64,000 nt of DNA from Maritimibacter dapengensis (GTDB taxonomy: Bacteria; Pseudomonadota; Alphaproteobacteria; Rhodobacterales; Rhodobacteraceae), in the NCBI RefSeq assembly GCF_019218265.1, contig NZ_JAHUZE010000004.1, positions 350,001-414,000 on the forward strand, given 5' to 3'. Below are positions 1 through 64,000 of this stretch, in pieces. The notes under the pieces are model-generated. The model did not search any database, was not told the DNA's origin, and worked only from the letters and a program-made list of their open reading frames with translations. Within the stretch, counting starts at the first letter, position 1; every line of letters starts with the position of its first letter. The position numbers and the translations under genes are program-made.

Positions 1-441
1 AAAGCTGCGGGCGTTGGTCGCGCTACGCTTTATCGCAATTTCGCCAGCCGTGAGGAGTTGGGTCTCGCCGTATTCGAACGCAACGTCGGGCGGCTCGAAG
101 CATTGGCTGGCGAGGCGCCCCAATCTGGCGAGGGATTTCACCTGATCTTGTCGGCCCTGTTCGATGACATGGCAGCGCACGCGGCGCTCGGTCCTGCGCT
201 CCAGGGTTGCGAAGACGACGGGTGTTTGCAGGATCTCCATGATCGAGTGATTGCGGTTCTGGATCGATTCCGAGTGGCCGGAATCCGTGATGGCTCGCTC
301 CGCGAAGACCTGACGGAAAAAGACCTTGGTTTGCTGCTTAACACGCTCGGTGGCGGTTTGGGGCGCGGCGAAAGCACCCCGCGCGACGCGGATGCGAAAC
401 GGATCATGGATCTCCTGTTCGCGGGTTTGCAGCAAACCTAA
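1..441 (+). CDS. TetR/AcrR-family transcriptional regulator, C-terminal part (5' end outside window)
   Basis: The reading frame is open from base 1, so the true start lies outside the window. The first visible residues (AAGVGRATLYRNFASREEL) are the recognition helix and following turn of a TetR helix-turn-helix. The remaining roughly 125 residues are an all-helical C-terminal domain of the type that binds a small ligand and dimerises. The family usually represses neighbouring genes until an effector binds. It points towards, and overlaps by 4 bp, the convergent flavin monooxygenase gene, so it may control something upstream that cannot be seen. The ligand cannot be inferred. Confidence 0.85.
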   Translation, partial: KAAGVGRATLYRNFASREELGLAVFERNVGRLEALAGEAPQSGEGFHLILSALFDDMAAHAALGPALQGCEDDGCLQDLHDRVIAVLDRFRVAGIRDGSLREDLTEKDLGLLLNTLGGGLGRGESTPRDADAKRIMDLLFAGLQQT

Positions 442-1574
442 TAAGGTTGCGCGATCGCACCAAGAGACTGGCCCATGAGTGGCCCAATCTTGTCCATACC
501 CGCACCTTCCTGTTCCAAGCGTCCGAGTTCTAACGAGTTGCCAACGACCATCTTGCCGCGCGGCAGGCGACGCGCCATGAACGCGCTCATCGCTTCGTCC
601 CAGTTATCGGCGCGGTCGAGCTCTTCAACCAGCACGATCGCATCCTCGACCGCCATGCCGGCACCAGAAGCGAGGTGCGGAGTCGTTGCGTGGGCCGCAT
701 CGCCGATCAGCAAGACCCGTCCGACGTGCCAAGGTCCGTCAATCAATACGGATTCGAGCGGTCGGGCGAGAATTGGCGTTGCCTCGTCCATTGCATCTCT
801 GATCTCGGCTAGTTCGCCGCCGAAAGGCGCGAGCAGGGCCTTCAGGCGGGGAAGAAGTTCTTCGTTTTTGTAGAACGGCTTGTCCTTCGCGTTCTCCAAG
901 AGAAACATGTACATGCGGTCTTTGGCATAGGGTGTGAAACCGACTTTGACCGGACCCAAGAACATCTTCGCGGTCGTCCAGTGGGGAGGGAGCTCCATCT
1001 GTGCACGCCAGCAGACTTGCCCAGTGTAGCTTGGCTTGGGCGCGTCAGGCATGACGAGGTCCCGTACTTTCGAAAACAGCCCGTCGGCGCCGATGACCAG
1101 ATCATACGTACCGGTGCTTCCATCGGTAAATGTAACGTGGACGCCTGCCTCGGTCTGATCCAGTTCAGTTACCGAAATGCCGGTGTTCATCGAGACCCCA
1201 TTATCCCGCATTCTTTGGACCATCATATCGTGCAGAACCGGGCGCATGACGCCTCCTTCACCTGGGACGTCCGGCGAAAAAAGGCGTGGTGTCTGGTGCT
1301 CCTGCACCACATTGCCCATAGGGTCGCACATGATGAGGCCGTCATGAAGGTGGCCTTTGTTGATGAGGTCCTCGGCAAAGCCGAGATCGCAAAGCGCGCG
1401 TGCGGTCAGGGACGACAGAGTGACCCCCGTGCCTGCAGCCCCCCAGTTTTCCTCAATGTCAATCAGGTCCACTTTCACGCCACGTTCCGCCAGACGGATC
1501 GCAGCGGCGGGACCACCGACGCCACCGCCCACGACCAGAACGTTTTGAACGTGGTTTGTCAGATTACCTCCCAT
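438..1574 (-). CDS. FAD-dependent aromatic-ring monooxygenase (salicylate/6-hydroxynicotinate hydroxylase-like)
   Basis: A 378-residue class A flavoprotein monooxygenase, which uses NAD(P)H and O2 to hydroxylate an aromatic ring. An N-terminal Rossmann motif GGGVGG (about residues 16-21) binds FAD. The middle motif IGADGLFSKVR is the DG fingerprint, and GDAAHATTPHLASG near residue 290 is the second FAD-binding motif. I chose the ATG at 1574 because GGGAGG lies five bases before it; an in-frame ATG at 1592 lacks a good site. It lies about 100 bp downstream of the LysR gene on the same strand, so the two may be cotranscribed. Substrate unknown; the neighbours suggest it prepares a ring for extradiol cleavage. 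Confidence 0.87.
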   Translation of the reverse strand: MGGNLTNHVQNVLVVGGGVGGPAAAIRLAERGVKVDLIDIEENWGAAGTGVTLSSLTARALCDLGFAEDLINKGHLHDGLIMCDPMGNVVQEHQTPRLFSPDVPGEGGVMRPVLHDMMVQRMRDNGVSMNTGISVTELDQTEAGVHVTFTDGSTGTYDLVIGADGLFSKVRDLVMPDAPKPSYTGQVCWRAQMELPPHWTTAKMFLGPVKVGFTPYAKDRMYMFLLENAKDKPFYKNEELLPRLKALLAPFGGELAEIRDAMDEATPILARPLESVLIDGPWHVGRVLLIGDAAHATTPHLASGAGMAVEDAIVLVEELDRADNWDEAMSAFMARRLPRGKMVVGNSLELGRLEQEGAGMDKIGPLMGQSLGAIAQPY

Positions 1575-1675
1575 GCCGTCCTCCCTTGGCATTTCTCTTC
1601 CGCAGCACCCTAGAGAAGCGCCTGACCTCGGTGAAATAGAATGATTTAATGATTTGTATCGACCTGACCGATGGG

Positions 1676-2581
1676 TCAGCTATTCCGCGCCGCCGTCATT
1701 ATTTTTTCCCGAACCCATGCCAGACACTCGTCGCTGTCAGAATACGTATGCCATTGGATCGCCTCGACGAGTTCAGGGATGTCGATCGGGCAGGGTATGA
1801 TCCGAAGTGGCATCTGCGCGGCGAATATTTCTGCCATCGACCGATGCATCAGGGCGAGGTACTCGGTGCCCTCGATCAAAAAGGGTAAGGCAGAGAAACT
1901 ACCAGCGATGACCGCTAACTTGCGTTCATTGGCGGAGCGATTCTTGATGAACCAGGCCTCATAAGACGGGGTATGGGTTTCGAACATGACAGTGGCGTGC
2001 TGTGCGGCAAAAAATTCCGCTTCGGTAATCGTGGTGCCGTGCGTCGTGTTGCCCTCCCATGCAACTACCACATAGCCGTCTGAAAACACTCGCTCGGACG
2101 GATGGTCCGGCGACACGTAAAGCTCTGGCATAACCAGCAATTCGACTTCACCGCGTTCGATTTTCTCGTGCGGCTTATGCGCGGGCTGCTGGATGTCGAT
2201 CACAAGACCCGGCGCTTCGCGACCGATGTTGCGCACGGCGCTTCGCAGGCAAGAGATCGTGATAAAGTCCGACGCGATGATGCGGATGGTTCGCTGCACG
2301 GTTGCGGGGTCAAATCCGGGCGCTTGAATGATCGTGCCGTCGATCTGAACCAGCGCTGCCCGCACTTTGCCCGCCAGCGCCGTGGCCCTCGGTGTCAGAA
2401 CCATTTTGCGTCCGACCTGGACCAGCAGCTCGTCGTCAAAATAGTCCCGCAGCCGGGCGAGCGCACCAGAAGTCGCTGACTGGCTCAGGAACAGTTTTTC
2501 CGCAGCGCGTGAGACGTTCTTTTCAGTTAAGAGAATGTCGAGCGCGACGAGCAAATTGAGATCCAGCCCTTTGAAACGCAT
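1676..2581 (-). CDS. LysR-family transcriptional regulator, NodD/NahR-like
   Basis: A 301-residue LysR-type regulator. The N-terminal opening (RFKGLDLNLLVALD, then SRAAEKLFLSQSATSGALARL) is the winged helix-turn-helix of the NodD/NahR/LinR branch, whose members respond to aromatic or flavonoid inducers. The C-terminal 200 residues form the periplasmic-binding-like effector domain. GGAGG precedes the ATG. It is divergent from the SDR gene at 2675 with only 93 bp between the starts, the classical arrangement for a LysR protein controlling the opposite gene and itself. Direct repeats in that gap are candidate binding sites. It is the most likely regulator of the catabolic cluster. Confidence 0.9.
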   Translation of the reverse strand: MRFKGLDLNLLVALDILLTEKNVSRAAEKLFLSQSATSGALARLRDYFDDELLVQVGRKMVLTPRATALAGKVRAALVQIDGTIIQAPGFDPATVQRTIRIIASDFITISCLRSAVRNIGREAPGLVIDIQQPAHKPHEKIERGEVELLVMPELYVSPDHPSERVFSDGYVVVAWEGNTTHGTTITEAEFFAAQHATVMFETHTPSYEAWFIKNRSANERKLAVIAGSFSALPFLIEGTEYLALMHRSMAEIFAAQMPLRIIPCPIDIPELVEAIQWHTYSDSDECLAWVREKIMTAARNS

Positions 2582-2591
2582 GTTGCCTCCT

Positions 2592-2621
2592 ATTTGTCTA
2601 CCAGATCGAATCCATTTGTCT
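2592..2621. promoter_or_regulatory. Candidate LysR operator: direct repeat in divergent promoter
   Basis: The octamer ATTTGTCT occurs at 2592-2599 and again at 2614-2621, a 22-bp period equal to two turns of DNA. Both copies lie in the 93-bp gap between the divergent LysR and SDR starts. A related TTTGTC occurs at 5574-5579 in the other divergent promoter of the cluster, and ATTTGTATCGAC near 1652 upstream of the monooxygenase. Binding by the LysR protein is inference. Confidence 0.4.
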
Positions 2622-2674
2622 TATCGACTTCATAGATAGTTTTTATTGCGGCAGAAAGGGGTGGGGAGGATCAA

Positions 2675-3439
2675 ATGACACCGATGGAAATCTTCGACCT
2701 GTCCGGCAAACGCGCACTCGTCACCGGAGGTGCTACGGGCATTGGGCGTGAAATTGCGCGAACGTTTACGGACGCGGGGGCCGAAGTTGTGATTGCGGGG
2801 AACGTGGAGAGCGATCTGGCCGAAACCGCATCTGAAATCGGGTGCCACGCGATCCCGGCTTTACTTGGAACACATGAGGCGGCGGACGAACTGTTCCGGG
2901 CAACAATCGACGAAATGGGCGGCGTCGATATTCTTGTCTCGAACGCAGGGGTTGAAGGCGGCACGACTGGGGTCGTGGGGCTGGACGAAGCAGAATACAT
3001 GCGAACATTCGACGTGAACCTGCACGCTGCAACTTGGCTTTCTTCAGCAGTGATACCCGAAATGTCACGAAGTGGCGGCGGGTCGATCATCCTCATGTCG
3101 TCACTATCGGCGCTGCGCGGAAACAAGGCGATCGCGACCTACTCCATGACCAAGGCCGCGCTCGCCCAACTTGCGCGAAATATCGCCGTGGCGCACGGGC
3201 CCGAGAACATCCGGGCGAATGCCATCGCGCCCGGGCTCATCAAGACACCCTTCTCCGAAGGCCTGATCGCGGATGAGGCATTCATGAAGCGAAGATTGCA
3301 GGCCACGCCTCTGCGACGCTTCGGCGAAGTCTCCGAGATCGCCGCGACCGCGCTTTGGCTCGCGAGTCCGGGAGGTGCGTTTGTCACTGGACAGACGATC
3401 GTCGTCGACGGAGGCACGCTGGTTCACGATGGGTCCTGA
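2675..3439 (+). CDS. SDR-family NAD(P)-dependent oxidoreductase
   Basis: A 254-residue classical short-chain dehydrogenase. The cofactor motif TGGATGIG lies at residues 17-24, NAG at 90-92, the catalytic serine at 142/143, and the YxxxK pair at Tyr156 and Lys160. The late PGLIKTPF and the C-terminal IVVDGG are also typical. A strong GGGGAGG site precedes the ATG. It is transcribed away from the LysR gene and ends 9 bp before the convergent second SDR. It probably oxidises or reduces an alcohol/ketone intermediate, or a cis-dihydrodiol, in the aromatic pathway; the substrate cannot be assigned. Confidence 0.88.
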   Translation: MTPMEIFDLSGKRALVTGGATGIGREIARTFTDAGAEVVIAGNVESDLAETASEIGCHAIPALLGTHEAADELFRATIDEMGGVDILVSNAGVEGGTTGVVGLDEAEYMRTFDVNLHAATWLSSAVIPEMSRSGGGSIILMSSLSALRGNKAIATYSMTKAALAQLARNIAVAHGPENIRANAIAPGLIKTPFSEGLIADEAFMKRRLQATPLRRFGEVSEIAATALWLASPGGAFVTGQTIVVDGGTLVHDGS

Positions 3440-3448
3440 TCTCGCTTC

Positions 3449-4177
3449 TCACCAAGCGGTCGCGCCACCGTCGATGCGGAAATCCGCACCGGTCACATAG
3501 CCCGCTTCGTCCGATCCGAGATAAACGGCGAGATGCGCTATGTCTTCCGCCGTTCCCAACCGCCCGACCATCAGCTTGGCTCGAACGTTCTTCATGAGCG
3601 GCGTGTCGAGATGCTGACTGGTCTCCTCGGTAATCGTGAAGCCGGGTGCGATCGAATTCGCTCTGATGCCAAGGGGACCGCCTTCCATCGCCATCTGCCG
3701 GGTCATTGCTAGTACTGCGCCTTTGCCAGCTGTATGCGCGATCGCCGGCAACCCATCGAGCGCGACATGGGCGTTGGCTGACGAGAAATTCACGATCGAA
3801 GCGGCGCCCGACGCCTCAAGTAATGGCCACATTGCCCGAGTGACAAGGAACACGCTGTCGATCTCACCTTTCGTTGTCGTATGAAAGTCCGCAAGGTTCA
3901 TGTCTGCAATGGGGGCAAAACGCACGATAGCGGCGGCATTGACCAGAATGTCCGCACCGCCCCATGCGGCACGCGCGGCCTGAACCAGATCATCGGCCCC
4001 TGTCTCGGACGTCAGATCGGCTGCCAATCTGCGCGGTGTCGAGAGGGTCTTCAATCCGCCGGGGTCGATGTCGCAGGCTAGAACCTCAGCCCCTTCTGCA
4101 ACGTATCGCTCGGCAATCGCGCGTCCTATCCCACGTCCGGCGCCTGTGACGACTGCTCGTTTGCCAGCAAGTCTCAT
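3449..4177 (-). CDS. SDR-family protein with His in place of the catalytic Tyr
   Basis: A 242-residue short-chain dehydrogenase fold with cofactor motif TGAGRGIG (residues 11-18), NAA at 80-82, an FSS serine near residue 132 and a C-terminal FRIDGG. Where classical members have YxxxK this protein reads HTAGK, so His148 replaces the catalytic tyrosine while Lys152 is kept. I confirmed this on the nucleotide sequence, where the codon is CAT. Its ATG overlaps the Rieske stop codon (ATGA), so it is translationally coupled as the third gene of the dioxygenase-Rieske-SDR operon. It may use altered chemistry or be a non-oxidoreductase; a sequencing error is unlikely but possible. Confidence 0.85.
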   Translation of the reverse strand: MRLAGKRAVVTGAGRGIGRAIAERYVAEGAEVLACDIDPGGLKTLSTPRRLAADLTSETGADDLVQAARAAWGGADILVNAAAIVRFAPIADMNLADFHTTTKGEIDSVFLVTRAMWPLLEASGAASIVNFSSANAHVALDGLPAIAHTAGKGAVLAMTRQMAMEGGPLGIRANSIAPGFTITEETSQHLDTPLMKNVRAKLMVGRLGTAEDIAHLAVYLGSDEAGYVTGADFRIDGGATAW

Positions 4178-4590
4178 GGATGGTGCCTGCCGGGGCGCGG
4201 ACGGAGGCCCGGACTATAAGGCTCCTCAAGAAACACCTGACCGTCAAGGATGGTGAGTGGAACGGGCGTCAAGGATTGACCGAGGCATGGACCAAGTACG
4301 CATTGACCCGAGGCAATATCGAACAAGGCACCATGTGCGCCACAGACGATCCGGCTGCGGTCACCGTTCAGAAACTCATTCTTTTTCCAGGCCATGCGCG
4401 CGTTTTCATAGTGAGGGCAATTGTTGCGCCAGCCATAGAGCACATCGCCTTGCCTCACGATGAACATCGTGTCGCGCCCCTCGCTTAGAGGATCAAAACC
4501 CCGGGAGTGCCCGTCCTCCAGATCGTCGAACCGACAAAGCGGGCTTTCGACGAACTGGGGTTGTCGGGTCTCAGTCTTTTGGCCCTGCAC
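4174..4590 (-). CDS. Stand-alone Rieske [2Fe-2S] protein
   Basis: A protein of about 138 residues dominated by one Rieske domain. The two cluster-binding motifs are CPH (Cys58, His60) and CGAH (Cys83, His86), the expected CxH...CxxH pattern. I propose a GTG start at 4590, overlapping the last 20 bases of the dioxygenase gene; upstream in-frame codons would run deep into that gene. It ends in an ATGA overlap with the following SDR. Small Rieske ferredoxins pass electrons to ring hydroxylases, but no Rieske oxygenase large subunit is present here, so its partner is unknown. A regulatory or redox-maintenance role for the extradiol enzyme is also possible. Confidence 0.82.
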   Translation of the reverse strand: MQGQKTETRQPQFVESPLCRFDDLEDGHSRGFDPLSEGRDTMFIVRQGDVLYGWRNNCPHYENARMAWKKNEFLNGDRSRIVCGAHGALFDIASGQCVLGPCLGQSLTPVPLTILDGQVFLEEPYSPGLRPRPGRHHP

Positions 4591-5509
4591 CGGGGAACCA
4601 CTTTTCGACATTTTCGAAGAGAAACAATTGCGAGGCCTCTGCGGAAACGTCGATTTCCCTGGGGGCCCAATCGTCGTCGTGAATGTCCATGTCGGCATCG
4701 TACTCGAAATGGGTCATGAGCGGGCAATTGAAATACCAGAACCAGTTGGACCCAAACTTGTGCCGACCCGGGCCCCAGAAGCTTTCGTATCCTTTTTGAA
4801 CCAGCCGTGAGCCTGCGAGCATCAGGTCCGTTGGCCCTTGCATATGAAATGCGAGGTGCTCGAGGCCTTGCATGTAGGGCGGGGTCGCCAGCATGAACAG
4901 AGTATGGTGGTCTTTGCAGGCCTGCGGCCGCAGAAATGGCCCAACGTTGGTGAAGCGATCCGTGACAACGAATTTCAATCGCTCCACATAGAAGGCTTCG
5001 TGCTTCGTCATGTCTGGCGTGAAATAGACGATGTGGCTTAGGGTGCGCGGCTTCGCCGGGGCATCCTGAAGCGCGCCGATCTTGTTCACGCCGCGCAAGG
5101 GCGCAGCACCGGGGCTGTTGATCAGTTCCGCCTCCAGATCCAGGTCGATCCGCCGTGTCACTTGGAATTTGAGTGCCATGTCAACGTCGTCGACAAGAGC
5201 GATTGCGCCGTTTCCGTCTCGAGTCACTTCCCGGTCGGTAGACAACTCAGCTTCAATTTCGTCCAGCACGCTTGCATCTTCGACGCCATAGATCGTCTGA
5301 CGTAGCGTCGATCCCGATGGCAGTGGCTTGGGGAGTGAAGAATCATCGCGCGCGCGCACAGTTATCGCGGTGTTGTCGAGCGCGACGAAAGTACCGCCCT
5401 TGCCATCCTCCCAGTTTTCTTCATCCAGCCCGTAGTCGACTAGGAACGTGCGACAAGCATTCAAATCGTCGACGCCGAAGACCAGTTCGTCAGGTCCGAT
5501 GATGCGCAT
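4571..5509 (-). CDS. Two-domain VOC-fold extradiol-type dioxygenase
   Basis: A 312-residue protein with two vicinal-oxygen-chelate domains, the size and layout of type I extradiol (meta-cleavage) dioxygenases such as 2,3-dihydroxybiphenyl 1,2-dioxygenase. The C-terminal domain supplies plausible metal ligands: His159 (TLSHIVYF), His218 or His222 (EHLAFH) and Glu269 (HFEYD), matching the 2-His-1-carboxylate pattern. I moved the start to the ATG at 5509 because GGAGGATACC sits immediately before it. It opens an operon with the Rieske and SDR genes and is divergent from the hydrolase at 5685. It probably cleaves a dihydroxylated ring; the substrate is unknown. Confidence 0.83.
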   Translation of the reverse strand: MRIIGPDELVFGVDDLNACRTFLVDYGLDEENWEDGKGGTFVALDNTAITVRARDDSSLPKPLPSGSTLRQTIYGVEDASVLDEIEAELSTDREVTRDGNGAIALVDDVDMALKFQVTRRIDLDLEAELINSPGAAPLRGVNKIGALQDAPAKPRTLSHIVYFTPDMTKHEAFYVERLKFVVTDRFTNVGPFLRPQACKDHHTLFMLATPPYMQGLEHLAFHMQGPTDLMLAGSRLVQKGYESFWGPGRHKFGSNWFWYFNCPLMTHFEYDADMDIHDDDWAPREIDVSAEASQLFLFENVEKWFPGAGPKD

Positions 5510-5684
5510 GGGTATCCTCCCAATTTCATAAGCTCCACGCAATCTAGGCTGGACGAATGTATTGGAGAAATTGTTTGTCATCATCCACGCTATCCGCGAA
5601 ATCAATAGTTAAGTCCGTGACATTCAATTTCCCATCGCACAGTTGCGCGCGTAGCGTCCGCTGGAAACTTTAGGAGGAACGCGC
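5510..5684. promoter_or_regulatory. Divergent promoter region between dioxygenase and hydrolase
   Basis: This 175-bp gap separates two divergent catabolic units, so it must hold promoters for both. It is visibly more AT-rich than the genes around it. A TTTGTC element at 5574-5579 recalls the octamer repeated in the LysR-SDR gap. Good ribosome sites flank both ends (GGAGG before 5509 and AGGAGG before 5685). I could not identify convincing -35/-10 pairs. Confidence 0.45.
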
Positions 5685-6845
5685 ATGGCCTTGTTTGAAT
5701 ATTTCCCCAACTACGTCTGGAACCTGTCCCTTTCGATTGCGATGCAGTCGGGAGCTGAGCTGGGAGAAATCATCGACATGTCCAAGCCGCTGCTTGAGAA
5801 GGCGCAGGCGGGTGAAGATGCAGGAACCGCCGAGTTTCTGGCTGAATGGATGAAAAAGGCGAATGATCTGATTGCGCAGGCTGCGGACGACGAAGAAAAG
5901 AAAAGGCTCTTTTCGGCGGCTGATAAGCTGCGCCGCGCTTCGCTATATCTGCTGACGGCGGAACGGATGCAGGGACACGGACACCCGGGGCGTAAAGAAA
6001 CCTTTTCTAAGGCACTGGAATGCTTCGATAAATATGTACGCTACAACCGTGAGAACTGTGAGCGGGTGGAAATTCCCTATGGTGAAAAGGTGATCCCCGC
6101 CTATTTCACGAAAGGCGCTGGGGTCGAGGGAGAAGGGCCCTGTGTGGTGTTTCTAAACGGGCTCGATTCCAACAAGGAACTGCTTTATTGGACCTGGCTC
6201 CCTCACGCACTCGCAAAGCGTGGTATCTCGACACTTTGTGTCGATCAGCCGGGCACCGGTGAATCGATCCGGCTTCAGGGATTGCACGCCACGCATGACA
6301 GCGAACGCTGGGGCACGCCGGTGTATGAATACGCCGCTGCTCGCCCGGACGTCGATGCGAACCGCGTCGGCTGCTCAGGTATTTCGCTCGGCGGATACTA
6401 CGTTCCACGCGTCGTGGCGAACGAATCCCGATACGCCTCCGGGGCGGTTTGGGGTGCCAATCACAACTGGGCCGAGGTCCAGCGCAAAAGGATGAAACGC
6501 GAAGGCGAGAACCCGGTGCCGCATTACTGGAAACACGTCTGGTGGGTGTTTGACGCAGCCGACCAAGAGGATTTCCTCGAGAAATCGGCGGGCATGACGC
6601 TGGATGGGCAAATGGAAAAGATCAAGGTCCCGTTCCTCATCACCCATGGTGAAAAAGATCGGCAGATTGGCTTGGAGTACGCACATCAGAGTTTTGAGCA
6701 ACTCGTCAACAGCCCCAAACGTGAGCTGAAGGTATTCACCGATTACGAAGGTGGCGTTGAGCATGTCGGGGCGGACAACATGTCGTTCGGTCGCTCGCTT
6801 ATTGCGGACTGGTTCGCGGAAACCCTGGGCGGGCATACCGCCTGA
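5685..6845 (+). CDS. Alpha/beta hydrolase, 2,6-dihydroxypseudooxynicotine-hydrolase-like
   Basis: A 386-residue alpha/beta hydrolase with a long helical N-terminal extension (about residues 1-125) before the core. This layout is known from the C-C hydrolase of nicotine degradation (2,6-dihydroxypseudooxynicotine hydrolase) and the FrsA-like group. The nucleophile elbow is GISLGG with Ser234, and the likely partners are Asp325 (HGEKD) and His360 (GVEHVG). AGGAGG precedes the ATG. It is divergent from the ring-cleavage operon. The context suggests hydrolysis of a carbon-carbon bond in a diketone or ring-opened product; the resemblance comes from recognised sequence features, not a search. Confidence 0.8.
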   Translation: MALFEYFPNYVWNLSLSIAMQSGAELGEIIDMSKPLLEKAQAGEDAGTAEFLAEWMKKANDLIAQAADDEEKKRLFSAADKLRRASLYLLTAERMQGHGHPGRKETFSKALECFDKYVRYNRENCERVEIPYGEKVIPAYFTKGAGVEGEGPCVVFLNGLDSNKELLYWTWLPHALAKRGISTLCVDQPGTGESIRLQGLHATHDSERWGTPVYEYAAARPDVDANRVGCSGISLGGYYVPRVVANESRYASGAVWGANHNWAEVQRKRMKREGENPVPHYWKHVWWVFDAADQEDFLEKSAGMTLDGQMEKIKVPFLITHGEKDRQIGLEYAHQSFEQLVNSPKRELKVFTDYEGGVEHVGADNMSFGRSLIADWFAETLGGHTA

Positions 6846-6869
6846 GCCGCCTTCATTTGCTTTGCGCAG

Positions 6870-6888
6870 GGTGCGATGGCACCGCACC
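6870..6888 (+). terminator. Weak hairpin after the hydrolase gene
   Basis: GGTGCG (6870-6875) and CGCACC (6883-6888) form a 6-bp stem with a 7-base loop, 25 bases after the hydrolase stop. No T-run follows, so it is only a possible transcript end. The rest of the 196-bp gap to gmd holds no gene; a short inverted repeat CACGA/TCGTG lies at 6987-7004, close to the gmd start. Confidence 0.25.
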
Positions 6889-7041
6889 GCGCATGCAATT
6901 GCCGATTTCTTGGTGCCCCCTCTGGTCCTCGGCAGCAAATCGGGGCAAGAGCGGTGTGACTAATCCAGCGATACCATAAGGGTTTCCACGATATCATAGT
7001 CGTGTGTTGGAGGCAGATCCGCGAGCCGAGAGGAGCTGAAC

Positions 7042-8160
7042 ATGAAAAAGGCCTTGATCACAGGCATCACAGGACAAGACGGATCGTATCTCACCGAGTT
7101 TCTGCTCGAGAAAGGATACGAAGTACATGGGATCAAGCGTCGGGCCTCTCAGTTCAATACCCAGCGCGTCGACCATATTTACGAAGATCCCCATGAGGGC
7201 GATGTTCGGATGATCCTTCACTACGGAGACCTTACGGACACCTCGAATCTGACGCGTCTTCTGGCGGAAATCGGACCGGATGAGGTCTATAATCTCGGCG
7301 CGCAAAGCCATGTCGCCGTAAGCTTCGAAAGCCCTGAATACACAGCGGACGTAGACGCGATCGGCACCTTGCGTCTGCTCGAGGCAATCCGCTTTCTCGG
7401 CCGCGAGAAAGAGACGCGCTTCTATCAGGCTTCGACGTCGGAACTCTTCGGCAAAGTTCAAGAGATCCCGCAGCGTGAAACGACGCCTTTCTATCCACGC
7501 TCACCTTACGCCGTGGCCAAACTCTACGCCTATTGGATTACGGTGAATTACCGCGAAAGCTATGGGATGTATGCCTGCAACGGCATTCTATTCAATCACG
7601 AAAGCCCCCGGCGCGGTGAGACCTTCGTGACGCGCAAGATCACGCGCGGCTTGGCGAATATCGCCATGGGGCTCGAGGATTGCCTTTACATGGGCAACAT
7701 CGACTCGCTTCGCGACTGGGGTCACGCCAAGGATTACGTGCGGATGCAGTGGATGATGCTGCAGCAGGACGCGCCCGAAGATTTCGTGATCGCGACCGGC
7801 AAACAATATTCGGTGCGTGAGTTCATCGAGTGGTCGGCGCGGGAATTGTCGATCGAGCTGGACTTTTCCGGGGAAGGCACCGACGAGATCGCGACAGTAA
7901 AATCAGTGGACAACAACGTTGCTCCGGCGGTGAAGCCAGGCCAGGTCATCATGCGGATCGACCCGCGTTACTTCCGCCCCGCCGAGGTCGAAACGCTGTT
8001 GGGTGATCCGGCCTATGCAAAACAGAAACTGGGCTGGGAGCCGGAGATTACCGCGCAGGAAATGTGCGAGGAAATGGTCGCGGAGGATCTCAAACACGCT
8101 CGCCGTGTTGCATTGCTGAAAGAGCACGGGCTGGATCTCCCGGTGTCGCTGGAGGGCTGA
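7042..8160 (+). CDS. gmd: GDP-mannose 4,6-dehydratase
   Basis: A 372-residue extended SDR enzyme that converts GDP-D-mannose to GDP-4-keto-6-deoxy-D-mannose in the cytoplasm. The start [11 protein letters not shown] is the characteristic cofactor loop, followed by the family signature HGIKRRAS, and the catalytic YAVAK motif lies near residue 157. The [15 protein letters not shown] segment is diagnostic for this enzyme. Ribosome site GAGAGGAG precedes the ATG. The fcl gene follows after 2 bp, so the two steps of GDP-L-fucose synthesis are coupled. No glycosyltransferase lies beside the pair, so the fucose-containing glycan is made by genes elsewhere. Confidence 0.97.
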
Positions 8161-8162
8161 TT

Positions 8163-9101
8163 ATGGCTTGGGATATCTCCGGCAAACGTGTCTGGGTCGC
8201 CGGGCATCGCGGCATGGTCGGCGGAGCCGTCGTGCGCCGATTGGAGGCCGAAGACTGCGAGGTCGTGACCGCCGGGCGAGACGTCGTCGACTTGACCAGT
8301 CAGGCCGACGTGCGTGACTGGATGGCTGAGGCGCGCCCCGATGCCGTTGTCATGGCGGCGGCCAAGGTCGGCGGCATTTTGGCCAACGACACGCACCCGG
8401 TGGATTTCCTGCTGCAGAATCTTCAAATCGAAACGAACATCGTCGAAGCCGCACACGCTAACGATGTCGAGCGGTTCCTGTTTCTCGGGTCCTCTTGCAT
8501 CTACCCTAAAATGGCGCCACAGCCGATGGCCGAAGAAAGCTTGTTGACAGGACCACTTGAGCCTACAAACGAGTGGTACGCCATCGCCAAGATTGCGGGC
8601 ATCAAGCTCATGCAGGCCTATCGCAAGCAACATGGTCGTGACTGGATTTCGGCCATGCCGACGAACCTCTATGGCCCGGGCGACAACTATGATCTCGAAA
8701 GTTCGCATGTGCTGCCGGCACTCCTTCGCAAGTTTCACGAGGCCAAGCAGAGCGGCGCGGAAACTGTCGAAGTTTGGGGGTCAGGCGAACCTTTGCGCGA
8801 ATTCCTGCACTGCGACGATCTTGCGGACGCGTTGGTTTTTCTGCTCAAGGAATACTCGGGCTACGACCATGTGAATGTCGGTTCGGGCGTCGAAGTTTCG
8901 ATCCGCGATTTGGCCGAAACGATCGCTCGGGTGGTGGGGTATGAGGCCGAGTTGGTATTCGACGCGACCAAACCCGACGGCACACCGCGCAAGCTCATGG
9001 ATAGCACCCGGTTGCACGAACTGGGCTGGAACAACGTTCGTTCGCTCGAAGAGGGTGTGAAGGACGCTTATCAACATTTCCTCGCAGCTGAAGCGCGTTG
9101 A
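8163..9101 (+). CDS. fcl: GDP-L-fucose synthase (epimerase/reductase)
   Basis: A 312-residue extended SDR enzyme that epimerises and reduces the product of Gmd to GDP-L-fucose using NADPH. GHRGMVGGAV is the cofactor motif. The segment LGSSCIYPK and the YAIAK catalytic motif follow, then SSHVLPALLRKFHEA and EFLHCDDLADA, all typical of the family. I chose the ATG at 8163, two bases after the gmd stop; the longer frame starting at 8064 would lie inside gmd. GDP-fucose feeds exopolysaccharide, O-antigen or capsule. Last gene of the two-gene unit. Confidence 0.96.
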   Translation: MAWDISGKRVWVAGHRGMVGGAVVRRLEAEDCEVVTAGRDVVDLTSQADVRDWMAEARPDAVVMAAAKVGGILANDTHPVDFLLQNLQIETNIVEAAHANDVERFLFLGSSCIYPKMAPQPMAEESLLTGPLEPTNEWYAIAKIAGIKLMQAYRKQHGRDWISAMPTNLYGPGDNYDLESSHVLPALLRKFHEAKQSGAETVEVWGSGEPLREFLHCDDLADALVFLLKEYSGYDHVNVGSGVEVSIRDLAETIARVVGYEAELVFDATKPDGTPRKLMDSTRLHELGWNNVRSLEEGVKDAYQHFLAAEAR

Positions 9102-9165
9102 GCACAAGGCGCGAACTTATTAGTCAATTGCATATTTTTTGTGCGAATTGAGTCGCGCGTCAGCA

Positions 9166-9200
9166 GGTTCCACCGATAAGACTCACGATTTCGTGGAACC
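9166..9200. promoter_or_regulatory. Inverted repeat in the fcl-gpsA gap
   Basis: GGTTCCAC (9166-9173) is repeated in inverted form as GTGGAACC (9193-9200) with a 19-base spacer. It lies in the 299-bp gap between fcl and gpsA, the largest gene-free stretch in the first half of the window. It could be a regulator site for the osmolyte operon or a weak transcript end for gmd-fcl. A possible 83-codon frame across the gap shows no recognisable protein. Confidence 0.3.
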
Positions 9201-9400
9201 CGATGCTGGGAGGCAGCGTTCGGTTGCCGACGTCGCGGGGAGGCCTATCCTCAAGACAAGACATCATCGCGCGCCCCGGAGATCCGGGCGGATAGGGGCC
9301 AGTCGCGGTGTCTCGGAGAGTGCGTTCGTGCTCCCTGGGCCGATCCGCCCCTCCGGTCGGCCGAGTAACTCCAATCCAAGGGTCGTATGACCCTGAGCAG

Positions 9401-10522
9401 ATGAAAGACAGCGAACAGAAGCCGTCGTCATATCCATTTGCCCGAGTTGCCGTAATCGGCGCCGGGTCGTGGGGCACCGCCCTGGCCGCCGTTCTGGCTC
9501 GGTCCGGTCGCGACGTCACCCTTTGGGCGCGTCGCCGTGACGTTGCCGAGGCTATCAACGCAACAGGCGAAAATGCGCAATATCTGCCGGAGGTCCCTCT
9601 GCCGCCCGGCATTCGGGCGACATCGGTGATCGGCGAAGCGCTGACCGGTGCTGAAGCGGTAATCCTCGTCACGCCGTCCAAAACCCTGCGCGATATTTGC
9701 GACGCCGTTGCCCCGCATATTCCGAGTGGCATCCCGATCGCACTCGCCTGCAAAGGGATCGAGCGCGGTTCCGGGCTTTTGTTGTCCGAGGTCGTGTCCG
9801 AGGCACTTCCGGGTCATCCGGTCGGCGCGGTCTCGGGCCCGACCTTCGCACGCGAAACCGCGCTCGATCACCCAACCGCCGCCACGGTCGCATTCCCGTT
9901 CAGCTATGCCGACCGGCTCCTACCGAACGAAAGCCCGGCCGCCCGGCTCGCCATGTCGTTCTCGGGCAGCGGGTTTCGCCCCTACGTGTCGGACGACCTT
10001 GTGGGTGTCGAAGTGGGTGGCGCCGTCAAGAACGTGATTGCCATCGCCTGCGGGATCATGACGGGCGCAGGCTTCGCCGAGAACACCCGCGCCGCACTCA
10101 TCACCCGCGGGATCAATGAGATGAAAGCTATGGCCGAGGCACTGGGCGGGCGACGCGAGACGGTGACGGGGCTTTCGGGTGCGGGCGATTTGACGCTAAC
10201 ATGTTCCTCGACGACGTCGCGCAACATGTCGCTGGGGTGCCAGTTGGGCGAGGGTCGCGCGCGCGCCGAATGCTTCGACGGGCGCCCGGTCGTGGTCGAG
10301 GGCGAGGTGAACGCGGTCTCTGTCGTCGATCTTGCGCGGCGGATCCGCGTGCCGATGCCGATCTGCGAAACGGTTAACGCGGTCCTGCATGAGGGCGCGG
10401 ATATTGGGAAGAGTTTCTCGGCCCTTTGGACGCGTCCGCTCGAAGGTGAGCCGCGCACGCTCGACCTTTTTCTCGACCACCCTGAACCTACAGCGATACT
10501 CGGATTTGGAGATCGACATTGA
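9401..10522 (+). CDS. gpsA: Glycerol-3-phosphate dehydrogenase [NAD(P)+], osmolyte-operon copy
   Basis: A 373-residue GpsA-family enzyme that reduces dihydroxyacetone phosphate to sn-glycerol 3-phosphate. IGAGSWGTALA is the N-terminal nucleotide-binding motif. ACKGIE, the GPTFA segment, GGAVKNVIAIACG and the GAGDLTLTCSS motif are all present. It is longer than the usual 320-340 residues because of an N-terminal extension and an extra loop after the GPTFA segment (AFPFSYADRLLPNES). It is followed by a HAD phosphatase and a GgpS-type synthase, with a TTGA overlap to the phosphatase. The context says it supplies glycerol 3-phosphate for glucosylglycerol, so it may be a dedicated paralogue rather than the sole lipid-synthesis copy. 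Confidence 0.92.
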   Translation: MKDSEQKPSSYPFARVAVIGAGSWGTALAAVLARSGRDVTLWARRRDVAEAINATGENAQYLPEVPLPPGIRATSVIGEALTGAEAVILVTPSKTLRDICDAVAPHIPSGIPIALACKGIERGSGLLLSEVVSEALPGHPVGAVSGPTFARETALDHPTAATVAFPFSYADRLLPNESPAARLAMSFSGSGFRPYVSDDLVGVEVGGAVKNVIAIACGIMTGAGFAENTRAALITRGINEMKAMAEALGGRRETVTGLSGAGDLTLTCSSTTSRNMSLGCQLGEGRARAECFDGRPVVVEGEVNAVSVVDLARRIRVPMPICETVNAVLHEGADIGKSFSALWTRPLEGEPRTLDLFLDHPEPTAILGFGDRH

Positions 10523-11301
10523 ACGAACTGACAACGCTCGAGAAACCACTCTCGGCGCGAGAATTCACTTTGGCCACCGACCTCGACGGCACGTTCTTGG
10601 GCGGCAGCGATGCGGCGCGGGGGCAGCTGTATGACTGGATTGAAGCGAACCGTGATAGCGTGGGGCTGATCTTCGTCACGGGTCGCGACCCAGACTTCAT
10701 CGCTGGCATGTGTGTTGAGCGAGACCTACCTTGGCCAGACTACGTCGTAGGCGACGTGGGCACGACAATCGCGGAAGTGCACCGCCCAGAGATCACCCCG
10801 ATCAATGTACTGGAACATGACATTTCTCATCGCTGGCAGGACGCCGGCGAGCGCGTACGCGCAGCTTTAGACGGGCAGCCGGGTCTTACGCTTCAGCCGA
10901 CGGATTTTCGATATCGGGTCAGTTATGACCTCGACCCCGCGCAGTTCGATGACAGCGCAAAAGCAAAGGTCGAGGCATTGGATCTGGATTGGCTCATCTC
11001 CGACAATCGTTATTTCGACGTGTTGCCCAAGGGCGTGTCCAAAGGTCCGTCGATTCGTCGCCTCGTTGAGCATCTCGAGATGGACCTGTCCCGCGTGCTT
11101 GTCGCGGGCGATACGCTCAATGACCTGTCGATGCTCGCCTGCGGCCTTCCGGCGGTCGCGGTCGGAAACTCCGAACCCGATCTTCTGCGCCAGGTACGCG
11201 ACCTCGATCATCTCTATCTCGCCGAAGCCCATGGTGCGGGCGGCATAATCGAAGCCATCGCAGCGCTCGGCCTTCACCCGAACCATCCCAAAGGAGCTTG
11301 A
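10519..11301 (+). CDS. HAD-family phosphatase, probable glucosylglycerol-phosphate phosphatase
   Basis: A 260-residue HAD hydrolase of the Cof/sucrose-phosphatase type. Motif I is DLDGT (residues 18-22), motif II ends in TGR, the motif III lysine lies in KGVSKGPS, and motif IV is AGDTLNDLSML. The start is a TTG at 10519, overlapping the gpsA stop, with TTTGGAG seven bases before it. The gene sits between gpsA and ggpS and ends five bases before ggpS starts. It is therefore expected to remove phosphate from glucosylglycerol phosphate. In some pseudomonads a HAD domain is fused to the synthase; here the two are separate proteins. Confidence 0.85.
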   Translation: MNELTTLEKPLSAREFTLATDLDGTFLGGSDAARGQLYDWIEANRDSVGLIFVTGRDPDFIAGMCVERDLPWPDYVVGDVGTTIAEVHRPEITPINVLEHDISHRWQDAGERVRAALDGQPGLTLQPTDFRYRVSYDLDPAQFDDSAKAKVEALDLDWLISDNRYFDVLPKGVSKGPSIRRLVEHLEMDLSRVLVAGDTLNDLSMLACGLPAVAVGNSEPDLLRQVRDLDHLYLAEAHGAGGIIEAIAALGLHPNHPKGA

Positions 11302-11306
11302 CCCAA

Positions 11307-12812
11307 ATGTCTTCGAACATCGTGATCGTCTATCACCGCCAACCCTATACGGAAGTGAAAGTCGACGGGAAAATCGAGTTCCACGAGAACAAGAGCCCCA
11401 ATGGGATCGTGCCGACGCTGAAGTCGTTTTTCGGACGTTTCGACAGTGGGGCCTGGGTGGCCTGGAAAGAGGCCGAGGATCCGATGAACCCCGGCTTTGA
11501 GCGCCGTGTCGAGATTGAGGATGCGCATGGCGCATATACCGTCAGCCGCCTTCCGCTGACCCGTGAGCAGATAAAGAGCTTCTACGAAGTATCTTCGAAA
11601 GAGGCGTTCTGGCCGATCCTTCACGGCTTCAAGGAACGCTACAACTACGACCCGGTCGATTGGCCGACCTTCCGAGAGGTAAACTGGGCCTTTGCCGAGG
11701 CAGCCGCGCATGAAGCCGCTGACGGGGCTGTGGTCTGGGTTCATGACTACAACCTCTGGCTCGTGCCGGGGTATCTTCGCCGACTGCGGCCCGACCTGAA
11801 GATCAGCTTCTTCCACCACACGCCGTTCCCCTCGGCGGACATGTTCAACGTTCTGCCCTGGCGCAAGGAGATCATGGAGAGTCTTCTCGCCTGCGACGTC
11901 GTCGGTTTCCACATACCGCGTTACGTCGCGAATTTCGTTTCCGCCGCACGTTCGATGCTGGATGTGGATGTGACGAAAAGGCAAAAGGTGGACGATGACT
12001 TCGCCGCCGAATTCTCGGCCCTGACCGAAGTCAGCGTGCCCTCAGAGCTGCAATTTGGCGATCAAACAATCCGTGTGCAGGCGAGCCCGGTGGGGATCGA
12101 CTTCGGGTATATTTCCGACGTCGCGGGACGGTCCGAAACCGATGAACAGGTGACCGGGATCCGTGCCGATCTGGGGGACCAGAAGCTTCTACTTTCGGTC
12201 GGACGCACCGATTACACGAAAGGCGGCATCGACCAACTTGAAAGCTTCAAAAGACTGCTCGAGGCCAAGCCCGAGTTGCGCGGCAAAGTTCGCCTGATGC
12301 ACGTCTCCGTGCCAGCGAACAAGAACATGACGGTCTATGAGAACATCCAGGCCGATCTGGAACAGATGGCCGGGCAGATCAACGGACAATTTGGCTCGCT
12401 CGACTGGCAACCCATCGCGCTCATCTCGCGCGCGATCCCATTTACCGAACTTGTTGCATACTACCGTGCCGCCGACGTGGCGTGGATCACGCCGTTAGCG
12501 GACGGCATGAACCTTGTCGCCAAGGAATTTTGTGCCGCGCGGAGCGACGGTGACGGGGTGCTTGTGTTGTCGGAATTCGCGGGTGCGGCGGTTGAGATGG
12601 GTTCGGCACTGCTCACCAATCCGTTCTCGAACCGCTCGATGGACAGCGCGATCGAACAGGCTTTGTCAATGGAAGAACCCGAGCGGCGAGACCGTATGGC
12701 GGCGCTGCGCCGGGTGATTCAGACATATGACATCCAATTCTGGGCTGAGCATCAGATGCAGGCGCTGGGCGGCGAAGAGGCACGGTTGGCGTCGCTGCCT
12801 GCGGCGGAGTGA
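11307..12812 (+). CDS. ggpS: Glucosylglycerol-phosphate synthase (GT20 family)
   Basis: A 501-residue glycosyltransferase of the trehalose-6-phosphate synthase family (GT20). It joins ADP-glucose and glycerol 3-phosphate to glucosylglycerol phosphate. The opening IVIVYHRQPYTE followed by NKSPNGIVPTLKSFF is typical of GgpS rather than OtsA. VWVHDYNLWLVPGYLR, FFHHTPFPS and SVGRTDYTKGG are the conserved donor and acceptor segments, and DGMNLVAKEF closes the active site. The start is the ATG at 11307, with AAGGAG ten bases before it. Operon with gpsA and the HAD phosphatase. Expected product: the compatible solute glucosylglycerol, used against salt stress. Confidence 0.9.
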   Translation: MSSNIVIVYHRQPYTEVKVDGKIEFHENKSPNGIVPTLKSFFGRFDSGAWVAWKEAEDPMNPGFERRVEIEDAHGAYTVSRLPLTREQIKSFYEVSSKEAFWPILHGFKERYNYDPVDWPTFREVNWAFAEAAAHEAADGAVVWVHDYNLWLVPGYLRRLRPDLKISFFHHTPFPSADMFNVLPWRKEIMESLLACDVVGFHIPRYVANFVSAARSMLDVDVTKRQKVDDDFAAEFSALTEVSVPSELQFGDQTIRVQASPVGIDFGYISDVAGRSETDEQVTGIRADLGDQKLLLSVGRTDYTKGGIDQLESFKRLLEAKPELRGKVRLMHVSVPANKNMTVYENIQADLEQMAGQINGQFGSLDWQPIALISRAIPFTELVAYYRAADVAWITPLADGMNLVAKEFCAARSDGDGVLVLSEFAGAAVEMGSALLTNPFSNRSMDSAIEQALSMEEPERRDRMAALRRVIQTYDIQFWAEHQMQALGGEEARLASLPAAE

Positions 12813-12843
12813 GCCTTAGACATCGACGAAGTTTCCGGCATTG

Positions 12844-13506
12844 TCAGCGGCCGACAATACGTTCGGGTGGCACACCTGACATGGCATGGAGCAATGCGTT
12901 GGTGTTGGTCACACCGAACTTCTTTTGAAGATTGGCGCGGTGGACCTCGACCGTACGTGGCGAGATGTCGAGCGCTCGCGCGATCTCTTTCGAAGTCAAC
13001 CCTTCGGCCAAAAGGTTCACGACCTCGCCTTCGCGCTTGGTCAGCGGCTGGTAGGGGCGGTGCCCCGACAGGTCCGCGAAACTCCAGACGGCGCGGCCGA
13101 GCGGGTCGTTTTCGGGCGTAAGCGAATGTCCCCGCGTGCGGCACCAGAACAGGGAGCCGTCTTTACGCGCCATGACGCGTTCGTCCCAATAGGTGTTCGT
13201 GGTCCTGAGGTCCGCAACGCCGCGATCTCGGATCTTCACGAATTCGTCGCGTGAGGAATATAGCACTTCGAAGGATTGGTCGGTCAACTCGCCCGAGTCG
13301 TAGCCGAACATCCGTTCGAACTCAGGGTTGCAAGCCCGGATCACGCGGCTTTCGGTGACGACGAGGCCAACCGGCGCGTTCTCGAACACGAGACCCGCGA
13401 AATCTCCGGACGCGTAGGCGTCATCTATACGTATTTTCCCCAAGTTGCCGAAATCCCTGCGATTGACGAGGCTTGTGCCACGATATGAACGATCCCGTGT
13501 GACCAC
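12844..13506 (-). CDS. PAS domain LuxR-type transcriptional regulator
   Basis: A regulator of about 220 residues with an N-terminal PAS sensor (roughly residues 35-145; NAPVGLVVTES, then MFGYDSGEL) and a C-terminal LuxR/FixJ helix-turn-helix (LTKREGEVVNLLAEG, then SKEIARALDISPRTVEVH). There is no receiver domain, so it probably senses a ligand or redox state directly. The GTG at 13506 is a weak start choice; a TTG near residue 24 is possible. It is convergent with ggpS and divergent from the ABC transporter operon with only 29 bp between the starts, so control of the transporter is the simplest reading. Confidence 0.85.
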   Translation of the reverse strand: MVTRDRSYRGTSLVNRRDFGNLGKIRIDDAYASGDFAGLVFENAPVGLVVTESRVIRACNPEFERMFGYDSGELTDQSFEVLYSSRDEFVKIRDRGVADLRTTNTYWDERVMARKDGSLFWCRTRGHSLTPENDPLGRAVWSFADLSGHRPYQPLTKREGEVVNLLAEGLTSKEIARALDISPRTVEVHRANLQKKFGVTNTNALLHAMSGVPPERIVGR

Positions 13507-13535
13507 AAGCGCGCGGGGCCAAGGGAGGATAATCC

Positions 13536-14738
13536 ATGAAACTCATGAAACGCGCCATGACCGCGTTTTCTGTCGCCGTTGCGATGGCCGGTCCGGCGGT
13601 CGCACAGGATGGCGACCCGGTCAAGATCGCACTCATCCACGGTATGTCCGGCAGCCCGCTGGAAGCCTTTTCCAAACAGACCCACACCGGCTTCGAGCTT
13701 GGCCTCGAATATGCCACGGGCGGCACGATGGAAGTAAACGGCCACCCGATTGAAGTGATTTACAAGGATACGCAGTTCAAACCAGATGTGGCGCGCGCCG
13801 TTCTTGCCGAAGCCTATGGCGACGACGAAGTGCTTTTGGCCGTGGGTGCTACCTCGTCCGGTGTGACCACCGGTATGCTGCCCATCGCAGAAGAATACGA
13901 GCGTATCTTGCTGGTCGAACCAGCCGTTGCAGACAGCCTGACGGGCCCGGAATCGAACCGCTACGTGTTCAAGACTTCGCGCAACTCGTCAATGGACATG
14001 CAGGCCCAGGCGCTTGCGCTGAAGCCTGATGAGAACCTCTATGTTGCCACGTTGGCCGAAGACTACGCCTTCGGTCGTGACGGTATCGCAGCGTTCAAGT
14101 CGGCACTCGAAGGGACGGGGGCGACTGTCGTCTCCGAGGAATACGTGGCGCAAGGCACGGCGGACTACACCGCTGTCGGCGAACGCCTGTTCAATGCACT
14201 CAAGGATCAGGATGGGCGCAAGGTCATTCTGATCTATGTTGCGGGGTCCGGCGACGCGCCCGGCAAGCTGCAAGCGATGGATCCGTCTCGTTTCGACATC
14301 GAACTGTCTTTCGGTGGCAATATCCTGCCCGCAATGGCCGGTTACAAGCGGTTCCCGGGCATGGAAGGCGCGGTGTATTATTACTACGAAGCCTTCGAGA
14401 ACGAGATCAACGACTGGCTCGTGGAAGAGCACATGGCGCGCTTCGACGGGCCGCCTGACTTCTTCACTGCGGGTGGCATGTCGGCGGCATTGGCCGTGGT
14501 CAAGGCGATCGAAACCGCCGAAACGCTCGACACCGAAGGGCTGATCGCTGCTATGGAGGGCATGTCCTGGGATACGCCCAAGGGTGAAATGACCTTCCGC
14601 CCCGAAGATCACCAAGCGTTACAGAGCATGCTCCACTTCAAGATCCGTGTGGATGATGATGTTGAATGGGCGATTCCCGAAAAGGTGGAGATCATTACCC
14701 CCGACATGATGGACATCCCCGTCGGTCGCGAAAACTGA
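13536..14738 (+). CDS. Branched-chain-type ABC transporter, periplasmic binding protein
   Basis: A 400-residue LivJ-like solute-binding protein. The N-terminal signal peptide (KRAMTAF then a hydrophobic stretch ending AVA-QD, about residue 23) directs it to the periplasm. The mature part starts VKIALIHGMSGSPLEA and has the two-lobed Peripla_BP_6 fold (AVGATSSGVTTGMLPIAEEY; FKTSRNSSMDMQ). GGGAGG precedes the ATG. It heads a complete operon of binding protein, two ATPases and two permeases, ending with a hydrolase. Many members of this family in alphaproteobacteria carry aromatic acids or amides rather than leucine; the ligand is not evident. Confidence 0.9.
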   Translation: MKLMKRAMTAFSVAVAMAGPAVAQDGDPVKIALIHGMSGSPLEAFSKQTHTGFELGLEYATGGTMEVNGHPIEVIYKDTQFKPDVARAVLAEAYGDDEVLLAVGATSSGVTTGMLPIAEEYERILLVEPAVADSLTGPESNRYVFKTSRNSSMDMQAQALALKPDENLYVATLAEDYAFGRDGIAAFKSALEGTGATVVSEEYVAQGTADYTAVGERLFNALKDQDGRKVILIYVAGSGDAPGKLQAMDPSRFDIELSFGGNILPAMAGYKRFPGMEGAVYYYYEAFENEINDWLVEEHMARFDGPPDFFTAGGMSAALAVVKAIETAETLDTEGLIAAMEGMSWDTPKGEMTFRPEDHQALQSMLHFKIRVDDDVEWAIPEKVEIITPDMMDIPVGREN

Positions 14739-14804
14739 TGTCTCCAGCTCCGGCCGGTGCCAGCGAACGTGCTGGCCGGGGCGACTGAACAGAACCTCAA
14801 TCAT

Positions 14805-15569
14805 ATGATACACCCATCGCTTTCCACCCGTGATCTCACGATCCGGTTCGGCGGGCATACGGCCGTGAACGCCGTGACCTGCGACTTTCGCCCTGGCGAA
14901 CTGACCGTCATCGTGGGCCCGAACGGTGCCGGCAAGACCACCTATTTCAACATGATCTCGGGTCAGCTTACACCGACATCCGGGAGCGTGGAGAAAGACG
15001 GGGTCGACCTCACACGAATGTCGGCAAGCCAGATCGCCCGACACGGCGTTGGGCGCGCGTTCCAGCTCACCAACCTTTTTCCGCAGCTCTCGGTCCTCGA
15101 GAACATACGGCTCGCCGTTCAGGCGCAGGCGGGCGACGGGCGTCGGTTCTTCACACCGGTCGCGAAGCTGAGCGAACTGACGGCACGGGCGGAACGCTAT
15201 CTCGAAGCGACCAAGCTTAGCGACAAGGCCGAATTGCCTGCTGCCGCATTGGCCCACGGCGATCAGCGCAAGCTTGAAGTGGCGCTGCTCATGGCGATGG
15301 AGCCGGATATCTATATGTTCGACGAACCCACCGCGGGTATGAGCCTTGACCACGCGCCGGACGTGCTCGATCTCATCGCCGAGATCAAACATGACCACTC
15401 AAAGACGGTGCTTTTGGTCGAGCACAAGATGGACGTGGTGCGCGCCCTCGCGGATCGGATCATCGTGCTTCACAACGGCGAGCTTATTGCTGACGGCGAT
15501 CCGGGTGAGGTTATGTCGAGCCAAGTCGTAAAAGATGTGTATCTAGGCAATGCTGGAGAGATGGCATGA
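14805..15569 (+). CDS. Branched-chain-type ABC transporter ATPase (LivG-like)
   Basis: A 254-residue ATP-binding subunit. Walker A is GPNGAGKTTYFN, Walker B is MFDEPTAGMS, and the signature loop is LAHGDQRKLEV, a variant of LSGGQ seen in LivG and UrtD proteins. I chose the ATG at 14805; a GTG at 14757 would add 16 residues outside the conserved domain. Neither has a strong ribosome site. Its end overlaps the next ATPase by 4 bp (ATGA). It works as a heterodimer with the following LivF-like subunit on the inner face of the membrane. Confidence 0.92.
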   Translation: MIHPSLSTRDLTIRFGGHTAVNAVTCDFRPGELTVIVGPNGAGKTTYFNMISGQLTPTSGSVEKDGVDLTRMSASQIARHGVGRAFQLTNLFPQLSVLENIRLAVQAQAGDGRRFFTPVAKLSELTARAERYLEATKLSDKAELPAAALAHGDQRKLEVALLMAMEPDIYMFDEPTAGMSLDHAPDVLDLIAEIKHDHSKTVLLVEHKMDVVRALADRIIVLHNGELIADGDPGEVMSSQVVKDVYLGNAGEMA

Positions 15570-16279
15570 CCCTGCTTTCCATTAAGAATATGGACGTCTC
15601 GATCGGACAATATTCGGTTCTGCATGGCGTGACCTTCGACGTGCCCGAAGGCGGTGTGTTCGTCCTGCTTGGGCGCAATGGCGCGGGCAAAACTACGACG
15701 TTGCGCTCGATCATCGGGTTGTGGGACCGCCCGCCCGGGTCTGTCACCTTCCGCGGCGAAGACGTTTCGTCGCTCCACACCTCGGACATTGCGCGCAAAG
15801 GTATCGCCTTCGTACCCGAGAATATGGGTATATTCGGTGGTTTGACCGTGGCCGAGAACATGGTTCTCGCCACCGCGAGCGGTAAATTCGACCAGGCGCG
15901 GCTCACACGTGTTTACGAGCTTTTCCCGGCGCTCGAACAGTTCTGGGACAAACAGGCCTGGAGCCTTTCTGGTGGGCAGAAGCAGATGCTCGCCGTCGCC
16001 CGGGCCATAATCGAGCCCCGCGACCTGATCTTGATTGACGAGCCGACCAAGGGTCTTGCTCCGTCGATCATTCACGCGATGGGCGAGGCTTTTCGGGAAA
16101 TCAGCCAGACGACGACGATCCTGCTGGTCGAGCAGAATTTCGCATTCGCCAAGAGCCTTGGGCGCGACATGGCGGTGATCGACGACGGGCGGGTGGTCCA
16201 CACCGGCACGATGGCCGAATTCGCTGCCGACACCGCGCTTCAGGACCGCCTCCTGAGCCTTTCCGTGGAGGGTGCATGA
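15566..16279 (+). CDS. Branched-chain-type ABC transporter ATPase (LivF-like)
   Basis: A 237-residue ATP-binding subunit with Walker A GRNGAGKTTTLRS, a full signature LSGGQKQMLAVARA and Walker B LILIDEPTKGL. The D-loop and the LLVEQNFAFA switch segment are intact, and the length is normal for LivF. It begins in an ATGA overlap with the LivG-like gene and ends in another with the first permease, so the three are translationally coupled. Confidence 0.93.
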   Translation: MTLLSIKNMDVSIGQYSVLHGVTFDVPEGGVFVLLGRNGAGKTTTLRSIIGLWDRPPGSVTFRGEDVSSLHTSDIARKGIAFVPENMGIFGGLTVAENMVLATASGKFDQARLTRVYELFPALEQFWDKQAWSLSGGQKQMLAVARAIIEPRDLILIDEPTKGLAPSIIHAMGEAFREISQTTTILLVEQNFAFAKSLGRDMAVIDDGRVVHTGTMAEFAADTALQDRLLSLSVEGA

Positions 16280-17268
16280 ACACGTTCGCAAACATGATCG
16301 ACCGCGCAGGGGGCGTCTTCGTCCTTCCCGTCGCGATCGCAATCGTTGCCTTTTTCCTGATTGGCGCTCCCTCGTCCTGGCTTACCCTTACCGTCGCCGG
16401 GCTATCGATGGGTCTCATGATCTTTCTCATGGCCTCCGGTCTGTCGCTCGTTTTTGGCCTGATGGATGTGCTGAACTTTGGCCATTCAGCCTTCGTGAGC
16501 TTCGGTGCTTTCGTCGCAGCCAGCGTGTTGGCATGGCTCGGAGGTTGGCTCGGGGCCGACAGTATCATCCTGAACTCCCTCGCCCTCATCGCAGCCCTTG
16601 CAGCGGCTATCGTGTTCGGCGCTGCTGGGGGCTGGTTCTTCGAGCGCGTTATCGTGAAGCCGGTCTACAAAGATCATTTGCGCCAGATCCTCATAACCAT
16701 GGGGGCGCTGATCGTGGCCGAGCAACTGATCCTCGCCACGTGGGGGGGCACGCCGGTGAACGTTCCTCGTCCGCATTTCCTTGAAGGAGCGATTATTCTG
16801 GGCGGATCGTCGCTCGAGGTCTATCGCCTGTTCGCGTTCGTGGTCGGCGCTTTGGTTTACGCGGGGCTCTACTATTTGCTGAACAAAACGCGCATCGGGC
16901 TTTTGATTCGCGCTGGCGTGGAAAACCGCGAGATGGTCGAGGCGCTGGGTTTCAAGATCGACCGGCTTTTCATCGGGGTCTTCATGCTTGGCTCAGCGCT
17001 CGCCGCACTCGGAGGCGCAATGTGGGCAGGATATGAGACGCTCATCACCCCGGCGCTTGGGGCCGAGATGATGGTGATCGTGTTCATCGTCGTCATCATC
17101 GGCGGGCTGGGGTCGATCCAGGGCACCCTTCTGGGCGCAATCGTCGTGGCGCTCATGCAGAATTACGTGGGTTACCTATCGCCCAAACTCGCGCTCGCAT
17201 CGAACATGATCTTGATGATGGCGATCCTCCTGTGGCGGCCCTACGGCCTCGCCCCGGCGGTCAAATGA
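16276..17268 (+). CDS. Branched-chain-type ABC transporter permease (LivH-like)
   Basis: A 330-residue inner-membrane permease with about eight hydrophobic segments. The conserved GLSMGLMIFLMASGLSLVFG and LNFGHSAFVSFGAF segments are the LivH hallmark, and the coupling region GALAALGGAMWAG-like sequence lies near residue 245. An additional N-terminal hydrophobic segment (residues about 17-35) makes it slightly longer than E. coli LivH. It starts inside the LivF-like stop (ATGA) and is followed after 10 bp by the second permease. Confidence 0.92.
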   Translation: MNTFANMIDRAGGVFVLPVAIAIVAFFLIGAPSSWLTLTVAGLSMGLMIFLMASGLSLVFGLMDVLNFGHSAFVSFGAFVAASVLAWLGGWLGADSIILNSLALIAALAAAIVFGAAGGWFFERVIVKPVYKDHLRQILITMGALIVAEQLILATWGGTPVNVPRPHFLEGAIILGGSSLEVYRLFAFVVGALVYAGLYYLLNKTRIGLLIRAGVENREMVEALGFKIDRLFIGVFMLGSALAALGGAMWAGYETLITPALGAEMMVIVFIVVIIGGLGSIQGTLLGAIVVALMQNYVGYLSPKLALASNMILMMAILLWRPYGLAPAVK

Positions 17269-17278
17269 GGAGCGCGAT

Positions 17279-18334
17279 ATGAACCGCACACTCTCAGTCA
17301 AGATCATCGCGCTCACCATCTGGGGGTTGCTCCTGTTCTCGCCCTTCCTGTTCCAGGATGTGCGCCAGGTCGAGGTCGCTGCTCGGATCTGCGTCTTCAT
17401 CGTGTTGGTGGCGAGTTACGATCTCCTGATCGGCTACACCGGGATTGTCAGTTTCGCGCACACAATGTTCTTTGGCCTAGGAGCATACGGCGTGGCCATC
17501 GCGATGAAACAAGGTGACAACACCTGGGGATACTGGATCGTGGGTGCGTTGGCGGGCGTACTTGTCGCGGCAGTGCTTGCGGTTCTGATTGGTCTGTTGT
17601 CGCTCAGAGTGAAGGCGATCTTTTTTGCCATGATCACGCTCGCCGCTGCTTCAGTGGCACTTGTGCTCGCGTCGCAACTGTCGTCGTTTACCGGTGGCGA
17701 GGATGGCATGACATATTCTTCACCGGACATATTCAAACCCGCGACCAAGCTATTGACCGATGACGAGGGCAAGGTTGCCCGGATCGCCGGCGTTCGCATG
17801 AATGGCAAGATCGCGGCGTATTACTTCGTCTTCTTTACCTCAGCGGTCATGTTCTGGGTGATGCTGCGGATCGTCGGTTCGCCCCTTGGCACGGTGCTAA
17901 AGGCCATTCGCGAGAATGAGGCACGGGCCGAGGGCATAGGCTACCGCGTCGTGGCGTACCGAACAGCGGTCTTCGTAATTGCTGCGACCACAGCAGCGTT
18001 GGCCGGTGCGGTCTATGCCGCCTGGCTCAAATACACAGGGCCGGATACCACGCTGTCCTTCGCCATAATGATCGACATTCTGCTGATGGTCGTGATCGGC
18101 GGCATGGGCACGATGTGGGGAGCCGCAATCGGTGCCACACTCATGGTGTTAGCGCAGTACTATCTGCGCGATTTGATGGAAGTCGCTTCGGATGCGACTA
18201 GCGCGATACCACTTCTGCCAGAGCTGCTCAGTCCGGATCGCTGGCTTCTCTGGCTTGGGATCATATTCATCCTGCTCGTCTACTTTTTCCCAGCAGGGAT
18301 CGCAGGAACAATCATCCGGGGGCGAGCGAAATGA
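17279..18334 (+). CDS. Branched-chain-type ABC transporter permease (LivM-like)
   Basis: A 351-residue permease with roughly nine to ten membrane segments. The motif YDLLIGYTGIVSFAHTMFFGLGAY is shared by LivM proteins (positions about 43-66). The coupling helix region reads AIRENEARAEGIGYRV. GGAG lies just before the ATG. A polar insert after the fifth segment (about residues 140-175) is longer than in typical LivM and probably faces the periplasm. Its stop overlaps the hydrolase start by 4 bp. Confidence 0.92.
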   Translation: MNRTLSVKIIALTIWGLLLFSPFLFQDVRQVEVAARICVFIVLVASYDLLIGYTGIVSFAHTMFFGLGAYGVAIAMKQGDNTWGYWIVGALAGVLVAAVLAVLIGLLSLRVKAIFFAMITLAAASVALVLASQLSSFTGGEDGMTYSSPDIFKPATKLLTDDEGKVARIAGVRMNGKIAAYYFVFFTSAVMFWVMLRIVGSPLGTVLKAIRENEARAEGIGYRVVAYRTAVFVIAATTAALAGAVYAAWLKYTGPDTTLSFAIMIDILLMVVIGGMGTMWGAAIGATLMVLAQYYLRDLMEVASDATSAIPLLPELLSPDRWLLWLGIIFILLVYFFPAGIAGTIIRGRAK

Positions 18335-19170
18335 TGCCACGCTCGGTTTTTCTGCCGCTCGGGACGCATGAACTTCATGTCACGGAATGGGGAGATGTGT
18401 CCAATCCAGCATTTGTCATGTGGCACGGTCTTGCCCGAAACGGACGCGATTTCGACGAACTGGCACGGGCTTTCGCGTCCGAGTATTTCGTGATTTGCCC
18501 GGATACGATCGGCCGCGGGTTATCATCTTGGGCGGTTGATCCGGACCGGGAATACACCCTCCCCAACTATGCACGCCTGGCAGGCGCGATGCTGGATCAC
18601 TACGGCAAAAACGATGCGATCTGGCTCGGCACGTCCATGGGTGGCCAAATCGGAATGACGCTCGCCGCAGCCACCGACCGTGTGTCGGCCCTTATCATCA
18701 ACGATATCGGCCCGATGGTTCCGGATGCCGCGCTGGATCGGATCGTGACCTACTCTTCCGAATTGCCAGTATTTTCACGCGTTTCCGAAGCCGAGGCTTG
18801 GCTACGGGAGGTCTACACGCCTTTTGGCCCCGCGGACGATCCTTTTTGGGCGCGGATGGCCGAGGCATCGGTAAGACGTTGCGCAGACGGACAACTCACG
18901 CTGCATTATGATCCACGTATCATCGACGTTCTGAACGCCGACCGGGAATCGACCGATCTGTGGGATATTTACGATTCGCTTCAAGTATCGACCCACGTGT
19001 TAAGGGGGCGGTCGTCAGACCTTTTGACCGAAGACATCGCCAGCGAAATGTTGACCCGTGGACCGCGCCCCGAGATAACTGTCTTTGACGAAGCGGGCCA
19101 TGCGCCTTCGCTGACGCGCGCAAGTGATGCGGCGTTGATTTCGAATATCGTGTCGCAGCTTGCAGGATAG
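18331..19170 (+). CDS. Alpha/beta hydrolase linked to the ABC transporter
   Basis: A 279-residue alpha/beta hydrolase. The oxyanion region is MWHGLARNGRDF, the nucleophile elbow is LGTSMGGQ (Ser around residue 107), and the likely acid and base are in the RGRSSDLL region and EAGHAPS (His near 256). There is no signal peptide, so it acts in the cytoplasm. The ATGA overlap with the permease gene makes it part of the transport operon. It plausibly hydrolyses an ester, lactone or amide brought in by the transporter; the substrate is unknown. Confidence 0.85.
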   Translation: MMPRSVFLPLGTHELHVTEWGDVSNPAFVMWHGLARNGRDFDELARAFASEYFVICPDTIGRGLSSWAVDPDREYTLPNYARLAGAMLDHYGKNDAIWLGTSMGGQIGMTLAAATDRVSALIINDIGPMVPDAALDRIVTYSSELPVFSRVSEAEAWLREVYTPFGPADDPFWARMAEASVRRCADGQLTLHYDPRIIDVLNADRESTDLWDIYDSLQVSTHVLRGRSSDLLTEDIASEMLTRGPRPEITVFDEAGHAPSLTRASDAALISNIVSQLAG

Positions 19171-19188
19171 GCGGGCGCTCGCGATCGT

Positions 19189-20184
19189 TTAGGCAGCGGT
19201 CGCAAGGCGGCTCATGACCTCCGCGCCGATCTCGAACGACCGCAGACGTGCCCTATGGTCATGGATTCCGCTGGAAAATATGACCTCGTCGGGCCGATAC
19301 CGGTTCAGCAACGCTTCGACCTGGCGGGCAACCTGATCGCGACCTCCAATTGCGGTGATCCGAAGGGCGTTGTTGACCATAGCGATTTCCTGTTCATTGG
19401 CTATTGTTCCGAAATCGTCGACCGGTGACGGAAGAGGACCGGGCGAACCTTTGCGAAGATTGATGAATGCCTGCTGCATCGAGGTTCTGAGCCGAAACGC
19501 TTCGTGCTCGGTATCAGCTGCGAAGAGGTTCACGGCGAGCATGAACCGTGAGCTATCCTCCTGACCAGGTTCAAATCTCGTTCGATACACGTGGATTGCA
19601 TCATCCAGCGCGTCGGGTGCGAAATGACTGGCGAAGGCGTAGGGCAATCCAAGCTGGGCTGCCAACTGGGCGCCAAAAAGGGATGAACCAAGCATCCAGA
19701 TCGGTACCTTTGTGCCAGCTCCGGGAATAGCCTTGATCCGTTGGCCCGCTGAGAGAGGCGCGAGATAGCTGATCAGCTCGACCACATCGTCCGGGAAGGT
19801 GTCGGCCTGCGACAGTATCCGTCGCAAGGCTCGCGCAGTCGCCATGTCGGTTCCCGGTGCTCGTCCGACCCCGAGGTCAATCCGCGGACCGTATAGCGTC
19901 GCGAGCGTTCCGAACTGTTCGGCGACCATTAACGGCGCGTGATTGGGAAGCATGATTCCGCCCGACCCGACCCGAATTTTGCTTGTGGCGTTTGCGACAT
20001 GTCCAATCAGGATTGCGGTCGCAGAAGATGCTATTCCCGTAGAATTATGGTGTTCGGCAAACCAGTATCGATGGTACCCCCAACGCTCCGCGTGTCGTGC
20101 AAGATCGGTAGCATTGGCGAGTGCGTCAGAAGCACACGACCCTTCTGGAATGGGTGCGAGATCAAGAATTGAATAATGTGTCAT
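19189..20184 (-). CDS. Luciferase-like flavin-dependent oxidoreductase (LLM class)
   Basis: A 331-residue LLM-class protein. The start [11 protein letters not shown], the segment RYWFAEHHN, the [12 protein letters not shown]-type loop and [12 protein letters not shown] are the marks of the MsnO8-like subgroup. Members bind FMN or F420 and oxidise diverse substrates, often as alkane, sulfonate or nitrilotriacetate monooxygenases. It is convergent with the ABC-linked hydrolase and 21 bp downstream of the LytTR gene on the same strand, so those two may share a transcript. No function beyond the family can be assigned. Confidence 0.85.
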
Positions 20185-20205
20185 ACGTGTCTCCCGTCGC
20201 CCTCG

Positions 20206-21021
20206 TCAGGTGGGGCGGTCAGCGTCTTTGTTCAATGCTTCGAGCAATTGTGACACGTTCGGGCGGCTCACCGGGAGCACGTCACCGTTGACCAGACGCA
20301 CCAGGTGCTTGCGCCCGTCGCGTTCGATACCATCGATAGCGTCGAGCGCCACCCAATGCGATCGATGGATTTGAAGGCCGGGGTAACCGTTGAGTTCCAC
20401 AATGGCGTCGGACATGCGTTTCAGGATCCGTTCGCGACCGTTATCCGTGACTACGTCCAGATAGTGGTCGTTGGTGCTGATCGACAGCAGCTTCGAGCCG
20501 GGTTGGCCATCGAGGTGCCGCCAAAACAACGGCTCAGCATCCGTGCTTCCCGCGGTGGTCGTGGAAACTTCCTCGTGGTGCGGTACGCCGCTTTCTTCTG
20601 CTCTTGCACTACTCGCCCTTAATTTGGCGATCAACTGAGGCAAGAGGTAATACTCGGTCGCAGCGATGAAGAACGCGATCGTGGTAATTGGGGGCCATCT
20701 TCTCAAGATCCTGTCGACTGCGAAGGACTTTTCGAGAAGGAAGTAGTCCACCGATAGTAATGCGACCGATCCGAATGGCCCGGCCATGATAGCGCCCAGC
20801 GCGATACCGACGAGGGCGTGTTGTGAAGAAATACCTGGCAGCATCCGAACAACGCGAATGACGCAGATCACGGCGATGGATATCGCAGCAAGCGAAATCG
20901 GCCAGTAAACCGCGCGAGATCCAAGAGACATGGTGTCGAAAGTGGAAAACGGTCCGGTCACGACAGCAACGAGGCTCATGACCCCAATAATCGTTACCTT
21001 TCGCCGCAGAGACTTTCCCAC
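20206..21021 (-). CDS. Membrane-anchored LytTR DNA-binding regulator
   Basis: A 271-residue protein in two parts. The first 140 residues hold four hydrophobic segments (for example IIGVMSLVAVVTG, LAAISIAVICVI, ALVGIALGAIMAG and TTIAFFIAATEYYL). After a short linker comes a LytTR domain from about residue 175, with LSISTNDHYLDVVT, then IHRSHWVALDAI and the final VSRPN. LytTR regulators bind direct repeats and are usually response regulators; here the receiver is replaced by a membrane domain, so it may sense a membrane or extracellular cue itself. It is divergent from the GMC oxidoreductase gene, with repeated elements between. Confidence 0.85.
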   Translation of the reverse strand: MGKSLRRKVTIIGVMSLVAVVTGPFSTFDTMSLGSRAVYWPISLAAISIAVICVIRVVRMLPGISSQHALVGIALGAIMAGPFGSVALLSVDYFLLEKSFAVDRILRRWPPITTIAFFIAATEYYLLPQLIAKLRASSARAEESGVPHHEEVSTTTAGSTDAEPLFWRHLDGQPGSKLLSISTNDHYLDVVTDNGRERILKRMSDAIVELNGYPGLQIHRSHWVALDAIDGIERDGRKHLVRLVNGDVLPVSRPNVSQLLEALNKDADRPT

Positions 21022-21024
21022 ATT

Positions 21025-21090
21025 TAATCAATACCCCTCCGTACAAGTTTTTTCAAATAATCAATGGTTAACGGTCGTGAACACAGTGTT
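21025..21090. promoter_or_regulatory. Repeats between LytTR regulator and GMC oxidoreductase
   Basis: The octamer TAATCAAT occurs at 21025-21032 and 21058-21065, exactly 33 bp apart (three helical turns). A perfect 11-bp palindrome AACACAGTGTT follows at 21080-21090. All lie in the 120-bp gap between the divergent starts at 21021 and 21142. LytTR proteins bind paired direct repeats, so autoregulation is a reasonable inference, though their usual period is nearer two turns. Confidence 0.4.
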
Positions 21091-21141
21091 GCCTTGGGGC
21101 CGTTTTCGGCCGATGTATCGGCAATAACCGGAGGGGACGGA

Positions 21142-22743
21142 ATGGAATTTGGCGGCGATTGGGACTTCATCATTGTGGGTGCGGGGACGGCCGGCTGTGT
21201 TTTGGCAAACCGCCTGAGTGAAGATCCATCGACACGCGTGCTGTTGCTGGAAGCTGGGGGACGAGACACCTATCCTTGGATCCATGTTCCAGTTGGCTAC
21301 CTCTATACGATGGGGAATCCGCGCACGGACTGGATGATGACGACAGGACCTGAACCGGGTTTGAACGGGCGCTCGCTCGCTTATCCTCGCGGCAAGGTCT
21401 TGGGGGGGTGCTCGTCTATCAACGGCATGATCTACATGCGTGGGCAGGCAGCGGATTACGACCAGTGGCGACAACTCGGCAATATTGGCTGGGGTTGGGA
21501 CGATGTACTGCCATATTTCACGAAATCCGAAGACCATCACGACGGCTCAAGTGCCCTGCATGGACAAGGCGGCGAATGGAAGGTCCAGAAACAAAAGCTT
21601 AAATGGGATATCCTCGAGAGCGTACAACAGGCCGCGATCGAGTTTGGAATCCCTTTCGCACCGGACTTCAACGACGGGACCAATGAGGGCGTAGGATTTT
21701 TCGAGGTAAATCAACGGAACGGAGTGCGCTGGTCCACTGCCAAGGCATTTTTGAAGCCTGCTGAGGGTCGGCCTAACCTTCGAGTTGTGACCGGTGTACT
21801 GGCTGAACGCCTGATCCTCGAAGGGAAACGTGCTGTCGGTTTGCGCTGGTCAATGAACGGCGTGCCGCAGGAGGCGAGGGCGACGCGTGAAGTCATCCTG
21901 TCGGCTGGAAGCCTCAACTCGCCCAAACTCATGGAACTTTCGGGGATTGGCGACCCTGACGTACTTTCGAATTTCGGGATCGACGTCGCCCATGCTCTGC
22001 CAGGCCTGGGCAAGAACCTGCAGGATCATCTACAGATCCGGACGGCCTACAGGGTCAAGGGGGCCAAGACTTTGAACCAGCTTACGAATTCTCTGGTCGG
22101 CAAGGCGCGGATGGGACTCGAATACGCGCTCAAACGCTCCGGGCCGCTCTCCATGGCACCATCGCAGCTTGGTATTTTCACACGCTCGGACCAGTCGGTC
22201 GCAACTCCCGATCTTGAGTATCACGTGCAGCCCCTCACTACGGACAAGCTAGGCGAGCCATTGCATCCGTTCCCCGGCATTACAGTTTCGGTTTGCAACC
22301 TCCGGCCCGATAGCCGTGGCACGTCGCACCTGCGATCGACCGACCCCGCGACCCAGCCGGACATCCGCCTGAACTATCTGTCTGCCGAACGTGATCGTAT
22401 GGTTGCGGTGCGCGCGGTGCAGCAGGCACGCGAATTGATGGCGATGCCCGCGATGGCTAAATACGAACCCGAAGAATTTCTGCCCGGGCCGACCTGCTCG
22501 ACAGATGAAGACCTTCTGCGTGGGGTCGGTGACATCGCATCAACGATCTTCCACCCCGTCGGGACGACCAAAATGGGCGTAGATCCACTGTCGGTGGTCG
22601 CACCTAATCTCCGGGTCCACGGCATGGACGGTCTTCGGGTTGTAGACGCAGGCGTCATGCCAACGATCACGTCCGGCAACACCGCTTCGCCGACAATCAT
22701 GATCGCCGAAAAAGCCGCCGACATGATACGCGCCCGCACCTGA
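21142..22743 (+). CDS. GMC-family FAD oxidoreductase (choline/alcohol dehydrogenase-like)
   Basis: A 533-residue GMC flavoprotein that oxidises alcohols, often to aldehydes. The N-terminal FAD motif is VGAGTAGCVLANRLSEDP. The GMC signatures follow: GKVLGGCSSINGMIYMRG and SAGSLNSPKLMELSGIG. The C-terminal HPVGTTKMG and SGNTASPTIMIAEKAADMI carry the active-site histidine and asparagine. I chose the ATG at 21142 because GGAGGGG precedes it; a frame from 21064 lacks one. It resembles choline dehydrogenase or PEG/alkanol dehydrogenases, but no betaine-aldehyde gene is near, so BetA is not claimed. It is divergent from the LytTR regulator. Confidence 0.9.
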   Translation: MEFGGDWDFIIVGAGTAGCVLANRLSEDPSTRVLLLEAGGRDTYPWIHVPVGYLYTMGNPRTDWMMTTGPEPGLNGRSLAYPRGKVLGGCSSINGMIYMRGQAADYDQWRQLGNIGWGWDDVLPYFTKSEDHHDGSSALHGQGGEWKVQKQKLKWDILESVQQAAIEFGIPFAPDFNDGTNEGVGFFEVNQRNGVRWSTAKAFLKPAEGRPNLRVVTGVLAERLILEGKRAVGLRWSMNGVPQEARATREVILSAGSLNSPKLMELSGIGDPDVLSNFGIDVAHALPGLGKNLQDHLQIRTAYRVKGAKTLNQLTNSLVGKARMGLEYALKRSGPLSMAPSQLGIFTRSDQSVATPDLEYHVQPLTTDKLGEPLHPFPGITVSVCNLRPDSRGTSHLRSTDPATQPDIRLNYLSAERDRMVAVRAVQQARELMAMPAMAKYEPEEFLPGPTCSTDEDLLRGVGDIASTIFHPVGTTKMGVDPLSVVAPNLRVHGMDGLRVVDAGVMPTITSGNTASPTIMIAEKAADMIRART

Positions 22744-22972
22744 CCCGCGCCGCAACTGCGAGCGAATTGCGCGATTTGTGCAAGCGCCGAGTCCTCAAGC
22801 GACTCGATTCGTTAAGAAAACAATGATTTTCCTTTTTCTTCTTTACAGGAGTCAATGAATAACACACGATATGTTGTAGGGATGGGGCGCAATAGACGCC
22901 ACACCCTGTACAGGCAACAAGCCTTTGCGTTTCTGCATCCGCGAAGGCTGAACCGGGCAGAAGGGGCACGTC

Positions 22973-23476
22973 ATGGCGGCGACCGAGCATTACCTCGAAT
23001 CCGAAGAACTGCATCCGATCGACATTGTTGAAACCCTCGCCGAACACCACGCTTGGGATTTCGACCGTGTGGGTGACGATCAGATCGCTATGGCGGTCGA
23101 AGGACAGTGGCGGACCTACTCCATCACACTTGCTTGGAGCCCATACGACGAAACGCTGCGGCTGATCTGCACTTTCGAAATGGATCCACCGGAGCAGAAG
23201 CTTCCGCAACTCTTCGAAGCACTGAACGCGACCAACGACATGGTCTGGGACGGCGCTTTCACCTACTGGCATGAACAACGTTTGATGGTTTTCCGCTATG
23301 GGCTCGTGCTCGCCGGTGGCCAGATGGCGGGACCGGAACAACTCGGGCGGCTCATCTCCTCCGCCGTGGGCAATTGCGAACGGTTCTACCCTGCCTTCCA
23401 ACTGGTCAACTGGGGTGACCAGTCGGTGGCGGATGCCATGCAGGTTGCAATGGCGGAGGCTTACGGGCGCGCCTGA
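22973..23476 (+). CDS. YbjN-domain protein
   Basis: A 167-residue protein of the YbjN family, widespread and conserved in Rhodobacterales directly upstream of proC. The recognisable segments are an N-terminal helix, DDQIAMAVEGQWRTYSI, CTFEMDPPEQKLPQLFEALNATND, and the final GNCERFYPAFQLVNWG. The fold resembles type III secretion chaperones; the molecular role is unsettled. AAGGGG precedes the ATG. The 229-bp gap upstream, after the GMC gene, contains AT-rich sequence around 22810-22850 that could hold the promoter; no other gene is convincing there. Confidence 0.85.
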   Translation: MAATEHYLESEELHPIDIVETLAEHHAWDFDRVGDDQIAMAVEGQWRTYSITLAWSPYDETLRLICTFEMDPPEQKLPQLFEALNATNDMVWDGAFTYWHEQRLMVFRYGLVLAGGQMAGPEQLGRLISSAVGNCERFYPAFQLVNWGDQSVADAMQVAMAEAYGRA

Positions 23477-23504
23477 ACTTCGATCAGGTTTCATACTGGC
23501 GACA

Positions 23505-23528
23505 TCGGGGGGACTTCGGTTCCCCCGA
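23505..23528 (+). terminator. Stable UUCG hairpin between ybjN-like gene and proC
   Basis: TCGGGGGGAC (23505-23514) pairs with GTTCCCCCGA (23519-23528) in a 10-bp stem (one G-U pair) closed by a TTCG tetraloop in its optimal C(UUCG)G context. It starts 28 bases after the ybjN-like stop. No T-run follows, so it may stabilise or attenuate the transcript rather than end it. Confidence 0.55.
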
Positions 23529-23611
23529 CTGCTGTCTAGACATCGCTTGCTGCTCCGCGTTGCACTTGTCGCTTCGCCCCCCTAACGTCCCGCTCAAAGA
23601 CGGAGGGACGC

Positions 23612-24427
23612 ATGAATATGAACGACATCGAAAAAAATGGCCTTGTCCTTCTGGGGTGTGGCAAGATGGGGTCCGCCATGCTCAAGGGCTGGTTGGACGG
23701 CGGGTTGCCACCCGCGTCCGTCTGGGTAAGCGACCCAAACCCATCCGACTGGCTCGTTGGTATCAAGGGCCTGAACCTAAACACTGATTTGCCTTCTGCG
23801 CCTGCGGTTGTGCTGGTGGCGGTGAAGCCACAGATGATGGCCGACGCGCTCCCCACACTTGCGGCGATGGGTAATGGGGAAACGCTTTTCATTTCGGTTG
23901 CGGCAGGAATCACCATTGCGACTTACGAAGAACTTCTTGGGTCCCGCACCCCGATCGTTCGAGCTATGCCCAATACGCCAGCCGCAGTCGGGCGTGGCAT
24001 CACGGCGATCATCGGCAACGGATTGGCCACCGCGGACCACGCCGAACTCGCGGAGGCGCTGCTGTCGTCAGTGGGACAAGTTGTCCGGCTTGATAGCGAG
24101 GATCAGATGGGGGCTGTCACCGCGATTTCCGGCTGTGGACCGGCGTACACTTTCCACCTGATTGAAGCGATGGCGGCGGCGGGCACGGCAAAGGGTCTCA
24201 ATCCGGATCTGGCCCTGACATTGGCACGGGCGACGGTGGCTGGTGCCGGGCATCTTGCCGAAAATTCGGAGGAGGACCCTAGCCAACTTCGCGTTAACGT
24301 GACGTCTCCGAACGGCGTGACGCAGGCGGCACTAGAGGTATTGATGAGCGACAGCGACGGCTTCCCACCTCTCCTTCTTAGAGCCGTCGAAGCGGCGATC
24401 AATCGTGATCGGGAGCTTGGAGAATGA
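23612..24427 (+). CDS. proC: Pyrroline-5-carboxylate reductase
   Basis: A 271-residue enzyme that reduces 1-pyrroline-5-carboxylate to L-proline with NAD(P)H, the last step of proline synthesis. The Rossmann start is LLGCGKMGSAMLKGWLDGG. VRAMPNTPAAVGRG, the ISGCGPAYTFHLIEAM segment and NVTSPNGVTQAAL near the C-terminus form the family signature. GGAGGG precedes the ATG. The end overlaps csaA by 4 bp (ATGA). Proline is also an osmoprotectant, which fits the glucosylglycerol operon elsewhere in the window, but no shared control is visible. Confidence 0.95.
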   Translation: MNMNDIEKNGLVLLGCGKMGSAMLKGWLDGGLPPASVWVSDPNPSDWLVGIKGLNLNTDLPSAPAVVLVAVKPQMMADALPTLAAMGNGETLFISVAAGITIATYEELLGSRTPIVRAMPNTPAAVGRGITAIIGNGLATADHAELAEALLSSVGQVVRLDSEDQMGAVTAISGCGPAYTFHLIEAMAAAGTAKGLNPDLALTLARATVAGAGHLAENSEEDPSQLRVNVTSPNGVTQAALEVLMSDSDGFPPLLLRAVEAAINRDRELGE

Positions 24428-24762
24428 ATCAGATCGACTTTGACGACTTCCTCCGAGTGGATATCCGTAAAGGCACCGTCGTGAATGCCGAACCTTTCCC
24501 TGAAGCTCGAAAACCGGCGATCAAGCTCTGGGTGGATTTCGGTGATGCGTTGGGCATCAGGAAATCATCCGCGCAGATTACAAAGCACTACACACCGGAA
24601 GGCGTTATCGGAAAAGACGTCATGGCCGTGATCAACTTTCCGCCGCGCCAGATCGGCAAGTTCATGTCAGAGGTCCTCGTTCTGGGTGTGCCAGATGAGA
24701 CAGGCGAGGTTGTCTTGTTGACCCCCGACCATCCAGTTCCTGACGGCGGTCGTTTGTTCTGA
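24424..24762 (+). CDS. csaA: CsaA-type tRNA-binding domain protein
   Basis: A 112-residue protein consisting of one OB-fold EMAP-II/tRNA-binding domain. LRVDIRKGTVVNAEPFPEAR, SAQITKHY and FPPRQIGKFMSEVLVLG are characteristic of CsaA, a small dimer with tRNA-binding and chaperone-like activity described in Bacillus. The length is typical. It is coupled to proC (ATGA) and its TGA overlaps the ATG of the following dehydrogenase (TGATG). Confidence 0.92.
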   Translation: MNQIDFDDFLRVDIRKGTVVNAEPFPEARKPAIKLWVDFGDALGIRKSSAQITKHYTPEGVIGKDVMAVINFPPRQIGKFMSEVLVLGVPDETGEVVLLTPDHPVPDGGRLF

Positions 24763-25715
24763 TGGGTAAGGTACTTGTCACTCGCCCAATGCCGGACATC
24801 GTGATCGAACGCCTTACCCACGCGCATGATGTCTCCGTCCGCAAACACGTAGCACCGATGTCCTCGAGCGAAATGATTGCATCACTAAGGGATTTCGACG
24901 TGGTTATGCCGACACTCGGTGACGCGTACTGCGCGGATATTTTCGATGCGGTCGGGACACCTCGTTGCCAACTCCTTGCGAATTTTGGCGTCGGCTTCAA
25001 TCACATCGACGTCGCGGCAGCTCACGGCCTTGGTATTCAAGTTACCAACACTCCCGGCGCAGTGACAGATGCGACGGCAGACATCGCTTTAACACTAATC
25101 CTGATGACCGCGCGCCGCGCCGGAGAAGGCGAGCGATTGGTGCGCCGAAATGGTTGGGACGGTTGGAATCCCATGCAACTTCTGGGTCAGCACGTTACCG
25201 GAAAGACGCTTGGTGTCGTCGGTATGGGCAGGATCGGTGAGGCCATCGCGCGTCGGTGTCACTTCGGTTTCGAGATGAATGTTGTCTTTCATAACCGCTC
25301 TTCGAAGGAACCCGGGTTTCCGGCCCGTCAACTCGAAACGATCGAAGCCGTAGCGAGTCAGGCTGATTTCCTCGTCGTCGCTGTGCCTGGTGGTTCTGAC
25401 ACTCGTCACCTGATCGACAAACAAGTCTTTGGCGCCACGAAACCCAATGCGATATTCGTCAACATCTCGCGCGGCGAAGTTGTGAAGGAAGCCGATCTCG
25501 TTGAAGCCTTGACGAAAGGAGAAATCGCTGGGGCAGGGTTGGATGTTTACGAGTTCGAGCCAGAGGTACCGGATGCATTGAAGTCGATGGAACAGGTGAC
25601 GCTTCTGCCGCACCTTGGAACAGCGACTCTCGAAGTGCGTACTCAGATGGGCCTGATGGCGGCAAAGAATATTTTAACCTTCCTCGCTGAAGGCACTCTG
25701 CTTAATCCCGTCTGA
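24762..25715 (+). CDS. D-2-hydroxyacid dehydrogenase (glyoxylate/hydroxypyruvate reductase-like)
   Basis: A 317-residue NAD(P)-dependent D-isomer 2-hydroxyacid dehydrogenase. The nucleotide-binding motif is GVVGMGRIGEAIARR (about residue 150). The catalytic triad is expected at the arginine in NISRGEVV, the glutamate in YEFEPEVP and the histidine in LLPHLGTAT. NFGVGFNHIDV and NTPGAVTDATADIA resemble glyoxylate reductases. Its start overlaps the csaA stop. A second paralogue is encoded at 50560-51546. It probably reduces glyoxylate or hydroxypyruvate. Confidence 0.88.
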   Translation: MGKVLVTRPMPDIVIERLTHAHDVSVRKHVAPMSSSEMIASLRDFDVVMPTLGDAYCADIFDAVGTPRCQLLANFGVGFNHIDVAAAHGLGIQVTNTPGAVTDATADIALTLILMTARRAGEGERLVRRNGWDGWNPMQLLGQHVTGKTLGVVGMGRIGEAIARRCHFGFEMNVVFHNRSSKEPGFPARQLETIEAVASQADFLVVAVPGGSDTRHLIDKQVFGATKPNAIFVNISRGEVVKEADLVEALTKGEIAGAGLDVYEFEPEVPDALKSMEQVTLLPHLGTATLEVRTQMGLMAAKNILTFLAEGTLLNPV

Positions 25716-25846
25716 CATGCCGGGAATGATGAACCTTAGTTCGCTGGGACCGTTTCGCCTTTCCTTTCGTACACTCCTTCGCATGTGAGAATTGTGCTAA
25801 GTTCATTGAGCGAATGTTTTTTCGGATCGACTGGAGAGCGAAACAG

Positions 25847-26275
25847 ATGCCGGAGAACAAAACACAACCGACCGATGCGCCTGTTCTGGACTTCATCTCA
25901 TCAGTCGAGCCGCCCAGGCGACGCGAAGACGCTGCGACGCTCGATCAGATCTTCAGGGATGTGACTGGATGGGCGCCGCGAATGTGGGGACCATCAATCG
26001 TAGGTTACGGCAGTTATCACTATGTCTACGACAGTGGGCGAGAGGGTGATATGTGCGCGACCGGTTTTTCACCGCGAAAGTCGAACCTCGTGCTCTATAT
26101 CATGCCAGGATATGCAGACTACGCGGACATTCTTGCAAATTTGGGAAAGCACAAGCTCGGGAAATCGTGCCTTTATCTGAACAAGATCGACGACGTGGAC
26201 CAAAGCCTGTTGGGCGAACTGATCAGGCGAGGGCTCGATGACCTTGCGCAAAAATGGCCGGTTATACCAAGCTGA
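25847..26275 (+). CDS. DUF1801 (YdhG-like) protein
   Basis: A 142-residue protein of the DUF1801 family. The segments RMWGPSIVGYGSYHYVYDSGRE, FSPRKSNLVLYIMPGY and KIDDVDQSLLGELIRRGLDDL are diagnostic. The family has an iron-chaperone-like fold, but no biochemical role is established. I prefer the ATG at 25847, which has GGAGAG eight bases before it, over the one at 25814. It is convergent with, and directly abuts, the metallopeptidase gene. Confidence 0.85.
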   Translation: MPENKTQPTDAPVLDFISSVEPPRRREDAATLDQIFRDVTGWAPRMWGPSIVGYGSYHYVYDSGREGDMCATGFSPRKSNLVLYIMPGYADYADILANLGKHKLGKSCLYLNKIDDVDQSLLGELIRRGLDDLAQKWPVIPS

Positions 26276-26692
26276 TCATTCCCACCAGCGGTCGATCACA
26301 GCGATGTCGTCATCCGACCAACCGAAATGATGTGCAAACTCATGCACCACGACATGCGATACGAGTGCAAAGATCTCCACTTCCCCCCGTTCGACCCATT
26401 CGTCGAGGATCGCGCGCCTGAAGAGCCAAATCACATCGGGTCCGAACGGTTGGTCCATGGATGACTTTTGGGTGAGCGGCACGCCGTCGTAGAGACCAGT
26501 CAATTGGAATGGGTCATCGATCCGCAGGTCATCCAACATGTCCCGTTCGGCGAGTTCTTCGACCCGCAGAATGACTTCGCGGGCTGGTTTGCGAAACCTG
26601 TCCGGCAAAGCCTCGACTGCATCGAGAGCCATCGCTTCGATATCTTCCAAGGTTGGCGGGGTTTGGCTAGGTACATGCGCCGTTCCGGTCAT
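26276..26692 (-). CDS. Small zinc metallopeptidase-family protein (HExxHxxGxxD)
   Basis: A 138-residue minimal zincin. The C-terminal motif HEFAHHFGWSDDD gives His117, Glu118, His121 and Asp127, the HExxHxxGxxD pattern of the metallopeptidase family found in many alphaproteobacteria and actinobacteria. The centre (LYDGVPLTQKSS, then DVIWLFRRAI) matches the same family. There is no signal peptide, so it is cytoplasmic. Substrates are unknown. It is convergent with the DUF1801 gene with no gap. Confidence 0.87.
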   Translation of the reverse strand: MTGTAHVPSQTPPTLEDIEAMALDAVEALPDRFRKPAREVILRVEELAERDMLDDLRIDDPFQLTGLYDGVPLTQKSSMDQPFGPDVIWLFRRAILDEWVERGEVEIFALVSHVVVHEFAHHFGWSDDDIAVIDRWWE

Positions 26693-26806
26693 GGGTCCTC
26701 ACAGTTCGCTTATTTCCATCCGCGTGGATCAAAGACCATCCCATAGCACAGGATCATGGACAAAATCAGAGCAGTATGAAAAACGCTCCTCGCAAGGAGA
26801 CCAACT

Positions 26807-28132
26807 ATGACGATCACCCGTTTTGCGCCCTCACCCACGGGCTTTCTGCACGTCGGCAATCTACGAACCGCGCTGTTCAACTTTCTCATCGCACGTAAGG
26901 CAGGCGGCACGTTCATCCTCCGGCTCGATGATACTGATCCGGAACGTTCCAAGCAGGAATACGCGGATGCGATCATGGAGGACCTTGAGTGGTTGGGCCT
27001 GACGTGGGACCGGGTGGAGAAGCAGTCCGAACGGCTAGATCGGTATGATGCCGCGGCGGACGATCTGCGCACCAAAGGAAGGTTCTACGAAGCCTTCGAA
27101 ACACCTACGGAACTGGAACTCAAACGCAAGAAACAGCTCAACATGGGAAAGCCGCCGGTCTATGACCGCTCGGCGCTACACCTCTCTGACGACGATAGGT
27201 CGAAGCTGAGAGCTGAGCGTGGCGACGGGGTCTGGCGATTCAAGTTGGATCACGAACGCATCGAATGGGTCGACGGCATACTTGGCGATATTTCGATCGA
27301 CGCTGCCTCGGTCTCGGACCCGGTTCTGATTCGCGCCGACGGGCAGTACCTCTACACGCTCGCGAGTGTTTGCGATGACGTCGACTTCGGGATCACCCAC
27401 GTGGTGCGCGGGTCCGACCACGTCACTAATACGGCCACACAAATCCAGATCATTAATGCGCTCGGTGGCAATGTGCCATCTTTCGCGCACCATTCGCTTC
27501 TGACCGGTCCTCAGGGCGAGGCGTTGTCGAAACGACTTGGAACGCTATCGCTGCGGGACCTGCGTGCGCGCGGTGTCGAGCCGATGGCGCTCATTAGCTT
27601 GATGGCACGTCTTGGTTCGTCCCAACCAGTTGAGTTGCGGTCAAACCTGGAAGAGGTAATAGCGGGTTTCGACCTTGCGAGCTTCGGCGCTGCGCCGACC
27701 AAATTCGACGAACAGGACCTTTTGCCGCTCACCGCGCATGTCAACGCGGCGAAACCGTTCGACGCGATCGCGAATGAGTTGCGCTCCCTCGGCGTGCCGG
27801 ACGAACTCGCTCCGCGGTTTTGGGAGGTCGCGCGTGAGAACATCACTACTATCGACGATCTCGCGGGATGGTGGACGCTTTGTCGTGATGGGGCCGAACC
27901 TATGGTCTCGGATGAAGACGCCGAAATGATCGCGACGGCCATGCCGCTCTTGCCAGAGCCGCCTTATGACGACACGACTTGGAAGACGTGGACAGACGCG
28001 GTCAAAGAGGCGACCGGACGCAAAGGCAAGGGGCTTTTCATGCCGCTTCGCAAAGCGGTGACGGGTATGGAACGTGGTCCGGACATGTCGAACCTCATGC
28101 CGCTTCTGCAAAAAGTCCGCGCAAAGGGCTGA
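26807..28132 (+). CDS. gltX: Glutamate-tRNA ligase
   Basis: A 441-residue class I aminoacyl-tRNA synthetase that charges tRNA-Glu. The HIGH-type motif is SPTGFLHVGNLRTALFN, LDDTDPERS follows, and the KMSKS loop is GEALSKRLGTLSLRD. At 441 residues it is shorter than the 470-480 of typical GltX because the anticodon-binding part is compact, as in the second GltX copy of many Rhodobacterales. A second gltX elsewhere in the genome is therefore likely. CAAGGAG precedes the ATG. It is convergent with trpS. Confidence 0.93.
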   Translation: MTITRFAPSPTGFLHVGNLRTALFNFLIARKAGGTFILRLDDTDPERSKQEYADAIMEDLEWLGLTWDRVEKQSERLDRYDAAADDLRTKGRFYEAFETPTELELKRKKQLNMGKPPVYDRSALHLSDDDRSKLRAERGDGVWRFKLDHERIEWVDGILGDISIDAASVSDPVLIRADGQYLYTLASVCDDVDFGITHVVRGSDHVTNTATQIQIINALGGNVPSFAHHSLLTGPQGEALSKRLGTLSLRDLRARGVEPMALISLMARLGSSQPVELRSNLEEVIAGFDLASFGAAPTKFDEQDLLPLTAHVNAAKPFDAIANELRSLGVPDELAPRFWEVARENITTIDDLAGWWTLCRDGAEPMVSDEDAEMIATAMPLLPEPPYDDTTWKTWTDAVKEATGRKGKGLFMPLRKAVTGMERGPDMSNLMPLLQKVRAKG

Positions 28133-28193
28133 CCCTTTGGTCCAACCATCAAGATCGATGGATTTTGGCTTACGGGTTGAAACTCTGTCAACG

Positions 28194-28246
28194 TGCCGAA
28201 AAATGCCGATGGGGGAGCATGGCTCTGGCCTCCATCTGTTTCGGCA
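28194..28246 (-). terminator. Intrinsic terminator of trpS
   Basis: Reading the minus strand after the trpS stop, GATGGAGG pairs with CCCCCATC (plus-strand 28229-28236 and 28208-28215, one G-U) around a 13-base loop. The stem is extended by a TGCCGA/TCGGCA pairing with a bulge and is followed by a TTTTT run (AAAAA at 28199-28203 on the plus strand). The outer arms TGCCGAAA/TTTCGGCA (28194-28201, 28239-28246) give an alternative fold. It begins about 24 bases past the trpS stop; gltX may also end here. Confidence 0.55.
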
Positions 28247-28269
28247 ATTGGCCTGTGCGCGTGCGAGCC

Positions 28270-29289
28270 CTAGCGCACGAACCCCATGATCTCGAATGTA
28301 CGTGAAAGTATCGGTTCCGCAATTTCACTTGCGCGTTCGGCACCTTGTTTCATGATTGCGTCCAGCTCGTCCGGCGCATCGAGAAGGCGCTTCATTTCGG
28401 CTGACACCGGGGCAAGCTTTTCAACCGCGAGCTCTGCGAGGGCCGGCTTGAACTTACCCCAACCCTCACCGCCGAAATCACGCAACACATCTGCTGCATC
28501 GCATTCGGACAACCCCGCGTATATGTCGATGAGGTTCTTGGCCTCGGGCCGATCTTTCAATCCTTCGATATCTGTCGGGAGTGCTGCGGGGTCCGTGCGC
28601 GCCTTCTTGAATTTTTTCGCAATCGTGTCAGCGTCGTCGAGCATGTTTATTCGCTCCATATCGCTCTCACCCGACTTCGACATTTTTTTCGAGCCGTCCC
28701 GCAAGTTCATAACGCGCATCGCCGGTCCCTCGATCACTGGCTCCGTCATTGGGAAAAAGTCGACGCCGTAGTCGTGGTTAAACTTGGCGGCGATGTCGCG
28801 GGTCAGTTCGACATGCTGTTTCTGGTCTTCGCCGACAGGGACGTGCGTGGCGTGATAGAGAAGAATGTCGGCCGCCATGAGCGCAGGGTAGGCATACAGC
28901 CCAAGTGACACCTTCTCGGTGTTCTTACCGGCCTTGTCCTTGAACTGGGTCATACGGTTCATCCAGCCAACACGTGCGACGCAGGAAAAGAGCCATCCAA
29001 GCTCGGCATGACCCGGCACGCGCGCCTGGTTGAATAGGATAGATTTCGTGGGGTCGATACCGGACGCGAGCATTGCGGCGGCGACTTCACGCGTTGCGCG
29101 GCTTAAATCCGCCGGGTCCTGCCAGACGGTGACCGCATGCATGTCCACGACGCAATAGATCGTTTCGTAGGTGGGATCTTCCTGCATTTCGACCCAACGC
29201 TTGATCGCGCCAAGGTAATTTCCCAGGGTTAGGCCGCCAGAGGGCTTGATCCCGGAAAACACGCGCGGAGTGAAGGTCGGATCGGTCAT
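28270..29289 (-). CDS. trpS: Tryptophan-tRNA ligase
   Basis: A 339-residue class I synthetase that charges tRNA-Trp. The family opening is [20 protein letters not shown], which contains the HIGH equivalent. The KMSKS motif appears unchanged as [10 protein letters not shown] (around residue 205), and [22 protein letters not shown] forms the tryptophan and ATP site. I chose the ATG at 29289 because GGAG sits six bases before it, inside the longer frame that starts at 29301. Single gene, convergent with gltX, with a clear terminator downstream. Confidence 0.96.
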
Positions 29290-29361
29290 GTCGATCTCCA
29301 TGGTGGATTTCTTTGTCTGGCTCGCTTACCTAGGCCCGGAACTATCGTCAAGGAACGGGCA

Positions 29362-30060
29362 ATGCCGACCGACTCGAACCAAAGCAACAGTACGGCCCCG
29401 GTGAACCCGCTTCCGCCTGTCGTCATCGCGCTTGCACTGGCCGTCGCTTTACCGGAGCTTCTGTTCACGTTCGCCGCACAAGGTTGGCTGGGTGACGAAT
29501 TACTCAGCCTGCGCACATCCGCAGCCGAGGTCTTCGGCTTTTTCATTGCACGCGTCGATTGGATGATAGAGGCAGGCACCTTGCGCCTTGCCTATCTCTG
29601 GCCCTTTTTCACTTATCCCTTCATTCAGGCTGAGTTCATGCAAGCGATCTTCGTCGCGGTGTTTGTTCTAGCATTGGGCAAGATGATCGCCGAGGCCTTG
29701 GGACAAGCGGCGGTTTTGGTAATTTTCTTCGGTGGAAGCGTTCTCGGCGCGCTGGTCTACGCCGCTATCTCGGACAGCCAGATTCCATTGTTTGGGGGTT
29801 ATCCGGGAGCATTCGCCCTAATCGGCGCGTTTTCTTTCACTCTCTGGCAGCGCCTCAGAGCGTCGGGCGGGCAGGTAAGGCAAGCTTTCGGTCTCTTCGG
29901 GTTGTTTACCCTCATACTTATTGGGTACGGCGTCTTCCTCTCTCCAGGCATAGTATGGATCGCGCAACTCGTTGGGTTGTGGGTCGGGTTCCTGATCGCG
30001 TATCCGTTTTATCCGGGTAATTGGTCACGCATCCTGAGCCGGATCCGTGCGCGGGGCTGA
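29362..30060 (+). CDS. Rhomboid-like membrane protein lacking catalytic residues
   Basis: A 232-residue inner-membrane protein with six predicted membrane segments. The layout follows rhomboid proteases: the loop after segment 1 ends YPFIQAEFMQ, and the fourth segment carries FGGYPGAFALIGAF. In active rhomboids that motif is GxSG with the nucleophilic serine; here Tyr-Pro stands in its place. The sixth segment (WIAQLVGLWVGFL) lacks the catalytic histidine. It is therefore an inactive rhomboid. It ends 4 bp from the convergent murJ stop and shares a hairpin with it. A role as adaptor or membrane-protein binder is inferred from other pseudo-rhomboids. Confidence 0.78.
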   Translation: MPTDSNQSNSTAPVNPLPPVVIALALAVALPELLFTFAAQGWLGDELLSLRTSAAEVFGFFIARVDWMIEAGTLRLAYLWPFFTYPFIQAEFMQAIFVAVFVLALGKMIAEALGQAAVLVIFFGGSVLGALVYAAISDSQIPLFGGYPGAFALIGAFSFTLWQRLRASGGQVRQAFGLFGLFTLILIGYGVFLSPGIVWIAQLVGLWVGFLIAYPFYPGNWSRILSRIRARG

Positions 30061-30076
30061 CGTTTCAGGCCCCGCG
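30050..30076. terminator. Hairpin holding both stop codons of convergent genes
   Basis: CGCGGGGC (30050-30057) pairs with GCCCCGCG (30069-30076) in a perfect 8-bp GC stem with an 11-base loop. The loop contains the TGA of the rhomboid-like gene (30058-30060) and, on the other strand, the TGA of murJ (30065-30067). TTTC follows on the plus strand. It probably acts as a bidirectional transcript end. Confidence 0.5.
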
Positions 30077-31609
30077 TTTCAACATCGACTTAAGATCGCG
30101 AAAATTGACAGCTCCTAGCAGCTGAGCTGCTACGAAGTAGACCGCGATGCCCCAGATGATCAGAATGAAAAGCGCTGGAATTCGCAAACCGTCGATCCCG
30201 AACATCGGCCCCATCACGATGACGCCGCCCCAAAGTGCGACCCCCATAACAGCGCTCGACAGGATAATCCCCACTAGCCGGCGCCAAAACCGCGCATCAA
30301 ACCGCGTGCTGTAACCCATCCGCGATGTCCCTACCCATAGTGCGGCAGTCATGGCCCAACTGGCCAGCGTCGTGCCGAATGCGGCTGCGATGAACCCGAT
30401 AACCGGCGCGAGACCGATGGCAATAACCGCGTTCACGGCAAGGGACAAAAGCGCAAAGTAGAATGGCGTTCGAGTGTTCTCTCTCGCGAAATAGATTGGC
30501 TGAAGCACCTTTTGCATAACAAAGGCCGGCAGGCCAAAACCGTAGACCGTGACAGCGAGCGCGGTGTTGGCCGTATCGTCGGCTTTGAATGCACCCCTCT
30601 CGAAAAGGACGGATACGAGCTCCATCGGGATCACAACCAATGCCACCGCCGATGGAATCGTGAAAAGCATCGCGAATTCGCCAGCGCGGCTAAGGCTTTC
30701 TCGGCTTCCGGTTTCATCACCGGCTCGGAGTCGACGTGAGAGGTCGGGCAGGAGCACAATGCCGATTGCAATACCCACGACACCCAGCGGTAGCTGATAC
30801 AGCCTGTCGGCCATAAAGAGCCATGCAATCGCTCCGTCAAAATACGAGGCGACTTGCCGGCCAACAATCAAGTTGATTTGGACAACACCCATCGCAAGTG
30901 CCGCGGGCCCCGCGATCATGGCTAGCCTTTTTAACTCCGGGGTGAAGCGAGGGCGACGTGGTATGATACGGTATCCAGCACGGCTTGCGGCAATCCAGAC
31001 GAGTATGAGTTGAGCGATACCCCCGATCGGCACGACCCAAGTGAGCGTGAGCCCCATGTCGAGCCCAAGCCATCGTGCAAGCAGGATCGCGGTGACGAAG
31101 ATAATGTTCAGGAGTACGGGCGCGGCGGCAGCGGCCGAAAAGCGCCCAATCGCGTTCAGCACGCCGGACAACAGCGCCGACAGTGAAATGAAGAAGATGT
31201 ATGGGAAGGCAATTCGCCCGTAAAGCGTGGCCAAAGGCAGCCGCTCATCCGAAGCAAACCCGGATGCAAGCATCAGGACAAGTGCCGGCATGAAGATCTG
31301 AGCAACGACCGTCAGGACGAGGACGATGGTTGCCAGACCCGTGAACGCATCGCGCGCGAATTCGAGGGGGCCATCTCCGCTTTCAACTTTTTTTGAGAAC
31401 ATCGGCACGAAGGCCGTATTGAACGCCCCTTCTGCGAAAAAGCGACGAAACATGTTTGGAAGCGAAAAGGCGGTGTAGAATGCCTCGGCAACAGGGCCGG
31501 AGCCAAGAGCCGCCGCAAATCCCATGTCGCGGACGAAGCCGAGAACACGACTGAGCGCAGTCCATCCTCCTACGGTGAGGAAGCCCCGCAAAAGCTTGAT
31601 CGGCTGCAT
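30065..31609 (-). CDS. murJ: Lipid II flippase MurJ
   Basis: A 514-residue polytopic inner-membrane protein of the MviN/MurJ family (MOP superfamily) that flips the peptidoglycan precursor lipid II. The N-terminal RGFLTVGGWTALSRVLGFVRD and SLPNMFRRFFAEGAFNTAFVP carry the conserved arginines lining the transport cavity. About 14 hydrophobic segments follow. Its ATG shares one base with the glnD stop (TAATG), so it is coupled to glnD. The glnD-murJ order is common in alphaproteobacteria. Confidence 0.95.
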   Translation of the reverse strand: MQPIKLLRGFLTVGGWTALSRVLGFVRDMGFAAALGSGPVAEAFYTAFSLPNMFRRFFAEGAFNTAFVPMFSKKVESGDGPLEFARDAFTGLATIVLVLTVVAQIFMPALVLMLASGFASDERLPLATLYGRIAFPYIFFISLSALLSGVLNAIGRFSAAAAAPVLLNIIFVTAILLARWLGLDMGLTLTWVVPIGGIAQLILVWIAASRAGYRIIPRRPRFTPELKRLAMIAGPAALAMGVVQINLIVGRQVASYFDGAIAWLFMADRLYQLPLGVVGIAIGIVLLPDLSRRLRAGDETGSRESLSRAGEFAMLFTIPSAVALVVIPMELVSVLFERGAFKADDTANTALAVTVYGFGLPAFVMQKVLQPIYFARENTRTPFYFALLSLAVNAVIAIGLAPVIGFIAAAFGTTLASWAMTAALWVGTSRMGYSTRFDARFWRRLVGIILSSAVMGVALWGGVIVMGPMFGIDGLRIPALFILIIWGIAVYFVAAQLLGAVNFRDLKSMLKRGA

Positions 31610-34398
31610 TAACGGTCGGCCCTCTCCGCGCCTTGCGCGATTGCGTCACGCAGCTTTTTTTCGAGCGATTTCTGTTTTGCTTCTGAGTGGAATTTCAAAC
31701 CGAACATATCTTTAACATAGAACGTGTCCACGACTTGCTCACCGTAAGTGGCGATCACTGCACTTGCGATATAAACGTGGTTGTCCGCAAGCGTTCGTGT
31801 CAGATCGTGAAGCAGGCCGGGTCGATCCCGCGTATCGACTTCGATCATCGTGTAGATGTCCGATCCCTCGTTGTCGAACGTAATATTCGTGGGCAGTTTG
31901 AAGGCTTTTTCTCGTTTCTTGAGCTTGTCCCTGTCTACCATGGCTTCACGCGCGATGACTTCACCCTTGAGCGTCTTGTGGATCATGTCCTCCAGCCGTT
32001 TCAAACGGGTCCGTTCGAAGGGGTGGCCTTCGTGATCCTGAACCCAGAATACGGCGGTCGCGAAGCCATCTTTCGAAGTGTAGGTGCGTGCATCCACAAC
32101 GTTAGCGCCCACAAGTGCGAGCGCGCCCGCGAGACGCGAAAAAATACCTGGGTGGTCGGCCAGAACGAAGGCAGCCCGGGTGGCATCTCGGTCGTGATCC
32201 TGAGTCAGTTCGATGCGAATATCATCGGGTCCAAGGTCCTTTAGGAGCTTCGCGAAGACCATGTGTTCCGCGGTAGTAAGACCCTGCCAGTAGTCGTCGT
32301 AGTGGCGCCCCGTCTCGGTCCGGATGTCCTTGCGCTCCCAGTCGTCGAGCCGCTTTCGCAACTTTTTCTTCGCCTTGTCCGCGCGTGCGCCTGTCGAAAG
32401 CGCCTCGATTCCTTCCTCAAGTGCTTTCCGCGTCTCATTATAGAGCTCGCGCAACAACATGGCCTTCCAATTGTTCCACGTGCCCGAACCCACGCCACGA
32501 ATGTCGCAGACAGTCAGCACAAGTAGGAGGTCGAGCCTTTTTTTGGATGTGACCGCTTTGGCAAAACCCCGCACGGTGCGTGGATCTGACAGGTCACGCT
32601 TCTGAGCCACGTCGGACATGAGGAGGTGATACCGCACCAACCATTCGACGGTTTCCACTTCAGGCTTGGTCAAGCAGAGTCGGGTGGCGATGGTGCGTGC
32701 CAGTTTCGCGCCGAGGATCGAGTGATCTTCTTCGCGCCCCTTGCCGATATCGTGGCAAAGAAGCGCGACGTAAAGCACCTTGCGGTTGACGCCGGCTTTA
32801 AGAATACGCGAGGCGACGGGCAAATCCTCGACACGTTCGCCGCGCTCAATCTCGGCAAGTGACGAGATGCACTGTATGGTGTGCTCATCCACCGTATAAC
32901 TGTGATACATGTTGAACTGCATCATCGCCACGATCGGTTCGAACTCCGGGATGAATGCGGCGAGAACGCCCAATTCGTTCATTCTCCGCAGCGCCCGTTC
33001 CGGGTTACCATGCTTCAGGAGCAGATCAAGGAAGATCCGGGCCGCCTCTTTGTCCGACCGCATGTCGTCATCGATACTGTCGAGATTGGCCACAACGACC
33101 CTCATCGCGTCAGGGTGGATCAATACGCCCGTGCGTAGTCCTTCTTCGAACAATCGAAGCATGTTCAATTTGTCCGAAAGAAACTCGGCCTCGTCCGCAA
33201 ACGTGAGACGACCGTTGTCCATAGCAAAGCCTGCCTTGACCTTCTTGCGTCGCTTGAAAAGGCCCGCGAGCATTGGCTCCTTCTTAAGGTGTTCGGCTTC
33301 GAGCTTTACCAGAAAAATCCGAGTGAGTTCGCCCACCGCGGTCGCATGACGGAAGTAGTCCTGCATAAAATGTTCGACCGCACGGCGACCGCCTTTGTCG
33401 ACGTAACCCATACGAGACGCCACTTCGAGTTGCATGTCGAAGGTGAGTTGGTCGACGGGCCGGCCGGCAATCAGGTGTAGATGACAGCGGACACCCCAAA
33501 GGAAGTTGCTCGCTTCCCGAAACACTTCGTACTCTTCATCAGTAAAGAGTCCGAGGGCGCGCAATTCTCGGGCGCGCAGCACTCGATAGGTATATTTCGC
33601 GACCCAGATGAGCGTCTGGAGGTCGCGTAGTCCACCTTTGCCCTCCTTGACGTTCGGCTCGACGACGTAGCGTTGGCCGCCCTGTTTTCGATGACGGCTT
33701 GCCCGTTCTTCGAGTTTTGCTTCGATGAATTCCGGAGCTGTCGACTTAAACAGACCTTCAAACAGTTCGGAAGCCAGCTCTTGTGCAAGAGGCTCGTCGC
33801 CGTCGATGTAACGCACCTCGAGCATGGCGGTTCGTATCGTGAAATCTTCCTTGCCGAGGCGGACGCAATCTTTGATCGTGCGGGAAGAATGGCCAACCTT
33901 CATATGAAGGTCCCACAAGATATAGAGCATGCTTTCGATCACGCTCTCAGCCCAAGCGGTGATCTTGTAGGGCATTAAAAACAGAAGATCGACATCCGAG
34001 TAGGGCGCCATCTCGAACCGACCATACCCTCCGACTGCAAGCACTGCCATGCGTTCCGCCGTTGTTGCATTGTCGACCTGGTGGAGGCGTTCGGTCGCGA
34101 CACGATAAACCGTTTGCACCAAGCAATCGGTGAGCCAGGCATAGGATTGAACCGTATCTCGCGCCGATTTCGGATGTGCGAGAAATTGTTCTTCAATCAA
34201 AGCACGTCCCGCGCTCTGCGCATCGCGAAGAACGTTTACAGTCGCTTTGCGAATAGTAGCAGCATCGCTTGTATCCTTGATACGAGCATCAATGGCATCG
34301 TGAACCGCCTCCCGGTCAAAAATCTGGTGCGCGGGTGCTATCAGGTCGTCGGGCGTATCCTGTCCGGTTTCTAGGAGATCAGAATCCGACACCGCCAA
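31609..34398 (-). CDS. glnD: Bifunctional [protein-PII] uridylyltransferase/uridylyl-removing enzyme
   Basis: A 929-residue nitrogen sensor that adds or removes UMP on PII proteins according to glutamine. The domains in order are: nucleotidyltransferase (GGYGRFEMAPYSDVDLLF, about residues 121-138), a GlnD PII-UTase domain, an HD hydrolase (LLCHDIGKGREEDHS, about 555-570) and two C-terminal ACT domains (VLADHPGIFSRLAGAL; VDTRDRPGLLHDLTRTL). The start is unclear: TTG at 34398 or GTG at 34392, both overlapping the upstream lipoprotein gene. It is followed by murJ in an overlapping unit. Confidence 0.96.
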   Translation of the reverse strand: MAVSDSDLLETGQDTPDDLIAPAHQIFDREAVHDAIDARIKDTSDAATIRKATVNVLRDAQSAGRALIEEQFLAHPKSARDTVQSYAWLTDCLVQTVYRVATERLHQVDNATTAERMAVLAVGGYGRFEMAPYSDVDLLFLMPYKITAWAESVIESMLYILWDLHMKVGHSSRTIKDCVRLGKEDFTIRTAMLEVRYIDGDEPLAQELASELFEGLFKSTAPEFIEAKLEERASRHRKQGGQRYVVEPNVKEGKGGLRDLQTLIWVAKYTYRVLRARELRALGLFTDEEYEVFREASNFLWGVRCHLHLIAGRPVDQLTFDMQLEVASRMGYVDKGGRRAVEHFMQDYFRHATAVGELTRIFLVKLEAEHLKKEPMLAGLFKRRKKVKAGFAMDNGRLTFADEAEFLSDKLNMLRLFEEGLRTGVLIHPDAMRVVVANLDSIDDDMRSDKEAARIFLDLLLKHGNPERALRRMNELGVLAAFIPEFEPIVAMMQFNMYHSYTVDEHTIQCISSLAEIERGERVEDLPVASRILKAGVNRKVLYVALLCHDIGKGREEDHSILGAKLARTIATRLCLTKPEVETVEWLVRYHLLMSDVAQKRDLSDPRTVRGFAKAVTSKKRLDLLLVLTVCDIRGVGSGTWNNWKAMLLRELYNETRKALEEGIEALSTGARADKAKKKLRKRLDDWERKDIRTETGRHYDDYWQGLTTAEHMVFAKLLKDLGPDDIRIELTQDHDRDATRAAFVLADHPGIFSRLAGALALVGANVVDARTYTSKDGFATAVFWVQDHEGHPFERTRLKRLEDMIHKTLKGEVIAREAMVDRDKLKKREKAFKLPTNITFDNEGSDIYTMIEVDTRDRPGLLHDLTRTLADNHVYIASAVIATYGEQVVDTFYVKDMFGLKFHSEAKQKSLEKKLRDAIAQGAERADR

Positions 34399-35563
34399 AA
34401 CTTTTCGGAGCAGGGTCGATCACGACGACCTTCTGGTTCTGGACTTGGGCTATGGCTAGACCACGATCATTGGTACCGTCATTCCGCAGGCGAAACACAC
34501 CACTAACGCCAACGAAACCCTGGCTCTGCGTCAAGGCATTGCCGGTTAGAGCATCTGCCTTGCCAGCCTTCACGAGAGCACCTATCGCCGCAACGCCATC
34601 ATAGGCAAGGCCGGCGATCGGGTGAGGAGGAGCGCCATAAGCGGCTTCGTATCGCTGGCGGAATCGGGTCGATAGATCCGGGTCAGGAAGTGCAAACCAG
34701 CCGCCTTGCACGCCAGGAAGAGTGAGAGCGTTTGCGGGAATGTCCCATCGTTGGATACCCGCGAATTGGACGTCAGAAGAGCGGACGCCATTGTCAGGCA
34801 AGAGCCCGGTCACAAATGGCAAGGCGCCGTCGGTTCCAGAAGTGAAGAAGATCGAGTTCGCGCCCGAGCTTTTCACCGAAGAAGAGATTTGGGGCATTGC
34901 CTGAACGATACCGTTCTGGCTCAACTCGAACCCGACCGCGCCGGCCTGCGTTGCTCCAGACGTAGAGGCAATTGCTCTCGCAATCGAATCCCGCGCCAGC
35001 GTCTCGGCCGGGCTGTCCCCATATAGGATCATGATGTTGCCTTTGCCCTGGCGAGCAGCATAGCTCACCATACGGCGCGCAGTGTTTTCGAAAGTGTTTC
35101 CGAGGATAAAGACGTTGCCTCCTGCCACGTCTGGATTGTTCGAGAATGCGAGAACATTCACGCCACGTGACGCGGCAGCGACGCCGGCCGAAGCCGCATT
35201 CTGCGCGTAAACCGGCCCGAGAATGACCTTGGCGCCATCCGCAATGGCCTTCTGCGCTTGCGACGAAGCTTGTCCAGCGTTCCCAGCAGTGTTGTAGACA
35301 CGCAAGTCGATCGCGACACCTTGCAGTTCGCTCATCGCCAGACGAGCGGAGTTCTCGAGCGACGCGGCGAGCGCGTTGTCGTTGGCCGAAGATGACCCGC
35401 CCGGTACCAAAAGCGCGACAGGTACCGGTTTGGAAGTGTCGATCTGCGGACCGCCTCCTCCAATTGTCGGGAGTCCGCCCCCGCAGGCAGCAACGAACAG
35501 GATGGACATCAGGGCAATGAACGTCGCCGTGGCCTTGCGGGCGCGGCGCAAAAAAGCAAACAT
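34379..35563 (-). CDS. LpoA-like lipoprotein, penicillin-binding protein activator
   Basis: A 394-residue lipoprotein. The signal peptide ends in the lipobox FVAAC, followed by a Gly/Pro-rich linker (GGGLPTIGGGGPQ). The rest is a periplasmic-binding-protein fold (Peripla_BP_6) with PVPVALLVPGG, AKVILGPVYAQNAASAG and AGIQRWDIP. It matches the C-terminal half of LpoA, the outer-membrane activator of PBP1A, and lacks the helical N-terminal domain of the enterobacterial form. The ATG at 35563 has AGAGGA eight bases before it. It is divergent from rsmI, the same neighbour as in many proteobacteria, and overlaps the glnD start. Confidence 0.87.
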   Translation of the reverse strand: MFAFLRRARKATATFIALMSILFVAACGGGLPTIGGGGPQIDTSKPVPVALLVPGGSSSANDNALAASLENSARLAMSELQGVAIDLRVYNTAGNAGQASSQAQKAIADGAKVILGPVYAQNAASAGVAAASRGVNVLAFSNNPDVAGGNVFILGNTFENTARRMVSYAARQGKGNIMILYGDSPAETLARDSIARAIASTSGATQAGAVGFELSQNGIVQAMPQISSSVKSSGANSIFFTSGTDGALPFVTGLLPDNGVRSSDVQFAGIQRWDIPANALTLPGVQGGWFALPDPDLSTRFRQRYEAAYGAPPHPIAGLAYDGVAAIGALVKAGKADALTGNALTQSQGFVGVSGVFRLRNDGTNDRGLAIAQVQNQKVVVIDPAPKSFGGVGF

Positions 35564-35616
35564 AAGGTACATCCTCTTTCCGCTGGGAGCCGGTTTTTTC
35601 GCGCATTGACGGGAAG

Positions 35617-35647
35617 TTGAGACTCACCCCGCAACAGGCGGCATAAT
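35617..35647 (+). promoter_or_regulatory. Candidate sigma-70 promoter for rsmI
   Basis: In the 110-bp divergent gap, TTGAGA at 35617-35622 and CATAAT at 35642-35647 are separated by 19 bases, close to the accepted range. This would place the transcript start about 20 bases before the rsmI TTG. A TTGACG at 35606 offers an alternative -35 but is too far from this -10. Confidence 0.3.
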
Positions 35648-35673
35648 AAACGTCACGAAAGGCAGGTCCACCC

Positions 35674-36531
35674 TTGAAACCTAAGGTGACCCCTCTGGAC
35701 CCGGGCCTATACCTCGTCGCGACGCCGATCGGCAACGCTAGAGACATCACGCTTCGCGCGCTGGATATCCTTGCCAGCGCCGACGTTATCGCTGCAGAAG
35801 ACACCAGAACTGCGCGAAAACTGCTCTCCATTCACGGCATTGCTATCGATAAACGCCCACTCATTCCCTACCATGACCACTCCGGCCCGGACGGCCGCGC
35901 TGGGCTCATGAAACTTCTTTCTGAAGATCTCTCGGTGGCGCTTGTAAGTGAAGCGGGAACGCCTCTCATTGCGGATCCCGGTTACGCGCTCGCGCGAGAA
36001 GCTGGAGCGGCGGGCCATATGGTCACGAGCGCACCCGGCGCGTCAGCAGTGCCTACAGCACTGAGTCTTTCGGGCCTTCCGACCGACCGTTTCCTGTTCG
36101 CGGGCTTCCCACCAAGCGCCAAGAGTTCGCGACGGACATGGCTTATCGACCTGCTGGAAATTCCAGCCACTTTGATCCTCTACGAAAGCCCAAGACGCAT
36201 TAACGATACTTTAGCTGATCTCTGTGAATTAGGAGCATCGGAGCGGCAGGTCGCACTCTGCCGTGAACTGACAAAAAAATTCGAAGAGGTGCGCCGCGGC
36301 ACGCTCGCGGAACTGCGGCGTTCCGTTGAAGTGGGTGCGCCAAAAGGCGAAATCGTCCTTGTGGTGGACCGTGGGCGCGAGGAAGTCAGCAAGGAGGCTA
36401 TGGAGGAAGCTCTGCGGAAAGCGTTGGAAACGATGCGCGTGAAGGATGCAGCTTCCACAGTTGCCGAAGCCTTCGGCCTGCCCAAGCGCCAAGTTTATCA
36501 GGCAGCCTTGGAAATAGGAAAGGGCCAGTGA
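35674..36531 (+). CDS. rsmI: 16S rRNA (cytidine(1402)-2'-O)-methyltransferase
   Basis: A 285-residue SAM-dependent enzyme that methylates the ribose of C1402 in 16S rRNA. The tetrapyrrole-methylase fold is shown by GLYLVATPIGNARDITLRAL, AEDTRTARKLL and SEAGTPLIADPGY, followed by GASAVPTALSLSGLPTDRFLFAGF. The proposed start is TTG at 35674; the next candidate, a GTG four codons later, has no better site. The end overlaps the yraN start (TGATG). The rsmI-yraN-gshB order is ancestral in alphaproteobacteria. Confidence 0.95.
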   Translation: MKPKVTPLDPGLYLVATPIGNARDITLRALDILASADVIAAEDTRTARKLLSIHGIAIDKRPLIPYHDHSGPDGRAGLMKLLSEDLSVALVSEAGTPLIADPGYALAREAGAAGHMVTSAPGASAVPTALSLSGLPTDRFLFAGFPPSAKSSRRTWLIDLLEIPATLILYESPRRINDTLADLCELGASERQVALCRELTKKFEEVRRGTLAELRRSVEVGAPKGEIVLVVDRGREEVSKEAMEEALRKALETMRVKDAASTVAEAFGLPKRQVYQAALEIGKGQ

Positions 36532-36881
36532 TGTCCGGGCGGTCCAACTATCTCGAGGGCTTGTCCGCGGAAGACGCCGTTGCGCGCGCGTACGTAAGAC
36601 TTGGGCACTCTTTGGAGGCATGGAGATGGCGTGGGACACGCGGCGAAATTGATCTCATTTTCCGTTGTGGCGAAGCGTACGTCTTCGTCGAAGTCAAAAA
36701 GTCGCGCGATTTCCGGCGCGCGGCTGAGGCATTAGCGAGTGCTCAACTCGATCGGATTTGCCAGACGGCAGTGGAGTATTTGTCCAAACGCCCCAATGGT
36801 ATGCAGGCCGACATGCGGTTCGATCTCGCAATGGTCGACCGCTCAGGACAGATCGAGCGGTTGGAAAACATCACTCTGTAG
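36531..36881 (+). CDS. yraN: YraN/UPF0102 family protein
   Basis: A 116-residue protein with a predicted restriction-endonuclease-like fold. RLGHSLEAWRWRGTRGEIDLIF and YVFVEVKKS are the conserved E/D...D...ExK core, consistent with Holliday-junction-resolvase-like nucleases. Its actual activity in bacteria is not well established. The ATG overlaps the rsmI stop, with GGAAAGGG just upstream. Confidence 0.92.
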   Translation: MSGRSNYLEGLSAEDAVARAYVRLGHSLEAWRWRGTRGEIDLIFRCGEAYVFVEVKKSRDFRRAAEALASAQLDRICQTAVEYLSKRPNGMQADMRFDLAMVDRSGQIERLENITL

Positions 36882-36941
36882 GCGACCATTGCCCTTTCTT
36901 CCGGGACGCGCCATGTAATGTGCAAATTTCGGGAGAGACCA

Positions 36942-37883
36942 ATGACCATACAGGTCGCTTTTCAGATGGACCCCATCCAAGGCGTGGACATCGACGCCGA
37001 CAGCACGTTCCGGATTGCCGAAGAAGCACAGGCGCGAGGACACGACTTGTTCTTTTACACACCCGACCGGCTTTGTTTTCGGGAGGGCAGGGTGACGGCG
37101 CGGGGTTGGCCCATGGAATTGCGCCGTTTGAAAGGTGACCATGTTACGCTCGGCGAAGAGAAAAAGGTCGATCTGTCAGATTTCGAAGTTGTTTGGCTGC
37201 GCCAAGATCCGCCGTTCGACATGGGGTACATCACAACCACGCACATCCTGGATCGGATCCACCCCGACACACTGGTCGTGAACGATCCGTTTTGGGTCAG
37301 GAACTATCCGGAGAAACTTCTCGTACTTGAATTCCCCGATCTCACACCTCCGACCATGATCGCCCGCTCTCTCGCCGACCTAAAAAGCTTCAAATCCGAG
37401 CACGGAGATATCATTCTGAAGCCTTTGTATGGGAACGGAGGCGCGGGCGTGTTTCGGCTCGATCCGAATGACCGAAATCTTTCGAGCCTCCACGAACTTT
37501 TTGCCGGCATAAACAACGAGCCGCTCATCGCCCAAAAATATCTCCCCGCCGTGTCGAAAGGGGATAAGCGCGTGATCCTCATCGACGGAGAACCGGTCGG
37601 TGCGATCAATCGTGTGCCCGCGGAAGGCGAGACGCGCTCTAACATGCATGTCGGCGGGCGTCCCGAGAAAGTGGAACTGACCGACCGCGATAGGGAAATC
37701 TGCGCACGGATCGGCCCTCTGCTTCGTGAAAAGGGCCAGATCTTTGTGGGGATCGACGTGATTGGGGATTGGCTGACCGAAATTAACGTCACCTCGCCAA
37801 CAGGCATACAGGAACTCGAACGCTTCGATGGCGTGAATATCGCGGCGAAGATATGGGAGGCAATCGAGGCGCGCCTGTCGTGA
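36942..37883 (+). CDS. gshB: Glutathione synthetase
   Basis: A 313-residue ATP-grasp enzyme that joins gamma-glutamylcysteine and glycine to glutathione. [17 protein letters not shown] is the conserved N-terminus. [24 protein letters not shown] (the ATP-grasp loop) and [14 protein letters not shown] complete the family signature. I chose the ATG at 36942, preceded by GGGAGAG. The glutathione produced would serve the GST at 40383 and possibly the GFA protein. Its stop overlaps the next gene by 4 bp (GTGA). Confidence 0.96.
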
Positions 37884-38818
37884 GCATCCGTCTGCGTGCA
37901 CTAGGTCTGGTTCTACGTATCTTCGTCAAGCCGGTGCTAAGTCATGCCCGAGATCCGGCCGCGAACCGTGAACTGCTAGAGAAGGGAGCGCGTCGGTTCT
38001 TCCGAATGCCACCTTATGCGCTTCAACGTGAGGCGCGACTGCAGGGGGGCGTAAGCGGCATTTGGGTATCCGCTCGGCCCGCGACGCGCCCGGTCCCGAG
38101 TGACCGTCTCATATTCTATGTTCATGGAGGCGGGTTCATAGCCGGTGCGCCGGAAACCCACGCCGCCTTACTCGCCAGACTGGCGTGGCTGACGGGTGTC
38201 GAAGTTTTCGCGCCACGTTATCGGCTTGCGCCCGAACATCCGTTCCCGGCAGGGATTGAGGATATCCGCGCCGCGTGGGAAGCGCTGTTGCAGCGCGGGT
38301 ATTCGCCCGACCGAATTGTGCTCGCCGGCGACAGCGCCGGGGGTAATATCGCTCTTGCGTTGCTCGCTGAACTTTGCTCGCGTGGTCAGCGACCGGCGGG
38401 GCTATTCGCGTTGTCTCCTCATACGGATTTCACATTCCAAAGCCCCTCGATCAGGGAAAACGAGCATCGTGACACGATGCTGCCAGCCAACCGACGGAAG
38501 GATGTGGCGCGCTGGTACCTGAGCAGTGGTGATGTAAGCGACTGTGCAGCGTCGCCCATATTCGCGACTTTTCTCAATCCGCCTCCAGTCCTCCTCCAGT
38601 ATTCTCAAACCGAAATACTTCGCGACGATGCGAGCCGCCTTGCCGCAATCCTCCGCGATGCTGGTGGTAATGTCGAAGAACAGGTTTGGCCGGACGCTCC
38701 TCACGTTTTCCAGATATTCGACGGTTGGGTGCCCGAGGCCCGGGATGCGCTCGAAGGTGTCGCGGATTTTGTCGCCAGAAGGCTTGATGTCACTCGGCCA
38801 GGAAAAAGCCGAACTTAG
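37880..38818 (+). CDS. Alpha/beta hydrolase, hormone-sensitive-lipase-type esterase
   Basis: A 312-residue esterase of family IV (HSL-like). The oxyanion motif is [10 protein letters not shown] (about residues 85-94), the nucleophile motif is GDSAGG (Ser around 160), and the histidine lies in DAPHVF near residue 280. Short-chain carboxylesters are the usual substrates. The proposed start is GTG at 37880, overlapping the gshB stop with GAGG nine bases ahead; an upstream ATG at 37853 would overlap more. The end overlaps the convergent comM stop by 4 bp. Confidence 0.87.
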
Positions 38819-40329
38819 TCGATACGCATCGTCGTGATCCGATAGCTCAATGCCTCGGCGACATGGGGTTTGCGTACATGTTCCTCGCCGGCCAGATCGG
38901 CGATGGTCCGAGCCACACGTAGCACCCGATGATAACCACGCGCCGAAAGGCCGAAGCGGTCCGCCGCCTTGGCCAGCAAATCACGACCTTCCGGATCCGG
39001 GGCGGCGACTTCGTTCAACGTTTGGCCTTCCGCGTCAGCATTCAGGTGTAGGCCCTGAGCATCCTTGTATCGGTTGGCCTGGCGTTCTCGAGCGTGACGA
39101 ACGCGTTCTGCAACCGATGCCGATGCTTCTCCGCTTGGCGCCATGTCCAGATCGGCAATAGAAACGGCCGGGACTTCTAACCTGAGGTCGAAGCGATCCA
39201 AGAGGGGGCCGGAGATTCTGCCGAGGTAGTCCTCGCCGCAGATCGGAGCCTTCGCGCAGGCCCGTGACGCGTCGGCGAGATAGCCGCAACGACAGGGGTT
39301 TGCCGCCGCGATCAACATGAAGCGGCAGGGATAGCGAACATGGGCGTTGGCTCGGGCAACGACGACCTCGCCGGTCTCGATCGGCTGCCGCAAGGTTTCG
39401 AGAACCGGGCGCGAAAACTCCGGCAGTTCGTCGAGGAAGAGCACACCGTTGTGGGCAAGGCTCACCTCACCAGGTTTGGCTCCCCGTCCGCCTCCGACAA
39501 TCGAGGCCATAGACGCGGTGTGGTGGGGGTCGCGAAACGGCCGTGACCGTGATATCCCGCCCTCGTCAATCAATCCGGCAAGCGAATGTATCATCGAAGT
39601 CTCAAGTGCTTCCGATGGCGTAAGAGGTGGCAGGATCGACGGCATTCGCGCGGCGATCATCGATTTTCCCGAACCAGGCGACCCGGTCATAAGAAAATGA
39701 TGCCGCCCTGCGGCAGCGATCTCCATGGCACGTTTGGCACGTTCCTGCCCCTTAACGTCGGAAAGATCACGAAACGTGCGATCTTCAGTGACTTCGCCTG
39801 GCTTTGCAGGGGAAAGTGGTGACTGACCGGTGAAATGCTGGATGACAGAGGCGAGCGTTGCGGCCGCGATGACCTTTGCCGTTCCGACCCATGCGGCCTC
39901 GGCGCCGCAGGCGCTCGGGCAAACAAGGGCACGTTCGGAATCTGCGGCCGCGACCGCTGCGGGAAGCGCGCCGATCACCGGAACAAGGCTCCCATCAAGA
40001 GACAACTCCCCGAGCGCCATGGTGCCCTCGATTTCTTCGGCCGGGATAACGCCAATTGCGGCAAGAAGGGCAAGAGCGATGGGTAGATCGAAATGTGACC
40101 CCTCTTTGGGCAAGTCTGCGGGTGAAAGATTGATCGTCACCTTCTTGGCTGGAAGCGCGATGGCCATGGCCGCTAAAGCCGCGCGTACGCGATCGCGTGC
40201 CTCCGATACCGCCTTGTCCGGTAATCCAACGATCGAAAACGCCGGCACGCCCGGCGACAGAGCACATTGAACTTCGACCGAACGCGCCTCCACACCTTCG
40301 AAAGCAACTGTGTAGGACCGTGCGACCAT
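38815..40329 (-). CDS. comM: ComM/YifB-family Mg-chelatase-like AAA+ ATPase
   Basis: A 504-residue AAA+ protein. The N-terminal Lon-like S5 domain (residues about 20-140; GLPDKAVSEARDRVRAAL) precedes the Mg-chelatase ATPase core, with Walker A TGSPGSGKSMIA, Walker B VLFLDELPEF and a C-terminal lid domain. ComM is a hexameric helicase that promotes branch migration during natural transformation and recombination. The family is nearly universal in proteobacteria, so natural competence should not be assumed. The gene is convergent with the esterase and stands alone. Confidence 0.93.
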   Translation of the reverse strand: MVARSYTVAFEGVEARSVEVQCALSPGVPAFSIVGLPDKAVSEARDRVRAALAAMAIALPAKKVTINLSPADLPKEGSHFDLPIALALLAAIGVIPAEEIEGTMALGELSLDGSLVPVIGALPAAVAAADSERALVCPSACGAEAAWVGTAKVIAAATLASVIQHFTGQSPLSPAKPGEVTEDRTFRDLSDVKGQERAKRAMEIAAAGRHHFLMTGSPGSGKSMIAARMPSILPPLTPSEALETSMIHSLAGLIDEGGISRSRPFRDPHHTASMASIVGGGRGAKPGEVSLAHNGVLFLDELPEFSRPVLETLRQPIETGEVVVARANAHVRYPCRFMLIAAANPCRCGYLADASRACAKAPICGEDYLGRISGPLLDRFDLRLEVPAVSIADLDMAPSGEASASVAERVRHARERQANRYKDAQGLHLNADAEGQTLNEVAAPDPEGRDLLAKAADRFGLSARGYHRVLRVARTIADLAGEEHVRKPHVAEALSYRITTMRID

Positions 40330-40382
40330 CCGCCTCTCCGTCTGACTTAACGAAGATTAAGCGCTGTATGGTTAGCGAAGTG

Positions 40383-41078
40383 TTAATGCGTAAGAGGTAA
40401 GGCTGGCCAATCGCGAGTCTTCAGGTCCAGAGCGTAGGGTACGGGATCATAGGATTTCTTCAGCCCCTCCTCGCGCCATTCGCGGAATGCCGCGTCATTC
40501 AGTGTCGCAGCAACGTATTCCTGTGCCTCAGTACCTACCGCTAGGGCATAGCCCGCGATCCGAGCCGCGACCGGCGCAAAGAACACGTCAGCAAGGCTGT
40601 AGGATCCAAAGAGCCATTGGCCCTTCTGACCATGACGCTCTCTTGCGTATGACCAGAGTTTTTCGATCCGGTCGAGATCGGCGCGGACCGGGTCCGAGGT
40701 AGTAAATCCTTCATACTGATGGAGAAGTTGCATCGGGCATTCATCGCGTAATGCCACGAAGCCTGAGTGCATTTCCGCAACCATCCATCGGGCCAATGTC
40801 CGTGCGGCGGGGTCTTCTGGCCATAGTCGTGCGTCTGGGTGGCGTTCCGCAAGGGTCTCGGCCATAGCCGCTGTGTCGCCAACTACCAAGCCCTCAGGTG
40901 TGCGCAGGACAGGGACGAGCCGCGCAGGGGCGAGATCGGCAAGGTCCTCGGTCATGGTCCCGTCATAGAGACCGACCATGTGAACTTCGAAGGGCAACCC
41001 GAACTTTCGCAGCATGAGCCAGCCGCGCAGCGACCAACTCGAAAATGTTTGGTCGCCGATATAGAGGGAATATGTCAT
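40383..41078 (-). CDS. Glutathione S-transferase
   Basis: A 231-residue GST. The N-terminal thioredoxin-like domain begins LYIGDQTFSSWSLRGWLMLRK; the SSWS serines are where the catalytic residue of bacterial GSTs sits. The glutathione-binding loop is LVPVLRTPEGLVVGDTAAMAETL (the cis-Pro and the glutamate/aspartate of the SNAIL-like motif). The C-terminal helical domain includes LFGSYSLADVFFAPVAARI. Detoxification is likely, but no specific substrate can be given. Confidence 0.9.
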   Translation of the reverse strand: MTYSLYIGDQTFSSWSLRGWLMLRKFGLPFEVHMVGLYDGTMTEDLADLAPARLVPVLRTPEGLVVGDTAAMAETLAERHPDARLWPEDPAARTLARWMVAEMHSGFVALRDECPMQLLHQYEGFTTSDPVRADLDRIEKLWSYARERHGQKGQWLFGSYSLADVFFAPVAARIAGYALAVGTEAQEYVAATLNDAAFREWREEGLKKSYDPVPYALDLKTRDWPALPLTH

Positions 41079-41155
41079 GAGCTACCTTGTCCGTTGCGAA
41101 ACGAAGGCTAACAGCAGCGGACTTTGCAGGGAAATTCCAAATTGTGCGCGTGCCA

Positions 41156-41728
41156 TCACGGGAGGTGATTGATCGGTCCCGCCGTCCATCGTGCCGGCCC
41201 TATGGCAAGTTGGGTGACCGACAAATTGTCGATCCTGTGCGCCAAAACCCTTGTGACCGGCACTTCGAGTGCCCGACGGACCTGGCTCAGTATGACCCCA
41301 AAATGGGCGACCACGATCAATCCTTCGGGATTTTCCCGTACAAGCCGGTCTACGACCGGATTGACCCGGTGTTCGAGAGATCGCCAGCTTTCACCGCCAG
41401 GCGGTGCATTGTTCTCCGGATCGTCCCAGAAGGCGCGGGTACCGTCGGGATCTTCATCATGAAGCTCTTTGCCTGATCGCATTTCCCAAAAGCCAAAATT
41501 GAGTTCCCGCAGGTTTGGTTCGTTGGCAAGGCGCGGGCGACCTCGCTGTATCGCACTCGCGGTATCGGCGGCGCGTATCAGGTCCGACGAAACGATCGGG
41601 ACACGCGGCAAATAGGTTGATAGACGGTGGAGCGCGGCGGTGTCTGAAAGGTCGGCGGGGATGTCGCTCCACCCCACCATCGCCTTACGATGTGTCGGTC
41701 CGTGGCGGACCCACCAGACCTTGGTCAT
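41156..41728 (-). CDS. cobC: Histidine phosphatase, probable alpha-ribazole phosphatase
   Basis: A 190-residue branch 1 histidine phosphatase. The catalytic RHG motif is WWVRHGPTHRK at residues 5-15, and the second histidine is VVAHFGVI near residue 152; the central ELNFGFWE motif carries the proton donor. The ATG at 41728 overlaps the cobU stop (ATGA). This coupling supports a role in cobalamin nucleotide-loop assembly, removing phosphate from alpha-ribazole or cobalamin 5'-phosphate. The family alone would not prove it. Confidence 0.82.
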   Translation of the reverse strand: MTKVWWVRHGPTHRKAMVGWSDIPADLSDTAALHRLSTYLPRVPIVSSDLIRAADTASAIQRGRPRLANEPNLRELNFGFWEMRSGKELHDEDPDGTRAFWDDPENNAPPGGESWRSLEHRVNPVVDRLVRENPEGLIVVAHFGVILSQVRRALEVPVTRVLAHRIDNLSVTQLAIGPARWTAGPINHLP

Positions 41729-42267
41729 GTGGAAAGTTCCGTCAGATCGCCTTTCAGAGCGAAGGGCAGCCCTGCCATGACCCCGACGACGTGCGATGCG
41801 CGCGCCGCGAGCGTTTGGTTCAGTCGCCCCTGCGCGGCACGGAACCGGCGTGCGAGCGCATTGTCGGGCACAATGCCAGCGCCGACTTCGTTCGTGACGA
41901 TGACCACTTGTGCGGGACACGCTATGAGTGCGTTGAGTAAGCGTGTTTCCTGGCTCATGAGATCGGCTTCTGCGACCAGTAGGTTTGATAACCAGAGCGT
42001 CACGCAGTCCAACAGCACAACGCGACCTGTGCCGATATCGGAAAGCGCCAAGGCCACGTCAAGCGGGGCTTCGACCGTTGTCCAATGTGATGAACGACGA
42101 GCTTGATGTGCCGCGATCTTGAGCTTCATCTCATCGTCGAACGCCTGCGCAGTCGCGATGTAGGTCAACGGGAGCCCGGTGCTCTCGGCAAGTCGCTCCG
42201 CATAGGCCGACTTGCCGGAGGCGGCTCCTCCGATCACGAGCGTCAGGTCAGGCAGGCTCAAAGTCAT
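41725..42267 (-). CDS. cobU: Adenosylcobinamide kinase/guanylyltransferase
   Basis: A 180-residue bifunctional enzyme that phosphorylates adenosylcobinamide and transfers GMP to it. The P-loop is VIGGAASGKSAYAERL, LDCVTLWLSNLL is the conserved segment, and VTNEVGAGIVPDNALARRFR is the cobinamide-binding signature. The name CobP is used for the same enzyme in aerobic-pathway bacteria. It is coupled to the cobC-like phosphatase. The 85-bp gap before the divergent chaN gene is too short for a cobalamin riboswitch. Confidence 0.95.
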   Translation of the reverse strand: MTLSLPDLTLVIGGAASGKSAYAERLAESTGLPLTYIATAQAFDDEMKLKIAAHQARRSSHWTTVEAPLDVALALSDIGTGRVVLLDCVTLWLSNLLVAEADLMSQETRLLNALIACPAQVVIVTNEVGAGIVPDNALARRFRAAQGRLNQTLAARASHVVGVMAGLPFALKGDLTELST

Positions 42268-42352
42268 GTGATTGACCTACCACCCACTCCAGCGCGATGA
42301 AAGCAACGTGAGCGGGCTTGCCGCGGGACGCGCTAGTCGCCAGAGTGCGCAC

Positions 42353-43132
42353 ATGCTCCATTTACTACCTTTCCTGCTCATTGCAACGCCGGCTTCAGCC
42401 GGACCCTTCGCCGAAATCGAGGCGGACATTTACGTGCTGGGCGAAGTGCATGACAACGCCGCGCATCATATGACGCAGGCCGAAGCGGTGTCGGACATCG
42501 CGCCGGCCGCGGTCGTCTTCGAGATGTTGACCGAAATGCAGGCGAGCGAGGTTCGTGGAGGCCGGCCGACTGACGCCGAAACGCTGGCCGAAGTTCTGCA
42601 ATGGAGCAAAAGCGGCTGGCCGGATTTTTCTATGTATTATCCGATATTCGCGGCGGCCCGTGGAGCTGAGATATTTGGCGCGGCAGTTCCACGCGACGTG
42701 AGCCAGGCGGCCATGCAAGACGGGCTGGCTGAGAGTTTCGCAGGCGACGCCGAAATTTTCTCGCTAAAGGAGCCTCTCGGCGACGACGAGTTGGAAGAAC
42801 GGCTTGCCTTGCAGCACGAGGCGCATTGCGGCGCGCTGCCGGAAGAATTGCTTCCAGCGATGGTGGACGTGCAAAGGCTCCGTGACGCTACCCTGGCACA
42901 GTCGGCGATCGAGGCGCATCGGGCGACCGGAGGTCCGGTCGCGATCATCACCGGAAACGGACACGCCCGCAATGACTGGGGGGTGCCATTCTACATAGCT
43001 CGGGCCGCTCCAGAACTGTCGGTCGTCACGCTTGGTCAATCCGAAGACGGCCTCGAACCGGATGGAGGGTTCGACATCATACTCGACGCGCCGGCGGCTT
43101 TACGCGAAGACCCGTGCGCGGCTTTCCAGTAG
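42353..43132 (+). CDS. ChaN-family periplasmic protein
   Basis: A 259-residue secreted protein. Residues 1-16 form a signal peptide (LHLLPFLLIATPASAG) without a lipobox cysteine. The mature part has the ChaN/EreA-like fold of DUF399: YVLGEVHDNAAHHMTQAEAV, AVVFEMLTE and IITGNGHARNDWGVP. Family members bind haem and are linked to iron uptake; the conserved histidines in GEVHDN and GNGHAR are kept. The ATG at 42353 excludes an implausible 27-residue extension. It is divergent from cobU and followed by coaBC after 46 bp. Confidence 0.85.
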   Translation: MLHLLPFLLIATPASAGPFAEIEADIYVLGEVHDNAAHHMTQAEAVSDIAPAAVVFEMLTEMQASEVRGGRPTDAETLAEVLQWSKSGWPDFSMYYPIFAAARGAEIFGAAVPRDVSQAAMQDGLAESFAGDAEIFSLKEPLGDDELEERLALQHEAHCGALPEELLPAMVDVQRLRDATLAQSAIEAHRATGGPVAIITGNGHARNDWGVPFYIARAAPELSVVTLGQSEDGLEPDGGFDIILDAPAALREDPCAAFQ

Positions 43133-43178
43133 TGGACGCATCGGCGACAGCGGCGTAACAAGGGTCAAAGGAACCAAC

Positions 43179-44375
43179 ATGCTGGCAGGCAAACGCATTC
43201 TTCTGATCATCGGTGGCGGGGTAGCGGCGTTCAAGTCGTTGATATTGATCCGTCAACTCCGGGAACGCGGGGCCAGCGTGGTGCCCGTCATTACCCGCGC
43301 AGGCGAAGAATTCGTCACGCCATTGTCCGCATCGGCGTTGGCGGCGGAAAAGGTCTACACCGATCTCTTCGACCTCACGGACGAGGCCGAGATGGGACAT
43401 ATCGAGCTTAGCCGCGACGCTGACCTCGTCGTGGTGGCCCCTGCGACAGCCGATCTGCTTGGAAAAATGGCCAACGGATTGGCGGACGATCTGGCATCGA
43501 CATTGCTTCTCGCCACAGACAAGCGAGTGCTTGTCGCCCCCGCGATGAACGTGCGGATGTGGGAACACCCGGCGGTCCAGCGCAATGCTGCTTTGCTGAA
43601 GGCCGACGGCGTTCTCTTTGCAGGGCCGACCGAAGGTGCAATGGCATGTGGCGAATTCGGTTTTGGTCGTCTGGTCGAGCCCGACGAAATTGCGGACGCA
43701 ATCTCGGCAGCACTGTCCGCAGGCCCGCTTGCAGGGAAACACGTTCTCGTTACGTCTGGGCCGACACACGAGCCGATCGACCCAGTGCGCTACATCGCCA
43801 ATCGCTCTTCGGGTGCGCAAGGTACGGCGATCGCGGCAGCGTTGTCGGCTCTCGGGGCGTCGGTCACATTCGTTACCGGTCCGGCAGATGTGCGGCCACC
43901 GGCCGGCGTCAATGTCGTCGCAGTCGAAACCGCACAAGAGATGCTTGGTGCCGTGCAAGTCGCGCTCCCCGCCGACGCCGCGATCTTTGCGGCCGCCGTT
44001 GCGGATTGGCGGGTGGCCAGTGCCAACGCCAGCAAGATCAAAAAGGATACGTCGGGCAGCCTGCCTAGCCTGGAGTTCGCAGAAAACCCCGACATCCTCG
44101 CCATTGTGAGCCAAATGGTCGATGGGCGCCCAAAGCTGGTCGTGGGTTTTGCCGCTGAGACAGACGATGTCGTGGCCCATGCCACAGCAAAGCGCGACCG
44201 CAAGGGCTGCGACTGGATCGTCGCCAACGACGTGTCGCCCGAGACCGGGATCATGGGAGGCTCCGAAAACGCGGTTGTTCTCATTTCCTCCGGCGGCGCA
44301 GAGGAATGGCCTCGGATGACCAAGGATCAGGTGGCGCGCAAGCTGGCAGCCCGTGTCGCAGAGGCGCTGACATGA
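43179..44375 (+). CDS. coaBC: Phosphopantothenoylcysteine decarboxylase/phosphopantothenate-cysteine ligase
   Basis: A 398-residue bifunctional coenzyme A enzyme. The N-terminal flavoprotein CoaC domain contains the invariant PAMNVRMW motif (around residue 123) and an active-site histidine region (GHIELSRDADLVVVAPATADLLGKMANG). The C-terminal CoaB ligase domain includes TSGPTHEPIDPVRYIANRSSG and the lysine-rich KIKKD. AAAGGAA precedes the ATG. The dut gene overlaps the stop (ATGA); coaBC-dut is a very common pair. Confidence 0.96.
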   Translation: MLAGKRILLIIGGGVAAFKSLILIRQLRERGASVVPVITRAGEEFVTPLSASALAAEKVYTDLFDLTDEAEMGHIELSRDADLVVVAPATADLLGKMANGLADDLASTLLLATDKRVLVAPAMNVRMWEHPAVQRNAALLKADGVLFAGPTEGAMACGEFGFGRLVEPDEIADAISAALSAGPLAGKHVLVTSGPTHEPIDPVRYIANRSSGAQGTAIAAALSALGASVTFVTGPADVRPPAGVNVVAVETAQEMLGAVQVALPADAAIFAAAVADWRVASANASKIKKDTSGSLPSLEFAENPDILAIVSQMVDGRPKLVVGFAAETDDVVAHATAKRDRKGCDWIVANDVSPETGIMGGSENAVVLISSGGAEEWPRMTKDQVARKLAARVAEALT

Positions 44376-44839
44376 CACCGGTGATAAAGGTGATACGCGA
44401 GGAATGGGCTGACGACGGCGTCGCGGTCCCAGCCTACGAAACCTCGGGTGCGGCGGGCGCTGACCTACGTGCCAATTTGCCCATCGAACATCGCAGTGAA
44501 GGAATAACGCTCGCCCCCCTTGAGCGCCGGATCATCCCTACCGGTTTGAGGGTCGAAATCCCGCAAGGATTTGAAATGCAGATCCGTCCCCGTTCCGGAC
44601 TTGCGTTGAACCACGGCATTTCGCTTCCCAACACGCCCGGTACGATCGACAGCGATTACCGTGGGGCGCTTGGCGTCCTGCTGATAAATCTCGGGACCGA
44701 GCCCTACACACTCCACCATAACGATCGGATAGCCCAAGCAATCATTTCGCCGGTGACTCAAGCGGCTTATGTAGTCGCGACTGAGATTTCCGAAAGTGGA
44801 CGAGGCGACGGGGGGTTCGGTTCGACCGGACGAAACTGA
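44372..44839 (+). CDS. dut: dUTP diphosphatase
   Basis: A 155-residue trimeric dUTPase that hydrolyses dUTP to dUMP, keeping uracil out of DNA. All five motifs are visible: AGADLRAN, PRSGLALNHGIS, NTPGTIDSDYRG, the RIAQAII stretch, and the C-terminal GRGDGGFGSTGRN arm. It starts in an ATGA overlap with coaBC and is followed one base later by the ThiF-like gene. Confidence 0.97.
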   Translation: MTPVIKVIREEWADDGVAVPAYETSGAAGADLRANLPIEHRSEGITLAPLERRIIPTGLRVEIPQGFEMQIRPRSGLALNHGISLPNTPGTIDSDYRGALGVLLINLGTEPYTLHHNDRIAQAIISPVTQAAYVVATEISESGRGDGGFGSTGRN

Positions 44840-44840
44840 T

Positions 44841-45914
44841 ATGTTCGTTCTTTTCGTCGCAATCGCGATCTGGGGAATCGGTCACGTGCTGGACCAGCCA
44901 AAGCGCCGTCGGGTCACCTTGATCGCCCTCTTGCTGGCAGTCGTACTGTTGACCCACGCGCTATTCCCATCGAACCACCCTTTACCGCGCCTGTTCGGAG
45001 GCAATTTTGCGGCTTGGGCCACCCTTGTCGGAGGCATTGCGCTCGTGGCGATCTACCGCGAGGGGCTGAAACGACTTCGCAACCATGCAGCACCGCAAGA
45101 GGTCAAGAAAGAAGGTTCATTCAGCGAAGCCGAACTCGGACGATACGCCCGCCATATTGTCCTGCGCGAGATCGGCGGGCCGGGGCAGAAGGCCTTGAAA
45201 GACGCGCGGGTTTTAGTGGTCGGGGCAGGGGGACTAGGGTCGCCCGCTCTGCTGTATCTCGCAGCGTCGGGCGTAGGAACCGTTGGCGTGATCGACGGCG
45301 ACATCGTGGATAATTCCAACCTTCAACGCCAGGTCATCCACCGAGACGAAGATATTGGCACGCCCAAGGTTTTTTCGGCAGAGCGCGCGATGAAGGCGCA
45401 AAACCCTTACGTTGTCGTGCGGCCATACAACCGCCGCCTTACCGAAGACATTGCCGCAGATCTTTTTGCCGAATACGACTTGGTCTTGGAGGGGTGCGAC
45501 AATTTTGAGACCCGTTACCTTGTCAATCGCATCGCCGCATCCCTGCGCATTCCCGTAATCGGAGGGGCATTGACCCAGTGGGAGGGGCAGATTTCGATCT
45601 GGCACCCGGCATCCGGCGCGCCTTGTTACCAATGCGTGTTTCCAGAAGCGCCAGATCCCGGCCTCGCACCTTCCTGCTCCGAAGCGGGGGTAGCCGGACC
45701 GCTCCCCGGCGTCGTTGGCTCAATGATGGCGGTCGAAGCAATCAAGTACCTGACGGAAGCGGGCGAGACGCTGGCGGGCCGGCTCCTGATATATGATGCA
45801 CTCTATGCCGACTCGAGAATTGTGCGTGTGAAACCGCGTCCCGATTGCCCGGTTTGCGGCGCGAGACTGGACAAACCGGGTCCCGCGCTTAGCTCTTCCT
45901 TGAAGGAGATCTGA
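44841..45914 (+). CDS. moeB: Membrane-anchored MoeB/ThiF-family adenylyltransferase
   Basis: A 357-residue E1-like enzyme with an unusual N-terminus. Hydrophobic stretches at about residues 1-16, 26-42 and 57-72 precede the catalytic part. That part is complete: RYARHIVLREIGGPGQKAL, the ATP motif VVGAGGLGSPAL, DNSNLQRQVIH, the DNFETRYLVN segment, two zinc CxxC pairs (CYQC; CPVC) and the SCSEAGV cysteine. Such proteins adenylate the C-terminus of MoaD or ThiS for molybdopterin or thiamine sulfur transfer. The start at 44841 is one base after dut. The membrane anchor suggests association with the inner membrane. Confidence 0.87.
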   Translation: MFVLFVAIAIWGIGHVLDQPKRRRVTLIALLLAVVLLTHALFPSNHPLPRLFGGNFAAWATLVGGIALVAIYREGLKRLRNHAAPQEVKKEGSFSEAELGRYARHIVLREIGGPGQKALKDARVLVVGAGGLGSPALLYLAASGVGTVGVIDGDIVDNSNLQRQVIHRDEDIGTPKVFSAERAMKAQNPYVVVRPYNRRLTEDIAADLFAEYDLVLEGCDNFETRYLVNRIAASLRIPVIGGALTQWEGQISIWHPASGAPCYQCVFPEAPDPGLAPSCSEAGVAGPLPGVVGSMMAVEAIKYLTEAGETLAGRLLIYDALYADSRIVRVKPRPDCPVCGARLDKPGPALSSSLKEI

Positions 45915-47942
45915 ATGGCAAATCCGCTATTGGCCGACTGGACAGACCCCTACGAACTACCCCCGTTCGAAGCAATCCAGGACGACCATTTCCCCGAGGC
46001 GATGGATGCCGCCTTGTCCGAAGCGCGTGCAGCCGTAGATGCGATTGTGGCGCAAGAAGCGCCGCCCACGTTCGAAAATACCATCGAAGCACTCGAAATG
46101 GCTGACGCGACGCTGTCAAAGGTCGCAGGTGTGTTCTACAATCTGGTAGGCGCCGACGCGAACGAAGCGCGGCAGTCGCTGCAACGCGACCTGTCACCTA
46201 AGATGGCCGCATACTCGTCCGACATCCTGATGAACGAAGGCCTGTTCGCTCGCGTCGAAGCGCTTTGGCAGGAACGTGAGAACCTCGGCCTGACCGAAGA
46301 ACAGGCCCGGGTCCTTATGCTGACGCGGCGAGGCTTCACGCGCGCGGGGGCTGAGCTGACGGGGGCGGACCGCCATCGGTACCGTGAAATCATGGAAAGG
46401 CTCGCCATTTTGGGTACCGGGTTCACCCAAAACCTCCTGGCTGATGAGCGTGAATGGTTTATGGAACTGTCTGAGAGCGACCTCGAAGGGCTCCCGGAAT
46501 TTCTAATCGACTCTGCCCGCTCAGCAGGCGAAGAAAAGGGCGTAGGTGGCCCTGTCATCACGCTGTCCCGTTCCCTGATTACGCCGTTCCTCGCAGCATC
46601 GCCGCGCCGAGACCTGCGCAAGCGTGCATACGAAGCTTACACGGCACGCGGTGCGAACGGGGGAAAGACGGACAACCGTGCCATCGCTGCCGAGGTGCTG
46701 AAGTTGCGCGAAGAACGAGCCCGGCTCTTGGGTTACGACAACTTTGCAGCATACAAGCTTGAAACTCAGATGGCCGGGACCGCGGACCGCGTACGCGAGT
46801 TGCTCAACGATGTCTGGCGGCCGGCGCGCAACGCGGCCAATAACGACGCGGCGATCCTCGAACAAATGCTGCACGCCGATGGCGTAGCCGGCCCGCTCGA
46901 ACCTTGGGACTGGCACTACTATTCTGAGAAACGGCGACAGGAAGAACACGATTTGGACGAGGCGAGGGTCAAGCCATTCCTGCAACTCGATCGGATGATC
47001 GAGGCCGCTTTCGCAACCGCTAACCGGCTGTTCGGGCTCAAGTTCGAACGCCTCGACACACCCGGGTATCACCCCGATGTTCGAACCTATGAGGTCACTC
47101 GTGGCGGAGATCATATTGCGATCTTCATGGGGGATTACTTCGCACGCGGGTCGAAACGCTCTGGCGCATGGTGTTCCGCGATGCGAAGTCAGAAGAAACT
47201 CGGTGGTGAGACGCGTCCAATTGTCGTGAACGTCTGCAATTTTGCCCGACCTGAGGCGAACAACCAAACGCTTCTTTCCTTTGACGATGCACGAACCCTT
47301 TTCCACGAGTTCGGCCACGCGCTGCACCAGATGCTTTCTGACGTGACGTACGAAAGTATCTCTGGAACGTCCGTTGCGCGGGATTTTGTGGAGCTTCCAA
47401 GCCAGCTCTTCGAGCATTGGCTCGAAGTGCCCGAGGTCCTGGCCGAGTATGCGACACACGCCGAAACCGGTGAGCCTATGCCACGGGAATTGCTTGACCG
47501 GCTTCTCGGCGCGGCAACCTATGACATGGGATTTGCCACGGTTGAATACGTCGCCTCCGCTTTGGTTGATCTCGAGTTCCATTCCGGCCCTGCGCCTGTC
47601 GACCCGATGCAAAAACAGGCCGAGGTGTTGGAAGACCTTGGAATGCCCCATGCGATCAGGATGCGGCACGCAACACCGCACTTCGCACATGTCTTTTCCG
47701 GCGACGGGTATTCGGCGGGTTACTATAGCTACATGTGGTCCGAAGTCATGGACGCGGATGCGTTCGAAGCGTTCTTGGAAGCCGGTTCCGCCTTCGATAA
47801 GGTCACTGCCCGTGCGTTCGAGGACAATATCCTGTCGCGCGGAGGGTCTGCTGAGGCACAAGATCTCTACCTCGCCTTTCGTGGCAAGATGCCCGAAATA
47901 GATGCACTCCTGAAGGGCCGAGGTCTAGTTGCTGCCGAGTAA
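45915..47942 (+). CDS. M3-family oligopeptidase
   Basis: A 675-residue thimet-type zinc oligopeptidase related to Dcp and oligopeptidase A. The catalytic motif is LFHEFGHALHQM with His464, Glu465 and His468. The C-terminal third also holds SGTSVARDFVELPSQLFEHW, typical of M3 enzymes, whose glutamates supply the third zinc ligand. No signal peptide, so it probably degrades peptides in the cytoplasm. AAGGAG lies inside the end of the ThiF-like gene, seven bases before the ATG. The two genes abut. Confidence 0.94.
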   Translation: MANPLLADWTDPYELPPFEAIQDDHFPEAMDAALSEARAAVDAIVAQEAPPTFENTIEALEMADATLSKVAGVFYNLVGADANEARQSLQRDLSPKMAAYSSDILMNEGLFARVEALWQERENLGLTEEQARVLMLTRRGFTRAGAELTGADRHRYREIMERLAILGTGFTQNLLADEREWFMELSESDLEGLPEFLIDSARSAGEEKGVGGPVITLSRSLITPFLAASPRRDLRKRAYEAYTARGANGGKTDNRAIAAEVLKLREERARLLGYDNFAAYKLETQMAGTADRVRELLNDVWRPARNAANNDAAILEQMLHADGVAGPLEPWDWHYYSEKRRQEEHDLDEARVKPFLQLDRMIEAAFATANRLFGLKFERLDTPGYHPDVRTYEVTRGGDHIAIFMGDYFARGSKRSGAWCSAMRSQKKLGGETRPIVVNVCNFARPEANNQTLLSFDDARTLFHEFGHALHQMLSDVTYESISGTSVARDFVELPSQLFEHWLEVPEVLAEYATHAETGEPMPRELLDRLLGAATYDMGFATVEYVASALVDLEFHSGPAPVDPMQKQAEVLEDLGMPHAIRMRHATPHFAHVFSGDGYSAGYYSYMWSEVMDADAFEAFLEAGSAFDKVTARAFEDNILSRGGSAEAQDLYLAFRGKMPEIDALLKGRGLVAAE

Positions 47943-47971
47943 ATCCTCCAGTTGGGAAATATTGGGCCGAG

Positions 47972-48877
47972 TTAGGTACGGGAGGGGTCGTCCGGGTGAG
48001 GCTCGACCCCAACTGGGTCTTTGTGGATCAACACATCGGTGCCTGGAAAAGCACTAAGTATCTCCCGTCTCAACGCCGCTCCGATGGCATGCGCTTCGTC
48101 GAGTGTTTGAGCCCCGTCCAGTTCGATATGGAGGTTGACGAAGGTCACTGAGCCAGCGGTCCGCGTCTTGAGGTCATGATACCCATGCACGCCAGGGAAC
48201 TCGCGCACCAGTGCTTCGATCCCCGCGATGGTTTCCTCGTCAGCGGCCCTGTCCATCAACGCATCGAATGCCTTGCGGAAGATACCGATGGCCCCGACTG
48301 CCAGCATGATCGCCGCACCGATGGCAACCACACTGTCGATGGTTTCCAACCCGAATGTGCGGCTGGCCCAAAGCGACAGGATGGCACCCAGCGCAGGCAA
48401 CAGATCTCCCACGTAGTGCAGGCTATCTGCTGCAACCACGCGGCTTTTTGTTCGTTTCATCACGTAGCGTTGCCACAACACCAGCGCGAGCGTGAGGATA
48501 ATCGACAGGACCATCGCGGCGATGCCTTGGCTTTCGTTGGTCAAAGGCACCGGCTCGCCTGCGAACAGGCGCATGATTGCGGCGTAACCGATCACCCCAG
48601 CCGAAAGCAGGATAAAAAGCGATTGGCCAAGCGCTGCGAGATCCTCAACCGAACTGTGTCCGAAAGCGTGATCTTCGTCTGCGGGCCGGGCTGCATAAAT
48701 GATCGCGACCAACCCGCCGATCGAAACCATCAGGTCCATGGCGCTGTCTGCAAGCGAGGCGGCCACTGATAGCGCGCCGGTGCCGCCCAGGGCCCAGATC
48801 TTCAAAGCGACGAGGGTCAATGCGATGCTTGCCGAAGCGATACCGGCAGACAGGTTCAAGCGATTGTTTGCGTTCAT
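47972..48877 (-). CDS. Cation diffusion facilitator (CDF) family transporter
   Basis: A 301-residue metal/H+ antiporter of the CDF family with about six membrane segments. The metal site motifs SLADSAMDLM (segment 2) and DSLHYVGDLL (segment 5) are the HxxxD/DxxxD positions. DHAFGHSSVEDLAALGQS is the conserved loop. The C-terminal cytoplasmic ferredoxin-like domain (YHDLKTRTAGSVTFVNLHIELD) is present. The DxxxD/HxxxD combination is seen in iron or zinc exporters, but the ion is unproven. Start chosen at the ATG at 48877. Convergent with the M3 peptidase. Confidence 0.92.
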   Translation of the reverse strand: MNANNRLNLSAGIASASIALTLVALKIWALGGTGALSVAASLADSAMDLMVSIGGLVAIIYAARPADEDHAFGHSSVEDLAALGQSLFILLSAGVIGYAAIMRLFAGEPVPLTNESQGIAAMVLSIILTLALVLWQRYVMKRTKSRVVAADSLHYVGDLLPALGAILSLWASRTFGLETIDSVVAIGAAIMLAVGAIGIFRKAFDALMDRAADEETIAGIEALVREFPGVHGYHDLKTRTAGSVTFVNLHIELDGAQTLDEAHAIGAALRREILSAFPGTDVLIHKDPVGVEPHPDDPSRT

Positions 48878-48920
48878 CGCGCCACCGAAGTTTCGCAATC
48901 GGGATACAGTAGTCGGATCC

Positions 48921-49973
48921 TCAGATGAAAGCTTTTTCCACGATCCGGGTCCATGCGCGTTCGGCAAAATCCTCTTTCGCTTCTTCAAGCAGATGGCGAT
49001 GCAAGTACCAGAAAAAGTACTTCTCGTAAGGGAAGTCGGCCATCGCTTCGACACCGAAATCAAGGGCTTCACACAGATCCTCTGCGGTCCGAGCGGTCAG
49101 CGTCGCCTGCCAATAGTCCGACTTCCCGCAGGTCACGACAGGCTTTTTTTGCATTAATGCTTCGAAGCCCGCTCTTGAATTCTGCGTCACCACTAGGTCC
49201 GCAGCGGCCACGAGATCATGTACCGATGCCTCCGAGATTTGGACGTTCGGGTACTCTTGGGCAACGGCGACGATGGCGCGTCGCATCGGTTTCGACTGCA
49301 TCGGATGCATTTTCACGTAGATCACCTTCTGCGTCTCGTATTCGGCGATTGCACGTATCATTTGCTCTGTAGACAGGTAGTGCATTCGGATCGGCTGCTG
49401 CTCGATCTCTTGGCAGAATAGCGCGACCCGTGCCTTCGCCGGAGGCGGATCAAGCCGTGATGGCTGGTCGACAGGGGAGATATTGTGTTCGAGCTGCCAA
49501 CTGGTGACGCCGTTGAAAAAGTACTCTGCGGCTTCCTTGTCGATCCGTTCCGGCGCGAACTGGCCGAATCTCAGCGTGGAGTTTGGTCCGATTCCCAGTT
49601 CATCAAGGTACCAGAACCCTCTCACCGGTCCGGCACCGACATGGAGTCGGTCAGGCGCGTATCCAGCGCGATCTCCGAACATGATATGTACGTAGCCCAG
49701 ACTCTGGTCTCGCATCATGTCCGCGACTTTGGAGTTCGCACGAACCGCGCGGGTCGGTATCCCGTCGCGCAATGCACGTTCAGCCAATTTCGGAAAAAAG
49801 CCATCCCGTCCCATAAGGATATCCGAGAGCGCCTGGCTATCAGCATGAACGACAAGCATTCGGCGGTTCTGCTTCGCCAGCATCCGCGCCATAGAGGGTG
49901 TCGAGACCTCTTCCACCGCTAGTCGAACACTTCGTTTGGCTTGACGCCCCAGAGCGCGGATTTCTCCATCCAT
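48921..49973 (-). CDS. Capsular polysaccharide biosynthesis/export protein, KpsS-like
   Basis: A protein of up to 350 residues resembling the capsule Kdo-transferase/export family (KpsS/LipB). Recognisable parts are RMLVVHADSQALSDILMG, AERALRDGIPTR, KVIYVKMHPMQSKP and VVTQNSRAGFEALMQKKPVVTCG. The last two form the CMP-sugar-binding half of the family. The start is uncertain: ATG at 49973 has AGGG ahead but overlaps the SH3 gene by 55 bp, while an ATG at 49892 does not overlap. No other capsule genes are near, so it may act on its own envelope glycan. Confidence 0.78.
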   Translation of the reverse strand: MDGEIRALGRQAKRSVRLAVEEVSTPSMARMLAKQNRRMLVVHADSQALSDILMGRDGFFPKLAERALRDGIPTRAVRANSKVADMMRDQSLGYVHIMFGDRAGYAPDRLHVGAGPVRGFWYLDELGIGPNSTLRFGQFAPERIDKEAAEYFFNGVTSWQLEHNISPVDQPSRLDPPPAKARVALFCQEIEQQPIRMHYLSTEQMIRAIAEYETQKVIYVKMHPMQSKPMRRAIVAVAQEYPNVQISEASVHDLVAAADLVVTQNSRAGFEALMQKKPVVTCGKSDYWQATLTARTAEDLCEALDFGVEAMADFPYEKYFFWYLHRHLLEEAKEDFAERAWTRIVEKAFI

Positions 49974-50428
49974 CCCCGATGTCCCTCAACCTTGACCTTG
50001 CACCAAACCGGTTCACACCGATCCAGGTATATTACGACGCCAGCTTCGAGCCGGGCCTTGATCTGCGCGTCGCTCGCATCGCGCGCTCGCACGGGTGCCA
50101 GGTCGCGCTCCACGATCCCGGTTCGTGCTCCTGAAATTAGGGAGTAGTGAATCCAGCCACCAACGCCATCCCGGTCACGGACTTGTCGCCAGTGGCCGAA
50201 TTCGCCGACCACCGTGAGCGGCATACCGCGCCGTTTGAAAACCCAGTCGATCCGGTGGGTCAAGGATGGACCCCGTCGGACGTTGGCCTCGCCGACCTTC
50301 AACGAGACGAACCGCGGTATAGGGAGGTTCGTAACCGGCCCCCGCTCTGCCGCACGCGCTTCGGCGGCGGAGACGAGGAGTCCCACCACGAGAGCCGAAA
50401 ACGCCAGGAACGCGCTTATACGTGTCAT
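49919..50428 (-). CDS. Secreted protein with two bacterial SH3 domains
   Basis: A 169-residue protein with an N-terminal signal peptide (residues 1-25, SAFLAFSALVVGLLVSA then AEARA). Two SH3b-like units follow: one with EANVRRGPSLTHRIDWVF and WIHYSLISG, the second with LDRCEPVWCKVKVEGHRGWMEKSALWG. Such domains bind peptidoglycan or act as adaptors in the periplasm. The family is common in Rhodobacterales. The ATG at 50428 excludes a long arginine-rich upstream extension that looks non-coding. It is divergent from the dehydrogenase at 50560. Confidence 0.87.
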   Translation of the reverse strand: MTRISAFLAFSALVVGLLVSAAEARAAERGPVTNLPIPRFVSLKVGEANVRRGPSLTHRIDWVFKRRGMPLTVVGEFGHWRQVRDRDGVGGWIHYSLISGARTGIVERDLAPVRARDASDAQIKARLEAGVVIYLDRCEPVWCKVKVEGHRGWMEKSALWGVKPNEVFD

Positions 50429-50559
50429 AACTACTGCCCGTGAACGCTTGTTGTATTTTTTTGCCGCGCAATTTTCTTTCGCGCTGACTTGTGCCTGTTT
50501 GCGTTCCCTGACACGATGCATCACGCGCGCTGAAAAAAGCAAGCCACGGGAGGCGATGG

Positions 50560-51546
50560 ATGGCTCGGAAGCGGTTGAGTGTTGTCGTAACGCGACGGTT
50601 GCCTGAGGCAGTCGAAAAGCGCATGGCCGACCTTTTCGACGTCGAGTTAAACGAAACCGACGAACCAATGAGCCGCGACGCGTTGGCCTCTGCCATGAAA
50701 CGCGCCGATGTTCTTGTTCCAACGCTATCCGACACGATTGATCAGGCGCTTCTGGCGCAGGCTGGTGAGCGGTTGAGGCTGATCGCGAATTACGGGGCGG
50801 GCGTCGATCATATCGACGTCGGCACGGCGCGGCAGCGGGGTATCCTCGTGTCGAACACGCCCGGCGTTTCGGCCGATGACACGGCGGACATGGCCATGGC
50901 GATGATCGTTTCGCTGTCACGCCGACTACCCGAAGGCGTGCGCCTCATGGCGGCAGGCACTTGGGAAGGGTGGTCGCCCTCGGCTATGTTGGGCCGCCGA
51001 ATTGCGGGTCTCCGGCTAGGTATTCTCGGCATGGGCCGGATCGGACAGGCCGTGGCACGACGCGCGAATGCCTTCGGCATGGAAGTTCACTACCACAATA
51101 GGCGGCGACTACACGACGACATCGAAGCGGAATTGACGGCAAAATACTGGGAGAGTCTCGACCAGATGGTGAGCCGGGTCGATGTATTGTCGATCAACGC
51201 GCCACACACGCCCTCGACCTTCCACCTCATGAATGCCCGCAGGTTGAAACTCATGAAATCTGACGCGGTCATCATCAACACGTCGCGTGGCGAAGTGATC
51301 GACGAAAATGCGCTGACCCGAATGCTACGCGCCGGCGAGATCGCTGGCGCCGGCCTCGACGTCTATGAGAAGGGCAGTGAAGGAAACCCGCGGCTGCGCG
51401 AGCTCGAAAACGTTGTACTTTTACCGCATATGGGATCGGCCACGGTCGAAGGCCGGATCGAGATGGGCGAAAAGGTCATCATCAACATTAAGACCTTCGA
51501 CGACGGCCACCGTCCACCGGATCAGGTCGTGCCGGGAATGCTCTGA
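50560..51546 (+). CDS. D-2-hydroxyacid dehydrogenase, glyoxylate reductase-like
   Basis: A 328-residue D-isomer 2-hydroxyacid dehydrogenase, paralogous to the one at 24762. The NAD(P) motif is LGILGMGRIGQAVARR. The catalytic residues are expected in NTSRGEVIDENAL (Arg), GLDVYEKGSEGNP (Glu) and LLPHMGSAT (His). NYGAGVDHIDVGTARQRGI and NTPGVSADDTADMAMAM are typical of glyoxylate/hydroxypyruvate reductases. GGGAGG precedes the ATG at 50560. A lipoprotein gene follows after 48 bp. Removal of glyoxylate would suit an organism that uses glycine and methylated amines. Confidence 0.9.
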   Translation: MARKRLSVVVTRRLPEAVEKRMADLFDVELNETDEPMSRDALASAMKRADVLVPTLSDTIDQALLAQAGERLRLIANYGAGVDHIDVGTARQRGILVSNTPGVSADDTADMAMAMIVSLSRRLPEGVRLMAAGTWEGWSPSAMLGRRIAGLRLGILGMGRIGQAVARRANAFGMEVHYHNRRRLHDDIEAELTAKYWESLDQMVSRVDVLSINAPHTPSTFHLMNARRLKLMKSDAVIINTSRGEVIDENALTRMLRAGEIAGAGLDVYEKGSEGNPRLRELENVVLLPHMGSATVEGRIEMGEKVIINIKTFDDGHRPPDQVVPGML

Positions 51547-51594
51547 CCAGCGCAATCCGCTTGACCCTGCCACGCGGCGCGCCAAACTCGCCGC

Positions 51595-52263
51595 ATGAAA
51601 CGCGCCCTCATATTCGGCTTGCTCTCGCTCACCGCTTGCGCGCGACCACTGACCGAGAACGAAACGATCTTCGCTAAGAACCTGTTCGGCGACACTCTGC
51701 GCACCGATGAGGTGAGCATCATGGCGGGCGCAGGGCTGACGCCACTTCCGTGGCGGCCCAAGAACCCGGATCCTAGGGTGGATGCCGCCGCCGGAACGGT
51801 AGAACCCCGCAAGCCGCCCGACGATCTCTGTGTGCGCAAACCGAGCCCGCGCCCCTACTGGGACTGGCCAGCCGCATTCGTGCTCGACGACAACATCTAC
51901 TTTTCCTACCGATGGTATCCGTTCGACGCCTTTGAGGGCATGCCCGAGACCGTGCCATTTCCCCATTCCGTCCTCATGGCGCATGAATTGGTCCATATCT
52001 GGCAATGGCAAAACCGCGACCGCACTGGCTATTCGCCGCAGGCGTCTGGCAATGAAAGCCTCAGATCAAAAGATCCGTACTACTACGCGAACCGCGACAG
52101 CGCCGACTTCTTCGCCTTCGGGTACGAGCAACAGGCCGCGATGATCGAAGATTTCGTGTGCTACGCGCTTTTCGACCCCGAGGACCCGGTTCTGGACGAA
52201 CTAGCTCAGTTGCTTCGCCCTGTCCTTCCAGTTGACGGTTTCTTGGACAGCCTTGGGCGATGA
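51595..52263 (+). CDS. Lipoprotein with HExxH zincin-like motif
   Basis: A 222-residue protein of unknown function. Residues 1-15 form a lipoprotein signal ending in LTAC (lipid on Cys15). The central HELVHIWQWQ gives His130, Glu131 and His134, an HExxH pattern. Glu178 and Glu185 in YEQQAAMIED could supply the third ligand, as in gluzincin-type families. Tyr/Trp-rich stretches surround the motif (PYWDWPAAF; FSYRWYPF). It is therefore a candidate outer-membrane-anchored metallopeptidase-like protein. It lies between the glyoxylate reductase and the dimethylglycine dehydrogenase-like gene on the same strand. Confidence 0.75.
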   Translation: MKRALIFGLLSLTACARPLTENETIFAKNLFGDTLRTDEVSIMAGAGLTPLPWRPKNPDPRVDAAAGTVEPRKPPDDLCVRKPSPRPYWDWPAAFVLDDNIYFSYRWYPFDAFEGMPETVPFPHSVLMAHELVHIWQWQNRDRTGYSPQASGNESLRSKDPYYYANRDSADFFAFGYEQQAAMIEDFVCYALFDPEDPVLDELAQLLRPVLPVDGFLDSLGR

Positions 52264-52377
52264 CACCTACTTAGCGGTGCCGTTGGTCGCTTTTGCACCA
52301 TCAAGCGTCGGGCGAATTTGTCCTCCGATTCCGTATTGCGCCATTTTGATCGCGGACGAACAAGGGAGTCGTGTGCC

Positions 52378-54879
52378 ATGACGAAACATGTGAAAGCACT
52401 GGTGGTCGGGGGCGGCGCAGTGGGCGCGTCGATCGCCTATCACTTGGCAAAGGCAGGTTGGAAAGACGTGGTGCTGTTCGAGCGCGACGAACTGACCTCG
52501 GGCTCCACATGGCACGCAGCCGGCCTCCTGCCTCTGTTCAACATGGGATATGCGACCTCGCATATCCACGACTACTCGGTGAAGTTCTACAAAACGCTCG
52601 AAGAAGAGACAGGTTTCGACGCCGGCTTCTTCGTGGTCGGCAACCTTCGCATGGCGCAAACCGATGAGCGGATGGACGAATACGAACTCTACGCCTCGAC
52701 GGCCGAAACCGTTGGCATCCCGTACGAATTCCTCACGCCCTCCCAGATCAAGGACCGCTGGCCGCTGGTCCATACCGACGACCTGAAGGGCGCGCTGTAT
52801 CACCCGACCGATGGCTACATTAACCCGGCCGATGTGACCATGGCGATGGCCAAGGGTGCGCGGCAGCGGGGCGTCGAGATCCTGCGCAAGCGGCAGGTGG
52901 ACAGCTACGAATGGGCAGGTGACCACTGGATCGTCAAAGGCAGAATTACGGGCGAAAAGGGTGGCAACCTGATCGCCACGGAGGAAGAGTTCGAGATCCA
53001 CGCCGAGCATGTCGTGACGGCCACCGGTAACCATGCGCAACGCACCGCTAAGCAGCTTGGCATCAAGATGCCTGCGATCCCTGTCGAACACCAGTTCATC
53101 GTTACGGAGCCCGACCCCGCGCTGGTGGAATACCGCAAGACCAATCCGCAGCACCCAGTGCTGCGCGATGCGGATGCCAAATGGTATGTCCGCGAAGAAC
53201 GCGGGGGCTGGATACTCGGACCCTACGAGCGCAACGCGCCAGCGCGGTTCGAGTTCGGCGTGCCCGACAGCTTCCGCGCCGACCTCTTCCCGCTCGATCT
53301 GGACCGGATCGAGGAAGAATACATGTCGATGATTCACCGCATTCCGTCTTCGGAAACGGTGGGCCTGAAGGATGATTTCAACGGCCCGATCTGCTACACG
53401 CCAGACGGCAACCCGCTTGTAGGTCCGGCGCCGGGCCTGCGCAACATGTGGTTGGCAGAGGGTTTCTCCTTCGGGATCACGGCGGCAGGCGGCACCGGTT
53501 ATTACCTCGCCCAGATGATGGTCGAGGGCGAGGCCGAGATCGACATGGCGTCGCTCGATCCGAAGCGATACGGGCAGGACTGGATGACCACCGAGTACGG
53601 TGCCCGCAAGAACGAAGAGTGCTACGAGCACGTCTACATCCTGCACCACCCTGACGAGGAGCGCGAAGCCTGCCGTCCGCTGCGCACCGGCCCAGCCTAC
53701 GACCGTCAAAAAGCGCTCGGCGCGCAATTCGGTGTCGTGAACGGCTTTGAACGTCCGAACTACTACGGTCCGCTGGACGCGCCCGAGAACTTCGACCACG
53801 ACGCACGATCCTTCCGTCGTGGTGGTTGGTGGGAATACGCCAAGGCCGAGGCCGAAGCGATCCGCAACGCCGCAGGCATGGTGGACGCGACCGCCTTCGC
53901 CAAGCACCGCGTGTGGGGACCGGGCGCAACCGCGTTCCTCGACTGGTTCACCACCAACAAACTGCCTAAAGTGGGCCGCATCAACCTGACATACGCCCTG
54001 ACGGAAACCGGCACGACCCGCACGGAATACACGATTGTGCGCGAGGCCGAGGATAGCTACTACCTCGTCTCCGCAGGGGGGCTTCACGCCTATGACGAAG
54101 ATTACCTTTACAAGGCGATCGAAGACAAAGAGGACGAGTTCGGGCGCATCAACCGCGAGGATGTGACCACGAAATACGGCGTCTTCGCACTCGCCGGACC
54201 CAACGCCCGCGACATCCTCAAGGAATTGATCGTGGACGCTGACCCGGACATGGCGCTGTCCAACAAACGCTTCCCATGGCTGTCGATGCGCAACATCGAA
54301 TTGAAGATGTGCCCAGTCATGGCGATCCGCGTGGCCTATACCGGCGAGCTTGGGTGGGAGCTTCACCACCCGATCGAGATGCAGAACTACCTGTGGGATC
54401 TGCTCATGAAAGCGGGCGAGAAACATGGGCTGAAACCAGCGGGCGTGCGAGCGCAGAACTGGCTGCGTCAAGAGAAGAGCTACCGCGCCTTCGGCACCGA
54501 GCTTGGCCGTGATGCGACACCGCTGGAAGCCGGGCTGGACCGTTTCGTCGACATGGAAAAGGACTTCCACGGCAAGGAAGCGATGCAGGAAACAGGCATC
54601 CGTTCGATGTGCGTGACGCTTCTGATCGACGGACCCGAAGATGCCGACCCTTGGGGGCGCGAGGCGCTCTATGACGGCGACACCAAGGTCGGGCGTCTGA
54701 CGTCGGGCGGCTATTCGGTCGCTTTCGGAAAATCCATTGGCATGGGCTACGTCAGCCCGGACAAGGCCGCGGTCGGAGCCAAGCTCAACGTCAAGATGCA
54801 GGGCCAGCTGTGGGACGCGGAAATCTGCGAAGACAGCCCACACGACCCAACCAACGCACGCATCCGACAAGACGGCTGA
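52378..54879 (+). CDS. Dimethylglycine/sarcosine dehydrogenase-like flavoprotein with GcvT domain
   Basis: An 833-residue fusion of an FAD-dependent amine oxidoreductase (residues about 1-380; VGGGAVGASIAYHLAKAG, then STWHAAGLLP with the covalent-FAD region), an FAO_M linker (about 380-440), and a GcvT aminomethyltransferase with its C-terminal barrel. The family demethylates N-methylated glycines and passes the carbon to tetrahydrofolate. GGGAG precedes the ATG at 52378. Its codon use is strongly biased towards C-ending codons (AAC, TAC, ATC, CTC), unlike most neighbours, suggesting high expression. A large open frame on the opposite strand is a by-product of that bias. The exact substrate (dimethylglycine, sarcosine or a related amine) is unproven. 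Confidence 0.9.
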   Translation: MTKHVKALVVGGGAVGASIAYHLAKAGWKDVVLFERDELTSGSTWHAAGLLPLFNMGYATSHIHDYSVKFYKTLEEETGFDAGFFVVGNLRMAQTDERMDEYELYASTAETVGIPYEFLTPSQIKDRWPLVHTDDLKGALYHPTDGYINPADVTMAMAKGARQRGVEILRKRQVDSYEWAGDHWIVKGRITGEKGGNLIATEEEFEIHAEHVVTATGNHAQRTAKQLGIKMPAIPVEHQFIVTEPDPALVEYRKTNPQHPVLRDADAKWYVREERGGWILGPYERNAPARFEFGVPDSFRADLFPLDLDRIEEEYMSMIHRIPSSETVGLKDDFNGPICYTPDGNPLVGPAPGLRNMWLAEGFSFGITAAGGTGYYLAQMMVEGEAEIDMASLDPKRYGQDWMTTEYGARKNEECYEHVYILHHPDEEREACRPLRTGPAYDRQKALGAQFGVVNGFERPNYYGPLDAPENFDHDARSFRRGGWWEYAKAEAEAIRNAAGMVDATAFAKHRVWGPGATAFLDWFTTNKLPKVGRINLTYALTETGTTRTEYTIVREAEDSYYLVSAGGLHAYDEDYLYKAIEDKEDEFGRINREDVTTKYGVFALAGPNARDILKELIVDADPDMALSNKRFPWLSMRNIELKMCPVMAIRVAYTGELGWELHHPIEMQNYLWDLLMKAGEKHGLKPAGVRAQNWLRQEKSYRAFGTELGRDATPLEAGLDRFVDMEKDFHGKEAMQETGIRSMCVTLLIDGPEDADPWGREALYDGDTKVGRLTSGGYSVAFGKSIGMGYVSPDKAAVGAKLNVKMQGQLWDAEICEDSPHDPTNARIRQDG

Positions 54880-54892
54880 GGCATATCATGAT

Positions 54893-54917
54893 ACCCTCCG
54901 GACACGCGCCGGAGGGT
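54893..54917 (+). terminator. Hairpin after the dimethylglycine dehydrogenase-like gene
   Basis: ACCCTCCGG (54893-54901) pairs perfectly with CCGGAGGGT (54909-54917) over a 7-base loop, 14 bases after the stop. No T-run follows. It could end or stabilise the long upstream transcript before the GFA gene. Confidence 0.5.
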
Positions 54918-54948
54918 CTGCCTTCGGGGAAACTCGGAGGCATTTCTA

Positions 54949-55317
54949 TTGAGCGATACTATCTCCTGCTCCTGCCTTTGCGGCACCGTGACGTTCACGG
55001 TGACTTGGCCCGACCATGTGACCTCGTGCAATTGCTCGGCTTGCCGCCGCTACATGGCACTTTGGGCTTACGATCCACCCGGAACGCTGACCTTCACGAA
55101 GGGCGAGGGCGAAACCGTCGCATTCACACGGGGGGACCACGAGCTTGCCTTCCACCATTGTCAGACCTGCGGCGCCGTCACCCACTGGCAGGGAATCGTA
55201 AACGACCGACGCGCCGGGAATGTGAGACTCGCCGATGACCCGGATGTACTCGACCGGTTGCGCGTGCATTATTTCGACGGAGCCGACAGTTGGACCACGA
55301 TCCGGATTGAGGGATGA
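54949..55317 (+). CDS. GFA-family (glutathione-dependent formaldehyde-activating enzyme-like) protein
   Basis: A 122-residue zinc-binding protein. Cysteines at 7, 9 and 11 (CSCLC), 27, 29 and 32 (CNCSAC) and 71, 74 (CQTC) form the GFA/CENP-V beta-fold sites. The first member was described as joining formaldehyde and glutathione, although enzymatic catalysis is disputed. The start is TTG at 54949 with GGAGG eight bases before it. Its place directly after a demethylating flavoenzyme that can release formaldehyde supports a one-carbon detoxification role. It overlaps the next gene by 4 bp. Confidence 0.87.
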   Translation: MSDTISCSCLCGTVTFTVTWPDHVTSCNCSACRRYMALWAYDPPGTLTFTKGEGETVAFTRGDHELAFHHCQTCGAVTHWQGIVNDRRAGNVRLADDPDVLDRLRVHYFDGADSWTTIRIEG

Positions 55318-56189
55318 CGCCGATCACGGAAACCAGCGGTCTGGACCGCGACCCAGAGACCGAATACGCCGACATTGCGCGTTGGCTCGGTTCGATCGAG
55401 TTCGCGTGGGATATCGAGCGCGCGCTCGAATTCGCCCTGTTTCGCACATACGCCGTGCCGTCGATTTCGGGCCTGCTGGCACGAACAGGCAAGTTCGAGG
55501 CGGCACCGCGCAAACGGTACGATGATACCGAGCTTCTCTTGTCCGAGCCGATGGAGCACGGGCTGGACAGCGAGAGGGGTCGCGCGGCGGTGGAACGGCT
55601 AAACGCAATTCATGGGCGGTTTCGCATCTCCAACGAAGACATGCGCTACGTCCTGTCTACATTCGTTTGCGAACCCGTGCGCTGGTGTGCGGAAAACGCG
55701 AAGCGCAAGTTCAAGGACCATGAAGTCCGGGCATGGACGAATTACTACATAGATCTCGGAAGCCGCATGGGGATAACGGACCTACCAAGCGATTTCGCGG
55801 GCTTCGAGGCGCTTAACCGAGATTACGGGGCATCGCATTTTCAATTTGCTGAAACGAACAAGAAAATCGCAGATGCATCGGTCGAATTGCTTCTTGGTTT
55901 CTACTTGCCGCGCTCACTATTTCCGCTTGGCCGTCCCGTAATCCGAGCCATGATGGATGATCCGCTTTTGGAAGCGATGGGATATGAACCGGCTCCATGG
56001 TTCGTGAAGGCGATGGTACGCATTGCACTTGATCTGCGGGCAGCAGTGGTTCGCCTCCTCCCGCGACGGAGGCGTCCGCTTTTCCTGACGCAGCGCAAGC
56101 GACCGACCTATCCAGGCGGATACCTCATTTCGGAACTGGGAAATGGCCCCGAGCAGGGGAGCGTCCTCCGGCGTCAGGCTTCGAACTGA
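55314..56189 (+). CDS. MpaB-like oxygenase (DUF2236)
   Basis: A 291-residue protein of the MpaB/latex-clearing-protein family. LNAIHGRFRISNEDMRYVLSTFVCEPVRW is the conserved core, where the histidine in AIHGRF and arginine residues bind haem in rubber oxygenase. It has no signal peptide. MpaB in fungi cleaves a farnesyl side chain; bacterial members are mostly uncharacterised. It starts within the GFA stop (ATGA), so it is coupled to that gene. Its C-terminal tail is arginine-rich. The function is unknown. Confidence 0.8.
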   Translation: MTPITETSGLDRDPETEYADIARWLGSIEFAWDIERALEFALFRTYAVPSISGLLARTGKFEAAPRKRYDDTELLLSEPMEHGLDSERGRAAVERLNAIHGRFRISNEDMRYVLSTFVCEPVRWCAENAKRKFKDHEVRAWTNYYIDLGSRMGITDLPSDFAGFEALNRDYGASHFQFAETNKKIADASVELLLGFYLPRSLFPLGRPVIRAMMDDPLLEAMGYEPAPWFVKAMVRIALDLRAAVVRLLPRRRRPLFLTQRKRPTYPGGYLISELGNGPEQGSVLRRQASN

Positions 56190-56201
56190 CTGACTGGGAT
56201 T

Positions 56202-56277
<76 letters not shown>

Positions 56278-56332
56278 AACGCGCCGGTATTTGGCGTTTT
56301 ATGCGTTCAGTGTCAAGCGGGTATGGCGTCGT

Positions 56333-56779
56333 TCACGAGGTGACCTTGGCCTTCTGCCGCACGAAATCTTCAATCGCGTTTGCCGGGATCGCGCCCGCCT
56401 GTCGCGCGATTTCCTTGCCGTTCTGATAGAGGATCAACGCCGGTATGCCGCGGATGTTGTTCTTCATCGACACCTTGGGATAGTCCTCGGTGTTGATTTT
56501 CGCGAGGCGAGCGTTTGGTGCGAGCGACTGGGCGGCTTCCTGAAAGGCTGGCGCCATCATCCGGCATGGTCCGCACCACGGCGCCCAGAAATCCACGAGC
56601 AACGGCAGATCGTCGTTTTTCGCCGCCTTCGCCAGAACAGCAGGGTCCATCTCGCGAACCTTGCCGTCATTCATACGCGACCCGCACGTGCCGCATTTCG
56701 GCCCAGCGCCGATTTTCTCGCCCGGAACCCGGTTGACGATACCGCAGTTCAGGCAGGTCATTTTTAGAAATCGCGCCAT
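56333..56779 (-). CDS. trxC: Thioredoxin TrxC (thioredoxin 2)
   Basis: A 148-residue thioredoxin with an N-terminal zinc ribbon. Cys9 and Cys12 (CLNC) and Cys29 and Cys32 (CGTC) hold zinc. The redox-active site is WCGPC (Cys69, Cys72) in a typical thioredoxin fold ([32 protein letters not shown]). Unlike TrxA it is tied to oxidative-stress responses in other bacteria. GAGG precedes the ATG at 56779. Single gene next to the tRNA. Confidence 0.95.
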
Positions 56780-56949
56780 ATCTCAGCCTCATGAATTCAT
56801 TTTCGTGAATGTGATATTAGTGGGATGAAGTTTCAAGCCCTTCGATGAACTCCGCCAATTTCGTCAGCTTATGGCATAAGACCTTCTCACTTTCCGACAT
56901 TTCTCGTAGAACCCGGAAACGGTATGGGACGCGCAGGATAAAGACAGTC

Positions 56950-58140
56950 ATGACCGATGAAAACTCCTTCGACATCGTTGTCATTGGTGCAGGGCCGGCT
57001 GGTGCGACCGCCGCCCGGCGCGCCCGTGATCTTGGGCGATCGGTGGCGTTGATCGACAAGGCCACATTCCCACGGCCCAAGCTGTGCGGTGCGCTCGTAT
57101 CGCCACGATCGCACAAGGCCATCGCACGTCTGCATGACATGAAAATGCCGCAGGACATGTACCTCGTCTCCCACAAGTTCGGCCTGCACTGGGAAGGAAA
57201 CGAAGAGCGTCTTCTGGAAGCGCCATACGAGCTGACCTATACCTATCGAACGATATTCGACGCTTGGTTACTGGACTCCGCGTTGAAGGCCGGGGCAGTC
57301 GACATGACCGGAACGCGTGTGGCCGAGTTCCTCGATGGCGAGAACGCGCTCCTGCTCGCGGACGGTCGCCGCATCGAGTATTCGGTGCTGATCGGTTGCG
57401 ATGGCGTGGCTAGTCCGGTCGCCAAACATCTTTTTGGCAAGGCCTTCGATACGGAGAAAATCGGGTTCGCTTACGAAGTCGAAACCGCGAAGGGCTGTGA
57501 ACCGGAAGCCCCAATGTCAATCGAATTCAATATAGTCCAGTGGGGATACGGTTGGAATTTTCCGAAAAAGGACAGCCGCACCATTGGTGTTGCAGGTGTA
57601 CGAGGGCATGAGCAGGATTTGCGGGAACGCATGAATGCCTATTTGGTTCAAGAGGGCGTCGACCCTGCGACTGTGAAAGTCAAAGGCGCCCACATCCCCT
57701 TCGGCGATTTCCGTGAGAAACCGGGACGCGGAAATATATTGCTCGCCGGGGACGCAGCCGGTTTCGTGGATGCTATCACGGGTGAGGGGATCGCCCTGGC
57801 GATCGAAAGTGGTGGCGAGGCGGCCGAAGCCGCTGCCGAGGTCATCGCGGCCGGACGTCCGATGCGGGCTGACCGCGCCTACTTCAAGCGGATCAAGTAT
57901 ATTCAGGATGACCTGGAGAAAGTCCGGCGACTACGTGTCATCGCGTTCTCTTCGCAAATGCGCGACCTGTTCAAGCAAAAGGTTGGTACTTCAGCGCTCC
58001 TGCACGAGTCGATGTTCGATCTGCTTGCTGGCAACCTGACCTATGGCGAAATTGAAAGAAAGGTCGCAAAGCGCGCTTTCATGCGGGTCGCGAAGGGCAT
58101 TTCTGCTTGGCCGTCAATCCTGTCACGAAAGACCGGCTGA
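56950..58140 (+). CDS. Geranylgeranyl reductase-family flavoprotein
   Basis: A 396-residue FAD-dependent oxidoreductase of the geranylgeranyl reductase (BchP/ChlP-like) family. The FAD motif VIGAGPAGATAARRARDLG is followed by RPKLCGALVS and the second FAD segment LLAGDAAGFVDAITGEGIALAIESG. Members reduce isoprenoid double bonds in chlorophyll precursors, archaeal lipids or quinones. There are no bacteriochlorophyll genes nearby, so the substrate is unclear. The ATG at 56950 is preferred over 56845. It is convergent, by 3 bp, with the methyltransferase at 58144. Confidence 0.82.
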   Translation: MTDENSFDIVVIGAGPAGATAARRARDLGRSVALIDKATFPRPKLCGALVSPRSHKAIARLHDMKMPQDMYLVSHKFGLHWEGNEERLLEAPYELTYTYRTIFDAWLLDSALKAGAVDMTGTRVAEFLDGENALLLADGRRIEYSVLIGCDGVASPVAKHLFGKAFDTEKIGFAYEVETAKGCEPEAPMSIEFNIVQWGYGWNFPKKDSRTIGVAGVRGHEQDLRERMNAYLVQEGVDPATVKVKGAHIPFGDFREKPGRGNILLAGDAAGFVDAITGEGIALAIESGGEAAEAAAEVIAAGRPMRADRAYFKRIKYIQDDLEKVRRLRVIAFSSQMRDLFKQKVGTSALLHESMFDLLAGNLTYGEIERKVAKRAFMRVAKGISAWPSILSRKTG

Positions 58141-58143
58141 CGC

Positions 58144-59133
58144 TCATCGGGGCTTCATGCCGCGCACGAGATTGTACCGGACAATTCCTTTGTCCACATC
58201 TGGCGCTGTCGTGTCGCCGAATATTGCATAGGTGCCCAAGAAGCCGGACACTGCATTTCGCGAGAGATGTTTGGGCACGAACCGGTGCATGAGTCGGTAA
58301 CGCCACTGAACCATGTAAAGCAGTGCAACCCGTCCAAGGCGTCGACAGGTTCCCATGCAAAGATGCGACAGATCGCGAGTTCTGATGCCGACCATGCCTG
58401 CTGATCTCATAGCCTCTTCCCACTCGCCTTCGGTGAAAAAACCGTCCGAAATCGCCATACATAGCTCATTGATCACTTCGGCACGCTGCAGATCTTCCGA
58501 AAAGTTTTCGAAATCCGGCTTGCGAAACACATCAAAGATCAGGAACACGCCGCCGGGGCTGAGGTGCTCCATGACCTGCTCGACGACCTCACTGGCATCC
58601 GAGGCGTAACAGAGCGTTTCGACTCCGAAGATGACGTCGAACTTCCCAAGTCCTTTGGGAATGTCCGTAAAACTGCCTTGCACCGCGCGAAAGTTGGAAA
58701 GATTTGAGCCGCGTTCATTGGCGGAGACCACGTGGTGCTGCATAAGGTCCAGCCCGACGACTTCGACGCTCGGCATTCGGCCGGCGACGAAGCGCGCGTT
58801 GAATGCCTGACCGCAACCCAGCTCAAGCACTCGGGTCGCACCAATCTTTTGCGCGTTTTGCACTACGGTGCGGCCCTGCATCTTGAGCCCGTCCGCTTTG
58901 TAATCATCGCCGTCCGCAAGCGCGACATGCATGGCGGCTCCACCACTGTAGCGCTCATAGCCCCATTTCGAATACTTGTAATATCCGGAAATCAGACCGT
59001 CTCGAGGTGCTCTCAGGTCTTCGAGCAGGTTCTCGATTCCGAACCTTTGGTCAATGAGGTCAAGCGCATCCGCCAAAGAATAATCTCTGATTGAAGGTTC
59101 AATCTTGCCCGTGAATCGGTTCTTCTCCGGCAT
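58144..59133 (-). CDS. Class I SAM-dependent methyltransferase
   Basis: A 329-residue methyltransferase. The SAM-binding motif I is VLELGCGQAFNARF (about residue 100); DIPKGLGKFDVIFGVETLCYA contains motifs II and III. An extended N-terminus (about 70 residues) and a C-terminal extension surround the Rossmann domain, as in sterol/tocopherol/quinone-type C-methyltransferases. It is convergent with the geranylgeranyl reductase-family gene, so the two may act on the same isoprenoid or lipid, but this is inference. The substrate is unknown. Confidence 0.83.
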   Translation of the reverse strand: MPEKNRFTGKIEPSIRDYSLADALDLIDQRFGIENLLEDLRAPRDGLISGYYKYSKWGYERYSGGAAMHVALADGDDYKADGLKMQGRTVVQNAQKIGATRVLELGCGQAFNARFVAGRMPSVEVVGLDLMQHHVVSANERGSNLSNFRAVQGSFTDIPKGLGKFDVIFGVETLCYASDASEVVEQVMEHLSPGGVFLIFDVFRKPDFENFSEDLQRAEVINELCMAISDGFFTEGEWEEAMRSAGMVGIRTRDLSHLCMGTCRRLGRVALLYMVQWRYRLMHRFVPKHLSRNAVSGFLGTYAIFGDTTAPDVDKGIVRYNLVRGMKPR

Positions 59134-59208
59134 TTTTCTATCCCGCCACGATGATTTCGCAACGACGCTATCCCGCGTTCGACCGGTTGGCCAGAAGCGA
59201 AAGGTCCG

Positions 59209-62055
59209 TCATTCGGCAGCGTCCACATAATCCTCAAGCGGCGGACAGATACAGACCAAATTCCGGTCTCCGTAAGCATTGTCGACGCGATTCACCGGTG
59301 GCCAGTATTTATCGACGCGGAAAGCGCCCGGCGGAAAACAGCCTTGTTCTCGGCTATAGGGTCGATCCCAGTCGCCAACCAGATCCTCGACTGTGTGAGG
59401 CGCGTTTTTGAGCGGGTTGTTGTTCTTGTCCAGCTCGCCAGTTTCAATCGCGTGAATTTCTGCACGAATCGCCAGCATCGCGTCGCAAAACCGGTCGAGC
59501 TCGGCCTTGGTTTCGCTTTCGGTTGGCTCGACCATCAGGGTTCCGGCGACCGGCCAGCTCATGGTTGGCGCATGAAAGCCAGCGTCCATCAACCGTTTGG
59601 CAATATCGTCTACAGAAACGCCCGCACTTTCTGCAAAAGGGCGCGTGTCGATGATACATTCATGCGCGACCAGTCCCGTTGGTCCCTTGTACAAGACATC
59701 GTAGGCCCCCCGAAGACGGGCCGCTATGTAGTTGGCATTCAGGATTGCGACCCTGCTTGCTTGCGTAAGTCCCTCCCCGCCCATGAGCAGTATGTATCCC
59801 CATGAGATGGGGAGGATTCCTGCCGAACCGAAGGTCGCTGCGGAAACTGCGCCAGTCTTGCCCTCAAAAGGGTCGGACGGCAGGTGCGGCTCGAGGTGCG
59901 CCTTCACGCCGATGGGCCCCATGCCTGGTCCGCCTCCGCCATGCGGGATTGCGAATGTCTTATGCAGGTTCAGATGGCTCACATCGCCGCCAAGTTCCCC
60001 CAATTTGACCAGTCCAACGAGCGCATTGAGGTTCGCGCCGTCGATATACACCTGTCCGCCATGCTGATGGGTGATCGCACAGACTTCGCGCACAGTCTCT
60101 TCGAATACACCGTGCGTAGAAGGATATGTGATCATCGTGGCGGCGAGCCGGTTGCCGGCCTCGCGCGCCTTCGCCTGAAAATCGCTCAGGTCGATATCGC
60201 CGTTCTGTGCTGACTTCACGACGACAACTTTCATCCCAACCATTTGTGCCGAAGCAGGATTGGTTCCATGTGCACTCATGGGAATAAGGCAGATATCGCG
60301 CTCTGGTTCGCCATTCGCGGCGTGATAAGACGCAATAGTCAAAAGGCCCGCATATTCGCCCTGTGCACCGGAGTTCGGTTGCATCGACATGGCGTCATAG
60401 CCAGTTATGGCGCACAGTTTCTCCTTTAGATCGTCAATCAGCTCATGATATCCCGCCGCCTGGTCTTTGGGTGCGCAAGGGTGCAGCATCGAGAACTCGC
60501 GCCATGAGATCGGCATCATTTCTGCGGCGGAATTCAGCTTCATCGTGCAGGATCCAAGCGGAATCATCGCGCGGTCGAGAGCGAGATCCCTATCGGCCAG
60601 TCGACGCATGTAACGCATCATTTCAGTTTCCGCGCGGTTCATGTGGAAGACCGGGTGGGTGAGGTATTCAGTTTGCCGAAGGATTTCGTCAGGAAGCCTG
60701 TATTCCATTGTCTGATCGTCGTCGCGTGCTTCGATTCCGAAGGCGCGCCAAACGGCTTCGATGGTCGCAGGGCGAGTCGGCTCGTCGAGCGTGATTCCGA
60801 CTTTTGTTTTCCCGACTGGGCGCAAGTTAACGCCTTCGCGTTCTGCGGCGGCCAAAACGCCCTTTTGTAATAGTCCGACGTCGACGGTGATTGTATCGAA
60901 GAAAGCTTCGGGTTCGACTTTGAATCCCGCATCCTCCAGCTTCTTTGCCGTGCGAAGCGTCTTGCGATGAACGCGTTGCGCGATGGCCTTCAACCCCTCG
61001 GGGCCGTGGAAAACCGCGTAGAAACTCGCGATGACGGCCAAGAGAGCCTGCGCGGTGCAGACGTTCGATGTCGCTTTCTCACGGCGGATATGTTGTTCGC
61101 GCGTTTGAAGCGCAAGGCGGTAGGCTTTGTTTCCGCGAGCATCTACCGACACGCCGACGATACGTCCGGGCATGGAACGCTTGTAGGCGTCTTTCGTCGC
61201 CATGTAGGCCGCGTGTGGCCCACCGTAAGCCATAGGCACGCCAAAGCGTTGCGTCGAACCAACGGCAATATCGGCACCCATTGCGCCAGGTTCCTTGAGC
61301 AGGGTCAGGGCAAGCGGATCAGCCGCGACGATCCCAATCGCTTTGGCGTCATGAAGCGCCGCGAGTTCTGCAGTGAAGTCGCGCACATGTCCGTGGGTCC
61401 CGGGGTACTGGAATATCGCGCCGAAGACCTCCTCTGCGACAAGGTCGTTGGGGGCACCCACGATGACGTCGATCCCGAGCGGAGCAGCGCGCGTCTTCAT
61501 CACTGCGATGTTCTGCGGGTGACACTCCTCATCTATGAAAAAGCTCGTCGCCTTGGATTTGGCGACGCGCTGAGCCATGACCATCGCTTCGGCGCAGGCT
61601 GTGGCCTCGTCGAGCAGGGAAGCGTTGGCCACTTCCAGACCCGTCAAGTCCGAAACCATGGTTTGATAGTTCAAAAGGGCTTCGAGACGGCCTTGGCTGA
61701 TCTCAGGCTGATAGGGCGTGTAAGCGGTGTACCAGGCAGGGTTCTCCAAGATGTTGCGCTGGATCGCAGGTGGGGTGACTGTGCCGTGGTAACCTTGCCC
61801 AAGTAGAGATCGCATCACTGTGTTTTTTGCGGCCACGTTGCGCATCTGAAACAACATCTCGCGCTCCGAACGCGCCTTGCCAAAGTCGAGCGGTTCGGCT
61901 TGACGTAGGCTCTTTGGGATTGTCGCGTCGATTAATGCCTCGAGGTTCGGCATGCCGATCAATTTCAGCATTTCGGACATTTCGGAAGGCGACGGGCCAA
62001 TATGACGCCGATTGGCGAAGTCGTAAGGGCGATAATCGGTCGGAGTGAACGGCAT
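59209..62055 (-). CDS. gcvP: Glycine dehydrogenase (decarboxylating), P-protein
   Basis: A 948-residue homodimer-type P-protein of the glycine cleavage system. It decarboxylates glycine and transfers the aminomethyl group to lipoylated GcvH. The pyridoxal-phosphate lysine is Lys699 in [17 protein letters not shown], and [10 protein letters not shown] is the usual N-terminus. The ATG at 62055 has AAGGAT ahead; longer frames start inside the broken VOC gene. Third intact gene of gcvT-gcvH-gcvP on the minus strand, it closes the operon. The released carbon enters folate metabolism together with that from the dehydrogenase at 52378. Confidence 0.96.
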
Positions 62056-62066
62056 GTCCGTATCCT

Positions 62067-62418
62067 TCAATCGAGGTGTGTCACGACGTTTATGAGGTTC
62101 CCCCCAAGTCGCGAAAGTAGAAGCGGCGAATTCCCCATGGATCACTCACCGGACCATTGGCCGGCAGGATCCCACGAGTTGATAGGCGGGCGAGCGTTCC
62201 GCCGAAATTGTCGACTCCGACCTAAATGTTGGCAAATCCGGGTCTGTTGCATTCTCAGACGCCGTATGCATTTCGACGGTCAGATTGGAGCTTGTTTGTA
62301 GCGAAGCGATCCACCCCAGTTCATGGACCAAGTCGTTGTCGAACACTTCTGAATAGAACTGGGCGAGCCCCATCGGGGCCGACGCGGACAGATTGGGAAC
62401 GATACGGACGACTGTCAT
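62067..62418 (-). pseudogene. Frameshifted VOC/glyoxalase-family gene inside the gcv operon
   Basis: The minus strand encodes a recognisable VOC protein in three frames. From the ATG at 62418 it reads RIVPNLSASAPMGLAQFYSEVF, then GWIASL and VEMHTASEN. Near 62221-62224 the homology moves one frame and continues VGVDNFGGTLARLSTRGI and [15 protein letters not shown]. At a run of six Gs (62100-62105) it shifts again to end [10 protein letters not shown]. Adding one G at each place would give an intact protein of about 117 residues, whose stop lies 11 bases before gcvP. Either a pseudogene or two assembly errors at G runs. Confidence 0.72.
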
Positions 62419-62634
62419 TCCGTGACCTCGACGGCAGGTATTGCGAGTGAGGAGGCGAGGGTAGCCTCGTTCGGCACGCGGTCGATTCCGAGAGGTAAGT
62501 TTGCGGAGGTAACTGACATCGTAGTTCTACCAGATACCGCGACATGAACACAGATCATCCGCATTGTTCCGCCCAGATCGCTTCCGGCACCGCCGCTACG
62601 AACAGGTCGGCCCGGTCAGTTGGCCTCTCGTCTT
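62415..62634 (-). other. Gap between gcvH and the broken VOC gene, possible fragment
   Basis: This 220-base stretch inside the gcv operon has no recognised gene. A 49-codon open frame on the minus strand (62564 to 62415) ends in an ATGA overlap with the VOC start, as a real operon gene would. Its translation (TSANLPLGIDRVPNEATLAS) matches nothing I know. It may be the tail of another degraded gene or chance. Confidence 0.3.
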
Positions 62635-62994
62635 TCACCCGATGAAGTCCTTGTAGGCTTTCTCGTCCATGTAGTCGTCCATCTGCTCCGGCTCTGAGGG
62701 TTTGATCTTGAAGAACCAGGCGTCGCCTTCGGGGTCCTCGTTAACCTTGCTCGGCTCCTTTATTATTGCTTCGTTCACCTCCAAAATCTCGCCGTCCAAC
62801 GGGGCTAGGATGTCGGAGGCGGCTTTCACGCTTTCTATCACCACTACCTCGTCATCTTTTGAAACTTCAGTGCCAGCTTCGGGCAATTCGACAAAGACGA
62901 TGTCACCCAGTTGCTCGGCAGCATGGGCGGTTATTCCGACGGTTACGATTCCGTCCTCGTCCAAGAGCCATTCGTGTTCTTCCGTGTATTTCAT
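62635..62994 (-). CDS. gcvH: Glycine cleavage system H protein
   Basis: A 119-residue lipoyl-carrier protein that shuttles the aminomethyl group between P- and T-proteins. The lipoylated lysine is Lys57 in VVIESVKAASD, and YTEEHEWL is the standard N-terminus. The conserved C-terminal motif NEDPEGDAWFFKIK is present. It follows gcvT by 18 bp on the minus strand. Length normal. Confidence 0.97.
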   Translation of the reverse strand: MKYTEEHEWLLDEDGIVTVGITAHAAEQLGDIVFVELPEAGTEVSKDDEVVVIESVKAASDILAPLDGEILEVNEAIIKEPSKVNEDPEGDAWFFKIKPSEPEQMDDYMDEKAYKDFIG

Positions 62995-63012
62995 CAGGTC
63001 AATCCTGTTTGT

Positions 63013-64000
63013 TCAGCGTTTGAAAGTAGCGGGGCGAAAAGGCATGGGCACGACAGACACCGGAAGTCGTTTTCCACGCACTTCGCCATAAAGGTGAGTT
63101 CCACGCGTGCTGTATTTCTGTGCAACGATACCCATAGATACGGGAGCACCGACGGAAGGGCCGAAGCCACCGGAAGTGACGACACCGATTTGGTCTCCGC
63201 CTTCGTTTGCCGTGAACAGCGCGACCTCACGGCGCATCGGTGCGCGGCCTTCCGGGGCAAGGCCGACCCTGCAGCGTTCGGCGCCGAGGACGAGAGCTGA
63301 GAGGATTTGTTCTTCGCCAGGAAAACCGCCAGCCCGTGCGCCACCTTTGCGTCGGACTTTCTGGATCGCCCAGGACAGCGAAGCCTCGACCGGATTCAGG
63401 CCTGCATCCATATCGCTTCCGTGTAGCGGCAGACCGGCTTCCAGCCGCAGGCTGTCACGCGCACCCAATCCTATCGGTTCAACCTGCTCATGCGACAGCA
63501 ATGCGCGGGCCAGGTCGTTGGCGTGTTCGTTCTTCACCGATATTTCGAACCCGTCATCGCCAGTGTACCCTGAGCGCGATATCCATAATGTGCCAAAATC
63601 GGTATCGAACGTGCCCATATCCATGAACCGCAGTCTGCTGGTATCCGGGGCGATCGTGCCGAGTACGTCTTCGGCGTCGGGCCCTTGCAGCGCGAGAAGC
63701 GCTCGGTCGTAGATCGGTTCCACGGCGTCGCCCAAATGTTTGCGGAGATATTTCGTGTCGGCTTCGGCATTCGCCGCGTTCACAATAAATAGGTAATGAT
63801 CACCGCGGTTGGTGAACATCAAATCGTCGATGATCCCGCCGTGGTCGTTGGTCAGAAACCCATAGCGCTGGCGACCTTCGGGCAGTGCCGCGACGTCCAC
63901 GGGCATCAGGGCTTCGAGCGCCTCGGCCCCTGCACGCACGATCAACTGACCCATATGGCTTACATCGAACAAACCCGCCGCCGCGCGGCAATGTAGGTGC
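63013..64000 (-). CDS. gcvT: Glycine cleavage system aminomethyltransferase, T-protein (5' end outside window)
   Basis: The C-terminal 329 codons of GcvT, which transfers the methylene group from GcvH to tetrahydrofolate and releases ammonia. The frame stays open to base 64000 through HLHCRAAAGLFDVSHMGQ, the conserved N-terminal segment, so only about 30-40 codons are missing. FEISVKNEHANDL and the RLEAGLPLHGSDMD region are typical, and the C-terminal barrel (GVVTSGGFGPSVGAPVSMGIV) is complete. It is the first visible gene of the gcv operon; any glycine riboswitch would lie outside the window. Confidence 0.95.
   Translation of the reverse strand, partial: HLHCRAAAGLFDVSHMGQLIVRAGAEALEALMPVDVAALPEGRQRYGFLTNDHGGIIDDLMFTNRGDHYLFIVNAANAEADTKYLRKHLGDAVEPIYDRALLALQGPDAEDVLGTIAPDTSRLRFMDMGTFDTDFGTLWISRSGYTGDDGFEISVKNEHANDLARALLSHEQVEPIGLGARDSLRLEAGLPLHGSDMDAGLNPVEASLSWAIQKVRRKGGARAGGFPGEEQILSALVLGAERCRVGLAPEGRAPMRREVALFTANEGGDQIGVVTSGGFGPSVGAPVSMGIVAQKYSTRGTHLYGEVRGKRLPVSVVPMPFRPATFKR

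Follow-up and report, generated by a model that had tools for sequence, protein, structure and literature searches.

The closest described systems are the fde route for naringenin in Herbaspirillum seropedicae and the ifc route for isoflavones in Variovorax. The core of this already known pathway type is a flavin hydroxylase, a lone Rieske protein, an FdeC-type dioxygenase, a C–C bond hydrolase and a LysR-type regulator, which in fde is FdeR. In H. seropedicae SmR1, FdeE is an FAD monooxygenase operating with the Rieske carrier FdeD (PMC8552027). FdeC and IfcB are 'glyoxalase' dioxygenases, and the alpha/beta hydrolase of ifc was likened by its authors to the nicotine-pathway hydrolase (PMC11069340). 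For ifc of Variovorax V35, 8-hydroxylation followed by the dioxygenase step has been demonstrated. In the ifc study, daidzein was still degraded after the hydrolase gene had been disrupted, so the hydrolase step is uncertain even in ifc. Five ifc loci, a hydrolase and two cupins among them, are reported to be similar to fde genes, which implies that fde contains such genes as well.

Besides these two systems, fde-like clusters are found on plasmids of Azospirillum B510, Burkholderia anthina SO82, Diaphorobacter HDW4B and Roseinatronobacter S2. They share the co-linear order hydrolase, VOC dioxygenase, Rieske protein and FAD monooxygenase (FMO), with a single EthD gene separating the hydrolase gene from the VOC gene in B. 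anthina, and also contain LysR, FAH and cyclase genes. The fde literature gives FdeC as Hsero_1005 and FdeE as Hsero_1007; the single locus tag between the two corresponds to the position of the Rieske gene in the co-linear clusters, which fits the fde reading of the locus described below.

Gene content of the Maritimibacter locus

We analysed a window of 64,000 nt from Maritimibacter dapengensis (contig NZ_JAHUZE010000004.1, positions 350,001 to 414,000), within which all coordinates are counted. A first-pass annotation had placed an aromatic ring-cleavage cluster at 438-6845. All seven genes of this interval are real, and Pfam and NCBIfam bore out their stated families (FAD_binding_3 monooxygenase, LysR, two SDRs, Rieske, VOC/Glyoxalase and FrsA-like alpha/beta hydrolase). 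The cluster does not end there, however, since related genes continue for approximately 19 kb upstream of the window. The TetR-family regulator assigned to the cluster does lie beside it, but mostly outside this interval: only its C-terminal part is in the window (1-441, plus strand), cut by the edge, and the gene starts further upstream. The whole gene (L034:14887-15441) encodes 184 aa, shows a weak match to Pfam TetR_C_43 under the cut-off and has a 53% identical copy at the equivalent position in M. alkaliphilus HTCC2654.

We consider the cluster to be probably (about 75%) an fde/ifc-type A-ring meta-cleavage module, a kinship drawn from gene content, gene order and look-alike clusters rather than from the sequences of FdeC, FdeE, IfcA or IfcB themselves. 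Five of the window proteins match the look-alike clusters over nearly their full length. In this way, five of the seven genes largely find full-length counterparts in one described pathway, and the combination that had been regarded as matching no nameable pathway is the core of fde and ifc. The general idea of a hydroxylase, meta-cleavage and C–C hydrolase route for an aromatic compound was supported, as was the kinship proposed for the hydrolase.

The dioxygenase

The VOC gene (4571-5509, minus strand) had been given a start at 5605. Homologues begin at residue 33 of this longer reading frame and a GGGAGG lies just upstream of 5509, which places the start at 5509 and yields a protein of 312 aa. 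Identity to the VOCs of nine look-alike clusters is 52-61% across about 310 aa. All 63 family VOCs, defined as at least 45% identical and including the window protein, share His159, His202, His218, His250, Tyr259 and Glu269 (312-aa numbering), and so do six of six other VOCs; the counts leave out VOCs shorter than 230 aa, sequences interrupted by stops and copies that are nearly identical. His222, by contrast, is present in all 63 family members and in none of the six others, indicating that His218 occupies the ligand position and His222 is a family signature. Hence His159, His218 and Glu269 stand as the metal ligands proposed earlier, and His222 does not. Aligned to 1han, the 2-His-1-carboxylate ligands of type I extradiol enzymes (H159, H218, E269) and the second-sphere residues H202, H250 and Y259 are intact; we take the roles of these residues to be those of their counterparts in BphC. 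Foldseek matched the AlphaFold model (pLDDT 79.8) to extradiol dioxygenases. Alignment and model thus confirm the catalytic residues and the extradiol fold, and the protein is most probably an FdeC-type two-domain enzyme.

The hydrolase and the divergent promoter region

Divergently oriented to the VOC gene is the gene for an FdeB-like alpha/beta hydrolase with a helical N-terminus (5685-6845, plus strand), the proposed C–C bond hydrolase. It is 49-69% identical over its full length to the hydrolases of eight look-alike clusters. In the window family, D325 and H360 of the putative triad are conserved in 35 of 35 members and S234 in 34 of 35. The relationship to 2,6-dihydroxypseudooxynicotine (DHPON) hydrolase pointed out in the first-pass annotation was confirmed (2jbw, phmmer E 2.5e-10), although DHPON hydrolase is not the closest relative: the Yellowish-green 1-like hydrolase 8qd7 scored higher (phmmer E 2.8e-13) and the hydrolases of the fde-like clusters far higher. 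Both 2jbw and 8qd7 are related alpha/beta hydrolases whose alignments extend into the N-terminal part, but they are distant (42.9 and 52.6 bits, respectively) and belong to other pathways. An alignment of four Maritimibacter intergenic regions revealed a conserved element at about 5559-5575 (GTATTGGAGAAATTGTT) in the divergent promoter region between VOC and hydrolase (5510-5684), which is a candidate regulator site.

The hydroxylase, the Rieske protein and the accessory genes

The proposed ring hydroxylase is an FdeE-like group A FMO (438-1592, minus strand), which matches Pfam FAD_binding_3 and exceeds the cut-off of NCBIfam NF005313 (426 bits versus 372). Its motifs are GGGVGG (residue 22) and GDAAH (residue 297). 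Its identity to the FMOs of five look-alike clusters is 42-48%, to the fde-like group 41-48% and to the Bradyrhizobium enzyme 35%. In a phylogenetic tree, from which the outgroup-like B. anthina FMO at 5903 was omitted owing to its very long branch, the Maritimibacter FMOs formed their own clade, apart from both the fde-like and the Bradyrhizobium-type enzymes. The window FMO also falls outside the Bradyrhizobium/P. hospita-1 group, tentatively taken here as ifc-like. The separate clade suggests that the FMO substrate may differ from that of the fde-like group.

A stand-alone Rieske [2Fe-2S] protein is encoded at 4174-4590 (minus strand). Its reading frame is over-long at the 5′ end, and the GTG at 4590 is the presumed start, giving 138 aa. 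The protein contains the motif CPH-x22-CGAH, and the C-x-H...C-x-x-H pattern is retained in 50 of 50 distinct homologues. It corresponds to FdeD, which is described as the electron carrier of FdeE. The FMO and Rieske genes are not adjacent but separated by 2.6 kb, which counts against the fde reading.

The FdeR-like LysR-type regulator (1676-2581, minus strand; Pfam HTH_1 and LysR_substrate) is 33-50% identical to the LysR proteins of the look-alike clusters. Both SDR oxidoreductases match Pfam adh_short_C2 and are syntenic in two further loci (L022 and L023): SDR1 (2675-3439, plus strand) with 69-71% identity and SDR2 (3449-4177, minus strand) with 76-79%. SDR1 also has a 50% identical homologue within a Beta-MAG cluster (L025). 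The SDRs and the regulators presumably serve the same pathway.

Conservation of the gene neighbourhood

Comparison of the neighbourhood across genomes, as had been recommended, showed that the genes surrounding VOC homologues of Alpha-, Beta- and Gammaproteobacteria form sets that overlap, which makes a chance association very unlikely. Within 9 kb of the VOC gene at 28 family loci (VOC at least 50% identical; window and query-source locus included), we found a Rieske gene in 25, an FMO gene in 27, a hydrolase gene in 24 and a LysR gene in 26 cases; none of these neighbours occurred at the two large control loci. Likewise, 49 of 50 family loci of 4 kb (duplicates included) had a Rieske, FMO or hydrolase neighbour compared with 0 of 14 controls. 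FAH and SDR neighbours were non-specific, being present at 6 and 4, respectively, of the 14 small control loci. These linkage counts comprise loci of 3-6 kb or more than 15 kb only, which dropped L097 and the shortest loci; L034, L095, L096 and L098 were left out as parts of islands already counted. A search made in pursuit of FdeC/FdeE had hits in 7 of 398 genomes of a phylum sample (E 1e-60, own genome included), in 46 of 398 of a family sample and in 2 of 13 of one genus.

The wider island in Maritimibacter

Homologues of the lower-pathway genes lie on the same contig about 2-20 kb upstream of the window: a cyclase (58%), a cupin (46%), an FAH-family hydrolase (54%) and an epimerase-like protein (35%). 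The island also includes an S1 sulfatase and a taurine/sulfonate-class ABC importer, both in the host and in M. alkaliphilus HTCC2654. In a third Maritimibacter island (HKST MAG) the core is present and the sulfatase absent. Elsewhere, the host genome encodes a PF00775 intradiol dioxygenase, which could serve the other ring.

Compared with the plasmid-borne fde-like clusters, the gene order in the window is rearranged, and identities for FMO, Rieske, VOC and hydrolase are 42-61%. Like fde, the island contains an FAD hydroxylase, a Rieske carrier, the dioxygenase and a LysR regulator, and like ifc an FMO, a VOC, a DHPON hydrolase-like enzyme and cupin(s). Unlike fde, its genes are spread over several divergent units, and it adds the two SDRs, HisD-like and KstD-like genes, ABC importers and, in two of three Maritimibacter islands, the sulfatase. 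A search of the host genome for an FdeF-like MFS, run without a positive control, gave no match. Among the matches listed for flavonoid or sulfated-flavonoid breakdown, Maritimibacter, Roseobacter, marine bacteria and flavonoid-catabolism clusters, a scope beyond which most subscription papers lie, none was, judged by title and opening of the abstract, a paper on this island.

Proposed pathway and alternative substrates

In the proposed sequence of reactions, the FMO, with the Rieske protein as electron partner, would hydroxylate the A ring of a 7-hydroxyflavonoid-like phenol beside the hydroxyl group to give a catechol. The VOC dioxygenase would then open the catechol ring by meta cleavage, and the alpha/beta hydrolase would cut a C–C bond in the diketone-like product. 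The fragments might be processed by the FAH-family and cyclase-family hydrolases, the cupin, the epimerase-like reductase, the HisD-like dehydrogenase and the SDRs, under the control of the LysR and TetR regulators.

The same module and mechanism might act on a substrate that is not a flavonoid, for example a different phenolic from the sea built on a hydroxychromone or acylphenol core, such as an algal polyketide or a phlorotannin-derived or sulfated aryl compound. The separate FMO clade and the island's own importer and sulfatase are consistent with this. So is the absence of a match in the MFS search: in B. anthina and Diaphorobacter the FMO gene is followed by an MFS gene, of which the search of the host genome gave no relative. 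On the other hand, VOC and hydrolase remain near their counterparts in clusters of soil, plant and other origin, the island still has homologues of the cyclase, cupin, FAH and epimerase genes, and no alternative compound is positively indicated, so that we regard a non-flavonoid substrate as rather unlikely.

A nicotine- or pyridine-type heteroaromatic pathway, towards which the hydrolase comparison of the first-pass annotation points, is highly improbable. Apart from the hydrolase, the FMO is related to 2,6-dihydroxypyridine hydroxylase (2vou, E 1e-14) and to 6-hydroxynicotinate 3-monooxygenase, but its best matches are salicylate monooxygenase-type entries, and a type I extradiol dioxygenase together with a lone Rieske protein is not known to be part of the nicotine route. 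The hydrolase is far nearer to those of the fde-like clusters than to 2jbw, and this pathway was set aside. Hardly conceivable is the cleavage of steroids or other polycyclic compounds by an HsaC/HsaD-like meta-cleavage pathway with KstD. The KstD-like flavoprotein gene adjoining the cluster (L034:13172-14851) does match 3-ketosteroid-delta-1-dehydrogenase models, but its 658.7 bits are below the equivalog cut-off of 789, and this pathway was also set aside; the gene is kept in HTCC2654, whereas the HKST MAG gave no match. HsaC appears among the fold matches of the VOC model at rank 13, no better than other extradiol dioxygenases, and neither VOC nor hydrolase matched an HsaC- or HsaD-named family of NCBIfam, a library that may not contain such models.

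The fde/ifc-type module thus remains the preferred reading, with a flavonoid as the presumptive substrate. The sulfatase in the island hints that the bacterium may feed on flavonoids in sulfated form or on comparable marine phenolics. It is possible, albeit doubtful, that the island represents the flavonoid A-ring pathway adapted in the sea to sulfated flavones, e.g. of seagrass, combining import, desulfation and A-ring cleavage. An anionic 7-O-sulfate would be imported by the taurine/sulfonate-class ABC transporter, and in the cytoplasm the S1 sulfatase would free the 7-hydroxyl group required by the hydroxylase before the FdeE/D–FdeC–FdeB-like core opens the ring.

With this assignment, the puzzling set of a lone Rieske protein, a flavin hydroxylase and an extradiol enzyme is resolved into a known pathway type, now in Maritimibacter, where in two species it is part of an island with a sulfatase. 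As most of the island is also present in M. alkaliphilus HTCC2654, the question can be tested there. Should the sulfated-flavone reading hold, these bacteria could both exploit and disarm the sulfated phenolics with which seagrass defends itself, and genes would be named for the marine bacterial recycling of its antifouling sulfated phenolics.

Gene content and pathway assignment

All seven genes that the first-pass annotation had placed at 438–6845 were found there and belong to the families claimed. The TetR gene at the left edge of the window is a fragment of a gene whose complete product has 184 aa. The VOC dioxygenase gene starts at position 5509 and encodes 312 aa, and for the over-long Rieske reading frame the GTG at 4590 is the likely start.

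The annotation had also held that this gene combination fits no nameable pathway. This has to be corrected, since the parts are those of the published fde and ifc systems. FdeE (Hsero_1007) of Herbaspirillum seropedicae 8-hydroxylates naringenin, after which FdeC (Hsero_1005) cleaves the A-ring (PMC8552027; PMC10755750), and FdeE is an FAD monooxygenase complexed with the Rieske carrier FdeD (PMC8552027). The Variovorax ifc cluster comprises IfcA (36.3% to FdeE), the glyoxalase IfcB (65.8% to FdeC), two cupins and a hydrolase likened by its authors to the 2,6-dihydroxypseudooxynicotine (DHPON) hydrolase of the nicotine pathway (PMC11069340). Common to the window and this part list are the hydroxylase, a lone Rieske protein, the VOC dioxygenase, a DHPON-hydrolase-like hydrolase and LysR. 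The cluster is thus probably an fde/ifc-type A-ring meta-cleavage module with a flavonoid-like substrate, to which we assign a probability of roughly 0.75.

Conserved residues of the enzymes

A VOC profile built from nine homologues aligned with BphC (PDB 1han; E 4.6e-8). In this alignment H159, H218 and E269 fall on the BphC metal ligands, and H202, H250 and Y259 on its second-sphere residues. All six are kept in 63/63 family VOCs (at least 45% identical, window included) and in 6/6 other VOCs. Of the alternatives H218 and H222 proposed earlier, H218 is therefore the ligand position, whereas H222 is a family-only residue (63/63 family VOCs versus 0/6 others). The AlphaFold model of the VOC (pLDDT 79.8, below 50 at residues 129–145 and 276–312) matched 3b59 and many catechol/biphenyldiol dioxygenases, with a best E of 5.3e-17 and a query TM of 0.67.

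In the hydrolase, D325 and H360 are kept in 35/35 sequences and S234 in 34/35, the exception being a proline in the Maritimibacter REDSEA MAG. In that MAG (L021:8746-9909 and 16855-17887) the nucleophile is changed from Ser to Pro and the FMO frame is split, which may reflect either sequence error or decay. The Rieske cluster motif was present in 50/50 homologues, and the FMO contains FAD motifs.

Look-alike clusters and gene linkage

A tblastn search of plasmids with the window VOC yielded 159 records; among the best 40, identity was at least 50% for 24 and no higher than 36% for the remaining 16. The clusters on 13 of these 24 records were opened. Hydrolase, VOC, Rieske and FMO genes are consecutive in Azospirillum B510, Diaphorobacter HDW4B and Roseinatronobacter S2, and Burkholderia anthina has the same order plus one inserted EthD gene. 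FAH, cyclase, cupin and epimerase genes come next in varying subsets. The records differ in how well they fit: Pseudomonas CIP-10 carries hydrolase, VOC, FAH and cyclase genes, with neither a Rieske nor an FMO match near the VOC in this record. By blastp against nine look-alike clusters, the window proteins scored 33–50% (LysR), 40–56% (Rieske), 52–61% (VOC) and 49–69% (hydrolase); the FMO reached 42–48%, and 35% to Bradyrhizobium.

Neighbours up to 9 kb from the best VOC were counted in 28 family loci (VOC at least 50% identical), which include the window and the query source L038 and are not all independent. The core genes were present in most of them (FMO 27/28, LysR 26/28, Rieske 25/28, hydrolase 24/28), followed by FAH (20/28), cyclase (19/28), epimerase (13/28), SDR (11/28) and cupin (8/28). 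The two large control loci lacked all of these genes, except that one had an SDR. A neighbouring Rieske, FMO or hydrolase gene was seen in 49/50 of the 4-kb family loci (several of them duplicates) versus 0/14 of the 4-kb controls. FAH and SDR neighbours are not specific, because they matched in 6/14 and 4/14 of these controls, respectively.

On a Paraburkholderia hospita plasmid typed as conjugative (L046), two distinct FMO-VOC-Rieske clusters adjoin (1329-3897 and 8652-19160), their FMOs being 39% identical to each other. On a Roseomonas mucosa plasmid (L041:10985-13091), the FMO of the fde-like cluster is annotated, in this strain, as two parts separated by an IS5-family transposase gene.

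A larger island and its distribution

The cluster is the right end, at about 356.8 kb on the contig (G000:C4), of a wider island extending upstream of the window. This part comprises a cyclase-family gene at 330.8 kb (58% to B. anthina) and genes for an SDR, a small VOC, a cupin (46%), a CrtO-like flavoprotein, SnoaL and DUF3089 proteins, TetR and a taurine/sulfonate-class ABC importer whose binding protein is of the NMT1 type. These are joined by genes for an S1 sulfatase, another SDR, a dehydrogenase resembling HisD, an epimerase-like protein (35%), an FAH-family hydrolase (54%), a flavoprotein resembling KstD, and TetR. To the left of the cyclase, at 324.8–330.4 kb, is an ABC importer of the oligopeptide class. 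It had no match in the HTCC2654 stretch read, and the left border is therefore uncertain. The right border is marked by gmd and fcl (GDP-fucose synthesis; window 7042-9101), directly after the island.

Farther right, at 9308-12812, a glucosylglycerol-phosphate synthase gene (TIGR02398, 664.6 bits, cut-off 569) adjoins genes for a phosphatase of the S6PP type and a dehydrogenase resembling GpsA; together they probably form an operon for the osmolyte glucosylglycerol. The region 13536-22743 encodes an ABC importer with a Peripla_BP_6 binding protein and, by eye, ATPases and permeases of the branched-chain-amino-acid type. Next come genes for an alpha/beta hydrolase, a luciferase-like monooxygenase and a GMC oxidoreductase.

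The closest VOC loci among named organisms are those of Maritimibacter sp. REDSEA-S28_B5, sp. HKST-UBA93 and M. alkaliphilus HTCC2654. In HTCC2654 (overlapping stretches L023 and L096) most island genes occur in corresponding order, with identities of 88–90% (TauB/TauC-like), 90% (hydrolase), 89% (SDR3), 83% (cupin), 80% (FMO), 73% (KstD-like) and only 47% (CrtO-like protein); HisD, SDR4 and the DUF3089 protein had no match in these stretches. The HKST MAG (L022, L097) contains the core plus the genes for HisD, SDR4, the cupin, the small VOC and the CrtO-like protein. Its importer position is occupied by an ATPase with 30% identity to TauB and by adjoining ORFs resembling, by eye, a binding protein and a permease; in the same stretches KstD-like and TetR2 were unmatched, as was the sulfatase at E 1e-5. 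HTCC2654 also has a second locus with FdeC-like VOC, LysR and FMO genes (L029, G004:C4:3552001-3572000), similar in layout to one in G001 (L031); Rieske and hydrolase were unmatched within the 20 kb read of L029.

Across 60 related genomes, VOC copies at least 64% identical were found in 3/7 genomes of the same genus versus 1/53 others, and in an even phylum sample the VOC matched at E 1e-60 in 7/398 genomes, its own included. This distribution is patchy, as expected of an accessory catabolic island.

The sulfatase and a possible sulfated substrate

The sulfatase has the C-x-P-x-R motif as CGPSR at residue 53, scored 776 bits against PDB 4upl and, judged by eye, lacks an obvious signal peptide. 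The same genome encodes an FGE-family protein. Its HTCC2654 island counterpart is 82–83% identical, closer than any other in 41 genomes searched, and among loci longer than 12 kb the query matched only the stretch upstream of the window (L034) and L096. Paralogous sulfatases also occur in other parts of these genomes. Eelgrass leaves contain apigenin-, luteolin- and diosmetin-7-sulfate (PMC6389981), and IfcA is reported as inactive on 4',7-dimethoxyisoflavone and isoflavone glycosides (PMC11069340). A cytoplasmic sulfatase acting ahead of the hydroxylase would be chemically sensible for 7-sulfates. That sulfated flavones are the substrate of the island is a tentative and rather unlikely reading.

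Phylogeny of the FMO

In a tree of 25 rows, for which the program gave a long-branch warning, the window FMO grouped with HTCC2654-A and HKST (support 100/100). This clade stands apart from the fde-like group (13 rows, 100/99), the Bradyrhizobium/P. hospita-1 group (100/99) and the Rhodobacterales B group (100/100). The names fde-like and ifc-like for such groups are our own. As a probable module of the fde/ifc type, the cluster represents a known kind of pathway, and the extra genes of the island together with the distinct FMO clade make it plausible that Maritimibacter carries a new variant of it.
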